From positions 97,428,861-97,492,860 of the forward strand of contig CM026426.1 of the NCBI GenBank assembly GCA_014871385.1: a DNA stretch of 64,000 nucleotides, written 5' to 3'. The stretch comes from Ceratodon purpureus (Eukaryota; Streptophyta; Bryopsida; Pseudoditrichales; Ditrichaceae). Position numbers and translations under genes: made by a program. Positions within the stretch are counted from its first letter, which is position 1. Each line of letters begins with the position of its first letter. Positions 1-64,000 of this stretch are shown here, piece by piece. The notes under the pieces are model-generated. The model saw nothing but the letters and a program-made list of their open reading frames with translations, did not search any database and was not told the DNA's origin.

Positions 1-2
1 TC

Positions 3-305
3 CAACATGCTCAGCAGCGATTAGTGGCACTTCAGCAGGCCCAAGAGAGGGAGAGACAGGCTTGGGTTGATCAGAGGGTCCAGGCAGAGGTACTCAGGAC
101 CAGGAGGATGAAGTTGGAGCTCAAGACCAATGCCCGATTGCACAACTTCGACCGATTGGCACTAGAGAATCAGCACTTGAGTACGAAGAGTACTAGTAGG
201 ACCAGTGGTAGACCTTGTTTTAAATTTTTTGACACTTTTAAGTTTTTGGCTAACTACATAAAAGCAGGAGCATTTGAGGGCAGATGCAGACTAAAAGGGG
301 GATAA
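3..305 (+). CDS. C-terminal end of a retrotransposon-like ORF (partial)
   Basis: The frame is open from the left edge and ends with TAA at 303-305. The visible part is Gln/Arg-rich and probably coiled coil (QAQERERQAWVDQRVQAEV), followed by a short tail. No catalytic motif is visible, so the protein cannot be named. Its position is informative: the ORF overlaps a polypurine tract and its stop codon abuts the first base of a candidate LTR. This suggests the last ORF of an LTR retrotransposon whose body lies left of the window. The lack of an integrase or chromodomain signature in this stretch means it could equally be an extra 3' ORF. Confidence 0.45.
   Translation, partial: QHAQQRLVALQQAQERERQAWVDQRVQAEVLRTRRMKLELKTNARLHNFDRLALENQHLSTKSTSRTSGRPCFKFFDTFKFLANYIKAGAFEGRCRLKGG
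293..302 (+). promoter_or_regulatory. Polypurine tract of an LTR retrotransposon
   Basis: The run AAAAGGGGGA lies 3 bp before the candidate LTR start TGTTAAAGGG. This is the usual place and composition of the plus-strand primer of an LTR element. Confidence 0.5.
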
Positions 306-924
306 TGTTAAAGGGATTTTCTGCCTTTATACTTAAGAGCAGTAATTTAGGAGCAGAACAGTAAACTGCTAGGAGCAGTAAAACAGTTAGTTACTGCGGT
401 TTTCTTAGTTACTGTGTTTTGGTTGAAGTTTTGACAATCGGATGAAAATTTGACTTGGATGAAAAACGGACAGATTGAGGGTGTCGGCTAGGGTTTGGGG
501 GGGGTACTGAGGAGTGAGGCCTTGGCGGCTCTCACTCTCTCTCTCTCTCTCCCCTTGCAGATTTGCAGCTATGGAGGTTAGGATGGTAGTTAGAATGGAG
601 GATTAGTGATTGAATGAGGAGTAGGACAGTTAGGAGAAGAACTGATTGTACTTGGAGGATAGTAATGATGAGAAAAGCACTCTTTTGAGCAGATTGAGTG
701 TGTACACATTGAATACTAGGGTCTGTAAGTAGATTTGCTTTGTGGGTTCTTGCATTGATGGAGCAGTAGAAAGGGGCAGGAGGATAAGAAATCTGGTGCA
801 GTAAAGGAGCAAAATAGTGGGAAGTAGAACTAGCTAGGTGGGTATAAGAATTTTGTGGGTTCCTCTTTATCTCTGGACAGTAAACTAGCTTTTTAAGGGT
901 GAAGCTAAATCACCCTTTAATACA
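306..924 (+). repeat. Candidate 3' LTR or LTR remnant (619 bp)
   Basis: It begins TGTTAAAGGG and ends CCCTTTAATACA. The ends are imperfect inverted repeats of the TG...CA type expected of an LTR. A polypurine tract and an ORF end lie immediately upstream. Inside is a CT microsatellite (about 533-552). The partner LTR is outside the window, so the boundaries and the target-site duplication cannot be checked. Confidence 0.5.
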
Positions 925-1392
925 AGACCCTTCCAAGCCATGCTTATTCCAGGGTTGGCAGAATTCCCCCGAGGACTTATTCGAGATCCGCAATATGTGG
1001 ACGTGCGGGGTCGAGTCCGGTCATTAAAATTCCTCGGTCTGGTCGAGGTCCTTCCTCGGGTCCACGTCTGGATAAATGCGTCGTCCGTCCGATGGAAACT
1101 AAAAGTAGCTATGTAAAATATCAAAAGGAGGGCCAAACCTCATCTGATTCATGTGATGTAATATTCTTTAAGAAAGTGCATGGTAATTAAGTAATAATTT
1201 GTGGAAACTGAATGGTGGACAAGATGTGCAACGACAATTACTCGGCGAGGTGTCACTCGGCCAAGTGTCACTTTTTTTTAACAATAATGGCAAATCAAAT
1301 CATGTATTACTCAGTCATAGTCAGACTCGATTAAAAACAAAAGCAGAGTATCACTGCGACTTCGTGACGGTCTAAATTAGAAAGGGCAAATT
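925..1392. other. Intergenic, no gene seen
   Basis: This lies between the candidate LTR and the 3' end of MULE copy A. A reverse-strand open frame at 885-1136 shows no family resemblance. A small repeat pairs TCGGCGAGGTGTCACT with TCGGCCAAGTGTCACT (about 1241-1271). I searched here for the terminal inverted repeat of the MULE and found none. Confidence 0.4.
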
Positions 1393-4300
1393 CTAGACTG
1401 TCTCGTAGGGCCCCGCCAAGGGGTGTGTCAAGATTCCACTCTCGAGGAGTAACTTCACTTCGTTGAAGCTAAAGGTCGATGCATGGATGAAAAGTTCGAC
1501 ATCCGGGTCACGCAGGCATACCTTTAAGAGGACGTAATACATATGTTTGCAATATGTAAATTGAACCCTCCCACGGAACTTCGTCATTGTTTTCTTGAAT
1601 GCTGGGCATGTGCAGCCGGGGAGGGAGCTGCTGGTGATCTGGTATTTCGTCACATTGGAAGGAGCCCCAGAGTCTAGCACGATGATGCAGCCGTGGCCGG
1701 GATGAGAAATCATGGTGATTGATCGCAGTCGTGCTCTGAGGGAGTCGGAGGAGGCCATGGACAGCCTCTGCTGCGGATTAGGTCGAGTCGCGGTCCGCTT
1801 GACAATCTTCCCGTCTCTCTTTCAGGGTACCGGTTAGCCTCTGCTGGCACCGGAACCGAGTCTAGGTTTTGCGGAGGGAGGTCGAAGGTGAAGAGCCTCC
1901 TAGGCAAGACTGGTTTCTTCTGTGGGAGCTGAAACCCTCCCTCCTCCAGGGCAAGAATCTTACATTCTTTCGGATTCGTCCCAAGTTTCACGGGCCATAC
2001 TGTTGGGATGGGTAAAAATCCTTCCTTTCTCGATAAATCGTACCAGTTCACCCATTTGCGCCTTGTCCCCTTCACGCACCTCTCAATGTCGTCGGGGCAG
2101 AAGAAGAAGTCCTCGGATATGTCGAGGTTCCTCCTTCTGCTGTGCCATACACGGCTGTAGGTCGGGGCAGGGGTGGGCTTAGCACCGCTGACAATCCTCT
2201 CTGTGCATTTCTTATTGGTGACGGCCCTCTGCGCCCAACAGCACTTTGCGGAAGTCTTTGGCAATCGAGTTATGTGCCACTGCTTCATGTTCACTTTGGT
2301 CTCCTCCACAGCCGAGACGTGACGCACGCCTTCTTCGCTGAAGGTTGAAGCGATGACGGAATCCATCTGTGGCGATGGATGATGAGCTGCTTCAACCTCG
2401 CAATCGCCTTCCTCAACGATGATCGGCATCGGAGCCACGCAAGCTCTGACAGGTCTGGTAGCGACTCGAGGATGCGAAAAGTTAACCTTATCTGGCCTAT
2501 GCGACTCTTCCTCCGCGCCAAGAGGCAAGTCGGGCTTGCGTTTCCGCGAACCAAACACCTCCTCCCCTGGCAAATGTGGGACGCACGTACAACACTCATC
2601 GGCGCCGGGCATGTCCAGCATGGGGTCCTCCAGAACCTTTGGTTCGCCCGTCTTTTTCGCCCTACGTTTTGCGGATCGTAGCCTCAGCTCCTTCTTGCTC
2701 GGGCCAGTACCCCCCATGTCGCCCTTTAGGTACTGGTAGTAATTCACAACCTGTAGAAAAGCACGGATAAAGTCGTCCATGGTGGCGACATACAGGTCGC
2801 TGCCATTATTGCCGGATGCTTGTAGCCACTTGTTGTGAACCGTCTCCGCGAGGTTGCAGGACGGCATCTCCGCGAGTTCCGCCTCCGAGAATTTCTGAGA
2901 TCCAACAATGGATGAACAATTAATGAATCACTAAGATGAATATGTACGGGGAAAGAGAAAACAAGAGTAGGTGGCGTGGTTACCTCGGTCATGAACCCAC
3001 CCCATTGGCGATAACGATAATGCCAGAATGAGAGCCATAAGTCAAGTTTCAATAAGGCAGATTCGGACACTGCCCCCGCAGATGCCCACCAAGCCCTTAT
3101 CCTGTGATAAAGAGCATCGGCCTCCGCCATTGATATTGCCATCATGTATTGCTGACACATCTTTTTGTGTTGATCCCACAACTCTTTGGCGACATATTTC
3201 TCAATATGAAGCACCATGGACTAGGTCCAATGAAATTGAGAAGTCCTCTCCCGGTCCTCCATTTGATCTTCCTTGTTGCCATTGCCGTATACTACCCGGA
3301 CCGCATTCCAATTAGCCTGGGCGCTGTCCGCCATGAAGCCCTTGAAGTTGGGCTTCTCCACGCCGTGTCTCTTCATGACTACATTTAGGTACTTCCAGAA
3401 CACCATCTGGGCTTCGGCGTTTTCAGATTGCATGTCGCAGCATGCGATCGTCATGACCCGGCAGTACGTGGAGTCATACACGTGGCATGCCATGGTTGTC
3501 CAATTTCGCACGCGCTTGACGTGGTCAAACATCATCCACGAAAGCTCCAGATCCCCCCATGGCTGCATTCTCTTCACAAGATCGACACCACTAGCGGGCC
3601 CCAGCTCCGACATTTTAACACGTAGACCTTGTCAGATTCTGACCCTTGGCCAGGGAACATGTTGTTCTGTACAAAATCCCATGTGCTGAGTCCCCACAGT
3701 TTTGTTATGCTGTCCATCACCCCATACCGTCTGTTGTACCTAAAAGTAACGACCTTGTTCCTAATGTTAGGCGACGCCATATCTTTGTACCTATCAAGCA
3801 GCGAGTAAAGCTCTTAAAGAGTGAGCATCTTAGATGGATCATCCTCCGATCTGTAATAAAAAACTACCAATCAGGTCCTTGCTGGCCTCTAGTACAACGG
3901 CGCTCTTCGTAGCCTTGGGTGTGTTCTCGGTCTAGTTTTCTATCAAACTACTTATCTCAACCTTAATGTCGCGGTAGTCTCCCACCTTGACAGGGTGGTC
4001 ATGGGATCCTACGTGGATGCACGCTCGTATCCTATTGCCCTTGCCCGAAACATAAAATATCCTTGCTCTACAAATGGCAACGCATACGGGAGGTTCCTTA
4101 CATACCTTGTAGACCAAAGTGGATTCTTTCGGAGCCTCCTCACCCACAACAAACGCCTGCAACGTGCATCCGTCAAATTCGGTCTCAGTCACGTCGTAGA
4201 TGCGATGATCGCGCTCAAGGTACCCGCAGTCCTTGTTCTCGCACCGCAAATGGCCCGCAGATGAAGACGACCAAAAAGATAGGTCCATATTGTTGGAGAT

Positions 4301-5144
4301 GTTGGTGGTGATCGTCTTTGTCTACACGTGCCCATCGTACCTCTTATCCATGCCCTGCATGGACTTGGCGGCTGATCGTGAGGCAGAGGATCCGACAAGT
4401 GGCAGTTCAAAGATGATGTCGCCGTTGAACTCGGCCGACAGATACTCCATTCTCTCATGTCTGATGGAATCGTAGTCTAACTTCTTCAAGAGATTCTTCT
4501 TACCCGGCCGCGAAGTAAGCTTCTTCAACAGCGATACAATACTGACAGACTTGTCCAAAGAAGGGGGCACTGAGATTCAAAGCGCGAGTGTCCACGGCCG
4601 CCTCGGGACAAACACGTCCTCTGGCGGGTATATATCCGGCTGACTTTTGAGTCCGCGGGCTCTTGTTATCGTCAGAGGAGAGATTGATAACCGGGGTATC
4701 TAAGCCCGGCTCAACTTTTACTTTGGCAAGGAGAGGCGTATCTGAGGCAGAGTCGGTCTTCAACTTCACGTCCACCGCTCCTAGTGTCTGGATGGTGCAA
4801 GTAGAAGACTATCTGAGGGTCAGGATCTCGGTAGACGCAGCCATTTGGGAATCCGTGAGACCGTAGACTCTATACCTACCAAGCATGAGCCTCCACATCT
4901 TACAATCCCTCTTGTCCACGAATGAGACCTCGCCTAGTGTATGTGTGATCTCTCCAGTGAGGTCATCACAAATCTCCTCCTCGACGCTAATGGTGTCCTC
5001 TTGATACAAGAACCTAAGACTAAGACGCTGACATGACACAAGAGCGTACCCATCATCATCTACCCTAAACGTAAGCAGAATTCCGACGTCATGTGCGTAA
5101 AGAAAAACGGAACCTAGGAACTGAGCCGGGACAGGTAGCGCCAT
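1393..5144 (-). pseudogene. MULE-type transposase with SWIM zinc finger, copy A (broken)
   Basis: Reading 5144 to 1393, the frames join into one long protein. An N-terminal region leads into a MULE-like catalytic core (FMADSAQANWNAV, about 3342-3300, then a SQFHW block near 3230). A helical block with FWHYRYRQWGGFMTE follows, then PSCNLAETVHNKW. The C-terminus carries a CxC...CxH SWIM finger (CTCP near 1612, CKHM near 1548). These are MudrA/MULE hallmarks; the core is divergent. One intron is clear at 2895-2983 (GT-AG, 89 bp); splicing it joins FMTE to KFSEAELAEM in frame. Damage includes in-frame TAG at 4809, 4322 and 3221 and frameshifts near 4565, 3840, 3605 and 1823. The last is a one-base deletion, shown by alignment to copy B. 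The gene is head-to-head with the ParB-methyltransferase gene. Confidence 0.75.
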
Positions 5145-5220
5145 GGCGTAGGGAGTTCAGAAAGAGCGACACAATTGACGAAGTGCAGAATTGAGAGGGT
5201 TGTCGCAGCATTTTCCACTG

Positions 5221-5230
5221 CATTTATACG
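5221..5230 (-). promoter_or_regulatory. TATA box of MULE copy A
   Basis: The minus strand reads CGTATAAATG about 80 bp upstream of the transposase ATG at 5144, a normal TATA-to-ATG distance with a short leader. Confidence 0.45.
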
Positions 5231-5388
5231 TTTGAATTTGCAAATCTGAACTTGTCATAACAGAGACGAATGTTGAGGAGAGGATGAATACCTCACGGAC
5301 TAAAAGGGAATGATGACTAGGTTTAGGGGACCCCTATGTTTACTTAAAAGGACGATCATGCAACAAATCACCAGCCACTAGAAGGCTC

Positions 5389-5400
5389 TATAATAAGGGC
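5389..5400 (+). promoter_or_regulatory. Possible TATA box between the divergent genes
   Basis: The plus strand reads CTATAATAAGGG. It lies about 70 bp before the first ATG of the small basic ORF at 5469. Confidence 0.3.
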
Positions 5401-5468
5401 CAGCCGTCTCTTGATTGCCACTGAATATAATTAGGGCTGGTACACCGTGCCAGAGTTAATTCCCTGAC

Positions 5469-5856
5469 ATGGGAAAAAGAAGAGGGATCTCAGCCGCCAA
5501 TTCTAGGAATTTTGAGTTAAGGAAATCTCTATATGGAAGGGCGCCAAAACAGTTAGAAGCGTCAAAAATAACAGTACTCATCCTGACGAGAGATATATTA
5601 AAGCAATGAGTGGCATTCTCCGAGATGTTTAGTGTGGTGAGAGAGCAGGATAGTGTCATAGATGCATGTCTATGATTCAACTGAAGTGGTCGCCACTCCT
5701 GTGAAAGAGAGAAAGAGAAAGAGGAAGGGGAGAGACAAGTTGTTTTCAAATTCGAAGCAGCTGACAGCTTCGAGGATGAGACAGGCTGAGGAACAGAGGC
5801 GACGTGTTGAGGGGTTTGGCGGGACCGTGAAGGCATTGAGTAAGGACTTCGCATAA
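5469..5856 (+). pseudogene. Small basic ORF between the MULE and ParB-methyltransferase genes (broken)
   Basis: An ATG at 5469 opens a frame starting MGKRRGISAANSRNF that ends at TGA near 5605. A second frame from 5662 to 5856 carries a strongly basic stretch (KERKRKRKGRDK) and a helical tail. The two pieces need a frameshift to join. Together they would make a nuclear, DNA-binding-like basic protein of about 125 residues. It could be a decayed third gene of the element or a lost 5' exon of the downstream gene. I do not recognise the family. Confidence 0.3.
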
Positions 5857-6033
5857 CTTCCCGTCATAGCAGTACCTTGAGTAGCAAAGGGGGGCGGGTT
5901 GTGTGAGACATCGCCATCGCAGTGTGTGACGCCCCTCCAACAATCAATTCCCCTCACCATACCTGAGTGCTTAGAGGTACGTGTATTAATTGTAGACATC
6001 ATTAGTTTGTGCGCCCTTGCTCTTGAGGCCAGG

Positions 6034-6040
6034 TATAAGA
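6034..6040 (+). promoter_or_regulatory. TATA box of ParB-methyltransferase copy A
   Basis: TATAAGA lies 190 bp upstream of the proposed ATG (6227), followed by a CT-rich leader. It faces away from the MULE promoter about 800 bp to the left. Confidence 0.45.
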
Positions 6041-6226
6041 AGGGGGAGAAGTTCCATGCTCAGTCTCTCTCTGCCCCCTCGTGGTGTTCTTAGCTCGCAG
6101 CCTTGCTGTGCCTGGCTTACACTGCGTTGCGGTTTTTGTGTGTGGGAGTGAGTGCAGTCAAGGTTCGGTTTAGGGCGTCGTTGTTAGGGTTTGTAGGATG
6201 CGGGTCGGTCTACATAGTTTGTCGCC

Positions 6227-9200
6227 ATGTTTAACCCTAAGTATGGAGGGAAGGTGTAGAAGGGTAGGTCGAAGAAGGGCCATGGGGAGGAGAGGTCGTC
6301 CGGGAATGAGAAGTCACTAGGATGTGAGAGGAAGGGTAGAAAGATGAGGGCTGGAGATGAGAGGTCATCAGAAAGTGAAAGGAAAAGTAAGAAGAGGCCA
6401 AGTAGGGAGGAGCGTCCCGAAAAGCACAAGAAGTCTAAGAAGGTTAGAATTGCGGAGTCCGCTGTCCAGCAAGAGCAGGTAAGATAGTACTCCCTGAAGT
6501 AAGGGCGGGAAAAGTAATTAGGGCATCGTCAAAGCGTCCAGTTTCTAAGTATGTATCTAAGGTTTTAGAAAGGGTTCGACTCAGCTGACTAGTTAAGTCG
6601 CGATACATTGTTGTAGGAAGACGGAGTGGAGGAGGCACAGGAGACGGCTGTGGAGGAGATGCAGGAGGCGGCTGTAGAAGAGACGCAGGTCGTGGCTGTT
6701 GGGCAGAGGCAAGGAGGGGAGAGGCAGGACGAGAGCATGGACCTGCAAGCGACGGAGCAGTTCGAACGGGAGGAAGTGGCAGGCGTTGTCAACAAGTAGA
6801 CGGCCATGGCCGAGGGCGCGAACGTAGGTGCGGCGCTTACCTTGGAGAGTACACCTTCACCGAAGAGGGCGGAGAAAGCCGAGGTGGAGGTGGAAGAGAA
6901 AGATCCCTTGGTGGATGAAGAGGAGGAAGAGGAGGACGATGCAGACACGCCGTCGGCTAAGCTCACATGGCCGCGGGTTAAGAAGGGGGAGGAACCGCCG
7001 GACAACCCTCTAGGAAGGGACGAGGGTGTGACACCAACAGAGATAGAGGCTTGAATGATCAAGGAGTTCGAGAATGACACCTTCGTTGCAATCAACCAGA
7101 GTCGGAAACTGCCAATAGAGAAGTTCTCGAGGTTGAGGATTCCTTAATGCCGGATGGTTAGTATGCCTGAAGTCAAGCCAGTGTTGGAGTTTGAGGTCCT
7201 ACGGTTGCAAAGCGAGTTCCGGTCCGGGTACAGAGTAGGGTCAGCAATGTTCTATGTGGCTCTGACCGATTCGAAAGGGAGGGAGAAGCTCGTTACGGAT
7301 GAAATCAGAGAGAAATGGAGTTCTGCATGGGATCAGTTGGATAATGAATTCGAGTTAGAATTGAATTTTGACCCCGATTTGAAGCCACTTCGCGGAAAGA
7401 TGTATTTCATTTACGATGGCAATCACCGCTACACGGCCTAGAAGCGCTACATCGATGAAGCTAAGATGGGCAATATGGACTGGCATCGCCTTCACGGTAT
7501 GCCAGATTGCTTGGTCCTTGAGATCCATAAGAATCTATATCCAAGTATTCTCAGGGCCATGCATTCAGTTAACAAGTAAGTACCATTCCCAGACTAGAGC
7601 TTAAAGTTTTTACTCAATGCTAAGTCATGGATTTCATTAGTTGTAGTTTGTGATATCTAATATCATACGTCGTGACAGGTCAAATGAGCAGGCGCATGTC
7701 AAGACAAATGTCTTGCACGAGATCGAGATGGTGCACTAGTATGGGCAGCTACCCATAAAATATTTTGAGAATATCCTCAGCAAGGAAGAGTACCTAAGGG
7801 AGAAGAACAAGTCGACCAATACTTGGTATGCATTGTCTTCGGAGACAATGGTCAACCACCTCTTCTCGGTAAATCCTATAAACTTTTTCACTCCTATCTG
7901 ATTTATAAAGTATGTCGAAATAATTGAATAAACTAAATTTTGGGGTTGAATGTGGCAGGAAGAAATAACAGGTGCAGGCGAGGAAGCATTCAATCACTAT
8001 AAGCAAACGACGCCGCTGAATAAGCAAACAGGGGAGCGTTTACGTGAGGTTATTTTCAATCACATTCAGAAGAAAAAAGAAGCCCTTAACAAGCTTTTCA
8101 CCAAGCTCCAATCCGTTGCGAATCCTAAGAACGAGAAGGATTTTATCGCAGAGTTTTGAAGTTTCTGGACATTCTTTACTTAGATTCATGCAAGTAATTT
8201 TGTTCTTCCTTATTGAGGCCCGGTTGATGCCCTTATATCTACTACCCCGACCGCGCCCTTAGGTTTAGGTTTAGTGCCGAGGTCGGGGAACGCGCCCCAA
8301 GGGGCCCTAACCGGCCCCTTTTGGGCCGAGAGGGGCCTATAAAGGTCCTTTAGGGCCAGTTCCTAGACCGCGCCCTTGAGGCTCGCAGGGGTCTCTCGGT
8401 GCCGAGAAGCCCCTCCCGGCCTCAAGGGCGCGGTCGGGTTTTCGGCCCCAAGGGGCCTTAACCGGCCCCTCTTGGGCTGAGAGGGGCCCGTAAAGGCCCC
8501 TTCGGACCGGAAACCCGACCGCGCCCTTGAGGCCGAGAGGGGCTTCTCGGCACTGAGAGATCCCTTTGAGCCTCAGAGGCGCGGTCGGGGAACCGGCCCA
8601 AAGGGGCCTTTACGGGCCCTTTGGCCTCCATCCTCGACCGCGCCTCTGAGGTTCGGAAGGGGCTCTCGGTGCCGAGAGCCCCTTTCGGGCTTCAGAGGCG
8701 CAGTCGGGTTTGTAGCCATTTAGTCATTTTTGGGGGTAATCTTGCTACCTGATTGTTGCTTGATGAGTTAGAACTTTAGGTAGGATGTGTTTAAACTTCG
8801 GATGATGACCAGTAGAACGTTACTGTCCAAAATATTTTGATTCTTTAAGTGAGCTGCAAAGAAAGGTGGCTTGTCATGTTTGGCATTGATAAGCCATTTG
8901 AATTTGCAGATTTAATTTAACCTGGAAGGATCGAGTGTTTTGGTCATTGACATTATTTAATGCCTCTAGAATGTGGTGTAGCTGCAACGGTGGAATGGCC
9001 TGATGAGCGTTTGTTATGGCATGACTTTGATTCTTACATTGTTTGGGTTTACGTCCTTTCAGATTCGGAACCATTACAACAATTGCCCTAATCAGAAGTG
9101 GGACATGGGGCTAGACAAACTGCAGCTTATTGCGACCACTAACGTGAAGGGGATGTATAAAGTGCGTTGGCTGAAGATGTGGAATGGCTCTGATATAACA

Positions 9201-11529
9201 AGGGCTGCAAACAGTTTTCCGAGGTCTTCGTGCAGTGAGTCTCAACTTCATGCTTGGCTGCACAAAGCATGCTTCTATGCGCTGCTGGAGGACAAGATCA
9301 CGGAGAAGATTGAGCCCATCCTCCTTGAAGATCCGGTTCCAAACTGGACTTATTAAGTGAAGTCCTAGCAAGTGTACCTGAACTACTGGAAGAAGAAGGT
9401 TTGGCAAAAGGCTTTTCCAGCTGTCTTTGGTGGGAAACATGCATTTCAGTGGAATGACACATGGGACCAGGTGCCTAAGGGCCATCTCATCGTCAGCCGG
9501 TTTATCTATCGGTGAGTATCAAAACCTTGGTCGGCTTTTGTTTAGTTTGGCCTTTGCGCAGTTAAGTAATGTGACCCAAGTCCTTGTGTTTTGTAGATAC
9601 TACAAGAGGGAGTTGATGCCAAAGGCGGCGATCACGGAGGAACCAGATTGGATGGATACCTCGACTGAGCCTGGCCATGACTCGTTCATCTTCACGGAGT
9701 ACCAGAAGATCACATTTCCGTCGGCGCATCTGAAGGAATGCGGGTGGTACATCGAGTGTGCAAAGACTTTCTGCCCCGCCGAGGAGGAAGATCTGAAGAG
9801 ACGACTAGGTGTTGTTAACGCCACTTCGGAGGAAGTACCTGACGTCGAAGAGGCTGCACCTGACGACCCAAAAGTTGGTCAGAGGAGAAAGAAATCGCAC
9901 GCTCAGCTAGGAAGACGCGTAGCGCAGAGGACCGCTGCATCACAAGACGGTGGTACAAGTTTAGTTGCAGGGTCACCGGGTGATAAACAAAGAGGACAAC
10001 GGTCCTTTAAATCTCCCAAGTCCAAACGTACACTGGATGGACCTTCGCCATCAGGGAACTCCTCTGGGACAGATTTTACTCTGTCTCAGCCTGAGTTTTG
10101 ACTGGTTGACGAACCGAAGGAGCTAAAGTACGATACTTTCGATTTGATCATGAATGGTATGATCAATAAATTGAACTTCGATGCGGTGTACAAGTTCGCA
10201 AGCGAGTGCAATTATGATAGAACCTGCCGGGTTTGTGGGAGGAATCAGATGAAGGACGGAATGGTGGACCTTGTAGTTGCCCAGGTTCCGGACAACTCCC
10301 GGGTACCAGGCATATCAAGAACGGCCTCGGATGTCCCTAAGTGGAATGTCCTTCACAAGGACTGGTTCAAGAACACGTTCGTGTTTGCCCATAATTTCTT
10401 GCACGATGATGGCGCCCTTGTCTTTGTTTACACTGACGATAACTCCACAAGGAAGACTATCAGGTCCTTCTGCCCAAGCCTCGGGTTCAAGATGTTTAAG
10501 GAGTGGACCGGCTTCAACATACTGCCGCTTCGGGTTCCATCTAGGAATTGAGACCACTAACCTTTTTAGGGTGGGTCTTTATGTCAGATGCACTCCGGAT
10601 CCCAGGCCAGCATCTCTCTCCGCCGGCACTCGGAACTCTGCCTTCACTCAGGAGCCAACCCACAGTGGAGATATTGACATTGTGAAGGGAAACGTCCTTA
10701 TGAACTCGGCTAACGCCAAGACTGTGAAGATGAACGGCGATCGGCCTTGGCGTGGTCCTAAGGAACTTGATGAGTATTTCTGGGGCTGCATCGTCTTGTC
10801 TTGCACATCCCCTGGAGGCATTGTCGTTGACCTCACTGCGGGAACAGGTACGGCCTTATAATCTTATGATACTGACTTTCCCGTACTTCCTGATTGTAGT
10901 TCGCCTTAACACTAACTCCCTTCTTTGTCGACTTTTGTAGGCGACTCCATACAAATCTGTCGCAATCGTGGCCGTCACATTGTCGCTATTGAGGAGGACG
11001 AGGACAAATTCAAGGAACTTCTTGCTCCGATGAGATCTGACTTGGTTCCCCGTGCACCTGCTGGGGGCCATCACAGTGACCAAGAAGACGAAGACGACTA
11101 CGACGACGACAATGACGAGGTTCCTCCCATCCTGCTTGGAGAAGAAGATCTTGCTTACCATCCTCCGGAAATCCAACCGAAGAGCAGGCAGTGAGTGTAG
11201 TCGTCAGGTCTTGTATTAGACAGAAATTTTAAACATTTTGTGATTCTAACAGTCAGGCTTAGAATCGCCTTTTCTCAGATACTGCCTTTGTATGCAGAGT
11301 GGCCCGAGTTCCCTTGTCGCCGGCAGCTACGTTCATCCGCATGCCTGTTTACGCTGAGCAGGCAGCAAGACACCAGGCTGCATTACCTTCCCCAAAGAAA
11401 CGGAAGACAAAGCGAAGATATATTGACCAGGCAGTTAAGGAGTACCTACATTTGGAGGCTGCTGTTGATAATACATTGGATGTAGGTGATGAAGACTCAG
11501 AGTATTATGATACATACCGTCAATATTAA
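6227..11529 (+). pseudogene. ParB-like / beta-class DNA methyltransferase-like fusion, copy A (broken)
   Basis: Eight exons with matching phases can be traced: 6227-6478, 6617-7575, 7679-7868, 7959-8153, 9063-9511, 9597-10847, 10941-11190 and 11298-11529 (about 1,258 codons). The N-terminus is charged. A ParB/sulfiredoxin-like block follows with GKMYFIYDGNHR (about residue 350). A helical middle leads to a methyltransferase-like domain. That domain has a degenerate motif IV (DLVVAQVPDN, about residue 905), a GALVFVY strand, and then the AdoMet motif I DLTAGTG and GRHIVAIE (about 1095-1115). The IV-before-I order is typical of beta-class N4/N6 amino-methyltransferases. The last exon has a nuclear signal (PKKRKTKRR). 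In-frame stops lie at 6257, 6797, 7052, 7145, 7439, 7737, 9354, 9366 and 10099. A frameshift lies near 10545, and the exon 4 donor is lost (TTTTGA in place of GT). Not functional as it stands. Confidence 0.65.
8215..8715. repeat. GC-rich palindrome array inside a ParB-methyltransferase intron
   Basis: This lies in the fourth intron of copy A (8154-9062). The motif GACCGCGCCC recurs at about 8248, 8366, 8517 and 8636, alternating about 118 and 151 bp apart. It is paired with its complement GGGCGCGGTC. Between them are palindromes around CTCTCGGTGCCGAGAG and CGGCCCC...GGGGCC. The block is far more GC-rich than its surroundings and could fold into large cruciforms. The same CTCTCGG core appears at 13.9-14.27 kb. 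Confidence 0.8.
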
Positions 11530-11658
11530 GACGAAACTATTTTATTGACCCCAATATTTCCTTAATTTAAAATTGTGGTATTGTTGTAATTATCGATCTT
11601 GCTGTCGTACCCCATCAAGCAAGCCCAATATTGCTCATTAAAAATTCGTTCTTCATAA

Positions 11659-12310
11659 GGGAGATGGACAGGGAGAGGGAGAGTGACGAGTACAGATTGC
11701 GACGAAGAGGGACAGGTACACGGAGAGGATGTGACCACGCATGAGAGGGAGAGGGAGTGGTCCCGAGAGAGAGGGAGTGGTCCCGAGAGAGAGGGAGAGG
11801 GAGAGGGAGAGGGACAGGGAGTGACCGCGAGGGAGATGGAGAGGGAGAGACCGCGAGGGAGAGGGAGAGGGATAGGGACAGGGAGTGACCGCGCGGGAGA
11901 AGGAGAGGGAGAGGGACAAGGAGTGACCGCGCGGGAGAGGGAGTGACTGCGAGGGAGAGGGAGAGGGAGAGGGAGAGGGACAGGGAGTGACCGCGAGGGA
12001 GAGGGAGAGACCGCGAGGCAGAGGGAGAGGGACAGGGATAGGGAGTGACCGCGAGGGAGAGGGAGAGGGAGAGGGACAGGGAGTGACCGCGAGGGAGAGG
12101 GAGAGGGAGAGGGACAGGTAGTGACCGCGCGGGAGAGGGAGTGACCACGAGGGAGAGGGAGTGACCGCGAGGGAGAGGGAGAGGGACAAGCAGAGGGACA
12201 GGGAGTGACCGCGAGGGAGAGGGAGAGGGAGTGGCTGCGAGGGAGAGGGACAGGGGTAGGGAGTCGCGTCGGGACAGGCGAGGGGGGGGGGTAGGGAGGG
12301 AGGGTGGGTG
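11659..12310. repeat. GA-rich satellite (GAGGGA-type)
   Basis: About 650 bp of imperfect GAGGGA and GGGACAGGGAGTGACCGC units. Long open frames on both strands here, including a Ser/Leu/Pro-rich frame of 375 codons on the minus strand, are by-products of the repeat. Confidence 0.9.
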
Positions 12311-12540
12311 GTCTTCCAAAAAAAAAGTGTATCTCGGAACTCTTTTAGACCCAGGAAGGGGGGGCCTGCCGAATCCTACAGAGAGTACTATGTGGCGGAA
12401 GGGTTCCTTGGGAGCCCGCCCGCTCGGAAGCTTGTGAATTCCAAGGGGACTCCTTGTCCCCCGTCGCGGCGGAACTCCCTGTCCCTGCTCGCGGCGGGGC
12501 TCTTTGTCTCGCGTCGCGGCGAGAGTCCGGGCTCGCGGTT

Positions 12541-12692
12541 GGGAAGTCGGGAATCTGGAGTCGGGAGATAGGAGTCGGGAGTCGGGTCTTGGGTCTTCGG
12601 TCTCGAGACTTGGGACTCGGGACTCAGGACTTGGGACTTGGGACTCAGGTCTCGGGACTCGGGTCTCGGGACTCGGGACTCGAGACTCGTTT
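12541..12692. repeat. Degenerate GGGACTC/GGGTCTC heptamer repeat
   Basis: About 20 loosely repeated heptamers of the form GGGACTC, GGGTCTC or GGAGTCG follow the GA-rich satellite. They end abruptly at A-rich DNA. Confidence 0.8.
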
Positions 12693-13016
12693 AAATTACA
12701 GAACCAAAGCAAAAATAAAAATAAAAAATAAAATAAAAACATTAATCAAATATCGTAATAAAGGGAAAGAAAAGGAAATCAAAATCAATAAATTAAAGAT
12801 GAAAATGATCAATAAATTAAAGATTAAAAACATAACAACTTTAAGGTTGTCATTATAACTCGCGTTTATAGTACTTACAAAATGGTACACGGTTTACAAA
12901 AACCTCTACACAAGGGCGTTGAACCTGCCAAAGAGGCGCCACTCCACTGAGCAACACGGTACCCCAATAATTTGCACACATTCTTAGCCAATTTCTAGGC
13001 TACCATCTACAAATGT
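12693..13016. other. AT-rich spacer, no gene seen
   Basis: A/T-rich stretch with runs of AAAATAAAA between the heptamer repeat and the 3' end of the small minus-strand gene. No motif is recognised. Confidence 0.4.
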
Positions 13017-13370
13017 CTAGGCTACACCATCCTCAACTACATCCGCTTTGTTTTCCGGGGCAATGATCTCCTCTACACCCGTTGCATCTTCCTCCAACTT
13101 CCGTCGATAAGCCTGTGCCGCCTCCTGATCTTCGAAGTCCAACCAATGGAGATGAAAATTGGAATCATACTCTTCAGCATCATCCATCTGCATGTGAACA
13201 GTCTCTCCTTCATATTCAAAAATGGTGAGAATGAGGGTATCTCCCCTACGTCCATAAGGCATCCATTGACCTCCAAAGAAATTTCCCTCCTCCCGCGGCA
13301 CCTCCCCCTTTGGCACCTCCACCTTGGGCATCTCCACCTTTCGAACCTCCACCTTCGACACCTCCACCAT
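13017..13370 (-). CDS. Small hypothetical protein, 117 aa
   Basis: I chose the ATG at 13370 because it is the first ATG downstream of the minus-strand TATA box at 13642-13650; the frame stays open further upstream without an ATG. The protein begins with a short Val/Glu/Lys repeat (VEVSKVEVRKVEMPKVEVPK). It continues into a compact, acidic, folded-looking region (GRRGDTLILTIFEYEGETV; HLHWLDFEDQEAAQAYRRKL). No known family is recognised. The leader is a long polypyrimidine stretch, as in plant 5' UTRs. The gene is divergent from the small gene at 14505, with the palindrome array between them. Intact, but short enough that chance cannot be excluded. Confidence 0.45.
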   Translation of the reverse strand: MVEVSKVEVRKVEMPKVEVPKGEVPREEGNFFGGQWMPYGRRGDTLILTIFEYEGETVHMQMDDAEEYDSNFHLHWLDFEDQEAAQAYRRKLEEDATGVEEIIAPENKADVVEDGVA

Positions 13371-13641
13371 GGATCCTCCAGAACTGGATTCTCCCTTTCC
13401 CCTCTTCTTGCCAATTGCCTTCGAGCACTGCCCCTTGGAAGCCAACTTCGCCACCTTGCGAACAATCTTTCCAAAGAGAAAAAAGGAGGGAGAGGAGAGG
13501 AGAGAGGAAGAGAAGATAGAAGGAGAAGAGAGGAGAAGACAACAAGAGGAGAGAGGAGTCCGATTGGAGAGGAGAGAGTGAGAGAGAGAGTGAGAGAGAG
13601 AAGTGAGGAGAGAAGTGTGAGTGGTGAGGGCGAGAGGGACC

Positions 13642-13650
13642 CCTTATATG
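13642..13650 (-). promoter_or_regulatory. TATA box for the minus-strand small gene
   Basis: The minus strand reads CATATAAGG. A pyrimidine-rich leader without ATG runs from here to the ATG at 13370. Confidence 0.45.
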
Positions 13651-13899
13651 GGCCCCACCGAGCCCTCACGGCCGCCTCCTCTTTCTAGGGCAGGGAGGCG
13701 GCTCCCTCCCAACCCTGGGAGAAGCCCTCCCTCCTTAGGGTTGGGAAGGTCGCTCCTTCCCAATCACGAGGAAGGGAGCCTCTTCCCAGGGTTGGAAGGG
13801 CGCCACCCTTCCAACCCTCAAGGGAGGAGAAGATGCCGTCGCCTTCCTTAGGCGGCGGCCACCAATTGGGGGCGGTGGCCACCCAAAGGCGGCGGCCTC

Positions 13900-14275
13900 G
13901 CCCTAAGGGCTCTCGCTACCGAGAGCCCCCATGGTGATGGGGCTCTCGGTATCGAGGGTCTCTAGTAGGGACTCTCGGTACCGAGAGCCCTATCACCATG
14001 GGGGCTCTTGGTACCGAGGGGCCCCTTTGATCATAGGGCTCTCAGTGCCGAGAGCCCTATGGCCGGGAGGGTTACCCGATACCGAGAGCCCCTTCATAGG
14101 GGCTCTCAGTACCGAGGGTCCCTCCCGGCAATAGGGCTCTCGGTGCCGAGAGCCCTATGGCCGCAAGGGGCCCTTAGTACCGAGAGCCCCTATGAAGGGC
14201 TCTCGGTCACAGGTGCCCCTAGCCGCCATAGGGCTCTCGGCACCGAGAGCCCTCTTCAATGGGGTTCATGGGCAT
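13900..14275. repeat. Array of GGGCTCTCGGTACCGAGAGCCC-type palindromes
   Basis: About eleven perfect or near-perfect copies of a palindrome built on CTCTCGGTACCGAGAG are spaced about 30-35 bp apart. Arms are intact in some copies (about 13971, 14040, 14135, 14233) and half-decayed in others. The array sits between two divergent TATA boxes and shares its core with the intronic array at 8.2-8.7 kb. A looser inverted-repeat region of CCCTCC/GGGAGG words lies just to its left (13685-13870). Confidence 0.85.
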
Positions 14276-14368
14276 AGCCCTTGATGAAGGGGGCCACCGG
14301 GCCCTTTCTAAGTAGGGCGCCCTTGCGGCGCCCCCTTTCTGACCTAACCCAGGTTGAGAAGGGCACCC

Positions 14369-14376
14369 TTTATAAG
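14369..14376 (+). promoter_or_regulatory. TATA box for the plus-strand small gene
   Basis: TTTATAAG about 130 bp before the ATG at 14505, with a C/T-rich leader in between. Confidence 0.45.
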
Positions 14377-14504
14377 TGCGCCCCTCCTCCCCGTCTTCTT
14401 ACAATCTTTCCTTCCTACCTTCACATACTCTCTCCTTTCTATGCTCTCCCCTCCTCTCATTCCTCTCCCTCTTTGCTTCTCTTTCAGTTTTTTCGAACTT
14501 CAGG

Positions 14505-14774
14505 ATGGCGCGGCCGCAGTCGGAGGTGGAGATGAAGAGCTTCTTTGGGGACGTGCGTTTTATCGGAGTCATTCTAGAGATTGAGGCTGAGGTGGAGGAG
14601 TACTCTCGGATTCTGAGGGAGAACATCGTGTACTTCAAGGACCTCACTGCAATTTGGAACTATGAGGCAGGCGTTGCGTTTTCTCAACTTGTCGACATCT
14701 GGAAGTACACCTGGGAGCCGCCATTCGCAGAGCTAACCCGTATACGGGGTTCTTCTAGAATTAGCTTGGCCTAG
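14505..14774 (+). CDS. Small hypothetical protein, 89 aa
   Basis: The frame runs from ATG 14505 to TAG 14774. The protein is helical and mixed-charge (EIEAEVEEYSRILRENIVYF; SQLVDIWKYTWEPPFAELTR), without a recognised domain. An earlier ATG at about 14440 opens a different, overlapping frame. The start is therefore uncertain unless the leader is spliced; a CTTTCAG lies at 14481-14487. TATA box and leader resemble those of the divergent partner at 13370, and both flank the palindrome array, which suggests a shared bidirectional control region. Confidence 0.4.
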   Translation: MARPQSEVEMKSFFGDVRFIGVILEIEAEVEEYSRILRENIVYFKDLTAIWNYEAGVAFSQLVDIWKYTWEPPFAELTRIRGSSRISLA

Positions 14775-15661
14775 CTTTGGTGTAGCTAGTAATTGAAGAG
14801 CAAATTTTTCCTAATTGTGCTAGCGCCGGTCGGCCAATATTATGTACAATTTTTATCATCGATTAATGGAGAAGCACAATTGAACAAGATGAAACGCATG
14901 CGGCTTCATTGTTCTGGATCCGCAAGTTTCTTAGCTAATGTTGGAGTATGTGGTGTGTCCATTGCATTTTGTTTTCAGGTTTCAAGCATAATTGGAAGTT
15001 ACTTTTCGTGTTGATTTTGGTGGATGAAAGATGTGCAAGCTGGATCAAAGATATGGAAGGATACTGGAGTATTGATTGCCCCAAAATGAACGGATTGCAC
15101 TGTAGAGACCTACGATAAATGTCCATCTTCTACCTCAACAGCGAAATTATCACAGCAATGAATCTGAAGCGGACGATGACGAAGGATATGAAGGAGATGT
15201 CCAAACTTCCGTTCTTGTGTTGACTGCCAATTTTTATATCGGCTGAGTTGAAGGTGTTCCTCGTTCAAGTAAAGAGCTTCCTCTAGATTCTACATGCTTC
15301 CCAATTCCATGATTGAAGGTCAAGACACCATGCAAGGTATTTTGCTCCTATTTCAAATCAGATGTCCATACAATCCCTAAACCATGATGTCATGATGACG
15401 TCAGCCCTAATTTTGTACCAGAAAGAGAGGATATCTGCACATGAGACATCTTTTTTTATACGGATATGTTCACAACACCCCAAACCTAGGGTGACATCTC
15501 TTGAAAAATGTTTCAAAATATGAGCTTAAAATGCGCAGTCTAAGGCGACACTAAACCCTAAACTGGTCCTAAAATTTCCAATTTATCGCTAACCGGTTTC
15601 TACTCTCCGCTCTCCGCTCTCCACTCACATACGACTTTTCCCCGATACTGGAGCACTTTAC
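14775..15661. other. No gene seen
   Basis: Mixed-composition DNA with only short open frames and no recognised motif. Confidence 0.4.
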
Positions 15662-15913
15662 ATGTACAAAAATACCACCGATTCAGTGGTATTCCTTAAG
15701 TTTAGAGTTCCAGATCACGATGAGGATGACTTCGAATTGCAAGGATGTGTCCGACCGGGTGTTGGATTAATCGTTATACAAGTACTCTGTGATGATCAGC
15801 TCTACAGTGAGTTCTTACTCGACAGTTTCACATTCAGAATCGTGTTCGAGATAAAAAGGAAGGAACCATACAGATGGAGGTTGCATGCAAGAGTCTTTCA
15901 CGCATTGCCCTGA
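15662..15913 (+). CDS. Hypothetical ORF, 83 aa
   Basis: ATG 15662 to TGA 15913. The sequence looks like part of a beta-rich domain (DSVVFLKFRVPDHDEDDFEL; TFRIVFEIKRKEPYRWRL). It is acidic at the start and basic at the end. No family is recognised, and there is no clear promoter within 150 bp apart from a repeated CTCTCCGCTCT. It may be a fragment of a larger transposon gene. Confidence 0.25.
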   Translation: MYKNTTDSVVFLKFRVPDHDEDDFELQGCVRPGVGLIVIQVLCDDQLYSEFLLDSFTFRIVFEIKRKEPYRWRLHARVFHALP

Positions 15914-16878
15914 TTAGAACACCAGTATCGTACATGGAGAGGATACACAACATATGCAAAAATTAATAAGGGGTAACGCTAGCACATGACAGCCGTCAGA
16001 GCGAGAATTCCATAACGCAACGCGGACTCCATATCATGACAATGAATGATCCAGGATTTAATGCACGCCGCCAACTCCATTCAACGAGAATCTGACAAAA
16101 TTGGAACTTTATTGGACGTTGCCAGAGCATTGTTCTATACATAGTAAAAAGGGACATAAACCGATTGTAACAACATGTCTAGCAAAGGTTCGTGCAGGAT
16201 TAGAAAAGCCAAGTAATCCAACCTAGGATCATTTTTCGTAAATCGAAAAGAGGAATTGCAAAAAAGGGAACTGTAAGACATAAGTTACGGGGAAGAAAAG
16301 TTCTCAGAATCAAGCTTAAAAACTGCAAAGCTCATTATGCACCGTAGCTCCAGCGGACCCTCAGAAGAGGCGGATTCAAAGCAAGTTGCATTGCATCGCT
16401 GGCGGATTCATACTTCAACAAAATTGTTCGTTCGAATGGAGGTCCACCCCTTCCATTGCGCGGACACCCGCTCCATTCTAATAAGCCCATAACTTGTTCC
16501 TCTTCTGCGGCTCCGTAGTGTCCACTTCCAAATGGATTAATAGGTACACGTACAATCCGGCTCCAACACAAGATCCACGAAATCGGTATGGGTTCTCTGG
16601 TCGCGAGTGACGCGCCGGGGCATCGTGGAAACGCGAAAAGCAGGAAATGGAAGAGGGAAACCTTTGTAATCGCGACTAAGCCGCCGTTCCCGACTTCTGC
16701 GATGCCGTGCGACTCGGCCACCTTTGGAGAGGGTCCGTGTAGATATGCCCGGTCGGATTGGAGCGGGGATGTCCGTGTCGCGATGCGCGCTTGTGGGTGA
16801 TCCGGTCTGCGAGTTCGTGGGAGTTCGGCTCTGCGCGTGAGCCGAGACGTATGCAGTTTGATCTCCGGAGTTCGCAGC
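15914..16878. other. No clear gene; low-confidence open frames only
   Basis: Two overlapping minus-strand frames (16335-16721 and 16676-16966) are open but show no domain or family resemblance. GC content rises toward the right, where transposon-like DNA begins. Confidence 0.3.
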
Positions 16879-17151
16879 TCAGGCTGCGAGTAAACTCCGT
16901 CGCACCCACGTGTAGTTCAACACATTGTTGACGTTGGTGAACTGCTCCTGCATAATGGGCGTCCACTGAAAATCACGAGAAGTATTCAACAAAGACCTCA
17001 CAATATCCTGGTGATCTAGTAAATACCGGAAATCTCGAATCTCGTGCATCACGCGGGTTACAAGCAGCCACTGCAAAACATCCGTGGCGGACTCAGGGTG
17101 CGAGGAGGACTGTGTCGGACTAGGCATTCTAAACGAGGAGCTCCCGGCCAT
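16879..17151 (-). CDS. Hypothetical ORF, 90 aa, probable transposon fragment
   Basis: ATG 17151 is the first on this strand. The protein starts Ser/Pro-rich (MAGSSSFRMPSPTQ) and continues helical (VMHEIRDFRYLLDHQDIVRS; QEQFTNVNNVLNYTW). It could be the first exon of a DNA-transposon gene, because a GTCCG-rich cluster like those around the hAT element lies just upstream (17480-17660). The family is not identified. Confidence 0.3.
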   Translation of the reverse strand: MAGSSSFRMPSPTQSSSHPESATDVLQWLLVTRVMHEIRDFRYLLDHQDIVRSLLNTSRDFQWTPIMQEQFTNVNNVLNYTWVRRSLLAA

Positions 17152-17479
17152 GCTACGAGACGATGCGGAAATCAGGTGAGTCAAGTCGGAGTCTCAAATG
17201 ACAGTCTCAAAAATACGCACCCTGTTCATTCGAAAACGAGAGTCTCAAGAATAACCAAAAATACTATACGCATATCGTGGAAGAGCCTAGGTAATCTACC
17301 GTGTAGACAGTAGAGTGCCGTTGTAGAAGAATGAGTGAATAATGACTGAACAATGCATTTGACATGATATCCGAGAGCAGGGAAAGAGTGACAATGATTG
17401 AGATTAACCATGTTAATCATAAGTACTGATGTTTTGTTGGGAGTGGACACATATTAGTGCATGGCTTAAAGAAGAACGT

Positions 17480-17660
17480 CCACTCAAATCCGACATTGCA
17501 ATCCGTCGTCCGACCTTCGTATCCGCGCTCTCCACATCCCGTCCGCTTGAACCCGAGTGCATTCAGATCCGATGACAGCACGCTCCCGACTTGTCCGACC
17601 CACTGTCCGCGTGTTATTCCCACTGATGACCGCAGCTTCCGATGGCTCAATCGCTCCGAT
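17480..17660. repeat. GTCCG/CGGAC-rich cluster 1
   Basis: About six GTCCG or ATCCG words, most as GTCCGA, GTCCGC or CCCGTCCG, in 180 bp. The same word is dense on both sides of the hAT gene. Short dispersed words of this kind are typical of hAT subterminal transposase-binding sites. Confidence 0.4.
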
Positions 17661-17828
17661 TCTCCGATCACAAGGATTGTCACAGACCACGCGGCCAAGA
17701 ATAAACAAAAACATGAAATTCATGGAGAAAAGAAAACGCTATGAATGAAGAAGGATGAATAGACGTTTAATAGGAAAAAAAAATTAAGGAAAGGTTATAG
17801 AGAAATTATGAAATAATGATTAAATAAG

Positions 17829-17965
17829 GATGATATAGAAACAAATTCGTGAATGATAAAGGAAAGAGGTGGGAGTACAGAAGAGAGTACTGAGAGTTAA
17901 ATAAAATGTTAAAAAGGATAAATACAGAGTGATTACTAACGGGAATATTGGAACGGTATTAAAAA
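17829..17965 (+). repeat. Dispersed AT-rich repeat, copy 1
   Basis: Begins GATGATATAG and shares words such as TCGTGAA.GATAAA and AGTTAAATAA in the same order with 19077-19215. About 140 bp, clearly diverged. Confidence 0.55.
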
Positions 17966-19076
17966 TAAAATTAACTGATTCAAGTAATGATGTTTGGATA
18001 GAAGCTGGTAATTTAAAGACAGTATGGTTTAGCACGATACCAGCGCTTTTGATTTCAATATTTCAAGTAAAGATCGGTCGGTCGATTCAGTACTGCTCTA
18101 ATTGGAACTGCTCTCAGAACTCCTGTGTTGCTTGGCTTGAAACTCTACTCAAGATTTAGAATCCGCGTGCACATACTTTCCTGAATTTGATCAAGAAACA
18201 AGTGAATTTTCCTCGCTACTACTCTCCAAAACCCTCTTTTTGGAATCAAACTATCCACTGTCCATTGAACATATACATCTAACTGGAAAGGAAAACCACA
18301 TTTCAGGTGCGTGTATCATCTGCAAAGCATCATGGTAGTTAATGAGGCAGGATTTAGATGGATTCTAAAGAAGTGGAGGTCGAGGATGGTATGAGAGTGT
18401 CTGAATGAGTCATAGTCCTGTTAATGTCCATGTCCATCGCGGAGCAAGGAATCTTAACTAAGAAGTCTACTATTAAGGTGGTTGTTGCACACCTGAATGG
18501 TTTTTCAAATAATTCAAAATGGTATCCTAATTACGTAGGCCCTTACCATTTCTATCTACAATCACAATGTCAATTCTGCCTTAGAATGGAGAAAATTGGA
18601 AGCATTAAACTTCAGTACTAGTAAAGCTCATTTCAAAAATAAACATTTAATAGGTTAGTATAAGTTCGTCATAACGTGCGTCATTTAGGCGCTCATTGAT
18701 CTCAATGTTTACCCTAAACCAACGTAATCTTATTAGAACATGGATTAAAAGTATTTAAAAAAGCGGGTAGTCGTTAGTAAAAAATATTAAAACTTAAATA
18801 TAATGTCATATCGCAAAACTATATAAATAGACAGAAGATGTATTTTGGTAGAAAATCCACAAGACTGTAGTTTGTGGTACGACAAGGATTGTTGATTACA
18901 TATAGTATAAAAATAACATGCCACACCGTTAGTCCGTCTACCACATGGCTGATTTGAACGGAATCATTTGTAAAATCATTCTGGGAAGTTTGAATTGACA
19001 TGTTCATTTAAAGATAAAATGATGTTGATATAGATTTTATTTAAAAAAGTTTTATTTTAAATAATATTATTTTAAA
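17966..19076. other. AT-rich, no gene seen
   Basis: Short open frames only. No recognised motif. Confidence 0.4.
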
Positions 19077-19215
19077 GATGATATAGATAAAAACTCGTGA
19101 AAGATAAAAGAAATAAGCGAAAGCACATAAAAGAATACAAACAGTTAAATAAGATACAATGAATAACTAAAAAAATGGTTATTCATAGCAGGATCGAAAT
19201 AATAGTAAAAATAAG
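19077..19215 (+). repeat. Dispersed AT-rich repeat, copy 2
   Basis: Same repeat as 17829-17965, in direct orientation about 1.25 kb away. Confidence 0.55.
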
Positions 19216-19769
19216 ATAAAATGGTGGATATGAATAATGGTATGGCATACGAGTGAAAGTAAACTGATACAATAATGGAGATGACAAGACACGGTAACAA
19301 TGAGGATAATGGGATTTGGGTTTAGAGAGCACGTACACTTGGAAAAAATAAGATAAGAGAGCATAAATTTATATTCATTACCATATGCATATGTTTGTTA
19401 TATGAAAATGATTACTATACTCATGTGTTCGTTGCATAAACGAACATTTAAAAAATTAATTAAAAATATATCCTCCAAGTTTTGAGATTTTATAGGAATC
19501 TTGGAATGTAAATGCTGAAATTAGTAATTGATTGACACATGCTTTAGTAACTTGTTATTTGTGCTTTTAAAAAACGGATGCAAAAAAATTCCGATGTTTT
19601 CCTAATTCCATTTGTTTTTTATAATACAGATCCTCACTAGGTTTATAAATCACGTACAATTACATCCAGATATGAAATACTATACAAAATGGGACTTCCC
19701 ACGATGCATGCTCTACGAACGAATGATATTTTTATTATTCGGAACAAGATAAAATAGACAAAATTGAGG

Positions 19770-20260
19770 GACGGACCGCGGAGGGTGCCATCTAATACGC
19801 ACGGAAGGGAATTGAACTGTACACAAATGGGGAAGAAGATTACAATGCACCCCGTCCGACCTGCAGCGGACATCCGGCAATGGCGCCGGACAAGTAGCCC
19901 TCCGAGATCATCCAATTACTCTAGGCAACGGACAGTGAGTGGGATAGTGCCATATCCGGGGAAGCCAAGAGTGCATGTCCAACACAGAAGTGTGGATGGC
20001 GCGAGGAGAGTGCGAGGAGGGGGAGTGGGAGTGGGAGAAGTTTCCAGAGCTGCGGGACGGGAGGGGCAAGACACAGAACTCTAAAGGGAACATGGCGGAC
20101 GAGGTCGGAGAACCACCAAACGGGGGTATTAATCGTGGGCGGGCAGAGGTCCCACATCTGTCGCGGAGCAGACCGATTCAAGCGCGGACGGGTCCCGAGG
20201 TTGTTGGACACGGCTCGGATAAGTACGGAATGGAGGTCTCTTCATCTCGTGGTATAAAGA
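19770..20260. repeat. GTCCG/CGGAC-rich cluster 2, beside the 3' end of the hAT gene
   Basis: About seven CGGAC or GTCCG words in 490 bp. Together with cluster 3 it brackets the transposase gene, as expected for subterminal binding sites. A TATA-like GGTATAAAG lies at about 20249. Confidence 0.45.
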
Positions 20261-20518
20261 CAAGGCGAGCGTTCACTCTTAGATCCGCACAGTTGGGTCG
20301 TTGACTTCGTCGCAACGCCGGTCCTCCTCGGATTCATCTGTGCTCAAGTCGTCATCAGACCGCGGACTTCTAGTGCTTAGACGCAACTCATCGTCTCTGG
20401 TGATAACTAGCTTCTTCGTTGGACGGGATCCTTCGGGGTCGCGTATTCCATTTTCATCGAGCTCTGGTCAACCTTCGGAGTTGTCAGGTTCGTACGGGGC
20501 GAAGCGCGACGCAATCCC

Positions 20519-23500
20519 CTAGAACCTTTTCTTTCGCTTTACACCTCTTGTTGTTCGTTGGATACCGCTTCCCCTTGCGAGACCACTAGACGCTCTTTCC
20601 CCAGTTAAACAACTAGATGCACGGGCCGCAACGTGTCGGATTGATGTAGATGGAACCCCTCTCCGCACGGGCCGGCTGCGTGAAGAAGACGCGGTCAATA
20701 CAGCAGACTGCCTACCGTTGGTACCAGCAGATCCTACCGCTCGGCGTCTGCGTCCCCGGCCGGAGGTCTGTTGCGGAAGGATGTGACCTCTACCAACGGG
20801 GGTGGAGAGCAAGGTAGAAGCTGGCTGTTGCTGTTTTACAGCCATACTTCCGGACGTACTAGCAAGGCTTCGAGTTATGGGACGGCGTATTTCCTCAGAC
20901 GGGTCTGAACTTCCTGATCGACCATCCTCCTTCTCGAATCTTCCTCCGTTATTTCAACTCTCTGGCGATTGATAGGTGGTAAATCCTCCTGAAAAACTGT
21001 TCGAAACTCTCCTTCCATGTTCGCCAGGTTCTCGTCGAAATCCCTCTGGCCGAATGACAAAGAATCACTCCAAGGCTGCGAGAAGTCCATGTCGACAATA
21101 GGTATCCTCCGAGCCAGACTACCATCTCCTCTGTCCGACTGTATTTCTGCTGCGTTGATCGGACTCTGAGCTCCACGCTCACCTCCAGCATCCGCCTGCC
21201 AACCGACACGACTATCCTGGCGGAGGATATCTTCAACCGCATCGCGGCGGTGTCCTTCATCGAACATATTGTGGAAGAGCCCGGGAATCCGGACACTGCC
21301 ACCGTCATCATGGTCAGATCGTGCGTCGTTCGATCCGGATTCCTCAAAGTCGCTCTCGGGTGGACCGTCGTCCGAAAGTCCGACACCCCCCATGCCAAAT
21401 CCGCCCAGTCCGACACCATCCATGCGGGCATCCTCCGCCACATCGTCCGCCACATCGTCCGCCACATCGTCTCCTCCATGTCCGACGTCTTCCTCCTCGT
21501 CGTCCTCGTCCGGATCCTCGTCGTCCTCGTCCGGATCCTCGTCGTCCTCGTCCGGATCCTCGCCATCGAGGTCATTGTCGGAATGAACCTCCTCTAAGCC
21601 ATACCATTGTGCCGGACGCAAGGCCCGGCGGTGACGAACGAGTCTACTGTTCGTGTAGATATACACGAGGTCCTTAGCTTGTACATGTTTCAATCTATTG
21701 CGCACCTTGTTGTGCACGTAGGAGTACATGCTCCAGTTGTGCTCACACGCAGACACGGAGCATACCTCTCCAAGTATACGTCTAGCTATTGTTTGGAGTG
21801 CCCGGGCTCCACCTCCCATTGCGTCCCACCATTTGTGGATAGCAGTGCCGTGCGCCTGGGGATCGGTTGAATCAGCAAATGCCCCCCGATTCTCGAGGAA
21901 ATCCTGATACTGGACAAGGATTTGGACGTAGACAATTCTCCTCGTTAGACAATAACTTGCGAAGAACCCGGTTTAAAATGATCCTCGACTCCTCGTGGTT
22001 ATGAAGTGGCGCCCATCCACATAGGGTCGGGTTCAGCATTGCACCTGCCCAATGAAGATCTATCAACATCATAGCCCATCTGTGGTCGATTGCGAGCATG
22101 GCGTGTGCTGCCAGGTCCGCGTTCAATCTAAACGGATGGGAGGAAAAACTGCGGACGTGGTTCTTCAAATCGTACATCACCCTCCAAGCTAGGCCCATTG
22201 CAGGAGTAATGCCTTCACCACTCGGATGACCATGTATAAGAAGTTATGGCACGTGTTCCAGAAACAGTCCGCACGCACATACTTCCGCATCAGGCGGACC
22301 TTCCTTTCCGCTGTGCTGTTCACATCAGGATAGGTTGCTAAAATACCTGCAAACGCCGGATCGATGACCATTCTCTCAAATGCATTCCGAAGTTCCACAA
22401 GACGCTCGATCATAATGAAATTGGTTGCGAACCGCGTTTCAACGGGCAAACGGATGGTCAGATTGGGACACATCCTGCGGAACAAAGCCATTGATGAATG
22501 ATGATTTCTAACCCATAGACAAATAAGTCTCGCCTTTCTGACTATGTGCTTCACCCAATCCTCCTTCCCCCAATCTTCCCGTAACAGATCCAAGCAGTGT
22601 GCGGCACACCCTTGAACATAAATGTGAGGATATCGTGTCTCGAGCATCCGACTGGAACCAAGCATGTTCGGAGCATTGTCAGTGCAAACTTGGACAACAT
22701 GTTGCGGTCCGACCCGATCCACGAACGGACGGATCTGAGAAGCGATATAATCGCTATCTTTTTAATGTCCCGTCGTGTCTATGGTTCCAAGGAAAACGTC
22801 GCCCCTGGTCCCACTCTGGATAACATTCAGAAGAGGACGACTCTGGACGTTGTCCCAACCGTCTGAACATATCGTAACACTGTATTTCTCTATGGAATTG
22901 CCCGTGAGTTCCTTTACTTGTCTCACCATTTCCGCCTTTCTCGCGGTCAACAATTTTGTGCGAATAGCATTCATCGATGGCGGCACGTATGCCGGGAAGC
23001 GGGATCGCACTGTTTCCCGAACGGCGTTAATGAAGGCAGGATGCTTAACAAAGTTGAATGGGACGTTGGCTTCGTAGAATGCCGTCGCCCACACTTTATC
23101 TAATCGAAGCATCGTGGAAGCGTTGAATCCTTGCACAATATTCAGTTGACGCATTTCCCTGGGTGGAGAACCCTGGGTGCCATATCGGGCTCCTGCATAG
23201 CTGGCCTATCATTCGCGCGCGCCCCCTCGTTATCGGGAGCTTGAGGTATTACCGGATCTGGGACCCCGTCACCTCCCAAGCCAATGTCATGAACATCATC
23301 GGGCTCTCTTCTAGGAACTTCACCTCCGCAGTCTACGAACAACCTCCTCACCCGCGCACTCGGTAATCTGCAAATTTGTATACCGTGGTTACCTTGACCA
23401 CCTAAAGGTCTGTATCCAAAGTGGGCGAACATTCTATCCTGACAGTACACAATAGTCACATTACAAATTCTACACCTAACCTGTCTCTGAGGCCTCGCAC

Positions 23501-23556
23501 CCACCACGCCCAAGTCTAGCCACCACTGATCCTAGGCCTCTACTCTTCGCGGCATG
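20519..23556 (-). pseudogene. hAT-family transposase (DUF659 type), broken
   Basis: Read from ATG 23556. A BED-like zinc finger (CRICN...) is followed by a DUF659-like block (ICSDGWDNVQSRPLLNVI, near 22870). The core follows (CTDNAPNML, then CAAHCLDLL near 22615) and then a hAT dimerisation region (IARRILGEVCSVSACEHNW, near 21770). After it come a very acidic (EDPDEDD)n repeat and a basic tail. These are clear hAT hallmarks. Damage: TAG at 23533-23535, TAA at 22762-22764, and frameshifts near 23150, 22195, 21940 and 20860. A TATA-like box (minus strand CCTTAAATAG) sits about 40 bp upstream of the ATG. GTCCG-rich clusters flank the gene on both sides. Exact terminal inverted repeats were not found. 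The transposase is inactive, but the order of domains is complete. Confidence 0.8.
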
Positions 23557-23593
23557 CCTGCAACAGAAAGCAAGAATCTGGAGGGTGAACGCA

Positions 23594-23603
23594 CTATTTA
23601 AGG
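23594..23603 (-). promoter_or_regulatory. TATA-like box of the hAT transposase
   Basis: Minus strand CCTTAAATAG about 40 bp upstream of the ATG at 23556. Confidence 0.35.
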
Positions 23604-24560
23604 CGAGGTGGACCTATTACAGAAATTGCGCCCGACAACGCACTTCTAGCGTCGTCGAATGAGGGTGGAGAGATGGACTTGCCCTGATTATGTGGAAGAT
23701 CTCCGATGGAGTTCGGACGGTCCGTTCCAGTGGGCTATGCTTGACCCCTCGCGCACACTTGGGTCTCATGCAAAGGAACCTCAGACGAGACCCCAAAGTC
23801 CTGAGACACGCAGTGCAAAGAAGGGAGAACAGGTCGTGATGCGTCGCATCTTTTATGGCACTCCCCGAGCGTGTCTGGGACCAGGAAGCGGAACATCACG
23901 GAGTTGTTCCGAGTGCGGACGAGGTCAGACGGGGGCGGGATCGATGGCGGTCGACTAACGAGATTTGATTTTTCACCGCGTTGTCGAAAAGAGAGTCAGG
24001 ATCTGCATATACATGGCACTCGTGTGCTAACATCGAGGAGTTGGTTTGCACTCCGTGAGATTGGCCCATGTCCAAAGATGGATCAACAATGGACGGACGG
24101 ACTAGTTGAAATCTGATTGATTTGCGGAATGTGGTCACTCCGTAATCGGACATTGACGGGGTACCCCGACGGATTAGAGGCTCGGACGTGGTCCGCCGAT
24201 CAGAACGTGCCCGTTCTCAAAACGATCGGACGCGATCTCGGGGCAGGACTGCTGCGAAGGCGGACATAGTTGATTACAAGGACGATTAAACAATATCACG
24301 TCGTTCTTCTAGAGCACAGGACAGGGGTCAGAACTTTGCGAAACATAATCCGACTTTTGACAGACAGATTGTATCTGGACAGTGAAAACGGCGCCGGATA
24401 ATACGAACCTCGCACACCCGGCCTTTGGCAGGAGATTGTGTCGGTCCGGTCTCGCGCGGATGGTGATTTGGTACGGTCGGATTGGGGCAACAGGCAACGT
24501 ACGTTCGGATTCAATCCAAGGCAGCGTCGTCCCGCAAAGGGCGAATGGCGGACTATATTG
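23600..24560. repeat. GTCCG/CGGAC-rich cluster 3, between divergent genes
   Basis: A dozen or more CGGAC, GTCCG or TCGGA words in 960 bp, including GGACGGACGGAC at about 24091. It lies between the hAT promoter and the promoter of the 152-aa ORF. Confidence 0.45.
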
Positions 24561-24577
24561 CGCGAGGTATGCGATGA

Positions 24578-24584
24578 TATATAA
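24578..24584 (+). promoter_or_regulatory. TATA box of the 152-aa ORF
   Basis: TATATAA 81 bp before the ATG at 24665, a textbook plant spacing. Confidence 0.5.
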
Positions 24585-24664
24585 GCGAGAGGTGGAAGAA
24601 CACGGGTCCCTTTTGATGCAGCTAGCCCGCAAGTAATTGTCAACGAGTCCTCCCCAATTTCAAG

Positions 24665-25123
24665 ATGGATCCTTGTGACATCACTAGTCTAGAGGATGAG
24701 GTATTAGAGTTCTTGCTCTCTTGGAATCCCGAGAGGAAAGAAGTCGTTGGGGACACTGATAAGGAAACTGCTCCGGGAGCGGGCAGTGGAGACAAGGACA
24801 TCGGCGTAGACAAGGTACAAGTATTGGGGGGAGGTTTATGCATTCCAGCTAACGAGGGATGCAAGTGGAAGGACAACAATGAGTACGGGAAGCCCGGAGG
24901 AAGTAGTAATGGGAGGTCATCCCCAGCACAGGGAAGGAAGCATTCCACCGCTGCTACGACCGCGATTGGTCCGATAGGAAGGAACATGCGGGGGAGACCA
25001 GCCGCATCCGTAGAGATCGAAACTTCAAAGCCTAAGACTTACGTCGAGGAACTGGAGGCGATTTGGCCATCCAAGTACCTGAAACTAAAGAATGACATCA
25101 AACAAGCACGGAAATCTAGGTAG
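24665..25123 (+). CDS. Hypothetical protein, 152 aa, divergent from the hAT transposase
   Basis: The intact frame runs from ATG 24665 to TAG 25123. The N-terminus is acidic (MDPCDITSLEDEVLEFLLSW). The middle is Gly/Ser-rich with a basic NMRGRP patch, and the C-terminus is helical and basic (YVEELEAIWPSKYLKLKNDI, then KQARKSR). No known family is recognised. It could be a second protein of the hAT-like element, since it shares the motif-rich intergenic region with the transposase in opposite orientation. It could also be the first exon of a longer gene; a C-terminal exon was not found. Unlike its neighbour it carries no stop or frameshift. Confidence 0.5.
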   Translation: MDPCDITSLEDEVLEFLLSWNPERKEVVGDTDKETAPGAGSGDKDIGVDKVQVLGGGLCIPANEGCKWKDNNEYGKPGGSSNGRSSPAQGRKHSTAATTAIGPIGRNMRGRPAASVEIETSKPKTYVEELEAIWPSKYLKLKNDIKQARKSR

Positions 25124-25583
25124 TTCAGAAGTAAATAGTGTTCGGTTAAACACGGAGAATCTCCGTTATCGACGCAATGCATTGGCAATTAGATAAGAGG
25201 TTGGAAGATGTATGTGTGCTTAGAAACTGCAATGGATGGATAACCCTGAAACAGAAAGGAGATATCAAACTACAGGGGACGTTCAGAATAGCTCCGTCTT
25301 TATAAAACATAAATATACTCTGATCATCCGAAGATCAGCATAATAATAAACGGGGAAAAAACATTATAGTAAGGCCAAAAATTCACGAAAATTCTCGGCC
25401 CATATAAAAAATAGTTAGAGAAAGAGAAGGCGAGAGATAAGCATTCCAAGATTGGTAGTGAGCAGAATCATTATTAGCGCCAACCCTCGTCTATTAAAAT
25501 CAAGCTTTTTCCCAAAAACCTTGCCAAAAATCCTCCTATTTGTTCACAATATTGGACATCTCACCGAGATAAGGCATCGTTCT

Positions 25584-26452
25584 CTAGCAATACTGTTGGA
25601 ACTCGTAGTCCGTCATTTCGTGAGTCTCGTCACTTTCATGCTCCCAGTCGTCTTCCTCCTCGTCCACCTTACGCTTCTTGGCATTACCGGAAGATCCGCG
25701 TCTCGCATTAGGCGATTCTGCATTCGCCCTTATGGATCTACGAGATCCCAGCGCAGCGTCTCCCGCTTCCATCTCCAATGAAACCTGGCCAACTCCTCTG
25801 ATTCTATCCCGGCGGAGTGGCGTCGTCTTCGTCCGACTTCTAGCCCTCCAACATCAGGCATGCGCGTATGCACACCCCTCACGCACTCGATCGCTCGATG
25901 GACCTCCAGTCCGTGTCCGCACGATCTTCCGACCCTCCTCGTCCCCTCGGACCCCACTTTGCACCACCCGTTCCGTTGGAATGCGCACGCGTATTGGATG
26001 CATGATGCCTGTGTAGTGCGCCACGAATTGGAACCGCAACACTGCGACTGGGTCCTAGTTCGACGCCCACAGGCGGGTCTCCATGAGGCGCACAGTGGAG
26101 AAGTCGGGACAGAAGAGGCGATACTCTTCCTGAAACGCGTCGACAGATTCGAGCCAAGTCCGTAGACATTCCTTGGATCTCGGCACATCTCTCGCATGTT
26201 GATATTCCCCTCCCCTTCTCCTCGCTGCATCAGCCCACACTGGCAAATCCGCAGATTCGTAGTCCGATCGAAGAAACTCGCTTAGGCACCGGCTACTCCC
26301 TTCCATACAAGATGGCGTGCACTTGCGCAAGCAAGCCATCGGGCACGGCTTGGAATGAGTTGAGGTTGGTGCAGGTCAGCGTGCGGAGAATAGACAACGC
26401 TACACCACCGCGGAAGAATGTTTTCCGCAATGGTGCTGCATTACCAACGGCG
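25584..26452 (-). pseudogene. Unknown transposon-associated gene (broken), nuclear-type C-terminus
   Basis: An exon begins at 26452 after an acceptor (TGTTCAG) and reads AVGNAAPLRKTFFRGGV, then LLAQVHAILYGRE. A frameshift near 26310 leads into a second open frame (CLSEFLRSDYESADLPVW; WLESVDAFQEEYRLFCPDF). This continues through TAG at 26055-26057 and TGA near 25854 to an acidic C-terminus with a KKRK nuclear signal (25584). All of 26339-25584 is one frame apart from the two stops. The family is not recognised. It sits between GTCCG clusters 3 and 4, so it may belong to the same kind of element as the hAT gene. Confidence 0.5.
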
Positions 26453-26869
26453 CTGAACACATAGAAGAAGGGAGGCGATGATCATCATAGTTCCAAATGG
26501 GCATTTAATTTTCCCTCTCAATTGCAATAAAACTAGTAATCCACCTAAACTTTGGATTATGAAATCAATCCCAAACTCCGAACAGACGTATACGCAATTA
26601 TAACAAGGCCGACGGTATAATCATAAAACGTAACACGCTCGATACGTTTAGGGATTATGATATCATTCATTTTACACCCTATCACACGAGTATCACTCGA
26701 GAACAGAATTGGTAGTCGCTCCCGGACATGTATTGGCATTATGAACTTATTACTGACCACGCATGTACAAGTATGATTAGAGTATCATCAATGCTTTAAC
26801 AATTAAAGTTTCATGATTCCAATACTTAAGGATTCGATATCATGATAAACCAGCCTTATTCGGCTGCAA

Positions 26870-27860
26870 TGCAATGTCCGACCCGTTGTCCGATAGGTGC
26901 CGGACAATGGTCGACACCAATCCGACCATCGCAGACCTGCAAGTACGCTAAACCCTAAGCCTTGCAGGTCTTGATGTACTAAACTGCGATGTTCGGTACC
27001 CTACACCTTAGTGTTTCAAGGAACAATATCCTAGGACTCGTCTGCAGAATCCATATAAGGCCGCAGGTTGAATGCAAGTCGGCCCTGGTACCAACGTGGC
27101 TGAATATCCACAAAGTTCCTTCAACCCCTTGCAAACACAACGGAGGACAGTGCATGTTCTGTAGTTCTCAATGTCGTCATCCTCAACCATCAACATCTTC
27201 CAGATGATGCCCTCAGAGACGTCTCTCGGGATGGCAGGTAAGAACTTGGCCTGACTCTCGTCCCCATCTCCACGATCGCCAAATACTCTTCATCGTCGCT
27301 AAAGTCGGAATCGTTCCTAAACTGGGCTGGCCCGAACAAGACGATAGGACTCCCTGGAATCCGAGCACTGTGAGCCATCACTGAAATGCAGTCAAAGTGT
27401 CACGTTTCAACGAGCCGTTGCCGCTATGCGAAGTGGAAGATAATGCACCGATTCCTAGAACGACCATGAAGATAAAGCAAGTGTAGCATAGTACGCCAGT
27501 CCATTTGATGGGAGGCGAACCGAGATATATTGCCGGACATCGGAACTCAATATGCGTCGGACCCGAACTCAGGTCGGAACTTGGCAGTCGAAGGTACGAT
27601 GTCGGGATAGTGGCCGAACTAGAGTCCGACGACGAGGAGTGCAGGAGAATGTGGTGGACTTCATCGGAGCCGACAGCATTTGGATGGCGGATAAGCGCAT
27701 TGGGGGATGCCGGAATGCGGACGAGATCAGGAAGGCCCGGCAGACGACGGGGCATCGATCCCGCGGAAAGCGGATGTGAGATCGGACATCAGACTGGGTA
27801 TCGGATCGTACAGGGTGGCGCGGACAAAGCGGACTAGTAGTGGGGCCCACCGGTATCTGA
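26870..27860. repeat. GTCCG/CGGAC-rich cluster 4
   Basis: About ten GTCCGA, TCGGAC or GCGGAC words, concentrated at 26876-26935 and 27535-27840. Short minus-strand frames between them (27008-27381) have acidic, transposase-leader-like composition but no recognised domain. Confidence 0.4.
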
Positions 27861-28590
27861 CGACCTTTATCGCAGACATGGACATCGGCTGTCCAAGGTG
27901 TCGGAAATGTAAAAGTGAAAAGGTTCCCGTAAATATTTGGGCCGTCGCAATATGAGGCTCAAACTTTGTAAGCTTATACCTAACTTCCATACCTAAAGGA
28001 AATGATGATCCTCCAAGAATCAAATCTCTTTGCTGATTATATGTTTTGGGCATCAAAACTTAGATATACCTTGAGGGCAGTGTATAAACAAACTTTTACA
28101 ATAACTTCAAATATTATAATCTTGCAATCCGTACACAAGATTGTGCTCAGATTTTGTATACTCCTTTTCGAATTTGTTTAGTACAAGATCCTATGGTCGT
28201 ATATTCAAAAGTATGTCCAAATTTAGGAAACAATAGGTTTCTAGCAATAGAGATATGTTTTTGGCAGTTTTGGCTCCCAAAACACCAAGAGCCTTTCGAG
28301 GTTGACAACCGCTTCAGAGATGAGTATGGCTATGGAGACCGAAACATGCGCATGGCTTTAGTTGCCGATGGTGATAATCCTTTCGGTGACAACATAAGAG
28401 TGTACTCCCTTTGGCCTGTGATTTTGTTAAATTGCAACATCCCCTGCTAGCTTTCAACGAAGAAATACTTCATGATGCTGGCCATTTTGATTTGTAGGCC
28501 AAAGTTGGTGGCTAGCAAGAACTTCGATGAGTTTCTAAACAAGGTTGTCATAGTAGGCAGACCGTCCGTTAGTCCGTTTGTCCGTCATGG
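27861..28590. other. No clear gene
   Basis: AT-rich. A 98-codon plus frame at 28154-28450 contains a protein-like stretch (EICFWQFWLPKHQEPFEV) but has no family match and no neighbouring exons. It may be decayed transposon DNA. Confidence 0.3.
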
Positions 28591-28600
28591 CAACAAGACA

Positions 28601-28616
28601 CCCCCCCCCCCCCCCC
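28601..28616 (+). repeat. Poly-C run
   Basis: Sixteen consecutive C residues beside GTCCG words (28563-28586). Confidence 0.9.
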
Positions 28617-28679
28617 GATCCAATAAGGGCATTGACCGGTTGACTATAGGTAACGGTAAAACGAATTAACCTAGTGCTG

Positions 28680-29012
28680 ACTTTTGCACGCGCGAGCACT
28701 CGGGCGCGTGCGCAAAGGCGCGTGCATGTAGGCATGCGTGCGCACAAAATACAAAATAAATAAAAACAAATAAATAAATAAGATTTATTTATTATTTTTC
28801 TTTTTCACATGCGCCAAGTTGCACGCGCCCCTCCGCATGCGCTCAAGTGCTCGCGCTCGTCCGCACGCGCCCTAGAGCTCAAGACAGACTTCCACCAAGA
28901 AGTTGTTCATTTTATTTTGGTGTTAGTTCCACCTACGTGCAAGCGCTCACACGCGTGCATGTGGGTGCGCACAGACGGGCGCGTGATTATGGGCGTGCAC
29001 GCATAAGATATA

Positions 29013-29069
<57 letters not shown>

Positions 29070-29320
29070 TGCGCTTATATGCACGCGCCCGAGAGCTTGC
29101 GGCAAACTTCCACAAAGAAGGTATTCATTTCATTTTGGTGATAATTCCCTCTTTGCATGTGCCCATTCGCACGAGCTTGAGAGCTTGCGCGAGACTTCCA
29201 CCAAGAACTTGTTCATTTCATTTTGAAGCTAGTTCCTCCTTTGCGCGCAACCACACGCATGCGCCTGATAGCTCGCGTCGGACTTCCACCAAGAGGTTGT
29301 TCATTGCATTCTCATATACA
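28680..29320 (+). repeat. GCGC/GTGC-rich repeat array, direct copies
   Basis: Units contain GACTTCCACCAAGAAGTTGTTCAT followed by a GCGCATGCGC-type alternating purine-pyrimidine block. Copies lie at about 28885, 29191 and 29281, with a further variant near 29103. A dinucleotide (AT) tract at 29016-29062 interrupts the array. Confidence 0.75.
29016..29062. repeat. (AT)n microsatellite
   Basis: About 23 AT dinucleotides without interruption. Confidence 0.95.
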
Positions 29321-30149
29321 AATAAATTATGTTAGACCAACCAACTGAGTACACGATGTGATGGAGATCATTGACTGATGAGAACATTCTTGTAAAATAA
29401 AATTAGAATAAAAATAGTAGCAAAAGGCATGGATAATTAGATTACTAGGAGATTTTGGAGTCTGTTTAATTTTGTTTAAAATAGAGCACTTAGTGTTCAT
29501 TTCCATTATTTTTGCATTTATTAAGCAATAAGAATTGTATGCGTCAATCCATAGGAGACTATGTCGTTCATCACACTTGGTGGCTTTTAGTTGATGACTT
29601 TTTTTCAATTATCTCCCATTCTAGCTTTTTATTTGTTGATTTTTCTATTATTATTCCATTCTATCTTCTTGTTTTCTTTTTCTTCCATTCCTAGTCTATC
29701 ATGTATTAATTTATTTTATTCTTCTTCCATGAGTCCCCCATTCTATCTTTTATTTTATTTATTTTTCTAAATGTCTTCCATTCTATCATCTTGTTCTTTT
29801 TAAGTTCATTAATATTCCATTCTTTCTTCTCGTTGTCCTTCTCGTCCATTTCCAGTGGATGATGTATTAATTTATCTCATCATTCCCATTCCATGATGTA
29901 ATTTTTATTTTATTTTTATTTTTATTTTTTATATAAACTGATTGTATGTGCCAATGGAACTTGGTAAAACAAATCAAGAATAACATCAAATATTAGTTAT
30001 TTACATATTTAATTAATGAATGCAATCATGAACAAAATATAAAATATATTTAACAAGAATAAATTTAATAGTACAAGAATCAAAATTCAAATCATATACA
30101 AACATATCTACATGAATTCCGGGAGTTCGGTTTCATTTCATTTTCGAAC

Positions 30150-30800
30150 TAGTTTTTCCTACAGAATCTCCTCCGCAAGCGCCCGAGAGCTCGCGCCGGA
30201 CTTCCACGAGGGAGTTGTTCAGTTTATTTTGGTGCTCAATTTTATCTTGTTTGTGTGCCTACATGCATGCTTGCACAGGAAGAGCTAGCATCAAATGAAA
30301 TAAACAACTTTTTGATGGAAGTCCAACCCGAGCTATCGGAAGCGCGCGGACAGGCGCGATCACTAGGGCGCGTACATATGGGCGCGGGCAAAGGGAGAAC
30401 TAGCACCAAAATGAAATGAACAACTTCTTGGTGGAAGTCCGGCGCCAATACATGCGGACGGGCGTGAGCTATTTGGCGCATGCAGACAGACGTGCATGTG
30501 GGTGCGCATGAAAGAAAAAAATAAATAAATAAAAGAATAAAAAATTAAATATATAACTTTTTCTTTCTTGCCCACGCACGCGCCCGAGTTCTTGCGTGCA
30601 GGAGGAACTCGCACCAAAATGAGATGAAGAACTTCTTGGTGGAAGTCTTCGCAAGCTCCCGAGCGCGTGCAGAATGGTGCAAGCACTAGGGCGCATGCAT
30701 GTGGCCGCGCGTGCGGGAATGTATTTTTAAAATAAAATATAATTATATAATTCTTATTTTTTATTTTTTATTTTTTATTTTTGTTTTTTGCACGCTCCTG
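30150..30800 (-). repeat. GCGC/GTGC-rich repeat array, mostly inverted copies
   Basis: One direct copy at about 30200 is followed by inverted copies (CTTGGTGGAAGTC type) at about 30305, 30420 and 30630. Together with 28.7-29.3 kb they form a large imperfect inverted repeat around a 0.9 kb AT-rich centre. Confidence 0.7.
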
Positions 30801-31480
30801 AGTGCACGTTCACGCGTGACGACTATGTAAAATTCTAGAGTTCTGCATGGCAAATTTTAAGGTCGTCTTCTAGTCCACCAAATAAAATAAAAATCTGGAT
30901 CTTCACTACGAGAAGTTGTTAGCCATTTACTCTTTGCTCGGGCGGGATCACAGATGCCTGAGTGCATGCTCGTGTAATATCTCTAATTGGATAAGTCTTA
31001 CTACCGGGAAGCAAGATACCCTTTTGAAACGTTTGGATAAACAATTCTGCAACACTAGGCTGTTGACGGGAACAAATGATAGTATTTGGAATATTCTCAT
31101 CGTAGATGACTACCTTATAGGAATGTCCTCAACAATCCATTCAACGTTATCTAGCCAAATACTTCTGGTTGGAACTCTGATAAGCCTTTATTATCTACCC
31201 CTTCCTCTGTTCCATATTTAACAAGGATACTAACTCCCTTCCTCGTAGAAGTGAAGTAGTCTCCGTTGAATGTTTATGAGTATTACCGTAGGAATTCTTA
31301 CGTTGGGAAGCCACGCGTTCTAGCAAATACGAGAAGTATAGAGAGGTTATTCCACCTCACGCCTGCGAGTTTGAGGTGCGAGGGATCCGGAATCGTGGCA
31401 TGTAAATTTACTCTGTTCTATTGCACCCCCTCTTTGTCCCACCGCCGACGGTTTGCTTACTGCTTAGGGTCTACATTTGC
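30801..31480. other. No clear gene
   Basis: Short open frames only. The minus strand has protein-like snippets broken by many stops and may be a decayed extension of the pseudogene to the right. Confidence 0.3.
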
Positions 31481-32518
31481 TTCCCTATTTTTTGATGATT
31501 TTATTCAAAACACAACATATTTTTGTTAAGAACGCTAAGAGTATTCCACTTCCACCATACTCTACACATTTGTATCCAATGCCTGTCATTTCTTCTAATT
31601 GTCTCTGTAGATCCATGCATGAAGTTCTCAATCTTGGACATTTGCCTCAAACTCTCAATGTGTTGGCGGTCAGCCAATGATTCTGAATATAGTCCTTTAC
31701 ATCATATGATTTCACCTGCTCATTGAGTTTCATCACTGATTGCTCTTCATATTGTTAAAGGAAACTCGTTTGATTTCAATTGCCTCAATGGTCCACCCAA
31801 TCTTGTCAAGAAATGTATTGTCCTATGCATCAATGGCCTTCTCTGCCATGTGGATCACAATATTCCTTCCTTGCTATGGGATATGCATTAAAATGTTGTA
31901 CAGCGCCGAGGTATCAAAAACTATTTGATATTTTTTTTGCATTTTCATGTCTGTATGTAGACGAAGAAGCCAATGAAAAAATTAAAGCCTCTATTTTCGC
32001 ACATATTCCCCCCCAGTGTCATGAAGAGGTTGTTCTTTGTTAACAATAGAAGTGACCTCGTCGACGCAGAAAAGTTCCCCTCGAGTTACAAGACGTTAGG
32101 TTTAGTTTGCTCCAAGGCATAGTCTTGTAACGTCTGCAAATTAGATCAGGTGCTCTTTGTCGATGTGAACCAGAGGTCCTTGAAGAGGACATCAAACTAT
32201 ATGTGCTACATCCCTTGGCCTTTTCATGGTCATCTAAATTTCCCAAACGATGACAACGTTATACCTAATGTTGCTACAAATATCCTTCCATTGGTATATC
32301 CTTTGCATAAGTTTGGAACTGTATTGGGGTATATAGCGGAGACGCAGAGGCCATAGCAAGTGCATTGCGTAATTAAGTTTGCAAGATGGTTTTGATGTAC
32401 ACGAGTGGATTGGACGGAAGTATACTGGACGTAGGTCTTCTTCACCTACGTCTTCCACTTTTTCTACATTGTGGCCTTTATACCTTTCATTGACTGCCCA
32501 CCCATTGAATTTGGACAT
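31480..32518 (-). pseudogene. Unknown heavily decayed protein-coding remnant
   Basis: The minus strand reads as protein in alternating frames: YPWQ-free helical text such as FDTSALYNILMHI and HMAEKAIDA near 31930-31830, then DKIGWTIEAIEIKRVSF. Further on come EQVKSYDVKDYIQNHWL and CMDLQRQLEEMTGIGYKCVE (about 31720-31560). Stops are frequent, and several are TAG where Gln would fit. No domain is recognised. A transposon or a host gene relic is equally possible. Confidence 0.35.
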
Positions 32519-33302
32519 GCAAGCCGTTACGTGGATACAATGGTCCCTACATACCTCACGGCGTAGGTTGTATTTGACATTACCTACTTCACGGAGTAGG
32601 TTATGTTGTGATAGGCTTGAGGCAAACTTAAATTCTAATAGTAGTAATAGACATCATGTTTTAAGACTTGATGTTTTTTTACCTGAACGGAATTACACAT
32701 TAATGCATAATTTGTCATTAGCAGGAAGCTGAATCTGTATTATACGCTTTACTATTTGAATCAAAATGTGAATCTTCACAATAAGAAATACCATCAACTT
32801 TTTTAATGAAGACTCATATAAATCAATAACATAATTATATAACCATAACATCGTAAAGGCATTTTATCCATAAACATTCTAAGATTAATTTATTACCCAA
32901 TCCCTATCTTCCGAGGCCAAACCGCGTTCCTCAAGCCTCAATTGCTACCGCAAGCCCACTGGCCAGCCATCATCTATGGTATGACCTATCCCTAGACACC
33001 CCCACCCCCCCCCAAAGCGGACACTATCAGATTCTTGCTCCACTGGAGATTTGATTACCCTATAATTACCTATAATGTACCCCGTACGTACATGCAGCAG
33101 GGTGTCCGATTATAGGTTAACCTATATTGGTCACTTCTAAAATTTGTAGTTATTATTATAAGTGCTTATAAATATCCTAAAAATGGAGAAACTTTGTCTT
33201 TTCTTATTGGCAATCATTGAAAAATAGCAAGGCACTCATTCCACCACTCCAAATATAATGAATTCCTTAAGTGTACGATGCTACCTTAATGCCTCATCAT
33301 TC
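32519..33302. other. AT-rich, no gene seen
   Basis: Contains a small hairpin-like duplication of CCTAC.TCACGG.GTAGGTT (about 32552-32602) and a C-rich run near 32998. No gene is supported. Confidence 0.4.
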
Positions 33303-33368
33303 ATGCCACTTGACTTTCATGACGCCACATGCCCCATGCCACTTGACTTTCATGACGCCTCATGCCCC
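33303..33368 (+). repeat. 33-bp tandem duplication
   Basis: Two near-identical 33-bp units starting ATGCCACTTGACTTTCATGA, followed by a partial third. Confidence 0.85.
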
Positions 33369-33666
33369 ATGCCACCCAAGCTCCATCCCCATGCCACCCA
33401 ACCATGGCACATCCCGCCCATTATCTGCGTCCAAGATCTGGTGACTGTTCACTGAATGCATAAAGTTCGCGGCCCCCACCCCACGCAATGGACGGTGAAT
33501 ATGAACAAAGGGAGATCAACGGCCTCGACCTTCCTAGCCCTGACCTTCCTAGCCGAGGTGGGAGACAGACTGCTCTTGAGTTCTTTTAGGTTTTTGAACT
33601 TTTCTGTTTTTTTGGTCGGTAAGGGGCGTCTTCTTAGTGTCGGGTCATGATGGTGGAGGATGAGGT

Positions 33667-33710
33667 TATAAGGGATCTTTGATCGTAACCTATAAGGGAT
33701 CCTTGATCGT
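33667..33710 (+). promoter_or_regulatory. Duplicated TATA-containing element upstream of the TPR-SET gene
   Basis: TATAAGGGATCTTTGATCGT and TATAAGGGATCCTTGATCGT are repeated 24 bp apart. The second lies 118 bp before the ATG at 33809. This looks like a duplicated core promoter. Confidence 0.5.
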
Positions 33711-33808
33711 GTAGGTTAATTGGGTGTCGCCACTTAGGTTGTCTAGATTGGTGTTCTGGATGAGGGTGAGGAGAAAGAGATTGTTTTGGTTTGTGGGAGG
33801 GAGGCAAG

Positions 33809-36136
33809 ATGCACAAGAGTGGAGTGCCGACGGTGGGGACGGAGCTGGGGAGGGAGATCCTTATGCAGCTCGGGACGTTGCAGCTCTATGGGATGGACCC
33901 GCAGCTGACGCCCATGGAGAGGGGTTTAGTGAAGTATTCCCTGTTGATGGACAAGTCGGGGTTGATGGACGCGCACATGAGGTTTATGAAGCAGTTTGGG
34001 GAGTTGGAGCGGGACTGGCAGCTGACGAAAGACGCAGCGGCAGTGTCGAAGGGCAGTGGTGTGGAGGCTCGCCCGCCAGTGCGAAAAAAGGCAGTGGAAG
34101 GGATGCGTGCAATTCGGCTGGTGGAGCTTAAGGTAGGCAAGCGCAACCATGGGCGTGTGCTCTATGCTACCATATGCGCAGATACCTTCTTTTTGAGTTT
34201 GATTCAGACGTTGGTGGAGGATGACGAAGGGCATGCTGCGAGGGTGATGATTGATGATGCCACTCTGGATGGGTCGGCGTCGTGGGCTAAGGCGCAACGG
34301 CGGTATCCTAAAGGTGCGAAGGTGGCGATTAAGGCTCCGTTTTTGTCAGACTTGCCGGATGAATCTATTGCTCTTTATGTAAATAGCGAGGAGGATCTTG
34401 TAGTTTTGTCAGATAGCTCTCCGTATGTAGCCGAGGTGGATCCTTGGGAAGGTGTTGATGTAGCTTCACTGCGGGCTGAAGGGAATCGGTTGTTTTCTAA
34501 GGGAGATTGGCCGGGGGCTATAGAATTTTACACGAAGTGCATTCAAAAAGCTACGAGTTCAAATCAGCGAAAGATACCAGGTTCTAAGAATAAGAAGAGA
34601 GGGCATAGTGAGTCGAATGGGTTGACGAGCAATGGGAAGGTGTCGACGGAGACAGTAATGTTAGCGTACTCGAATCGGGCAGCCGCCTGGATGAAGTTGT
34701 CCCACTATGAGAGGGCTCTAGCGGATGCTGGTGAAGCCCTGCACCTGGATCCACAACATCTGAAAAGCATATATCGCAAAGGGTGTGCGCTCCATCAGAT
34801 GCAGCAGTTTGAGCAGGCCCGGGACTGCTTCGCTATGGCCTTGGAACATGCTCCTGAGAAAGAAATCAAATTGGCACATGAAAGAAGTAGTGTATGCGAT
34901 CAACAGAGTCGCTTAGGTGTGTATGACATTCACAAATACCTGCTGGATGATTATGATGGGTCGACGCCACCAGAGTATAGTGATTATGTTGGACCTGTGG
35001 AGATTAAATTGATGGAAGGTAAGGGAAAGCGCGGGCTGTTCGTGACTCGCGATGTGGAAGTGGGTGAGTTGCTACTTGTGAGTAATGCGCTTGCAGTGGT
35101 GCACGCTGAAGGTAGAAGAATGTTTACGTCATCGGGTCGATCAAACGCGACTTTAAGAGACGAGTTGGTCTTCAAACTTTCGAATCTTGTCCTTAAATCA
35201 TCGAAGTGGCTGCAGCAAATGTGTAATCTCGCCGATTGTGATTGTCATGGGAATGGGAAGGTGCCATCATTGGAGTTATTCAGGCCTAATAGCAAATGGA
35301 ATTCGAGTAAGGATGATGTGCCCCTGGCTCGCATTAAAGGAGTGGTGTTGCAAAATGCTCTGGGTGAGTCAGGGTCGTGTGCTAGAGCTCTAGTTGCCGG
35401 TCAGCAGCCGCCGATGAGGCAGTTTCTAGGGCTCTGGCCTCTCCCGTCGTTCATCAATCATTCCTGCGCATCTAATTCCTTCAGGCTGCATGTGGGTGAC
35501 ACCTTATTTCTGCATGCTTCACGGCCTATCGAAGCTGGGGAGGAAGTGACTCTCGCATATGTCAACACACTTCTTCCAAGACAGATGCGCCATGATCTGC
35601 TGGACAAAGACAGTTGGGAATTTAAGTGTAATTGTTCGAGGTGCGAGTTGGAAACTAATTTGTGCGCGCCGTTGAAGCAGGTAAGCAGGCGTTTCCAATC
35701 TTTGTGGGGCTACAAGGAGTCTGTTACACCGGGGCAAGCAGAGTCCTTCAAAATGGCTAAACTCGCCCTTAATCTGGAACATATCCTCAAAAATGTTGGT
35801 CTGTATTTATATGAAATACAGCTGATACGAGCTTCATTCTTCATCATGTACTGGATTGGCTATCTCAATCTCGACAGACTTGGTGACTTAGCCAAAAGAC
35901 TACCACTACCCGAAAATCTCATCGATGCAATGACAACTGCTACTCCTGGTGATCCTATGTCGTTGTTCTTTGCCGGTTTCTGGCTTAAGAAATTCCAAGA
36001 ACAGGGAGCTAATGGCGCTGTTATTGACGATGCACAGAAGCGAGCCATGCACATATGTAGATGTATTTATGGCAAACAGAAGTCTGAAGTTCTGAAACGC
36101 CTAGTCAAAGCCCATGACGTGACCATCAACGTCTAG
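33809..36136 (+). CDS. TPR and SET domain protein (SMYD-like lysine methyltransferase)
   Basis: Single exon, 775 aa, from ATG 33809 (the frame is open six codons further but without ATG) to TAG 36136. The N-terminal 200 residues are helical, unassigned. Three TPR units follow at about residues 220-350 (AEGNRLFSKGDWPGAIEFY; AYSNRAAAWMKL; then an SIYRKGCALHQM unit). The split SET domain starts at about residue 396 (GKGKRGLFVTRDVEVGELLL). It has the cofactor/active-site signature FINHSCASNS (about 548-557) and GEEVTLAYVN (about 577-586). A Cys-rich post-SET follows (FKCNCSRCELE, about 604-614). The C-terminal 150 residues are helical. In this family TPR plus SET proteins methylate lysines of histone or other targets, in nucleus or cytosol; the substrate here is unknown. 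All key motifs are present and there are no stops, unlike most neighbours. Best host-gene candidate in the window. Confidence 0.9.
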   Translation: MHKSGVPTVGTELGREILMQLGTLQLYGMDPQLTPMERGLVKYSLLMDKSGLMDAHMRFMKQFGELERDWQLTKDAAAVSKGSGVEARPPVRKKAVEGMRAIRLVELKVGKRNHGRVLYATICADTFFLSLIQTLVEDDEGHAARVMIDDATLDGSASWAKAQRRYPKGAKVAIKAPFLSDLPDESIALYVNSEEDLVVLSDSSPYVAEVDPWEGVDVASLRAEGNRLFSKGDWPGAIEFYTKCIQKATSSNQRKIPGSKNKKRGHSESNGLTSNGKVSTETVMLAYSNRAAAWMKLSHYERALADAGEALHLDPQHLKSIYRKGCALHQMQQFEQARDCFAMALEHAPEKEIKLAHERSSVCDQQSRLGVYDIHKYLLDDYDGSTPPEYSDYVGPVEIKLMEGKGKRGLFVTRDVEVGELLLVSNALAVVHAEGRRMFTSSGRSNATLRDELVFKLSNLVLKSSKWLQQMCNLADCDCHGNGKVPSLELFRPNSKWNSSKDDVPLARIKGVVLQNALGESGSCARALVAGQQPPMRQFLGLWPLPSFINHSCASNSFRLHVGDTLFLHASRPIEAGEEVTLAYVNTLLPRQMRHDLLDKDSWEFKCNCSRCELETNLCAPLKQVSRRFQSLWGYKESVTPGQAESFKMAKLALNLEHILKNVGLYLYEIQLIRASFFIMYWIGYLNLDRLGDLAKRLPLPENLIDAMTTATPGDPMSLFFAGFWLKKFQEQGANGAVIDDAQKRAMHICRCIYGKQKSEVLKRLVKAHDVTINV

Positions 36137-37266
36137 AACAACTGCACGGTTACTCAGTGTCTCCGAGACATCGTGGACTGCCAGCTGAGGGGGTATGTAT
36201 GTACCTAGTGGTTCCATTCATGCTAAGAGAAACGTCTCATCAATCTTTCAGATGAGGTGGACGTTTCGTGTTTAAATTCGGTATGTCACTTCCATCTGTG
36301 AATCTCGAGATCTTTCTGCTATAATTTCTGTGACGTTAATGAACACTTTGTTTTTATCGAATCAATTGTATTTGTGTAGTTTTTTCTTTATTTAATGGAA
36401 CTTTCGTAGTCACATCATTCTAGTATGAGTGTAGAGCTCATGTTGATCGAGAATCTTGTTCGCTATTTTACCTGTTTCCACTGAGATTCAGGTGTATACA
36501 TTGGGGTTGTAACTCTTTTGGACTTCTTGTAGTTAGCTCTTGTATGATGTAGTCGATGAAAGGATTTGTCGTTGGTCTCCGGCAGTTTGGATGGAGTTTG
36601 ATTAGTTGTGACTGTTATGCGATTGTTTCTGCTGCATTTACTGAACCCGGTTTAGTGAGTGTAGTGTGAATTATGATTAAAGTTCAGTTTGCAACAGCTG
36701 CTCTTGCTTTTGGCTGTCCACGGTTAGGAGATACAGAACCCGTGAACGTTACTGCTAATGTGTCAAATGCTAATAACATGCCCTACTGATCGGAGCTTAC
36801 ACTTGCAGATTTTTCTTGAAAGTCGGTTGCACCAGTTTGTAGCTAGTACGGATATCATAAATTGTGTTCCTTAAGATATAGAACCTGTGCTTCCTGAACT
36901 TATACTAATGCGAAATCGAAAAGCAGTTATAGTAAGATAGAGGACCCTGGAACCGCTTGGGTCCTGAAACCGCCTACTAGGCTTCTGGACTAGGCTGCAC
37001 TAGGCTGCACCAACTCATTCAACATGTTTCCCAAAAGTGTGCAAAAGAGCTCTATTCCGTCCAACTTGAGTGCTTCTGATTGGTGCAGTTTCAGAATCCA
37101 AGTGTTCATATTAACCATGACTTTATGAGTGGTTTGGGGCACCCCTAGAACTGAACACTCTAAATTTCATAAAAAATTATGAACTTACTCAAAAAATGTT
37201 TTTTTTTTTGGGGATGGCTTTGCACTCGCTTTGTAGTTCATCCAAAAATCACAATCTTTTTCCCCC
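36137..37266. other. 3' region of the TPR-SET gene and spacer
   Basis: T-rich, 3'-UTR-like DNA with plausible plant poly(A) context near 36360-36420. No second gene is seen before the retrotransposon. An exact short duplication, TAGGCTGCAC twice, lies near 36991. Confidence 0.4.
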
Positions 37267-37271
37267 ATTGG
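37267..37271 (+). repeat. Target-site duplication, left
   Basis: ATTGG immediately before the 5' LTR, identical to 42838-42842. Confidence 0.95.
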
Positions 37272-37609
37272 TGTTACGACCACCACAGGTTGCAACAGTT
37301 GGAAATCTGAACAGAAGACGGTTATCAAGGAAGCACCGGTTGTGACGGTTAGGAACGGTTAGGAATGATCTCTCAGGTTGCCTATGAATACCATTGCGAG
37401 GGAGTATTGTTTACGCAACCTCTTGTAATTTACATGAAACACGAAGGTCCTGATTTTTGTCTATTTGTGTGTTGTGCATATAATATTATTGTGTAAGAGT
37501 GTGTCTGTATCTGATCATAACATATCAGTTCACCGAGAAAGAGAGGAAGGATCAGGGAGTGTCGACAAGTCTATGGCTCGGTAACAGCTTCGTGAGCCAT
37601 TCCGCAACA
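37272..37609 (+). repeat. 5' LTR of the chromovirus
   Basis: Starts TGTTACGACC and ends CCGCAACA. The 3' copy ends CCGTAACA, giving a TGTTAC/GTAACA terminal inverted repeat. Differences from the 3' LTR lie near 37407, 37558, 37585 and 37605; three of the four are transitions. Confidence 0.95.
37383..37421 (+). promoter_or_regulatory. LTR promoter and predicted transcript start
   Basis: TATGAATA at 37383-37390 lies 25 bp upstream of TGTTTACGCAACCT (37408-37421). The latter is the stretch complementary to the primer-binding site, as expected if it is the 5' end of the RNA. Confidence 0.55.
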
Positions 37610-37611
37610 TT

Positions 37612-37625
37612 AGGTTGCATAAACA
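37612..37625 (+). other. Primer-binding site, self-priming type
   Basis: AGGTTGCATAAACA begins 2 bp after the LTR. Its reverse complement matches LTR positions 37408-37421 at 13 of 14 bases. The usual initiator-Met tRNA site (TGGTATCAGAGC type) is absent here. This layout is that of Tf1/sushi elements, whose RNA primes its own reverse transcription. Confidence 0.65.
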
Positions 37626-37713
37626 CAATTTTGTCCACACTCGGGAAAGAGGATCAGTGAGCATCGATTTTAAGAAAGTTTTGTAGTGCGTCTGTAATCT
37701 CCACTTCTGTGTG

Positions 37714-38799
37714 ATGGACCGTGAGGAGTCAGAAATGGAAAGGGGTCCACAAGTGCCTGAGACCATCGGGGCAGAATGGGCAGAGTTTATTCAGCGACAG
37801 ATTGAGACAGTATTTCAGTCTGCGATTCCACATATGGTGCATCAGATTTCGGAGCGGGCTATGGTAACGCCGTCACAAACATCGCCTGCCAGGACAATTC
37901 GAAATAGTGAACGTGATCAGCAAAGGTCGGGATGTAATGAAATGGAGCAAGAGTCGAAGGTTGCTCCACCTGAAAAATTCCTCGGGAAGAGAGGAGGGGA
38001 GGTTTATCGATGGTTTGCTCAAATTCGATTTGTCCTGAGGGGTAAACCTCATACGTACAAGCGTGATGAAGACAAAGTTGCATATGTTTTTTCATATATG
38101 GGTGGAGCTGCTCAAAGTTGGGCGATGCCACTCTTGCAGGCTCTCGACGAAGGACGACAGCATGCATTGTTGACAGATTATTCTGCTTTTCAAAAGGTTG
38201 TGATTGCAGTTTATGGTGACTTGGATAGAAAAGGGAACGCGGAAGATCGCCTAGGTAAAATCAAACAAACAAGTTCAGTGGCTGCTTATGTTTCCAGTTT
38301 CAATGAGCACGTTGCTCAGGTAGATTGGAATGAGTCGAGTCTGGTAGCACGATTCCGCAGTGGGCTCAAGGATGAAATTCTGAACTCTATTGCAGAAACT
38401 CAACCACGAGGTTTACAAGAATGGATTGCAATGGCTTCACGAATTGATGAAAGGCTGTGGGCACGACGACAGACTCGACGGCCGTCAGTTTCGTTTTCCA
38501 GTCCAACCCAGGTTCATTTTTGAACCCAAAAAACTCAATTTTTTGTACCAAGAGACAATGCTGGTAGGTTCCAGGCTCCAACAAAAGAGTGGGGGCCAGT
38601 TCCAATGGATTTGGATACAATAGCTCTTGCCAAAACTACGACTGAACGACTAGATTACCAACGGCAAGGGCGGTGTTGGGGATGTGGCTTGGTTGGTCAC
38701 ATACGATCGAAATGTCCAACGAATCCATCTAAACCTCTATCTATAGCAACATCTGAAGTGGTTGATGTGGGATCGGGAAAAGGCTCATCCCGGGACTGA
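37714..38799 (+). pseudogene. Chromovirus Gag, interrupted
   Basis: ATG 37714. Capsid-like region about residues 85-250 (EKFLGKRGGEVYRWFAQIRF; SYMGGAAQSWAMPLL), then a CCHC zinc knuckle (CWGCGLVGHIRSKC, about 38675-38716). One in-frame TGA at 38521-38523 interrupts an otherwise continuous frame of 361 codons. Gag forms the particle and packages the RNA. The next frame change leads into protease. Confidence 0.85.
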
Positions 38800-41700
38800 G
38801 AGGAAAGGCTCAGTACCCGGGCGATGTGGGATTTCAAACGTCTATTGTAGCAGACGAGCTGCATGACAACCAGTTAACGAGAAATTCATAAGACACCTCA
38901 GTGCAAGAGGAAATAAGTCCGCTATACTTAAGGGTTACGGTGGACACGGGAGCTCATGTAACTTTAAATGGACAAATTTATTCAGTAGTAGCTGAACTTT
39001 TGGTGGATTCCGGGGCCACTGGAGTTTTTATGCACCCTGATTTTGCTAAAAAATGCCGAGCTACAATATAGTTAAAGAAAATTCCTCGAGAAGTGCGGGT
39101 CATCGATGGAAGAATAATAAGTTCAGGTTTAATTACGCATGAAGCTATTATTGAATTGATAGTAGAAGATCACAACGAAATATTGATGGCAAATCTCACA
39201 AATACGGGGAGGTATCCTTGCATCTTGGGCACTCCCTGGCTTGTTCGCCATGACCCAATAATACGTTGGTCGAAAAGGCAGGTAATCTTTAATTCAAAAT
39301 ATTGCCAGATTAATTGCAGGCAATCGACACTGGCTCAAGCAACAATCAGTCCCCAAGTGGCTCAGCAGATTCCCCAAGTAGCTCGCGCTACTTACCAGAT
39401 TAAAAAACTAGCATTGACTCAGCTTACAGCCATGAAGCATGCTTTGGTTTTAGCTATAGCTTTTTGACTTTCAGCAATTGATGCAGAGATTTTTACACTA
39501 CAGATTTCAGAATTGAATAGAGGAGATCAGTCCGCAACAACGGACGATTTAACTTCTATACCCACCGAATATCATGACTTGAAGAAAGCTTTCAGCGAGG
39601 AAGCAGCTAATGAATTACCAAGGACCACGGACCATCCGATATGAAAATTGAATTCAAAGAAGGACAGGAACCAAAGAACACGGGACTTCGGCCTATGTCC
39701 CCAGCAGAATTAGAAGAATTACGCGGATACTTGGAAGAAAACTTGGGCAAGGGATGGATCCGTTGCTCTAAGTCTCCAGTTTCCGCCCCCATAGTGTTTG
39801 CCCGTAAGAAAGATGGATCGATTCGGGTATGTATCGACTATTGAAACCTCAATAAAGTCACTGTTCGAAATCGCTATCTTCTGCCACTGATTCCGGAGCT
39901 CATAGATCGATTGGAGGGGGCTAAATTTTTTACAAAATTAGATGTACGGCAAGCTTATCATCGAATACGAATGGCGGAAGGTAATGAATTTAAGACGGCT
40001 TTCAAAACCCGTCATGGTTTATTTGAATATTTAGTTATGCCATTTGGACTCACTAATGCCCAGCTCAATTCCAAGCTCATATGCAAAGTATATTTGCCGA
40101 TCTCTTGGACATTTCAGTTGTCATTTACTTGGATGATATATTAATATTTTCAAAAGATATACAAGAACATCGACAAATAGTACGGGATGTTCTTCAATGA
40201 TTCTATGACCATGGGCTTTCTGTTAAGGCTTCAAAATGTCAATTCCATTGCAAATCAGTAGAATTCTTAGGAATGATAGTCTCGTCAAAAGGATTACAAA
40301 TGTGTGAAGACAAGGTACAAACTATCAAAGACTGGCCAACACCAATAAATGTTAAAGAGGTTCAGTCATTTCTGGGCTTCACCAATTTCTATCGTCGGTT
40401 TATAGAAGATTATTCACTCATTGCAGTTCCGCTCACCTCTTTAACTCATAAGGATCAAAAGTTTTGTTGGACAAGTCAAGCTAATGCTGCATTCCGTGAA
40501 CTGATATCTCGATTTCTTAAAGCACCTGTACTGTTACAACCTGATTTCCAGAAAAACCCTTCATTATGGAGGTTGACGCATCAGACATAGCTACTAGTGG
40601 TATTCTTTCACAACATGGCGATGACGGCCACTTACATCCGTGCGCATTCAAAAGTTCTAAAATGTCCCTCACAAAACAAAATTACCATATTTATGATAAG
40701 GAGTTGTTAAGTATCGTTCATGCATTTCGAGACTGGCGCGTCTATTTGGAAGGGTCCCCACATGAAATACAAGTTATTTTTGACCACAAAAATTTAGAAT
40801 ATTTTTTAACTACTAAGAATCTCAGTAGACGACAAGCAAGATGGTCTGAGATGCTATCTGCATTTCATTTTGTTATTAAACATCGACCAAGATCTCTAAA
40901 CACAAGAGCAGACGTACTCTTAGATGAGTGGATGTCATTGACAACGACACCTATGAATCTAGGCCTTTGCTGAAATTGGTTGCTTTGGAAACCTATGAAC
41001 CTGTCTGGACGGACGAAAACATTTTGGAGAGCATTCGACTACATGCTGAACAAGATCCAATGATGCAACCACTCTTGGCTTATTTCAAAATCGGAGCAAA
41101 CAAGGCTCCAGCCCATGTACGTCATTGTTTTCATTCATATACTTTTAATGATGGAATACTGCGGTTCCATCGAGCTGTTTTTGTGCCCAACAACGAAGAA
41201 CTCCGTCGTCAAATTCTTAGATCACGCCACGATGCTCCAATTGCGGGTCATCAGGGCCGCGCCAAAACACTCGACTTGGTGGCAAGGAGTTTCTATTGGC
41301 CATCATTTTGCCGCTATGTCCATCGATACGTTGATGGCTGTGATACATGTCACCGATCGAAACCATCCCATCATGCGCCTTATGGTTTGCTTCAACCGAT
41401 TCCAGCCGCTTAAGCACCTTGGAAAAGAATCACAACAGATTTTATTGTAAAATTACCAATCAGTAACGGCTGTGATGCAATTCTAGTAGTGGTCGATAAG
41501 AATACTAAACTGGCTCATTTCATTGCAACCACAGAAAATATTGACTCAAGTGGCACAGCAACGTTATATCTTAATCATGTTTGGAAGCACCACGGATTAC
41601 CCACAGAGATTATTTCTGATCGAGGCCGTGTTTTTGTTTCTAAATTTATAAGACGGCTTTATGAACTACTGCGAATCCGGCCGTGTTTTACAACAGCTTT

Positions 41701-42451
41701 TCACCCTCAATCAGATGGGCAAATGGAACGCGTTAACCAAGTTCTGGAGCAATATTTATGTATGTTTACTACATGCCAGCAGGACGATTGGACTGACCTC
41801 TTGCCTATAGCAGGATTTGCTTATAACAATGCTGTTCATTCAGCTACTGGAATGTCACAATTTTATGCAACATATGCCTATCATCCTTCCATATCGTTCA
41901 CAACTCCATCAAATTCTACAGTCTCAGCAGCTGAAGACCGCATCCGGTATTTGAAACAGATTCACCATGAAATAAAGGATATGCTGAAAATTGCTGGAGA
42001 TCAGGCAAAGCAACGATACAACAGTATCACTCATCAACACCAGCTCTTTAAAGTAGGAGACAAGGTTCTTCTTCCTCACGACAACATTTCGACATCAATA
42101 CCATCGAAAAAACTGGCCTCCAAATATCTGGATCCTTATACAATTATAAGTAAGCTTTCCGACGTGGTATACAGGTTGAAATTACCTCCGACACTGAAAA
42201 TCCATGACGTATATCATGTCTTATTATTAGAAAAATACTGTTCAGACACGATTCCAGGTCGTATACAACATCCACCACCACCCATTGTGACTCCGGATGG
42301 TGAAACGGAGTGGGAAGTATACAAAATCCTTGATTCTAAATTGGTTGGACGTTGGAAGAAGCTTCATTACCTCGTCGCATGGACAGGCTATGGGCTAGAG
42401 CAGAACTCCTGGGAGCCTGCGTCACATCTGAAAACGCACCACTTAAAGTAA
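38800..42451 (+). pseudogene. Chromovirus Pol: protease, RT, RNase H, integrase, chromodomain (broken)
   Basis: Protease has the active-site DSGATG (about 39010). Reverse transcriptase blocks include [24 protein letters not shown] (about 39930-40065) and a YLDD box in a shifted frame (about 40130). RNase H has DASD and YDKELLSIVHAF (about 40570-40720). Integrase has a complete HHCC finger (about 41225-41360) and the D, D(SDRG) and E residues of the catalytic triad (about 41425-41740). The C-terminus is a chromodomain (LHYLVAWTGYGLEQNSWEP, about 42362-42420) that in this group targets integration to marked chromatin. Frame changes occur near 39640, 40070, 40560 and 40920, with stops near 39070, 39842, 40198 and 41411. 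The integrase-chromodomain part (41489-42451) remains a 320-codon open frame. Confidence 0.9.
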
Positions 42452-42486
42452 AGGAGTCCATCGACGTTAACCCAATGCTCCGAACT

Positions 42487-42496
42487 AGAAATGGGG
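42487..42496 (+). promoter_or_regulatory. Polypurine tract of the chromovirus
   Basis: AGAAATGGGG ends 3 bp before the 3' LTR. Confidence 0.7.
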
Positions 42497-42499
42497 TAA

Positions 42500-42837
42500 T
42501 GTTACGACCACCACAGGTTGCAACAGTTGGAAATCTGAACAGAAGACGGTTATCAAGGAAGCACCGGTTGTGACGGTTAGGAACGGTTAGGAATGATCTC
42601 TCAGGTTGCCTATGAATACCATTGCGAGGGAGTAATGTTTACGCAACCTCTTGTAATTTACATGAAACACGAAGGTCCTGATTTTTGTCTATTTGTGTGT
42701 TGTGCATATAATATTATTGTGTAAGAGTGTGTCTGTATCTGATCATAACATATCAGTTCACCGAGAAAGAGAGGAAGGATCAGGGAATGTCGACAAGTCT
42801 ATGGCTCGGTAATAGCTTCGTGAGCCATTCCGTAACA
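42500..42837 (+). repeat. 3' LTR of the chromovirus
   Basis: 338 bp, 4 differences from the 5' LTR, with the perfect terminal inverted repeat TGTTAC...GTAACA. Confidence 0.95.
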
Positions 42838-42842
42838 ATTGG
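42838..42842 (+). repeat. Target-site duplication, right
   Basis: ATTGG, identical to 37267-37271. Confidence 0.95.
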
Positions 42843-43169
42843 TCTAACCATTAGGGGAAATCTAGGGTTTGCAAAGGGCCTTTGGGTTTCCCATGTGCCT
42901 CAAAATTTGGCCATGCCCATGCACTTTATCCGCTGGCACCAATGGTGCTTGCAGGTCGCCAAATCGGCGTTTGGGGGGTCCAGCCAGTAGTGGCGCAGAA
43001 AGGCGTGTGCCCCCTCGCGCGTGTATTCCCGTAGGTCGAGAGCGGAGCCTCTAAGCGCACGGAATCCGAGCAGGGAGAAGGATGTCAGCGGTGGTGAACT
43101 TTATGAATTCGTGCAAAACTGACTCAGTTTGGCAACCTACCGGAATCGAGTTGCTGCTCCACCTTTGAG

Positions 43170-43409
43170 ATGCAACGTGCAGAAGGTGTTGATGTCGAAA
43201 TGCTGCCAACGGTCATTTGGAACCTCATGCGTTCCTGTGAGAGAGTTGTCGCGGTTGAGTTGTCAACCAGGATGGAGCAGTGGAGGCCTCCAAAGGCTTC
43301 ATCTAGTTTTTCGATCTGGGTTGTGGGTGGTCACGCATCGTGCAATAGAGATTTAGGGTTTAGCTGTAGTGGTCTCCCAAACGCTGCTAGCAGGCTTGCA
43401 TCCACATAG
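43170..43409 (+). CDS. Hypothetical ORF, 79 aa, possible exon
   Basis: ATG 43170 opens a protein-like frame (GVDVEMLPTVIWNLMRSCER; VVAVELSTRMEQWRPPKASS). It could be an upstream exon of the 277-aa gene at 44051, since both lie on the plus strand within 1 kb. No clear splice pair links them. No family is recognised. Confidence 0.3.
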   Translation: MQRAEGVDVEMLPTVIWNLMRSCERVVAVELSTRMEQWRPPKASSSFSIWVVGGHASCNRDLGFSCSGLPNAASRLAST

Positions 43410-43837
43410 GTTGGAGAGAGTACCTGAGTTGGAAATTGGGGTTTCGGAATGAGGTTTACAGTAGCTCGTACCTTGCTTGCGACGCCATGGATGTTGGAAT
43501 TAGCCGTTTGTGATGGCGGAGGGTGTGTTGATAGCATGTAGTTCTCGCGGTTGATGTCAGCGACGACAACATCTGTAAGTTTTTGAATTCATAGTCGAAA
43601 ATTTCGTGCATTCTAGTGGTATGGCTAGACGGCAAACTCCCTCGTACAAAGTGTCATCCTGCATAAATTTCAAGACTTGGAGGGCAACTGGATTCCCATG
43701 AGGGTGGATCGTGATTCATGGGTTATGCTGCAACCAGCGTCGGATGGGCCTTGGGGTAAAGAGGCAAGGCGGCATGGTGGAGAAAATTTTCGGGGGGCCT
43801 TCAAAGCGCAGATCAGAGATTTCTCTTGGACCTCCAC

Positions 43838-43970
43838 GGAGCATGGAGCATGGAGCATGGAGCATGGAGCATGGAGCATGGAGCATGGAGCATGGAGCAT
43901 GGAGCATGGAGCATGGAGCATGGAGCATGGAGCATGGAGCATGGAGCATGGAGCATGGAGCATGGAGCAT
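43838..43970 (+). repeat. (GGAGCAT)19 satellite
   Basis: Exactly 19 uninterrupted copies of a heptamer (133 bp). Because 7 is not a multiple of 3, all three frames read the same heptapeptide set (EHGAWSM on the plus strand), which makes spurious open frames on both strands. Confidence 0.98.
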
Positions 43971-44050
43971 GCGATAAGGTGCTTGTGCAGCATGCATATT
44001 AGCCAAGGCATCTACGCTTGGATCCCGCGGAGGCAGCAACCAATTCGGGC

Positions 44051-44884
44051 ATGACAAACTACCTGTACGCGTCGCTTTCGGAGGATTTGGTAACCGTTGC
44101 ATCTATCCTTGGTCCCATTCTTGTGCTCCATGTTGAGATTGAAGAGGCAACACGGAATCGACAGAGCAACGCGGAGTTGCTAGACATAGGTACATTCTTT
44201 CTTGGTGGTCTGTATTTGCCTCCAACAGATGAGATGCCGTACGGGAAGGTTGAAGCACTCCCGCTTCCAGGGTTCAAAGATGTAGAGTGGCCTTTGCCAG
44301 ACATGCACACATCTAAGGCGTTTAGAACAAAGCTCACTTTCGATTTTGCAAATGCTATGAAAGCAACAACTGGTAGCAGCTTCGTCCACCACCAATGGTT
44401 TATGCCAATCCATGTTATGGTTGATTTGTTTGCGGTAGCTGCTGACAGCATTAGGCGGACACCTACACTGTTTGTTTTGAATAGTCCATCTGAGGCTCTG
44501 CTAAGCAGTCTGATGAACCCAGGGTGGAACAAGAAGTTCGACATTGGCCAAGATGTCATCAAGTGCGTTGCCAACAGGTCCAGCATTGTCTTCCGCTATC
44601 ATGTGGGAAGGCAGACATTATACATCAGGTTCATGTATACAAGGTATAGGGGGGCTGCCAGCAGTAAGTGGGAAGCGATGGATCACCTACCAAAGGAGGT
44701 GATGGTGGAAGTGTCTTGTATGTTTAGGGAGAACCTGCAGCCAACATTCGAAGTTGGCAAGGGCTGGCCAATATCCCACCTGCGGCACGAAATTGCAATG
44801 GCACTTGGAGATGACGTACATGGGCAGTACTACCTGGTTGTGATAGAGGCCAACGGTGTTCGTGAGAAAAAAGTACGAGTCTAG
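44051..44884 (+). CDS. Orphan protein, 277 aa
   Basis: ATG 44051 to TAG 44884, one exon, no interruptions. The frame is open 11 codons upstream of the ATG. The protein has no signal peptide. It is an alpha/beta-looking sequence with Pro-rich loops (GGLYLPPTDEMPYGKVEALP) and a conserved-looking centre (SSFVHHQWFMPIHVMVDLFA; RYHVGRQTLYIRFMYTRYRG). The last 60 residues resemble a ubiquitin-like fold in pattern only (VMVEVSCMFRENLQPTFEV, then HLRHEI and YYLVVIEANG). I do not recognise the family. It may be a host gene or a DNA-transposon ORF. It lies 80 bp beyond the heptamer satellite. Confidence 0.55.
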   Translation: MTNYLYASLSEDLVTVASILGPILVLHVEIEEATRNRQSNAELLDIGTFFLGGLYLPPTDEMPYGKVEALPLPGFKDVEWPLPDMHTSKAFRTKLTFDFANAMKATTGSSFVHHQWFMPIHVMVDLFAVAADSIRRTPTLFVLNSPSEALLSSLMNPGWNKKFDIGQDVIKCVANRSSIVFRYHVGRQTLYIRFMYTRYRGAASSKWEAMDHLPKEVMVEVSCMFRENLQPTFEVGKGWPISHLRHEIAMALGDDVHGQYYLVVIEANGVREKKVRV

Positions 44885-45229
44885 GCGAATTCATCGTGTC
44901 ATTTAGATGAGTTCGGAATTGGCTGTTCAGAGCTCCTTGCTACCAGCAATCGAAAATGACTCGATTTGTTAGGTGCAGATCAACCAACGCCATAAGAGAC
45001 ACCTTACAGCTGCGGATGTCACGATTCCCAAAAGGATCAAGATTGTGGAGCTGTAGGAAAAGTGATTTTGTGGATGGGTAGTTATAGTATGTGGGATGTC
45101 ATTAGGTTCTTTGCCAAGTCGTTAGTGAGTTCACGTAGTGGTTTTGCTTACCATTCAGGACTTTCTGTGGGACTTCCTCTATTAACGTGTTGTATACGGC
45201 AAATTTGAAGTACCCTTGATCTTCGTATT

Positions 45230-45880
45230 GCCAGCGGAAATAAAAAACCAAAACCGTTGCAATTATGAAATGAATCCTAGGGTGCAAATGGAAAATAAAA
45301 TAAAAGAATTGGAGTCTAAAGAATGGCCGGGGTTTCAAAGAGCTCGGGTCTGAAGAGAAAAATTGCTTAGAACTTGTGGTGGCGCCATTGATGGTGGAGC
45401 CTGTTGCCAGCGCAAAATAAGAAATAAAAACAATTGCAAACAAGAGACCACATAAGTTGCAAATACCTTATGGAGTATGGCACTTGACATATATAAAGTA
45501 ATTAAGAAAGAATGTAAAGTTTGCCATTTCTTTTGTAGAGGTTGGCTGCTTCGTGAACTTGGTGCTTTGAACTGGCAGTGGCGGGTACAATGCAGCCTTT
45601 GCTGCCAACGCAGATAAAAGAGGGGAAAGTTGCAAATTAAAAAAGAACCACGGTTGATTATAATAGAATAAGATAAGAATAAACACAATTGTACATAAGA
45701 AATGAAGTAGGTCGCATATAGAAAATAATAGCAATTGCAAATATAAAATGAACCATGGTTGCAAAAAATGAAATAAGAAGAAAAAGAGAAAAAGAGAGCT
45801 TGCAAATAGAAATGGCAACTAAAATGCTGCCCTCGTTGTTGGCAGTCCCCAATAAAGAAGAAATACAGTTGCAAATAAAA
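45230..45880. repeat. Interspersed TTGCAAAT-type repeats
   Basis: About eight TTGCAA(A/T) words, often followed by an A-rich run and AATGAACCA.GG. They occur for example near 45258, 45428, 45460, 45632, 45733, 45760, 45801 and 45869. This is a diffuse, decayed tandem array in otherwise gene-free DNA (44885-46047). Confidence 0.5.
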
Positions 45881-46047
45881 ACAATGAGTTACAAGAATGC
45901 CATTTCTCTCAAAGAGACATGGCACTCTAGAGGCAAATTGTTTTCAACTTCGAAAAAGTTTGAGAAGGGTGGCCCATAAAAGTCTAGACCTAAAGTCACT
46001 GCCAGCAAACTCCTTACCCAGCCTAGAAAACTGTCCAAGGTGGGAAT

Positions 46048-47556
46048 CTACTCCACGGCTGCATTAGTGGCAATTGCCTCAACAAAACTCGACAGGCCCT
46101 CCATGTTGGTGTCGTCCTCGTTCTTCTCACCTCCATCTGCTCCTTGCGTGGTGGTGGAGAAGTCACGGTTCCCATCTCCGGATAGGGCTGCCTGGGTCTC
46201 ATGAAGAGAGACCCGGGTGGCATTGAACACTACAGAGTCTGAGTCGGGGTGAGCATCCTTTGCAGTTGCTGCCAACAAACAAGAATTAGTAAAGAAGTTC
46301 TATTCGGATGTAGCAATGTGTGGGTAGGTTAAAGGGCAACAAACCTAGATTGCCCATGGCAGGAGCGGGCCGTTTGTTGAGATCCGTCAATGGACCAGGA
46401 CCGACTGCGGTGGCATGCTTGGCTTTCTTCCATGGAAGTGATGGCAGAGAGGGGATTGCGAGCCTCTTCCTGCGAGCACAAGGTGAAGCGGGCTCGGCCA
46501 GAAGAATCTCCTCGGTGAGGCGTAATTCTTCCGCGGCCTTGGAGTCAAGGTCGAAGCCCCACTGTCTAAGCCACCCTCCAGTCATACCCTGCTTGCATCG
46601 ACGACATCGGGCGTCCTGGGAGAAAACCGCCTCAAACATACAATGGGGTCGTGCCAAGCAGCTGCACGTTAGAGGTACGCAATAGGTCTCAACGAAGTAA
46701 CACTTGTAGAAGGGGCATGGGTCATTGAGGGCTATTGGCAACACGTCAAACTGCCATGGGTAACGAGCCAACACTTTCTTCGGTCGCAAGAAGGCTGATG
46801 CCAACTCCAAGGCCGAGATCTCTGCTGTCAACGCGGCAATCTCAGCATGCCGTTTCTCCTCATTGGCTTCCATCTCCTCCAACTTCTTGTAGATTCTATC
46901 AATTCGACCCTGGGCCTCCTCTGCTGCCCTGCTTGCAAGAGACAGCTTGTCTTGGCCTAAATGGGCCACCTAATCGAAGCGCCTCTTCTCTTGATTGTTG
47001 CCAGGAGCCGCGGCTTTCTTGGCGGCTTTGTGGGCGGAGAAGACGTCTTCATAGAGCTTGGACTCCTCTTCCTCCTTGGTCTTCATGTAGGCCCGTTGGT
47101 TCGCAAGGTTGAGCTTGACGCGGTCCCGATTGGCCTCCACCTTCACAAGTGCAGCCTCCAACGACTTCTTCTTCAGGCACTGCTACTTTAGGACCGACTT
47201 TGGATCCGTTGCCACCAAGGGCTGCACCTTGATGGCATCGGTAGCTGGCTTCCGCTTCTTCTCCTCCATGGTCTTCACAGGAGCGGGCAGGGATGTAGGA
47301 GCTCTGACCTTCTTCGCCTCCGCGGCCTTCACGTAGTCGGCTGTATGCCTACCCAGCAGAAAGGGGGCAAGGTGGTGGAGTTGACCTACGAGTGCAGGGG
47401 GTAAGGCCTCCAAATTAAATGCATCGTCCCACGGCGTCTCAACTCCATCCTCCTCCTTGCTGTCAGCAACCGCGTGGTCGTCCTTCTTCACCTCCTTCTC
47501 GGCCTGCTCCTCCCCCCTAGAAGCCGCGGCCCTTCCCTTCCTACAGCTCGACATCC
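46048..47556 (-). pseudogene. Coiled-coil and Cys-rich protein gene, two in-frame stops
   Basis: ATG 47556 follows a 3' splice-like TACCAG, suggesting a spliced leader. One continuous frame runs to 46345, an intron of 76 bp (46269-46344, GT-AG) follows, and the last exon ends at 46048. Order: acidic/basic N-terminus; a Lys/Glu-rich coiled coil (KVEANRDRVKLNLANQRAYM; then EEMEANEEKRHAEIAAL). A Cys-rich, zinc-binding-like block comes next (CPFYKCYF...CSCLARPHC...CRRCKQG, about 46710-46580), then a KRLAIPSLPSLPWKKAKH nuclear-type basic patch and an acidic tail. In-frame TAG at 47183-47185 and 46970-46972 break it, both at places where Gln would fit. About 490 codons. Family unknown; a transposon accessory or nuclear regulator is possible. 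Confidence 0.55.
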
Positions 47557-47867
47557 CTAGCACTGGTAGTGCAAAAACAAAACGTTTTATGACAGGGGGT
47601 GCTAGCACATGACAGCTGAAAAAGGAAAGACCAGTAACACTCAATTATTCTTGCGGATTAGATTAGTTAAGTTGTTACCCAAAAATCTTATAGAACAGAG
47701 GACTCTGGCAGCCATGGCTGAGCTTTGACCCTCACAACTTTGCCATGGCCGATGCACTCTAACTCAATAGGGAAAAGACAATGAGAAGAAGAGAGAGCAG
47801 TGGGCCGGCATCTTACCTCGGAGCTCTGCAAGGCAGTCTGCGCGTGAAGAATCCGAGCAGCTTGCCC

Positions 47868-48060
47868 AATGCGCCTAACCTCCTTGCGGTGCAACCCTCG
47901 AATGCGCCTGACCTCCTTGCAGTGCATCCCTCAAATGCGCCTGAGGTCCTTGGGGTGCAGCCCCCGAATGCGGTTGAGCTCCTTGCGCCCCAACTCCTTG
48001 CGCCGCAGCTCCTTCTCCCCGACCTCCTTCTGCCGCAGCTCCTTGCGCCGCAGCTCCACC
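47868..48060 (+). repeat. Nested minisatellites: 33-bp then 15-bp units
   Basis: Three to four 33-bp units (AATGCGCCTGACCTCCTTGC...) are followed by about six 15-bp units (CTCCTTGCGCCGCAG type). Both periods are multiples of 3. The plus frame 47781-48074 therefore reads NAPDLLAVHPS and APQLL repeats; I do not consider it a secure gene. Confidence 0.85.
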
Positions 48061-50220
48061 CTGCTGCCCTCTGATGCTGCTCCTTCCTCCGCTCCTTGCA
48101 GCGCACCCCGCTCGCCTTAGCTGCTACTCCTTCCTCCGCTCCTCATCGCAACTGCTCCTTCCCCCGCTCCCTGCAGCGCACCCACTCCTCGTCGCTGCTG
48201 CCCCGTCCTCCGCTCCACAGAGTGCACCCCGCTCTACCTGAGTGGGCTCAGCACCGCTAGCGACGTCGTTTGCTGGCACCCCCCAGCTCCTGACCCTGTT
48301 GCTCCTTGCCGCACCCAACCCTGCTACTTCCCTCTACTCCTCAGCTGCTCTCCCTCGCTCCGCACCCTGCAGCTCCTCCCTCAGTTGAATCTCCGGCTGC
48401 CCCCTCCTCCACGGCTCGCTCTTCATGCTGCAGCCCCTTCGACCTGCAGACTGCAACCGCCCCTTTCCTTCTTGGAAGCTCCTGCTGCTGCTCTTCGTCA
48501 CATGCTCCGCTCCTCAACGGCAAGAAGGGGGTGCGTGATCGCGACGCCGCCCTCTTCTAATTTGATCTCTCCCCGGCGCCCACAACACGACTTGCTTACT
48601 GCAATCGCCCGCGCGCTTGCTAAAAGCAAGAGGACGGCTGCAGCTGCTCTACGAACCTTGAGGTGTTGGAGTCAACCACGTGCGGCGTATGGGAAGAAGG
48701 CTAGAAACGAGGTGGTGAAACTCATGCTGGAGACAACCAACTAGGCTGACTGTAGAGTCAAGAGGGGTTGTACGGATGCTTTTAGGGGAGGGGGGGTTTG
48801 GGTTGGGTTGAAAGTCTCAAATGGAGTTAAATCAAGGGAGGTTGAGGAGTTGGTGGGAGCTCTCATTTTGAGCCTTAATTGCCACTCCATGCAAATCATT
48901 GCCACGGCCCTAAACAACACATCCCCATTTGATGTGGGTACTTCTAAAATCGTTTAAGAAACTAAAATCTTAATTTGAGGGTGACTAGTACATTTGATTA
49001 TTAAGACACACTAATTACGGAGATTAAGACACTAGGCCAGAGTTGCGTCAAAGATAACGCCGTTTAACGCGGTTTTTAATGCGGTTTAACGTGGATTTTT
49101 TGACTAGTCCAAAGTGACGCGCCCTGTCACATTGGTCTTTTGATTATGACGCAGCACGTCATGGCACGTTTAACGATTTAACGTGCGCACGTCACTTCTA
49201 TTAAACCACGTTACTTGGAATAGCCAGAAGTTACATGGGGTCAATAAATCAAGGGAGTTACTTTTTGCAACATGAGCATTTCCTGATGTTTTTCTTTCCA
49301 CGTTGGATTTTACGTGGGTATTTCCCTCCATTGTCCATTCCACATGAGATATTGCGTGGCAGTTGACGTGGCAGTTGATTTTCAATGGTTGAGATTGTGA
49401 TACGTGTCATGATCATGGATCGGAGAATATTTGCGGATGCATTTATGGTGTCGGATTTTGTATGTTTACAGAAACAGTTTAGGGTGACGGTTTTTGTGTG
49501 TTTACGTAAATGTAGTGCGACGTGCTTTGTATGTTCTCGTAAACGTAGTGTGGACGTTCATTATAACGTGTTAGGACGCTCATAAACGCATGTGTCACGT
49601 ATTTGAATGCGTTTTGAAAATTTCCCTTATCCCCTCACATTTATATGCAAATTACTGCTTAAAATGTAGTGGTATTGAAGCTCTTAAGAGGGATCAAGTA
49701 ACCTTTAATATCGTAACATTTTCTTCACATTACTAGAATTCATCCAAATGTTCTAGTCTACGTGCCTTTACTCTGTTTATTAATTTTATTTGAAATTATC
49801 TCGTATTTTGTATTAACTTCCTCTATTCTATCTATCTTGTTAATGGAGTTGAAAGAGTCCTTTCATTTTATTTTATCTTTCATTTTATTTTCTTTTTTAT
49901 TTTCTTTATCTCCTTGATATTATTTTCAAACTTAATATTTTTTTTGCCTTTATTTTTTTTTTCTTTTTTAATTTCATTTTTTAAAATTTATTTAATTTAT
50001 TTTTATTTTTATTTTTTTAAAATGCTAAATGACTTCTGCACAACCCTCTTCCTTTTTCATTAAGTTTAGGAGGATGACAACTTTTAAATGAAGGAAAAGC
50101 AGATTTTCAAGGGCGCCAAGCATCTTCTTCAGGGATATTAAAGTTAAGATTATGGAATGTCTCTTCCTCTTTTGTATTGGTGTTTTGTGAAGCTCTTTTC
50201 CGTAGTGGCGGACAACGGTC
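48061..50220. other. No secure gene
   Basis: 48.06-48.75 kb is GC-rich with open frames on both strands that look compositional. 48.9-49.6 kb is rich in AACG and ACGTG words (for example 49048-49100, 49140-49215, 49500-49590) and may be a decayed transposon end. 49.7-50.0 kb is T-rich. Confidence 0.35.
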
Positions 50221-50688
50221 ATGGAAGACGTCAGAGATATTATTGTTTCACTCGCTGACGATGTTGGCCCATTTCAACCATATGTTGAGGTGGAGGAGGA
50301 GGAGGTGATGGCCAACAGCCAAGGGCGTCCTTTGACAACGGATGTGGATGTATAGTACAATCGGATGTGAGAGCTGACCCTCTACCTTCAGAAAGTTCAG
50401 ATGAGATTATAGTGCCGGAGGAGGTCGCAGATGTGCCTTTGCAACCTCATGCATACTCAAAGGTTGGAAAGATCCCAAGGGGACCCTAGTCTTGGGAATC
50501 AGTGAATCGGAGGCGGGAAGGTGGGCCATTGTTGAAACGTTCATACCAAGGACACTTGCCAAGTGCGGGACCAAAAGTGAATGTGAATGTAGTTTGTCCT
50601 ATAGTACAGTCAAAGGCTGGCGGTCCTGCTGATAGTGTAGTGGGAAAACTTAAACGTGTTAGGTTCAAAGATTAGGACGTCTAATAAC
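50221..50688 (+). pseudogene. Small acidic-to-basic ORF remnant
   Basis: Starts MEDVRDIIVSLADDVGPF. After a frameshift it continues as SESSDEIIVPEEVADVPLQP and ends with a basic GKLKRVRFKD. At least one in-frame TAG. It lies just beyond the 3' end of MULE copy C on the opposite strand. Family unknown. Confidence 0.25.
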
Positions 50689-50926
50689 AAGTATATGTTA
50701 GGTGTAATAAAGGGCACATGTCAGGGGATATGAGGTATATAGTGCACTTGTTCAAGATAGAATGTATTGAAATAGAATGCAATCAATGTGAACGACAAAG
50801 CCTTTATAAAGTAAAAGTCAATACAACTTCTGTGTTGCTGACTCAGTACATGGGATACTACCAAAATCATTCACTACGTGATCAATGGCCATTGTGGAAA
50901 TGGCAGTTCTAAAGAAGGAGTGCTAC

Positions 50927-51684
50927 CTACTTCTTCGCCAAGGGGTGACTCAAGATTCCACTCTCTAGGAGTAGCTTGACCTCGTTGAAGCTAAAGGTAG
51001 GCGCATGGATGAAAAGCTCGGCTTTGGGATCACGGTTGCAGACCTTCAAGAGTATGTAATACATGTGCTTACAGTACGTGAACTGAATCTTGCCTGGGAA
51101 CGTAGTCATCGTCTTCTTGAATGTTGGGCAAGTGCAACCTGGGTAAGAACTGATGGTAATCTAGTACCGTGTGATGTGAGGAGCAATGCCCGAGTCCAGC
51201 CCAATGATGCAACCATGGCCCGGCTGAGGTATCATAGTGACGGAACGGAGGCGCGTTTTGAGCGACTCGGAGGAGCCCATAGAGAGTCGCTACGCCGGGT
51301 TGGGGCAAGTCGCAATGTGTTTGACCATCTTACCATCTCTCCTACCAGGGTGGCGGTCAACATCTAGAGGAACTGGCACCAAACTGAGATTTGCAGGAGG
51401 CGGGGCAAACAAGAAGAGGCGTCTTGGGGAGACCGGCGTTTTCTACAGAAGTTGAAACCGTGCTGCTTCGAGGGCAAGAATCTCAGTGAGTTTCAGGTTA
51501 GTACCTAGTTTTAGTGGCCAGACCTCTGGAATCGCGGGCACTTCCTGATCCTTCGAGTAGTGTGCTATCCACTTGCGCCTTGTGCCTTTCATGCAGCGCT
51601 CAGTATCATCGGAGCAGAAGAAGAACTCTGTCTTCTTAGTTGTGTTCCTGCGAATGTTTATCAAAACTCCGGTGTAGGTCGGTT
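50927..51684 (-). pseudogene. MULE transposase, copy C, C-terminal fragment
   Basis: Matches the C-terminal third of copy A. Segments are FFFCSDDTERCMKGTRRKW, then KLGTNLKLTEILALEA, the SWIM finger (CTCP...YCKHMYYILLKVC) and a conserved end (FSFNEVKLLLESGILSHPLA). In-frame TAG at 51290-51292 and 51161-51163 replace CAG seen in copies B and A. Homology stops abruptly at about 51684, where unrelated DNA begins (TTGTAATTGG), so the 5' two thirds were lost or displaced by an insertion. Confidence 0.75.
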
Positions 51685-51900
51685 GTAATTGGTAAAATTT
51701 ACAAATTGTGGTAAGTCACGGGAATAGGTCTTTTTGTTTAGCTTTTAACGTAACTAAAGGTCACTGTAGTAAGTAAAGAATAATAGAATGCAAAGTATTT
51801 CCTTAAAAGAATCTCTTTATAACTCTGATGTCTTAATTACCCCAAGTCACATATCACCCAAGTAATCCATACTCTCAATTGGTTCAAGGGTAATGGGAGT

Positions 51901-53135
51901 TCAATTTGACAAGTACCATCTCCCGGTTTATTGCCATCACTCCCTTCCAAGTTCAATTAGACAATGCATTTATTATGCATATGCAAGTTCATTCATTACT
52001 AGGTTAGAATCTAGTGTTCAACCTATTTATGCCTATGAATGATGCTTTGGGATATGTTATGATAGATTAACTTATCTCAAGCAACTCCTTGCTTGTCTTC
52101 ATCTTTTTCCTCCCATCCATCGCATTTCAAATAGACATGTAATCACTGTCTACTCATTCACATTCAATCACACTCCAAGTCTACCATTCATTACAACTAT
52201 ACTTCTCAATTGTATTACTCAATTACAATGACTGTACTATTGCTCAGTTGAATACATTCAAGTTTTATTATAATGAGAACTAATAATCACTAAGGCTGAT
52301 CACTCCTTAATAATTAATGTCACTTTTATCCATCAATGTACTCAATCTGTCTTCCATAAACTCTAAGTCATTCTCAGTCTTCCATTTCAGACGGCCAATC
52401 TAATTTAAAAGACTATCAAGTAATACTTACTTCATTGTTCCAGTACTCACATGGAACTCTCATTCTCCATAATTCCCATTTACAACAATGCAATGTCAAT
52501 TGGACAAACTGTTGTGTTTATTTCCCATAATTTCTGTTTTCTATTCACTCAGTAACTCTTCCTTCGTTCTGAGTTCAAATAGACAATCTCACCCACTGTT
52601 CACTCTGCTCCATCAGCATCTTCGATTTCAATTAGACAGTATCCAGTGAGAGTCACCACATTCACTGTAACTCTCACCAACTCTCCACTGTGTCAATTAG
52701 ACATGGTCCATGCAAGTCAAGTTGACAATGTATGCATGCCCATGGATGCATACTGAAGCACCATCTTGTCCATTTGACCAGTGACAACTAGACATTATGC
52801 AGCAAGCAATCTGAATTCAATTGTCAATTAGACAGTAGCCAATGTGCTCCAGTGCTCCATTCTGATTCTACAATTCTGCAGATTAATATACTGTGCATCA
52901 TATCTACAGTTCAATTTGACAAAGAGCATTGTGAATCAATTATACAGTGAGCTACTCAGAGTCAAGTTGACAATCAATTAGACAATGGAATTCTATTTTT
53001 ATATTTTTTACATAATGTGACTATCACTCACACAGTGTTGTGTGGTGTGGTGAAGTAATTCTTTCTTCTTCCTTAATTCCTAGTTATGCCTTAATTTCTA
53101 AAAGGTGTGCATGTACGTAGAGTCAATTTGACAAG
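51901..53135. repeat. Array of interspersed TCAATTAGACA-type motifs
   Basis: At least fourteen copies of TCAA(T/G)T(A/T)GACA(A/G) are scattered over 1.2 kb. Examples lie near 51902, 51955, 52498, 52628, 52687, 52709, 52824, 52914, 52942, 52962, 52973 and 53122. Spacing is irregular, so this is not a tandem repeat. It starts 0.2 kb after the break in MULE copy C and may be regulatory or subterminal DNA of the inserted element. Confidence 0.6.
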
Positions 53136-54119
53136 TCGTGTCTCTAGGTAGGGTCACCCACCTTCCGATGCCCACCTTCTCGCGCCTACCTCGCGCGCCT
53201 CACCCAGCTTCCGCAACCTCCACGGTGCTTTACCGCCGACCCCTTCGCTGCTGCACGGTCGTGCACCCCAGCTCCCGCGCCAAGACTGCGCCCCCCTCCG
53301 GCAGCAGCTCAGTTGCGAGCTCGTTCCTCAGGTCGGAGGTGCGGGACTCCCTCTGCTGTCAGCAACGTTGTAAAGAGGGGGGGAGGAGAGCACTCCTGCC
53401 CCTCTTGACACCGCGGGGGTTTGCAAGCCTGCGGTCATGGGTGTTTGACCGGGGCATTAATGTACTCCCCCTCTCAGCCTGTCCCATCACATTAACGAGC
53501 TAAAAAAAATGTCATCAATTCCGGAAATAAGAGAAGTGGTTGGGAAATTTTTAATAAATTATTATAATTTTTAATAAATCTCGAAGATCATAAAAAAAAA
53601 AAACTAGAAAAACAATGGGAGGAAAAACATAAAGAGTGGAGGAAAAATATAAAGTATGGGAAAAATAAAAAAAACAATGGGAGGAAAAACATAAAGAATG
53701 GACGAAAAATATAAAGAATAGGGGGAAAAAAAAAGTAAAAAAACAATGGGAGGAAAAACATAAAGAATGGAAGGAAAAAAACAAATAAAGACAAAATAGA
53801 AACCAAGAGGAGAATAAAACCTTATTTGTGCTTTGAAATTAATTATTTAAAAAAAATAAAAAAATAAAAAAATAAAAAAATAAAAAAAACACAACAACAC
53901 GATGAAAATCTAAACAAAACAAAACCTTAAAAAATGAAAGATAAGAGAGCTGTCTGAAATCTATATTGAAAAAGAATTAAATGAAGAAATAATAAAAACC
54001 AAATGGAAATAAAAGGAATTGAATAAAAAAATGGGAAGGGAGAAAAAAGGAAAAAAAAAACATAAAGAGGGACAAAAAAGAGTTGGAGGACCAGAACGAG
54101 AAAGTGACCGAAAATGGGG
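53136..54119. other. GC-rich island then A-rich low-complexity DNA
   Basis: 53.15-53.5 kb is GC-rich, with a plus frame of 121 codons that has no recognisable domain. From 53.5 kb the DNA becomes A-rich with a repeated GGGAGGAAAAACATAAAGA unit (about 53618-53765). Confidence 0.4.
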
Positions 54120-54525
54120 AAGAGAAAAAATGAAATTTGAAAAATAAAAAGGTTTATAGATTATTATTCATATTTGAGAAATTGAATAATATGACTTGTA
54201 TAAGTTTATGGAATTCTTATAATCTTATTTCCTATATCTCCGCCGGAAGTATATTTGGTTCTACTATTTCATTTTTAATTTTTTTTGGGATATTTCTTAC
54301 TTTTCCTACCAAGTAGTTTATTTTATTTCTAAATTTTTTTATTTATATGTTATAATTCTGGTAAATTTAAAAATATCAAAACTCAGAAAAAAAAATCTAT
54401 AAAATTGGGAACTATCCAAAAAATAATAGACTTTCTCTTTCGTATTTTGTGCTTCTCTGAAATAAAATAAGTGATCTTCAATTTTTTATATTCAAAAAAA
54501 GAGATAAACATAAAATTAAAAAACA
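54120..54525 (+). repeat. AT-rich direct repeat, copy 1
   Basis: Contains TTATTATTCATAT.... GACTTGTATAAGTTTATG and AATAGACTTTCTCTTTC. Repeated in the same order at 55190-55595. Confidence 0.8.
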
Positions 54526-55189
54526 TAAATCCATTAAAGGCATCTACAATAAATTTGAAAAAATATAATAACTGATGAACTTGTCTCCTCGACCCGGTCG
54601 TGTAGACAATATTCATAAATAGGAGAAAAAAAAAAAAAAGGACCGAAATCGAAACAAAATATCATGAATTTTTGAAATAAATTTAAGAAGAGCGCCTTTC
54701 ATTAATTATAAATGAGAAACCATGTTATGAACAAGTAAAGTTCACACTAAAATAGGGAGAAAAAAGAAAAAATAAAATAAAATGTATCTCCAGAAAATGG
54801 GTAGAGAAAAAAAAAAAAAAAAAAAAAGGAGGAAAGAATCCGAAATAAAGAAATAATAAAAAGTGATAAAAACCCAAAACAAGAAAAGGTCTAAAACAAT
54901 GATTGGTGGGAAAATTAAATAAAATTGGGAGAAAGGAAATAATATAATCTTAACAATTATTAACTTTTGATTATCTTAAAAAACCAACAACTATTAATCA
55001 TGTCTTATCTAATGTTAGTTCATTGTACAGTTTCTGTATCTAGGAAAAAATTACTTAAAGAAAAGGGACAAAAAAAGGAAAGAAATTGATTAGGACCATA
55101 ATAAAGGAAACCCAAAAATAACCATTGTTAGGAAACAAAACAAAAACTCTTAATTAGTAGTTCAGAAGGGGACTCTCGATAAAATCAAA

Positions 55190-55595
55190 TGAGAAAAAAA
55201 TGAAAATTAAAAAATAAGAACTTGGCAAAATTATTATTCATATTCGATAAATTGAAGAATATGACTTGTATAAGTTTATGAAATTCTTATAATCTATTCT
55301 ACTGTAACTCCCCCAGAAAGTGTATTTGATTCTACTATTTCGTTTTTAAATTTAATTTGGATATTTCATACTTTTCCTAGTAAGTAATTTATTCTATTTT
55401 TAAATATTTTTACTAATATTTTATAATTTGGGTAAATTTAAAAATATGAAAAAGAAAAAAAAAAATCTAGAAAATTCGGAAGAGTCCAGAAAATAATAGA
55501 CTTTCTCTTTCATTTTTCGTGTGTCTTTGAAATAAAAATAAGTGATACTCAAATTTTTATATTTAGAATAGGAGATAAACATAGAATTAAAAATT
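55190..55595 (+). repeat. AT-rich direct repeat, copy 2
   Basis: About 1,070 bp downstream of copy 1, the same words in the same order. The 0.66 kb between the copies is A-rich without genes. Confidence 0.8.
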
Positions 55596-56144
55596 AAAAA
55601 TAAGAAAATTCAATTAAGAAGTGATGCAACTTAATGGCCCCCAGAGTCTCATAAAAATCTCTAAGAAATATTAAATGTAAAAACTTATTAACTAAGATAT
55701 ATGATCAAAAATTAAGAGAACTAAATTTGAAAGCAAGATTACTTTACATGAGAACATGATTCAAAGGGGAAAAATTTGGCTTTTTGTAATATCTATTTCT
55801 ACACAGAACATCCATATTTTCTAAAATTTAAATATGATATCGCGAATGTGAGATCATGTAGTTTAAAAAATTCGAGTCTAATTTGTCTGAGTATGGGCGG
55901 TGTTTACTTGACTATGTATTCGCACATCTACTAAATTTTGAAAGTGAATTGCCTGAATTTTTTAATTTTTTAATATTTGTTTTAATGAAAGTATACATTT
56001 GAAGACAATTTAAGCGTTCCTGTAACTACTCGCTTTACTATCCTCTCTATAGAATACAGTATTTTTGAAAGGCATTACTTCTCTATAACATTACCCTTCT
56101 ACAAAACATTGTATATAAAAAAAAACTCCATGACTCTGAGCCCC
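55596..56144. other. AT-rich, no gene seen
   Basis: Ends at the 3' end of the minus-strand gene at 56145. No motif is recognised. Confidence 0.4.
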
Positions 56145-59100
56145 CTAGTGGCTGTCAGCATGTGCAATGTCGACATCGGGGGCAATATCCTCCCCGGCAC
56201 CCCTGTTGCCAGCATCCGCGATGTCCTCATCGTTGTTAGCAGCGTCCCTCTGTTCATCTTCCTCGCCCCCACTGCCAACCATGTCCCCGTTGGCATTCCA
56301 TTCCTGCTCTTCTTCCATCATCCAATCTCCTTCGTCCTCCACGACTTCTTCAGGAACATATGCTCGTCCAACACGCCTCCTCCTTGACCTCCACTCCTCG
56401 CAGGCGATGGCAGCGTTTGATTGTTGCCACCGCTCGCGTCTCCTGGACCCCTCAATGGCCCGTGCTCCGTCATCCGGGTCTGGTACAGCTCCCTGGATTT
56501 CCATTTTTTTCCTATATCGATGTTGTATGTTTCGGTACCAATGCTGGATTTGCTGGAGAATCGCACTACTACAAGCTTTCCCACCACCATGGGCTGTATG
56601 TGCTTGATGTGCTGCCTTCGCTTGGTGGTGTGATTTCTCCATGCCTTGGCAGCTCCAGACTCCAAGGCTCCCATAGTGTTCCACAAACCAAGTGGAGTGC
56701 CGTACAATTACGTGCTGTGAACAAGAAGAAGGAAGTTAAAAGTCGGATAGTTAGGTCAAGTAGACGGTTCACTGAAGAAACACCAAAAGCAACAACAGAC
56801 AGAGCCGTGAGCATACCATATAATGGGTAACATGCTCCTCTCCGAAGGCCTTTATGTATGCCTTTCCCCACTTGTGTATCTTCTGCTTGAATTGCATCCG
56901 TTGCTCTGCTGTCAACACCAATCCTGTCAAATATGGTACGACATCTTCAAAGGCTTGCCACATCTAGTACTTTGCAATGCGGTCAGCCCCACTCGCGGCA
57001 TTATTATTCTCAGCTTGACATATATCCTTCCAGGCCTTATCATTTCCAGACCAAAAGCTTGGCCTAAAAAGCCTGCTGGCAACGGTACCACTCAAAGAGG
57101 GTTTTTGCGGCACGTTTCCGGTGTTGCCACTGAGCTTGGGGTCCCTCTTAATCTCCACGTTTCCACCATGAGCCCCAATCGCGAACAACGACTTCTCCAT
57201 CTGTTCAATTGGAGTAGCCCTCAGTCTCTGATTCTGTATGTTCTAAACATACATGATATGCATGTGCACAATCTTCTCCGTCAATCGAACCAAGGCATGC
57301 AATGTACAAATGTGTACTCTGGACAAAGGAATCGGCAGGATAGGCCTCCACCTAGTAGATTGTGTCATGTCACAAGGTTCCTCAGGTACGCTGCTGGAAA
57401 ATAGCCCCCCCACCCAATTTGCTTTACCACGGCTCTTGATGGCAGCGTTTGCCTGGCTTGCTGTCCCCACAGTGGGCTTTATCCTCTTCTGGTCGCAATA
57501 TATGCAGTTCATTGCACACGACGGCCCTGACTGGAGCCCGTACATACACTTGATCGTCTTCATGTCCGCAGTAAGATGCCACTCCACCTGGAATTCTCCA
57601 ACTTCAGGGACCGTGAGTTTCTCGCCACTTGACTGTGCTGCTATCACAGCCGGGATGTTTGACTTTCCAAATATCCACGAGAGAACATTGTAGGACTCCT
57701 TCTCCACCTGAAACGTGGCAACCGGCCAAATCTCCTGCTCTGATTGTACCGAGAAGTACCTCTCGTGGTCCACCTAAATGTTAGTGTCCAGAGCCCGATT
57801 CATCAACGTGATGCTAACACGTTCAAATTTCTTCCCGTTAATAACCTCTGCCTCATTCAGCTTGAGGACAAATATCAACGGAGCCCCTTCCAACTCTGCA
57901 AGAATATCCCCACGTGAGAATGTTTCTGTAATGCAATCGAATTAGCTTCCTTTGTTAAAGACACACAATGCAGTTGCTGGCACCAAACGAACATTCACCA
58001 TTGCTGTCAACAATAGAAGAAGAGGATGCATACCTGACTCCGTGATGCCATAAAAGATCACCATGCTCTGCTGGACCACCTCAAGGTCCGTGAATAGCGA
58101 GTTCTTTTCATCTAAGACCACCTCCTTTCGCTGCTCCTCGGATTTCTTGGTTTTCTTTGACACTGCTGGCAGCTCCATCCTTCCCTCAGCGTGGTAGTAC
58201 TGGCCAATGAATTGTGGCAAGTTCGCATTTAGCTCGTGCCGAAGCCTTCTAACGTGGTAGGGACTAGGTAGTATGTTGGATTTGCCATCCTTGGTCAAAT
58301 CCCGAACTGGAGCCTTCACGGCTTGGTAAATTGCACCATAGCCGCGATAAGACACCCCTGCTTGGTTGCAGGCAGCAAGAATATTACTCAGCCCTACCCT
58401 TTTTCCAATTGCCTTGAGGAAGTTACTAGCAATCTTTCTCTTAACATGCTCCATAGATGGCTGAGTTGCGAGGGTGAGACCTTCATGCCTAGACAGTATC
58501 TTTGCTAACGCTACAGCAGTTACTGTTTGGGAGGCTTTATCCCCATGAAGTCGCTGCTTCTCATGGTTGACCCGGTTGTTGTCGTTGACAGCATCCACAA
58601 GATGAGGATGCAAATGCGTCCTAACGAGCTTCACTCTGCGTTTTGCCCACCCTGAACCATGATTCAATTCATGAATCCCCCTGAGCGGTCGAGCCCTACG
58701 TCGCATCCCCATAGGCGTGTCCTTCAAAGGGCTAGGCCCCTCCGGTAGGCGCTTACTTGCTTGCTGCTAGCGACGCACCTCGGTCTCCAAGCCCTGCACC
58801 GTCACCCTATGATTTCTCTCCATGCTGCTCATCTCGGTTCGAATAGTCTCCAATTCAACCCGCAATTGCATGCATGTATCCTCAATGTCCCTGTTATGGT
58901 CGAGCCTCTCTCTGCTGCCAGCAAGATCGTCTCTCACCTTGCCGAGTTCTTCTTCTAAATGTCGGCACTGCATTTCCATCTCACGCCGTGTAGGTCCAAT
59001 TCCATCAACGAGACCCAATCTGCGTGCATATCCATACAAACCTTGCTCTCCATGACATATGAATTCCAGGCAATCTCGAAGGGTTCTGAATGGAGGTGGC

Positions 59101-59303
59101 CTCTCTGTTCCTGGATCAACCGGGTAAATGATGCCATCGACCCACAAGTCAATGCTTGTATCCCCGGCTGCCCTCCGTCCTGGAAATGTTGATGGGCAGG
59201 GTTGCTCGGATCTCAATGAACCTCTCCTAATAAGTGGTGCATAGCGTGCATCAAGCTCAGCACTAACACGGTAGCTTGAAGGCTCCACCCCTCGTGCTGC
59301 CAT
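56145..59303 (-). pseudogene. Unknown transposase-like gene with CxxC block (broken)
   Basis: ATG 59303. N-terminal region with a coiled coil (about 59000-58770), then a helical core (ALAKILSRHEGLTLATQPSM; LSNILAACNQAGVSYRGYGA). Next comes VVQQSMVIFYGITESG ending at a GT donor near 58033. After an intron the frame resumes near 57930 (FSRGDILAELEGAPLIFVLK). It contains EWHLTADMKTIKCMYGLQSG, a CIYCDQKR knuckle and THALVRLTEK-like helix text (VHICTLHALVRLTEKIVHMH, about 57300-57250). It ends in a basic then acidic tail at 56145, after another probable intron near 56800. In-frame TAG near 58768, 57774, 57243 and 56964 interrupt an otherwise consistent frame. The Cys knuckle and the Leu-His-rich helix suggest a DNA-transposon catalytic protein of an unassigned group. 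I do not name the superfamily. Confidence 0.5.
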
Positions 59304-59984
59304 CGAGAGTCCAAAATTTCGAAGTAGTGATTCAAGCTCTCAAGGCCCCGGATCGACCTGGAAGTATGCAGAGAATCGTTTTTAAGATTGCCATATACCC
59401 AAAACCGCAGAGTTCACAACAACCAAACCCTAAACCATAGCCACTCAAGGAAATTGCAGGATCAAATGAATAGCATGCAATGTACAAATGCACGACCCAA
59501 ACTTGTCATAGAGAAATTGACACTTACACAACCTCTTGAGTCCACGGCAGGAGGTGTTGCAAGAACACCCTTCGAATGCTTGCTGCTCGAATTTGTAACT
59601 GCTGCCAACGCGTATCTGCACAATCATGCTCACTGGTTTAGTTCTCACAATTTCCCTTGACTCTCTCGAATTTCACCTGCGAATTGGGTCGTTGGTCCTG
59701 CAACACCAAAATTGTACGCACCCAACTTCGAATCTCTCCTTCGAATCGGGCTTCAACTTCAATAAATGCGAGAAGGCGTGGTTCACCAAACAAGGCAGCC
59801 ACCTCGGCGCCACCAGGCACACCGACCTCGCCCCGCAACCCCTTCCCGAGACCATTAAGTCGCCCTATTAACTCTGTGGGCAGCGATCCTGGCACCCGCT
59901 GCCAGCGACAGTGCCGCATTTGGGCAGGGAGTTCACCTAGAAAGGGCAGGCTTACACGGCCTTTTCGTGACCCGATTTTGCACC
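59304..59984 (-). other. Open protein-like stretch upstream of the unknown gene
   Basis: The minus frame reads LPTELIGRLNGLGKGLRGEV, AALFGEPRLLAFIEVEARFE and WVRTILVLQDQRPNSQ. A possible 76-bp intron then leads to a Cys-containing exon (FEQQAFEGCSCNTSCRGLKR) with a GTAAGT donor near 59526. These may be 5' exons of the 56-59 kb gene. A stop after the next acceptor (59354) prevents a clean join. Confidence 0.3.
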
Positions 59985-60810
59985 TAATGATGGTGACGGA
60001 ACGGAGGCGCGCTTTGAGAGACTCGGAGGAGCCCATGGACAGTCGCTGCGCCGGATTGGGACGAGTGGCAGTGCGCTTCACCATCTTGCGGTCTCTCTTG
60101 CCTGGGTAGCGGTCAGCGTCTGCAGGGACTGGCACCGAGCTGAGATTTGCACGGGGCGGGGCAGTGGAGAAGAGGCGTCTTGGAGAGACCGGCTTCTTTG
60201 GCGGAAGTTGAAAGCCTGCTGCTTCGAGGGCAAGAATCTCAGTGACTTTTAGGTTAGTACCAAGTTTCACTGGCCAGATCTCTGGAATGGAGGGGAATTC
60301 CTAGTCCTTTGAGTAGTGTGCTACCCACTTGCGCTTAGAGCCTTTCACGCAGCGCTCAATATCGTTGGAGCAGAAGAAGAACTCCGTCTTCTCGACTGTG
60401 TTCCTGCGATAGTTAGTCCAAAGCCCAGTGTAGGTCGGGGCAGCTATGCAATGGGGCCCCTTGACAATTCTCTCAGTGCTCTTCTTTTTCGTTTCAGCTC
60501 TTTGGGCCCAGCAGCACTTTGCAGAAGCTTTGTGAAGTCTGGAAATGTGCCACTCCTTGACATGGACCTTGGTTTCTTCAACCGCGTTGACATGGCGAAT
60601 GCCGCCCTTGTTCACAGGTGAAGGTAAAGGGGAATCAACTTCCAGGAGAGGAGATTGGGTACCTTCTACCTCGGTGTCGTGTTCAGAGTCGTCTTCCACA
60701 ATGACAGGCATCGTCATAGGGCGAGCCCTGACGGCACGTTGTGGGCCTCTTGGGCGAGAGAAGTTTGTCTTGTCCGGGTGCTTCTGCCACCCCCCATTCG
60801 GAGCCGACAC
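59985..60810 (-). pseudogene. MULE transposase, copy B, C-terminal fragment
   Basis: Matches copy A from HRPDKVNFSHPR to ARLRSITMI: KVHVKEWHISRLHKASAKCC, then FFFCSNDIERCVKG, KLGTNLKVTEILALEAAGFQ and SLKARLRSVTII. One in-frame TAG at 60301-60303 stands where copy C has CAG. The SWIM finger is missing: homology ends near 59985, and the frame runs on into unrelated sequence, producing a chimeric open frame to 59638. The 5' end breaks near 60794, at a 117-bp tandem duplication. It is head-to-head with the ParB-methyltransferase copy B. Confidence 0.75.
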
Positions 60811-61015
60811 CCACTAAGGATGTGGGTGAAGGGTGTGGGGCAGTGATGCATTGGAACAAGGCCACGAGGGCAAGAGAAGTTGCGCCCAGATTGAGGGCTT
60901 CTCCCACCCGCCATTCGAAGCCGACACCCACTCAGGATGTGGATGAAGGGTGGGGGGCAGTGGAGCTTTGGAGCAAGGCCGCGAGGGCAAGAGAAGTTGC
61001 ACCCAGATTGAGGGA
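60794..61015. repeat. 117-bp tandem duplication at the MULE copy B break
   Basis: Two units starting CCATTCG.AGCCGACACCC at 60794 and 60911. They separate the truncated MULE gene from the ParB-methyltransferase gene. Confidence 0.85.
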
Positions 61016-61125
61016 GAGACCTTGTTTTGAAAGTGGGGATTCCGGTTTATGTTGCATTTTTTTTTTGATTATATCTTTTGATTTTTTGTAACAATTCTAA
61101 TCTGTTTAATTTGACTTTGTTGTAG

Positions 61126-64000
61126 GATGACACCACACTAAACACGAGCAGTGAAACAGAGGGCTTGACTCCGGCAGAGACTGAGGTAGTTCATTTAAAA
61201 TCCTGCAATTTGCTATTGAAAATGATTTTTTCATCATATAATATCAATGGTAATTTGACATTGTTTGTGTTCATTTTTTCTAGGTTTGTTCTGATGCTCC
61301 TCTTTCCATCAGTTCTCCGGTTACAGTGATTAACGTGTCAGACCTCTCGGATTCATTTGATCAGCCCCATTTATGTAGATGTGATTGAGGAAACCCTGTA
61401 GGTTCAGGCAGTGGACCTTTCGAGTTCCACTCTCCTTAGTACATGCCTACCTCCCCGGTTTTCCAGGTTACCTCTCCAGTCTATTTGCCCACCTCTCCTC
61501 GGCTTGGAACTCCCCCGATGTCTCCACCTTCTCCTTCCTCGCCTCTTAGAATTAGGAGGCCTGTCCATGTGGTCTTCGCCCTTCCGGCAATACTGCCATG
61601 CCCTGTCCAACAAACCAGGCAATTTTAGAGAAGGCGTCGTCATTCGAACTGTAGACAGTCTAAGGAGTATTATAGGCGTGCACCACGTAGATAGTAGCTC
61701 TATTGTGCTACTCACTCATTGTTGATTATTATTATGTTATTTAAAAGATGTTTTAGAGTCAGAGTAAACTATTTTCTCCCTCTTCATAATTGTTTATTTC
61801 AGTTCGAATTTTGTTGATTTGAACTTTAGTTTAAACTTGCATGACTTTTGGCAGGGAACTCAAACACAGGATGAGTTACCGGCACCATCTTGTCCTACTG
61901 AATTGACGAATGCAGTAAAGAGTGAATTGGTCTACGGAAAACAGCATAAGGTCGACTCCATAGGCGTCATCAACAGCCTCAGAATTCTCCCCAAGGAGAA
62001 GTCACGTATTCTTGTCCCCCTGTGTAGAATGCAGTTAATGGCCAAAGTGAGGCCTGTTGGAGAAGTGGGAGTCCAACATTTGGAGCACGAGTTTGTCAGG
62101 GGATACAGTGATGGGGACCGGGTTATGTACATTTCCTTGTACAACCACGAAGAGAAGTTAGCCGATGTCACTGAGGAGATCAAGGCCGACTGGAGCCCGT
62201 GTTGGCAAAAAGCGAATGATGATTTCGAATTGGCGATTCAAGGCGATTCCGCCTGGAAGCAATTCTCTGGGAAGATGTTCTACGTCTGAGAAGGTAATCA
62301 TCGCCTTGCCGCATGGTTCAGGCATATCAACACTCACCATACCGAGGATCCAGCATGGCATATCTCTGTGCATTGCATTGTCCTTGACCCACGAGGTCAT
62401 GTGGGAAACCTTCTTCATGCTATGCAAGATATCAACTGGTAAGAATTTCATCTCATCTTTTCGTCAACTCCGCGCTTATTACCTGCTTCCATTTACACCA
62501 TTTGCAATTCTTTTAATACAAATCTTGTTTTGAGGTCTACAGAGAATGATCACGTCAAAAGTAATCTTCCGGCAAAACTATTTCGTATTCGCGTTTTGGG
62601 GTGATGAAATTGGAGGAATTTAAGGACCTACTCCATCCAGAGGAATACTAGATATCTTTAAATCAGAAACTGTCTACTCCATCGTGGTTTACTTTGCCAA
62701 CGAGAGTCTTCATCGCCTTTCTTTACCGTGTAAAAACTTGGTTATTTATATTCTACATTTCCTTTACTCTATTTAATCTTTTGTTGTAAGTAACTATACT
62801 GTGACCCTGTTTTACAGCGAGAAATTGCGGTGGCATCAGACGAAGCTGCCAGAATCTACAAGGAGAAAACATCGGCTGACGAACAAACTCCGTCTGGTGT
62901 TTGGGACGCCATGACAGCGGCTTCGAACAACATGGTCGACACTATTAAGAAGAAGGACTTCACCAAGCTATTGGCCATTGCCAATCCCAAGAATGGAGAT
63001 GACTTCTTTGCCGAGGTAAGATTTAAAACCACTTCCTTAATAGTCAATTCATAAGTATTGCACTCTCAACAAATTCATCTAATTCTGTATATGTTGTTCT
63101 GTTCTTAGATCAATCGGCATTACAGTGACGCCAATAAACCGGAGATGACTGTGGACAAGCTTCAAAAGATTGTCCCTGCAGCTGTGAATGCCAAAGTCAA
63201 AGCTCGTTGGCTGAGGTGGAAGAACTCTTCACCTAGTTCCCGGCTTTCTTATTGATTTCTGCCACCAGAATTTAAAGAGGCAGACCTCGACCATTGGTTG
63301 AACAAGGCAACATTCTGGGCTGCGGTATAGTACCTTCAAACTTTATTGTGAATGATGTAAATTTTTTATTTCTTGCATATTTTTCTGAATCTTAACTACC
63401 TTACTTTGATGTTGCAGCTGGAGGAATCGGTCACCCGTGAGTTTGAAGACATCTGTAAGGCCGAGAACTTTGTCATGAAGTGGAAGTCTATCCCGGGTAT
63501 CCTGCGACCCGACGCATATGTAGAGAGTTGGCGTATTCTCTTATGGGAGAAGGCATTCCCCACATTCTTCAGTTCCCGCGCAGAGAAGGCTTTCAAAAAG
63601 AAGTCGGATTTTTCCAAATTCCCGGGGGCTGCAGACGCGGTGAAGTGTGTGACATACCGGTATTACATTTAGAATGTCCTTTTTGAATTCCAGTTACATC
63701 TTCCATTCATTGAGTTTGACGTGTAGAATTCTAATCTATTTTAGTTGAACTTGGTTAGGTACTTCAAGAGAGAGCCGCTTTCAAAAGGTGCCATTCAACA
63801 AGAGCAGCTCCCGAAGTACTTTGCTGCGTGGATTCAGAAGGATTCTGACCAGTGTATCTATACTCCTCAGCAGTTGAAGAGGTTCAATACCCAGCACCTT
63901 CAAGCCGGTTGTTGGTATCTCGATTGCATTCGTGGTTTTGTTATCAAGTCCAAAGCAGAGCTGAAGTCTGAGCTTGATGGAGGATCTTCGGCTGTTGAAG
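61126..64000 (+). pseudogene. ParB-like / DNA methyltransferase-like gene, copy B (broken, runs off the window)
   Basis: Exons traced by homology to copy A and GT-AG borders: 61126-61185; about 61285-61640 (Pro/Ser-rich, MPTSPVFQVTSPVYLPTSPR); 61854-62438; about 62539-62720; 62818-63015; 63109-63324; 63418-63659; 63759 to the edge. The ParB-like block is intact apart from one stop: PLCRMQLMAKVRPVGEVGV, GYSDGDRVMYISLYN, GKMFYV, stop, EGNHRLAAWFRHI (about 62030-62330). The middle region matches copy A segment by segment (ANPKNGDDFFAE with ANPKNEKDFIAE; RYFKREPLSKGAI with RYYKRELMPKAAI). The methyltransferase part would lie beyond 64000. Stops include 62287-62289 (TGA), one in the exon near 62650 (TAG) and 63254-63256 (TGA), plus a frameshift near 62603. 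Confidence 0.65.

Follow-up and report, generated by a model that had tools for sequence, protein, structure and literature searches.

A divergent gene pair in the moss window

The window analysed here is a stretch of 64,000 nt from Ceratodon purpureus (GCA_014871385.1, contig CM026426.1, 97,428,861-97,492,860, forward strand). Near its left end it holds two divergent genes, a transposase running from 5156 to 1393 on the minus strand and an accessory gene at 6227-11529 on the plus strand, as the preliminary description had stated. At the separate TATA boxes that it placed about 800 bp apart there are TATA-like words, TATAAA on the minus strand (5223-5228) and TATAAG on the plus strand (6034-6039). 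The features of the window are as follows.

923..15643: element copy 1 (subfamily A), decayed and left-truncated, delimited by homology to the end-to-end copy A
1393..5156, minus strand: MULE-like transposase pseudogene, domains taken from the model of its relative P0003
5157..6226: divergent region common to both copy-1 genes, with one TATA-like word per gene
6227..11529, plus strand: accessory gene, an intron-containing pseudogene with exon limits read from GT-AG signals and frames
6227-6478, 6617-7575, 7679-7868, 7959-8153, 9063-9511, 9597-10847, 10941-11190 and 11298-11529, plus strand: exons of the accessory model
7055..7575, plus strand: ParB-like region, defined by a motif (GKM[FY]..[DE]GNHR..AW; five-sequence alignment A8)
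8278..8711: palindromic repeats of about 151 bp in the large intron of the accessory gene
10102..11060, plus strand: beta-class amino-methyltransferase-like domain with a degenerate motif IV and a motif I that is preserved across an intron
11658..12282: GAGAGG-type tandem array, 3' of the accessory gene
13017..13643, minus strand: small ORF common to copy A, a possible third gene
14376..14771, plus strand: small ORF common to copy A, a possible fourth gene
15600..15643, plus strand: right terminal inverted repeat (TIR) of copy 1
50936..51682, minus strand: third transposase C-terminal fragment
59987..60780, minus strand: transposase C-terminal fragment of copy 2
61290..61690, plus strand: decayed ORF whose product has heptads resembling those of the Pol II CTD
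61897..64000, plus strand: accessory gene of copy 2, which in L009 extends past the window to about 65,755

Both copy-1 genes are broken. The accessory model, which gives a protein of about 1250 aa, contains nine in-frame stops and one frameshift, and its donor past 8153 is not GT; the transposase has stops and frameshifts. The pair recurs at 60-64 kb, as also claimed earlier, but its transposase is present there only as a C-terminal fragment. The heptad-bearing ORF probably corresponds to the N-terminal part of the accessory gene in copy 2, and a right-TIR-like end of this copy lies near 67.2 kb (L009). An accessory gene was looked for beside the transposase fragment at 50,936-51,682 and none was seen.

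By its predicted fold the transposase looks MULE-like. In the P0003 model an N-terminal domain is followed by a putative GCM/WRKY-like zinc domain, a putative RNase H-like domain and a C-terminal SWIM-like CxC..CxH motif; in copy A, the His of this last motif is replaced by Gln. The Pfam MULE model PF10551 matched neither the window pieces nor 26 of the 49 homologues scanned, and the 93 genome places listed for it all lie outside the window. Such a miss by the Pfam model is no defining failure of MULE membership.

Element ends and genome-wide pairing

The window copy belongs to a MULE-like DNA transposon of about 16 kb that is present in dozens of copies in this genome. In the end-to-end copy A (C6:108740871-108756906), the terminal repeats enclose both genes, not one, and are flanked by a perfect 10-bp target duplication, GGTAAATCTA at both ends, within the 8-11 bp of MULEs. 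The proposal of a MULE-like element enclosing both genes is thus borne out by the TIRs and target duplication of copy A, together with the pairing in four subfamilies. Of the termini anticipated for it, the 9-11 bp duplication is present in copy A, but the TIRs, expected to be long, are short, with 18 of 23 bp matching. Both ends were read in one further copy, C9, whose TIRs match at 19 of 23 bp and which shows no target duplication. MULEs with TIRs of 14-40 bp, or none, are among those listed in PMC6446971.

Homology of copy 1 to copy A runs from 923 to 15643 (84-92% identity in pieces, spanning A 1940-17389), so that the element is larger than the limits of 1.2-11.7 kb first given for it. 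Some 586 bp at the left end of copy A have no counterpart in copy 1, and searching copy 1 by itself for TIRs gave no result because its left end is gone. When the predicted left ends of ten copies were retrieved, eight had the same left terminus, with differing flanks, and it was missing in C2 and C12; in the same set the right end is missing in C12, C8, C11, C1, C3, C5 and C10. An ungapped scan for target duplications and TIRs (15 of 24 terminal bases to match, 9-bp word) missed copy A and found nothing convincing in copies B or C. The outer ends of copy B were not found, and copy C is homologous to B only from position 3193 onward.

The linkage of the two genes, proposed earlier as the test of the pairing, holds for most copies. 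A head-to-head transposase lies within 30 kb of 52 of the 69 accessory-gene matches, the window copy among them, where 0.19 would be expected; the pairing is therefore more than chance. Spacing is 6.1-8.0 kb in 40 of these 52 pairs. Seventeen of the 69 accessory matches and 14 of the 65 transposases are without a listed partner; some of the 17 are partial, and three have a candidate transposase 31-54 kb away. Of 20 fixed 2-kb stretches taken where the transposase was predicted to lie, 14 held it on the expected strand. Moreover, the head-to-head layout was found in four subfamilies, A, B, L067 and L068, the last three represented by one partly read copy each. Between the four, identity falls to 28% in the methyltransferase exon and is 35-41% in the ParB-like block. 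The noncoding array units also differ by subfamily: GAGAGG plus 151 bp in A, 150 plus 99 bp in B, and 209-242 bp in L067. No long array was seen in L068 or in the decayed copy 2. Tandem arrays can arise without function.

The accessory protein

Judged from its sequence, the methyltransferase-like block of the accessory protein is real. PF01555 matches the window copy at E 2e-4 and three subfamilies at E 1e-5, 3e-5 and 8e-5 (23.1-26.1 bits, below the curated cut-off of 26.7), and among named enzymes CcrM matches at E 1.1e-4 (profile 12-211), DpnA at 9e-4, MboIIA at 0.03 and RsrI at 0.05. The best PF01555 and CcrM values uphold the earlier naming of a DNA-methyltransferase-like gene. The SAM-binding motif I lies C-terminally, as in the beta class (PF01555 profile positions 163-219 of 221), and is retained in most sequences of the alignment.

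The catalytic motif IV of beta-class amino-methyltransferases is (D/N/S)PP(Y/F/W), and in CcrM and M.RsrI it is DPPY. The moss proteins share with these two the C-terminal motif I; unlike them, they have no DPPY. Every one of the 37 sequences reads [DQR][VI]P[ED] at motif IV; the set has few independent lineages because 31 of them come from one young family. All 30 loci of one group, and the window copy, have AQVPDN or ARVPDN, and the remaining sequences DVPEK, DIPEN (2), DVPEG (2) or DIPEG. Thus the first Pro has become Val or Ile and the aromatic residue Glu or Asp throughout, and in subfamily A the Asp has become Gln or Arg as well. No [DNS]PP[YFW] was found elsewhere in the methyltransferase exon of A, B or P0050-P0052. 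A degenerate motif IV is no strict proof of lost catalysis.

The methyltransferase exon, the one part scored for openness across many copies, has no stop in 46 of the best 51 matches. Its median dN/dS over 83 pairs is 0.378, a value that mixes pre-insertion selection with post-insertion drift. Copy A itself is not intact, with a frameshift in the ParB-like exon of its accessory gene. A protein search with the 1260-aa copy-1 read-through (region 240-1150) returned 6708 candidates, none at E <= 0.001, and one with an exon-sized alignment returned three relatives. The methyltransferase piece had no match in a phage search, and scans of viral contigs with the methyltransferase and ParB alignments found no relatives.

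The ParB label is a motif-only assignment. No ParB match was obtained in Pfam, NCBIfam, PDB sequences or phages, where the block gave two matches at E 6. A fold search with its AF2 model found no meaningful match, as expected from a pLDDT of 47.

Related elements and possible roles

Maize MuDR combines the transposase gene mudrA and the accessory gene mudrB in one MULE; mudrB is convergent and lacks a methyltransferase domain, and the TIRs are long. The moss element likewise holds a transposase and an accessory gene within one MULE. Unlike in MuDR, its genes are divergent, its TIRs short and a methyltransferase-like domain present. The VANC protein of VANDAL MULEs is not known to be related to the moss accessory protein.

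In the account of PMC12477816, the 21.5-kb Ectocarpus element Sola1-1_Ec32 encodes a 1104-aa protein with ParB-like and N4mC/N6mA methyltransferase parts opposite its Sola1 transposase. The same source cites green and red algal cases, as well as Iyer et al. 2011 and Petroll et al. 2025, and its authors suggest that such proteins modify the DNA of their own transposon. Compared by description, the moss element is also a large DNA transposon whose accessory gene is encoded opposite the transposase and has a methyltransferase-type domain, its ParB-like part being recognised by motif; unlike in Sola1-1_Ec32 as described there, the transposase is MULE-like, not Sola1. The moss protein has no DPPY. 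The earlier statement that no plant element with this pairing had been described thus holds at most for plants, algal cases being published (PMC12477816). What appears to set the moss element apart is the MULE-like host, the loss of the catalytic motif and the differing tandem arrays.

VANDAL MULEs with VANC (PMC10398659; see also PMC5735166) resemble the moss element in having a non-transposase gene and in noncoding tandem repeats that vary from element to element, and the tandem repeats targeted by VANC diverge rapidly (PMC10398659). Anti-silencing was tested there, whereas we infer it for the moss element. Dinoflagellate and charophyte retrotransposons described in PMC5890265 also bear DNA methyltransferase genes; unlike the moss gene, these DNMTs are of the C5-cytosine type, sit in retrotransposons and have demonstrated activity.

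We tentatively favour, at less than an even chance, a reading in which the accessory protein is a non-catalytic DNA-binding factor that lets the element recognise its own arrays, for anti-silencing or transposition-complex assembly. The protein would have lost DNA methylation activity, as motif IV suggests, and would serve as a sequence-specific, possibly SAM-sensing, self-recognition factor. It would bind the noncoding tandem arrays of the element, and binding could shield them from host silencing, in the way VANC acts on VANDAL MULEs, or could help to assemble the transposition complex. By analogy with VANC, we infer self-recognition or anti-silencing as the preferred mechanism. A methyltransferase-like partner without the catalytic signature is perhaps a tool for an element to recognise its own DNA. 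If so, a ParB-like plus amino-methyltransferase-like accessory kit would occur in a further transposon superfamily, its methyltransferase part kept under selection despite the lost catalytic motif. A fuller version, in which an acquired methyltransferase became a SAM-binding, non-catalytic reader of diverging arrays that defeats silencing, and one subfamily added CTD-like heptads of RNA polymerase II type to this protein so as to recruit transcription machinery, is quite improbable.

It is somewhat unlikely that the protein is purely a structural partner of the transposase, one that pairs ends, chooses targets or assists integration and plays no part in silencing. Maize MURB has been proposed as a transposition co-factor of this manner. 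The pairing of one transposase lineage with this gene over deep divergence, within the same ends, agrees with such a role, which leaves the retained SAM motif and the differing arrays unexplained.

Self-methylation was raised in the preliminary description. On this reading the protein, despite its unusual motif IV, would be an active N6-adenine or N4-cytosine methyltransferase whose marks on element DNA protect that DNA or steer silencing. It would fit the domain order and SAM motif of beta-class enzymes, the mostly open methyltransferase exon and the suggestion made for the related Ectocarpus proteins (PMC12477816). We consider it doubtful and unlikely, since none of the 37 sequences has DPPY at motif IV, the Pro and aromatic positions being changed in all and the Asp also lost in subfamily A. 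The published self-modification suggestion would become testable as a question of enzyme or pseudoenzyme, which dozens of close copies in one genome could help to decide.

Capture of a gene from the host or from a bacterium, carried along without benefit to the element, has precedent, since MULEs may hold captured genes (Pack-MULEs, PMC12477816), and the accessory gene of copy A is frameshifted. It is very unlikely, given the stop-free methyltransferase exon in 46 of the best 51 matches, its dN/dS of 0.38 and the same partner in four subfamilies that have diverged to 28% identity in that exon and 35-41% in the ParB-like block. Chance adjacency of two unrelated repeats, to which the 17 accessory matches and 14 transposases without a listed partner might point, is refuted by the linkage count, 52 pairs against 0.19 expected, and the copies have common ends.

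A divergent gene pair and its linkage across the genome

The window carries a MULE-like transposase gene divergent from an accessory gene, which encodes a ParB-like motif block and a methyltransferase-like domain, at the positions assigned in the preliminary description:

about 5156 down to 1393, minus strand: transposase gene of copy 1 (a decayed, left-end-truncated element of subfamily A)
6227-11529, plus strand: accessory gene of copy 1
50,936-51,682: third transposase fragment, no accessory gene seen adjoining
59,987-60,780: transposase fragment of copy 2, C-terminal part only

Both genes of copy 1 are broken. In our gene model the accessory gene has nine in-frame stops and a frameshift near 10,540, and the transposase also contains stops and frameshifts. 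The suggested recurrence of the pairing at 60-64 kb stands for the second accessory gene, which is divergent from the transposase fragment and exits the window to end near 65.75 kb, but its partner survives only as a C-terminal part. When 63109-63660 of copy 2 is set against 9063-9511 of copy 1, copy 2 appears to have an intron with no counterpart at that place in copy 1, pointing to gain or loss of an intron within the family. Further ORFs at 56148-59400 (minus strand), directly next to the transposase fragment of copy 2, possibly belong to another mobile element. Elsewhere, direct repeats at 37272-37615 and 42500-42843 (98% identical, about 5.2 kb apart) bound ORFs resembling reverse transcriptase and integrase by eye, probably a young Gypsy-like LTR retrotransposon.

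The assembly (362 Mb, 151 contigs) yielded 203 matches to the methyltransferase part. Among the 51 best-scoring of these (88-92% identity, near full length of the query piece), 46 are stop-free, and the five with stops all lie on C6, the contig of the window. Linkage was assessed with the first 69 listed methyltransferase-part matches (73-99% identity, window copy included) and 65 transposase matches among those listed (89-98% identity); omitted from the accessory set were later matches, mostly second halves of the 69 copies, with one further copy at 74-77% and matches at 32-50%. Among the matches listed, 52 of the 69 accessory matches have a transposase upstream on the opposite strand within 30 kb, against a chance expectation of 0.19, and 40 of these pairs are spaced 6.1-8.0 kb; three neighbouring transposases have another arrangement. 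No partner appears among the matches listed for 17/69 accessory and 14/65 transposase matches. In stretches fetched at a fixed distance, a transposase was on the expected strand in 14/20 (7/12 in subfamily A, 7/8 in B).

Element ends and further subfamilies

Copy A, the one copy read end to end (within C6:108739518-108757517; L041 plus L042), has a left end, GAGGGTAGCTTGTATGTGAGCGG, that matches the reverse complement of its right end, GGGGAAAGGTCGTATGTGAGCGG, at 18 of 23 bases; GGTAAATCTA flanks it on both sides and occurs nowhere else in the 18 kb. The element is therefore 16,036 bp long with both genes inside. Copy C9, the other copy read at both ends, has inverted ends matching at 19/23 bases and no target duplication, so the duplication rests on copy A. 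The left terminus falls at the identical base, in differing flanking DNA, in 8 of the 10 copies whose predicted left end was read; A, C9, C2 and the window copy show the right terminus, which was absent from the stretches fetched for seven others. Window 923-15647 aligns to copy A in pieces at 84-92% identity. Copy A is itself not intact, with a frameshifted ParB-like exon and a SWIM-like His replaced by Gln.

The same head-to-head layout is present in three more subfamilies, with one copy partly read in each. In subfamily B (L043/L044) the transposase and accessory exons are open frames, and the methyltransferase exon is 28% identical to that of A. L067, of the 75% transposase class, has a ParB-like exon 73% identical to that of window copy 2, and L068, of the 78% class, showed only ParB-like and middle accessory parts in the fetched stretch. 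Copy C retains the accessory gene; its match to B begins at position 3193, within the transposase.

ORFs with repeated YxPTSPV heptads, like the RNA polymerase II CTD, occur at window 61290-61690, L044:6272-6775 and L067:3626-4075 (minus strand); the L044 ORF scores 22.1 bits against PF05001 (cut-off 20.3). In L067 this ORF is followed directly by the ParB-like exon, both on one strand, and so probably encodes the N-terminal part of the accessory protein in that subfamily. Downstream of the subfamily B accessory gene, a 362-aa ORF (L044:3102-4187, plus strand) shows weak likeness to plant self-incompatibility S1 (E 0.003, below cut-off). Open frames of 3666-3871 aa surround three accessory matches (C5:3957259, C1:28197240 and C7:17436946).

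The accessory protein

The ParB-like block of five sequences shares GKM..[DE]GNHR..AW, with a single exception at K; no match in Pfam, NCBIfam, PDB or phages confirmed its identity as ParB, and its predicted model is poor. The spliced methyltransferase-like part matches PF01555 in B (E 1e-5), A (3e-5) and copy 2 (8e-5), all below the curated cut-off. Searching with a profile built from four sequences recovers CcrM (E 1.1e-4, positions 12-211) and DpnA (9e-4), with weaker matches to MboIIA (0.03) and RsrI (0.05). The domain is thus amino-methyltransferase-like and of the beta class, its motif IV preceding motif I.

At the DPPY position, all 30 subfamily A loci have AQVPDN (29) or ARVPDN (1). 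The window copy has AQVPDN, B has DVPEK, copy 2 and L067 have DIPEN, and the protein relatives P0050-P0052 have DVPEG, DVPEG and DIPEG, respectively. The aromatic residue is missing in 37/37 sequences, 31 of them close copies from one family, and [DNS]PP[YFW] was found nowhere else in the methyltransferase exon of A, B or P0050-P0052. Most sequences retain motif I, as D...AGTG or AATG; a few A copies deviate. The 30 A loci gave 27 usable methyltransferase frames, 21 of them distinct and open, with a median dN/dS of 0.378 over 83 pairs with dS > 0.03. Selection coexisting with a lost catalytic motif suggests that the methyltransferase-like protein is a pseudoenzyme.

The preliminary description knew of no plant element with this pairing. 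A ParB-plus-methyltransferase protein opposite a transposase is published for algal transposons (PMC12477816), so the kind is already known. Word searches found no open-access paper naming such accessory proteins in MULEs or noting catalytic-motif loss in them; the MULE-like host, the lost motif and the differing tandem arrays would set this element apart within the known kind.

Tandem arrays and sequence decay

Long noncoding tandem arrays differ between subfamilies in type and unit length: A has GAGAGG-type and 151-bp palindromic arrays, B has 99-bp units on the right side and 150-bp units between accessory exons, and L067 has 209-242-bp units between the two genes. L068 and copy 2 have no notable long tandem array. 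VANC targets in VANDAL elements are described in PMC10398659 as rapidly diverging tandem repeats. Mainly because of this likeness, which is no test of mechanism, we favour a proposed role in self-recognition or anti-silencing, as for VANC.

Between window 923-11589 and copy A, the most frequent differences are G>A and C>T (280/788, polarity assumed). C>T is seen at 43/602 CG sites against 81/2028 of the remaining C, a roughly 1.8-fold excess that points modestly to cytosine methylation in the past. Internal stops occur in 11/69 accessory matches, all on C6, and stop-free matches lie on C1-C12. C6 is 110.5 Mb long, and the other large contigs seen (C1-C5 and C7-C13) are 16-29 Mb; possibly, C6 is a chromosome that recombines poorly.
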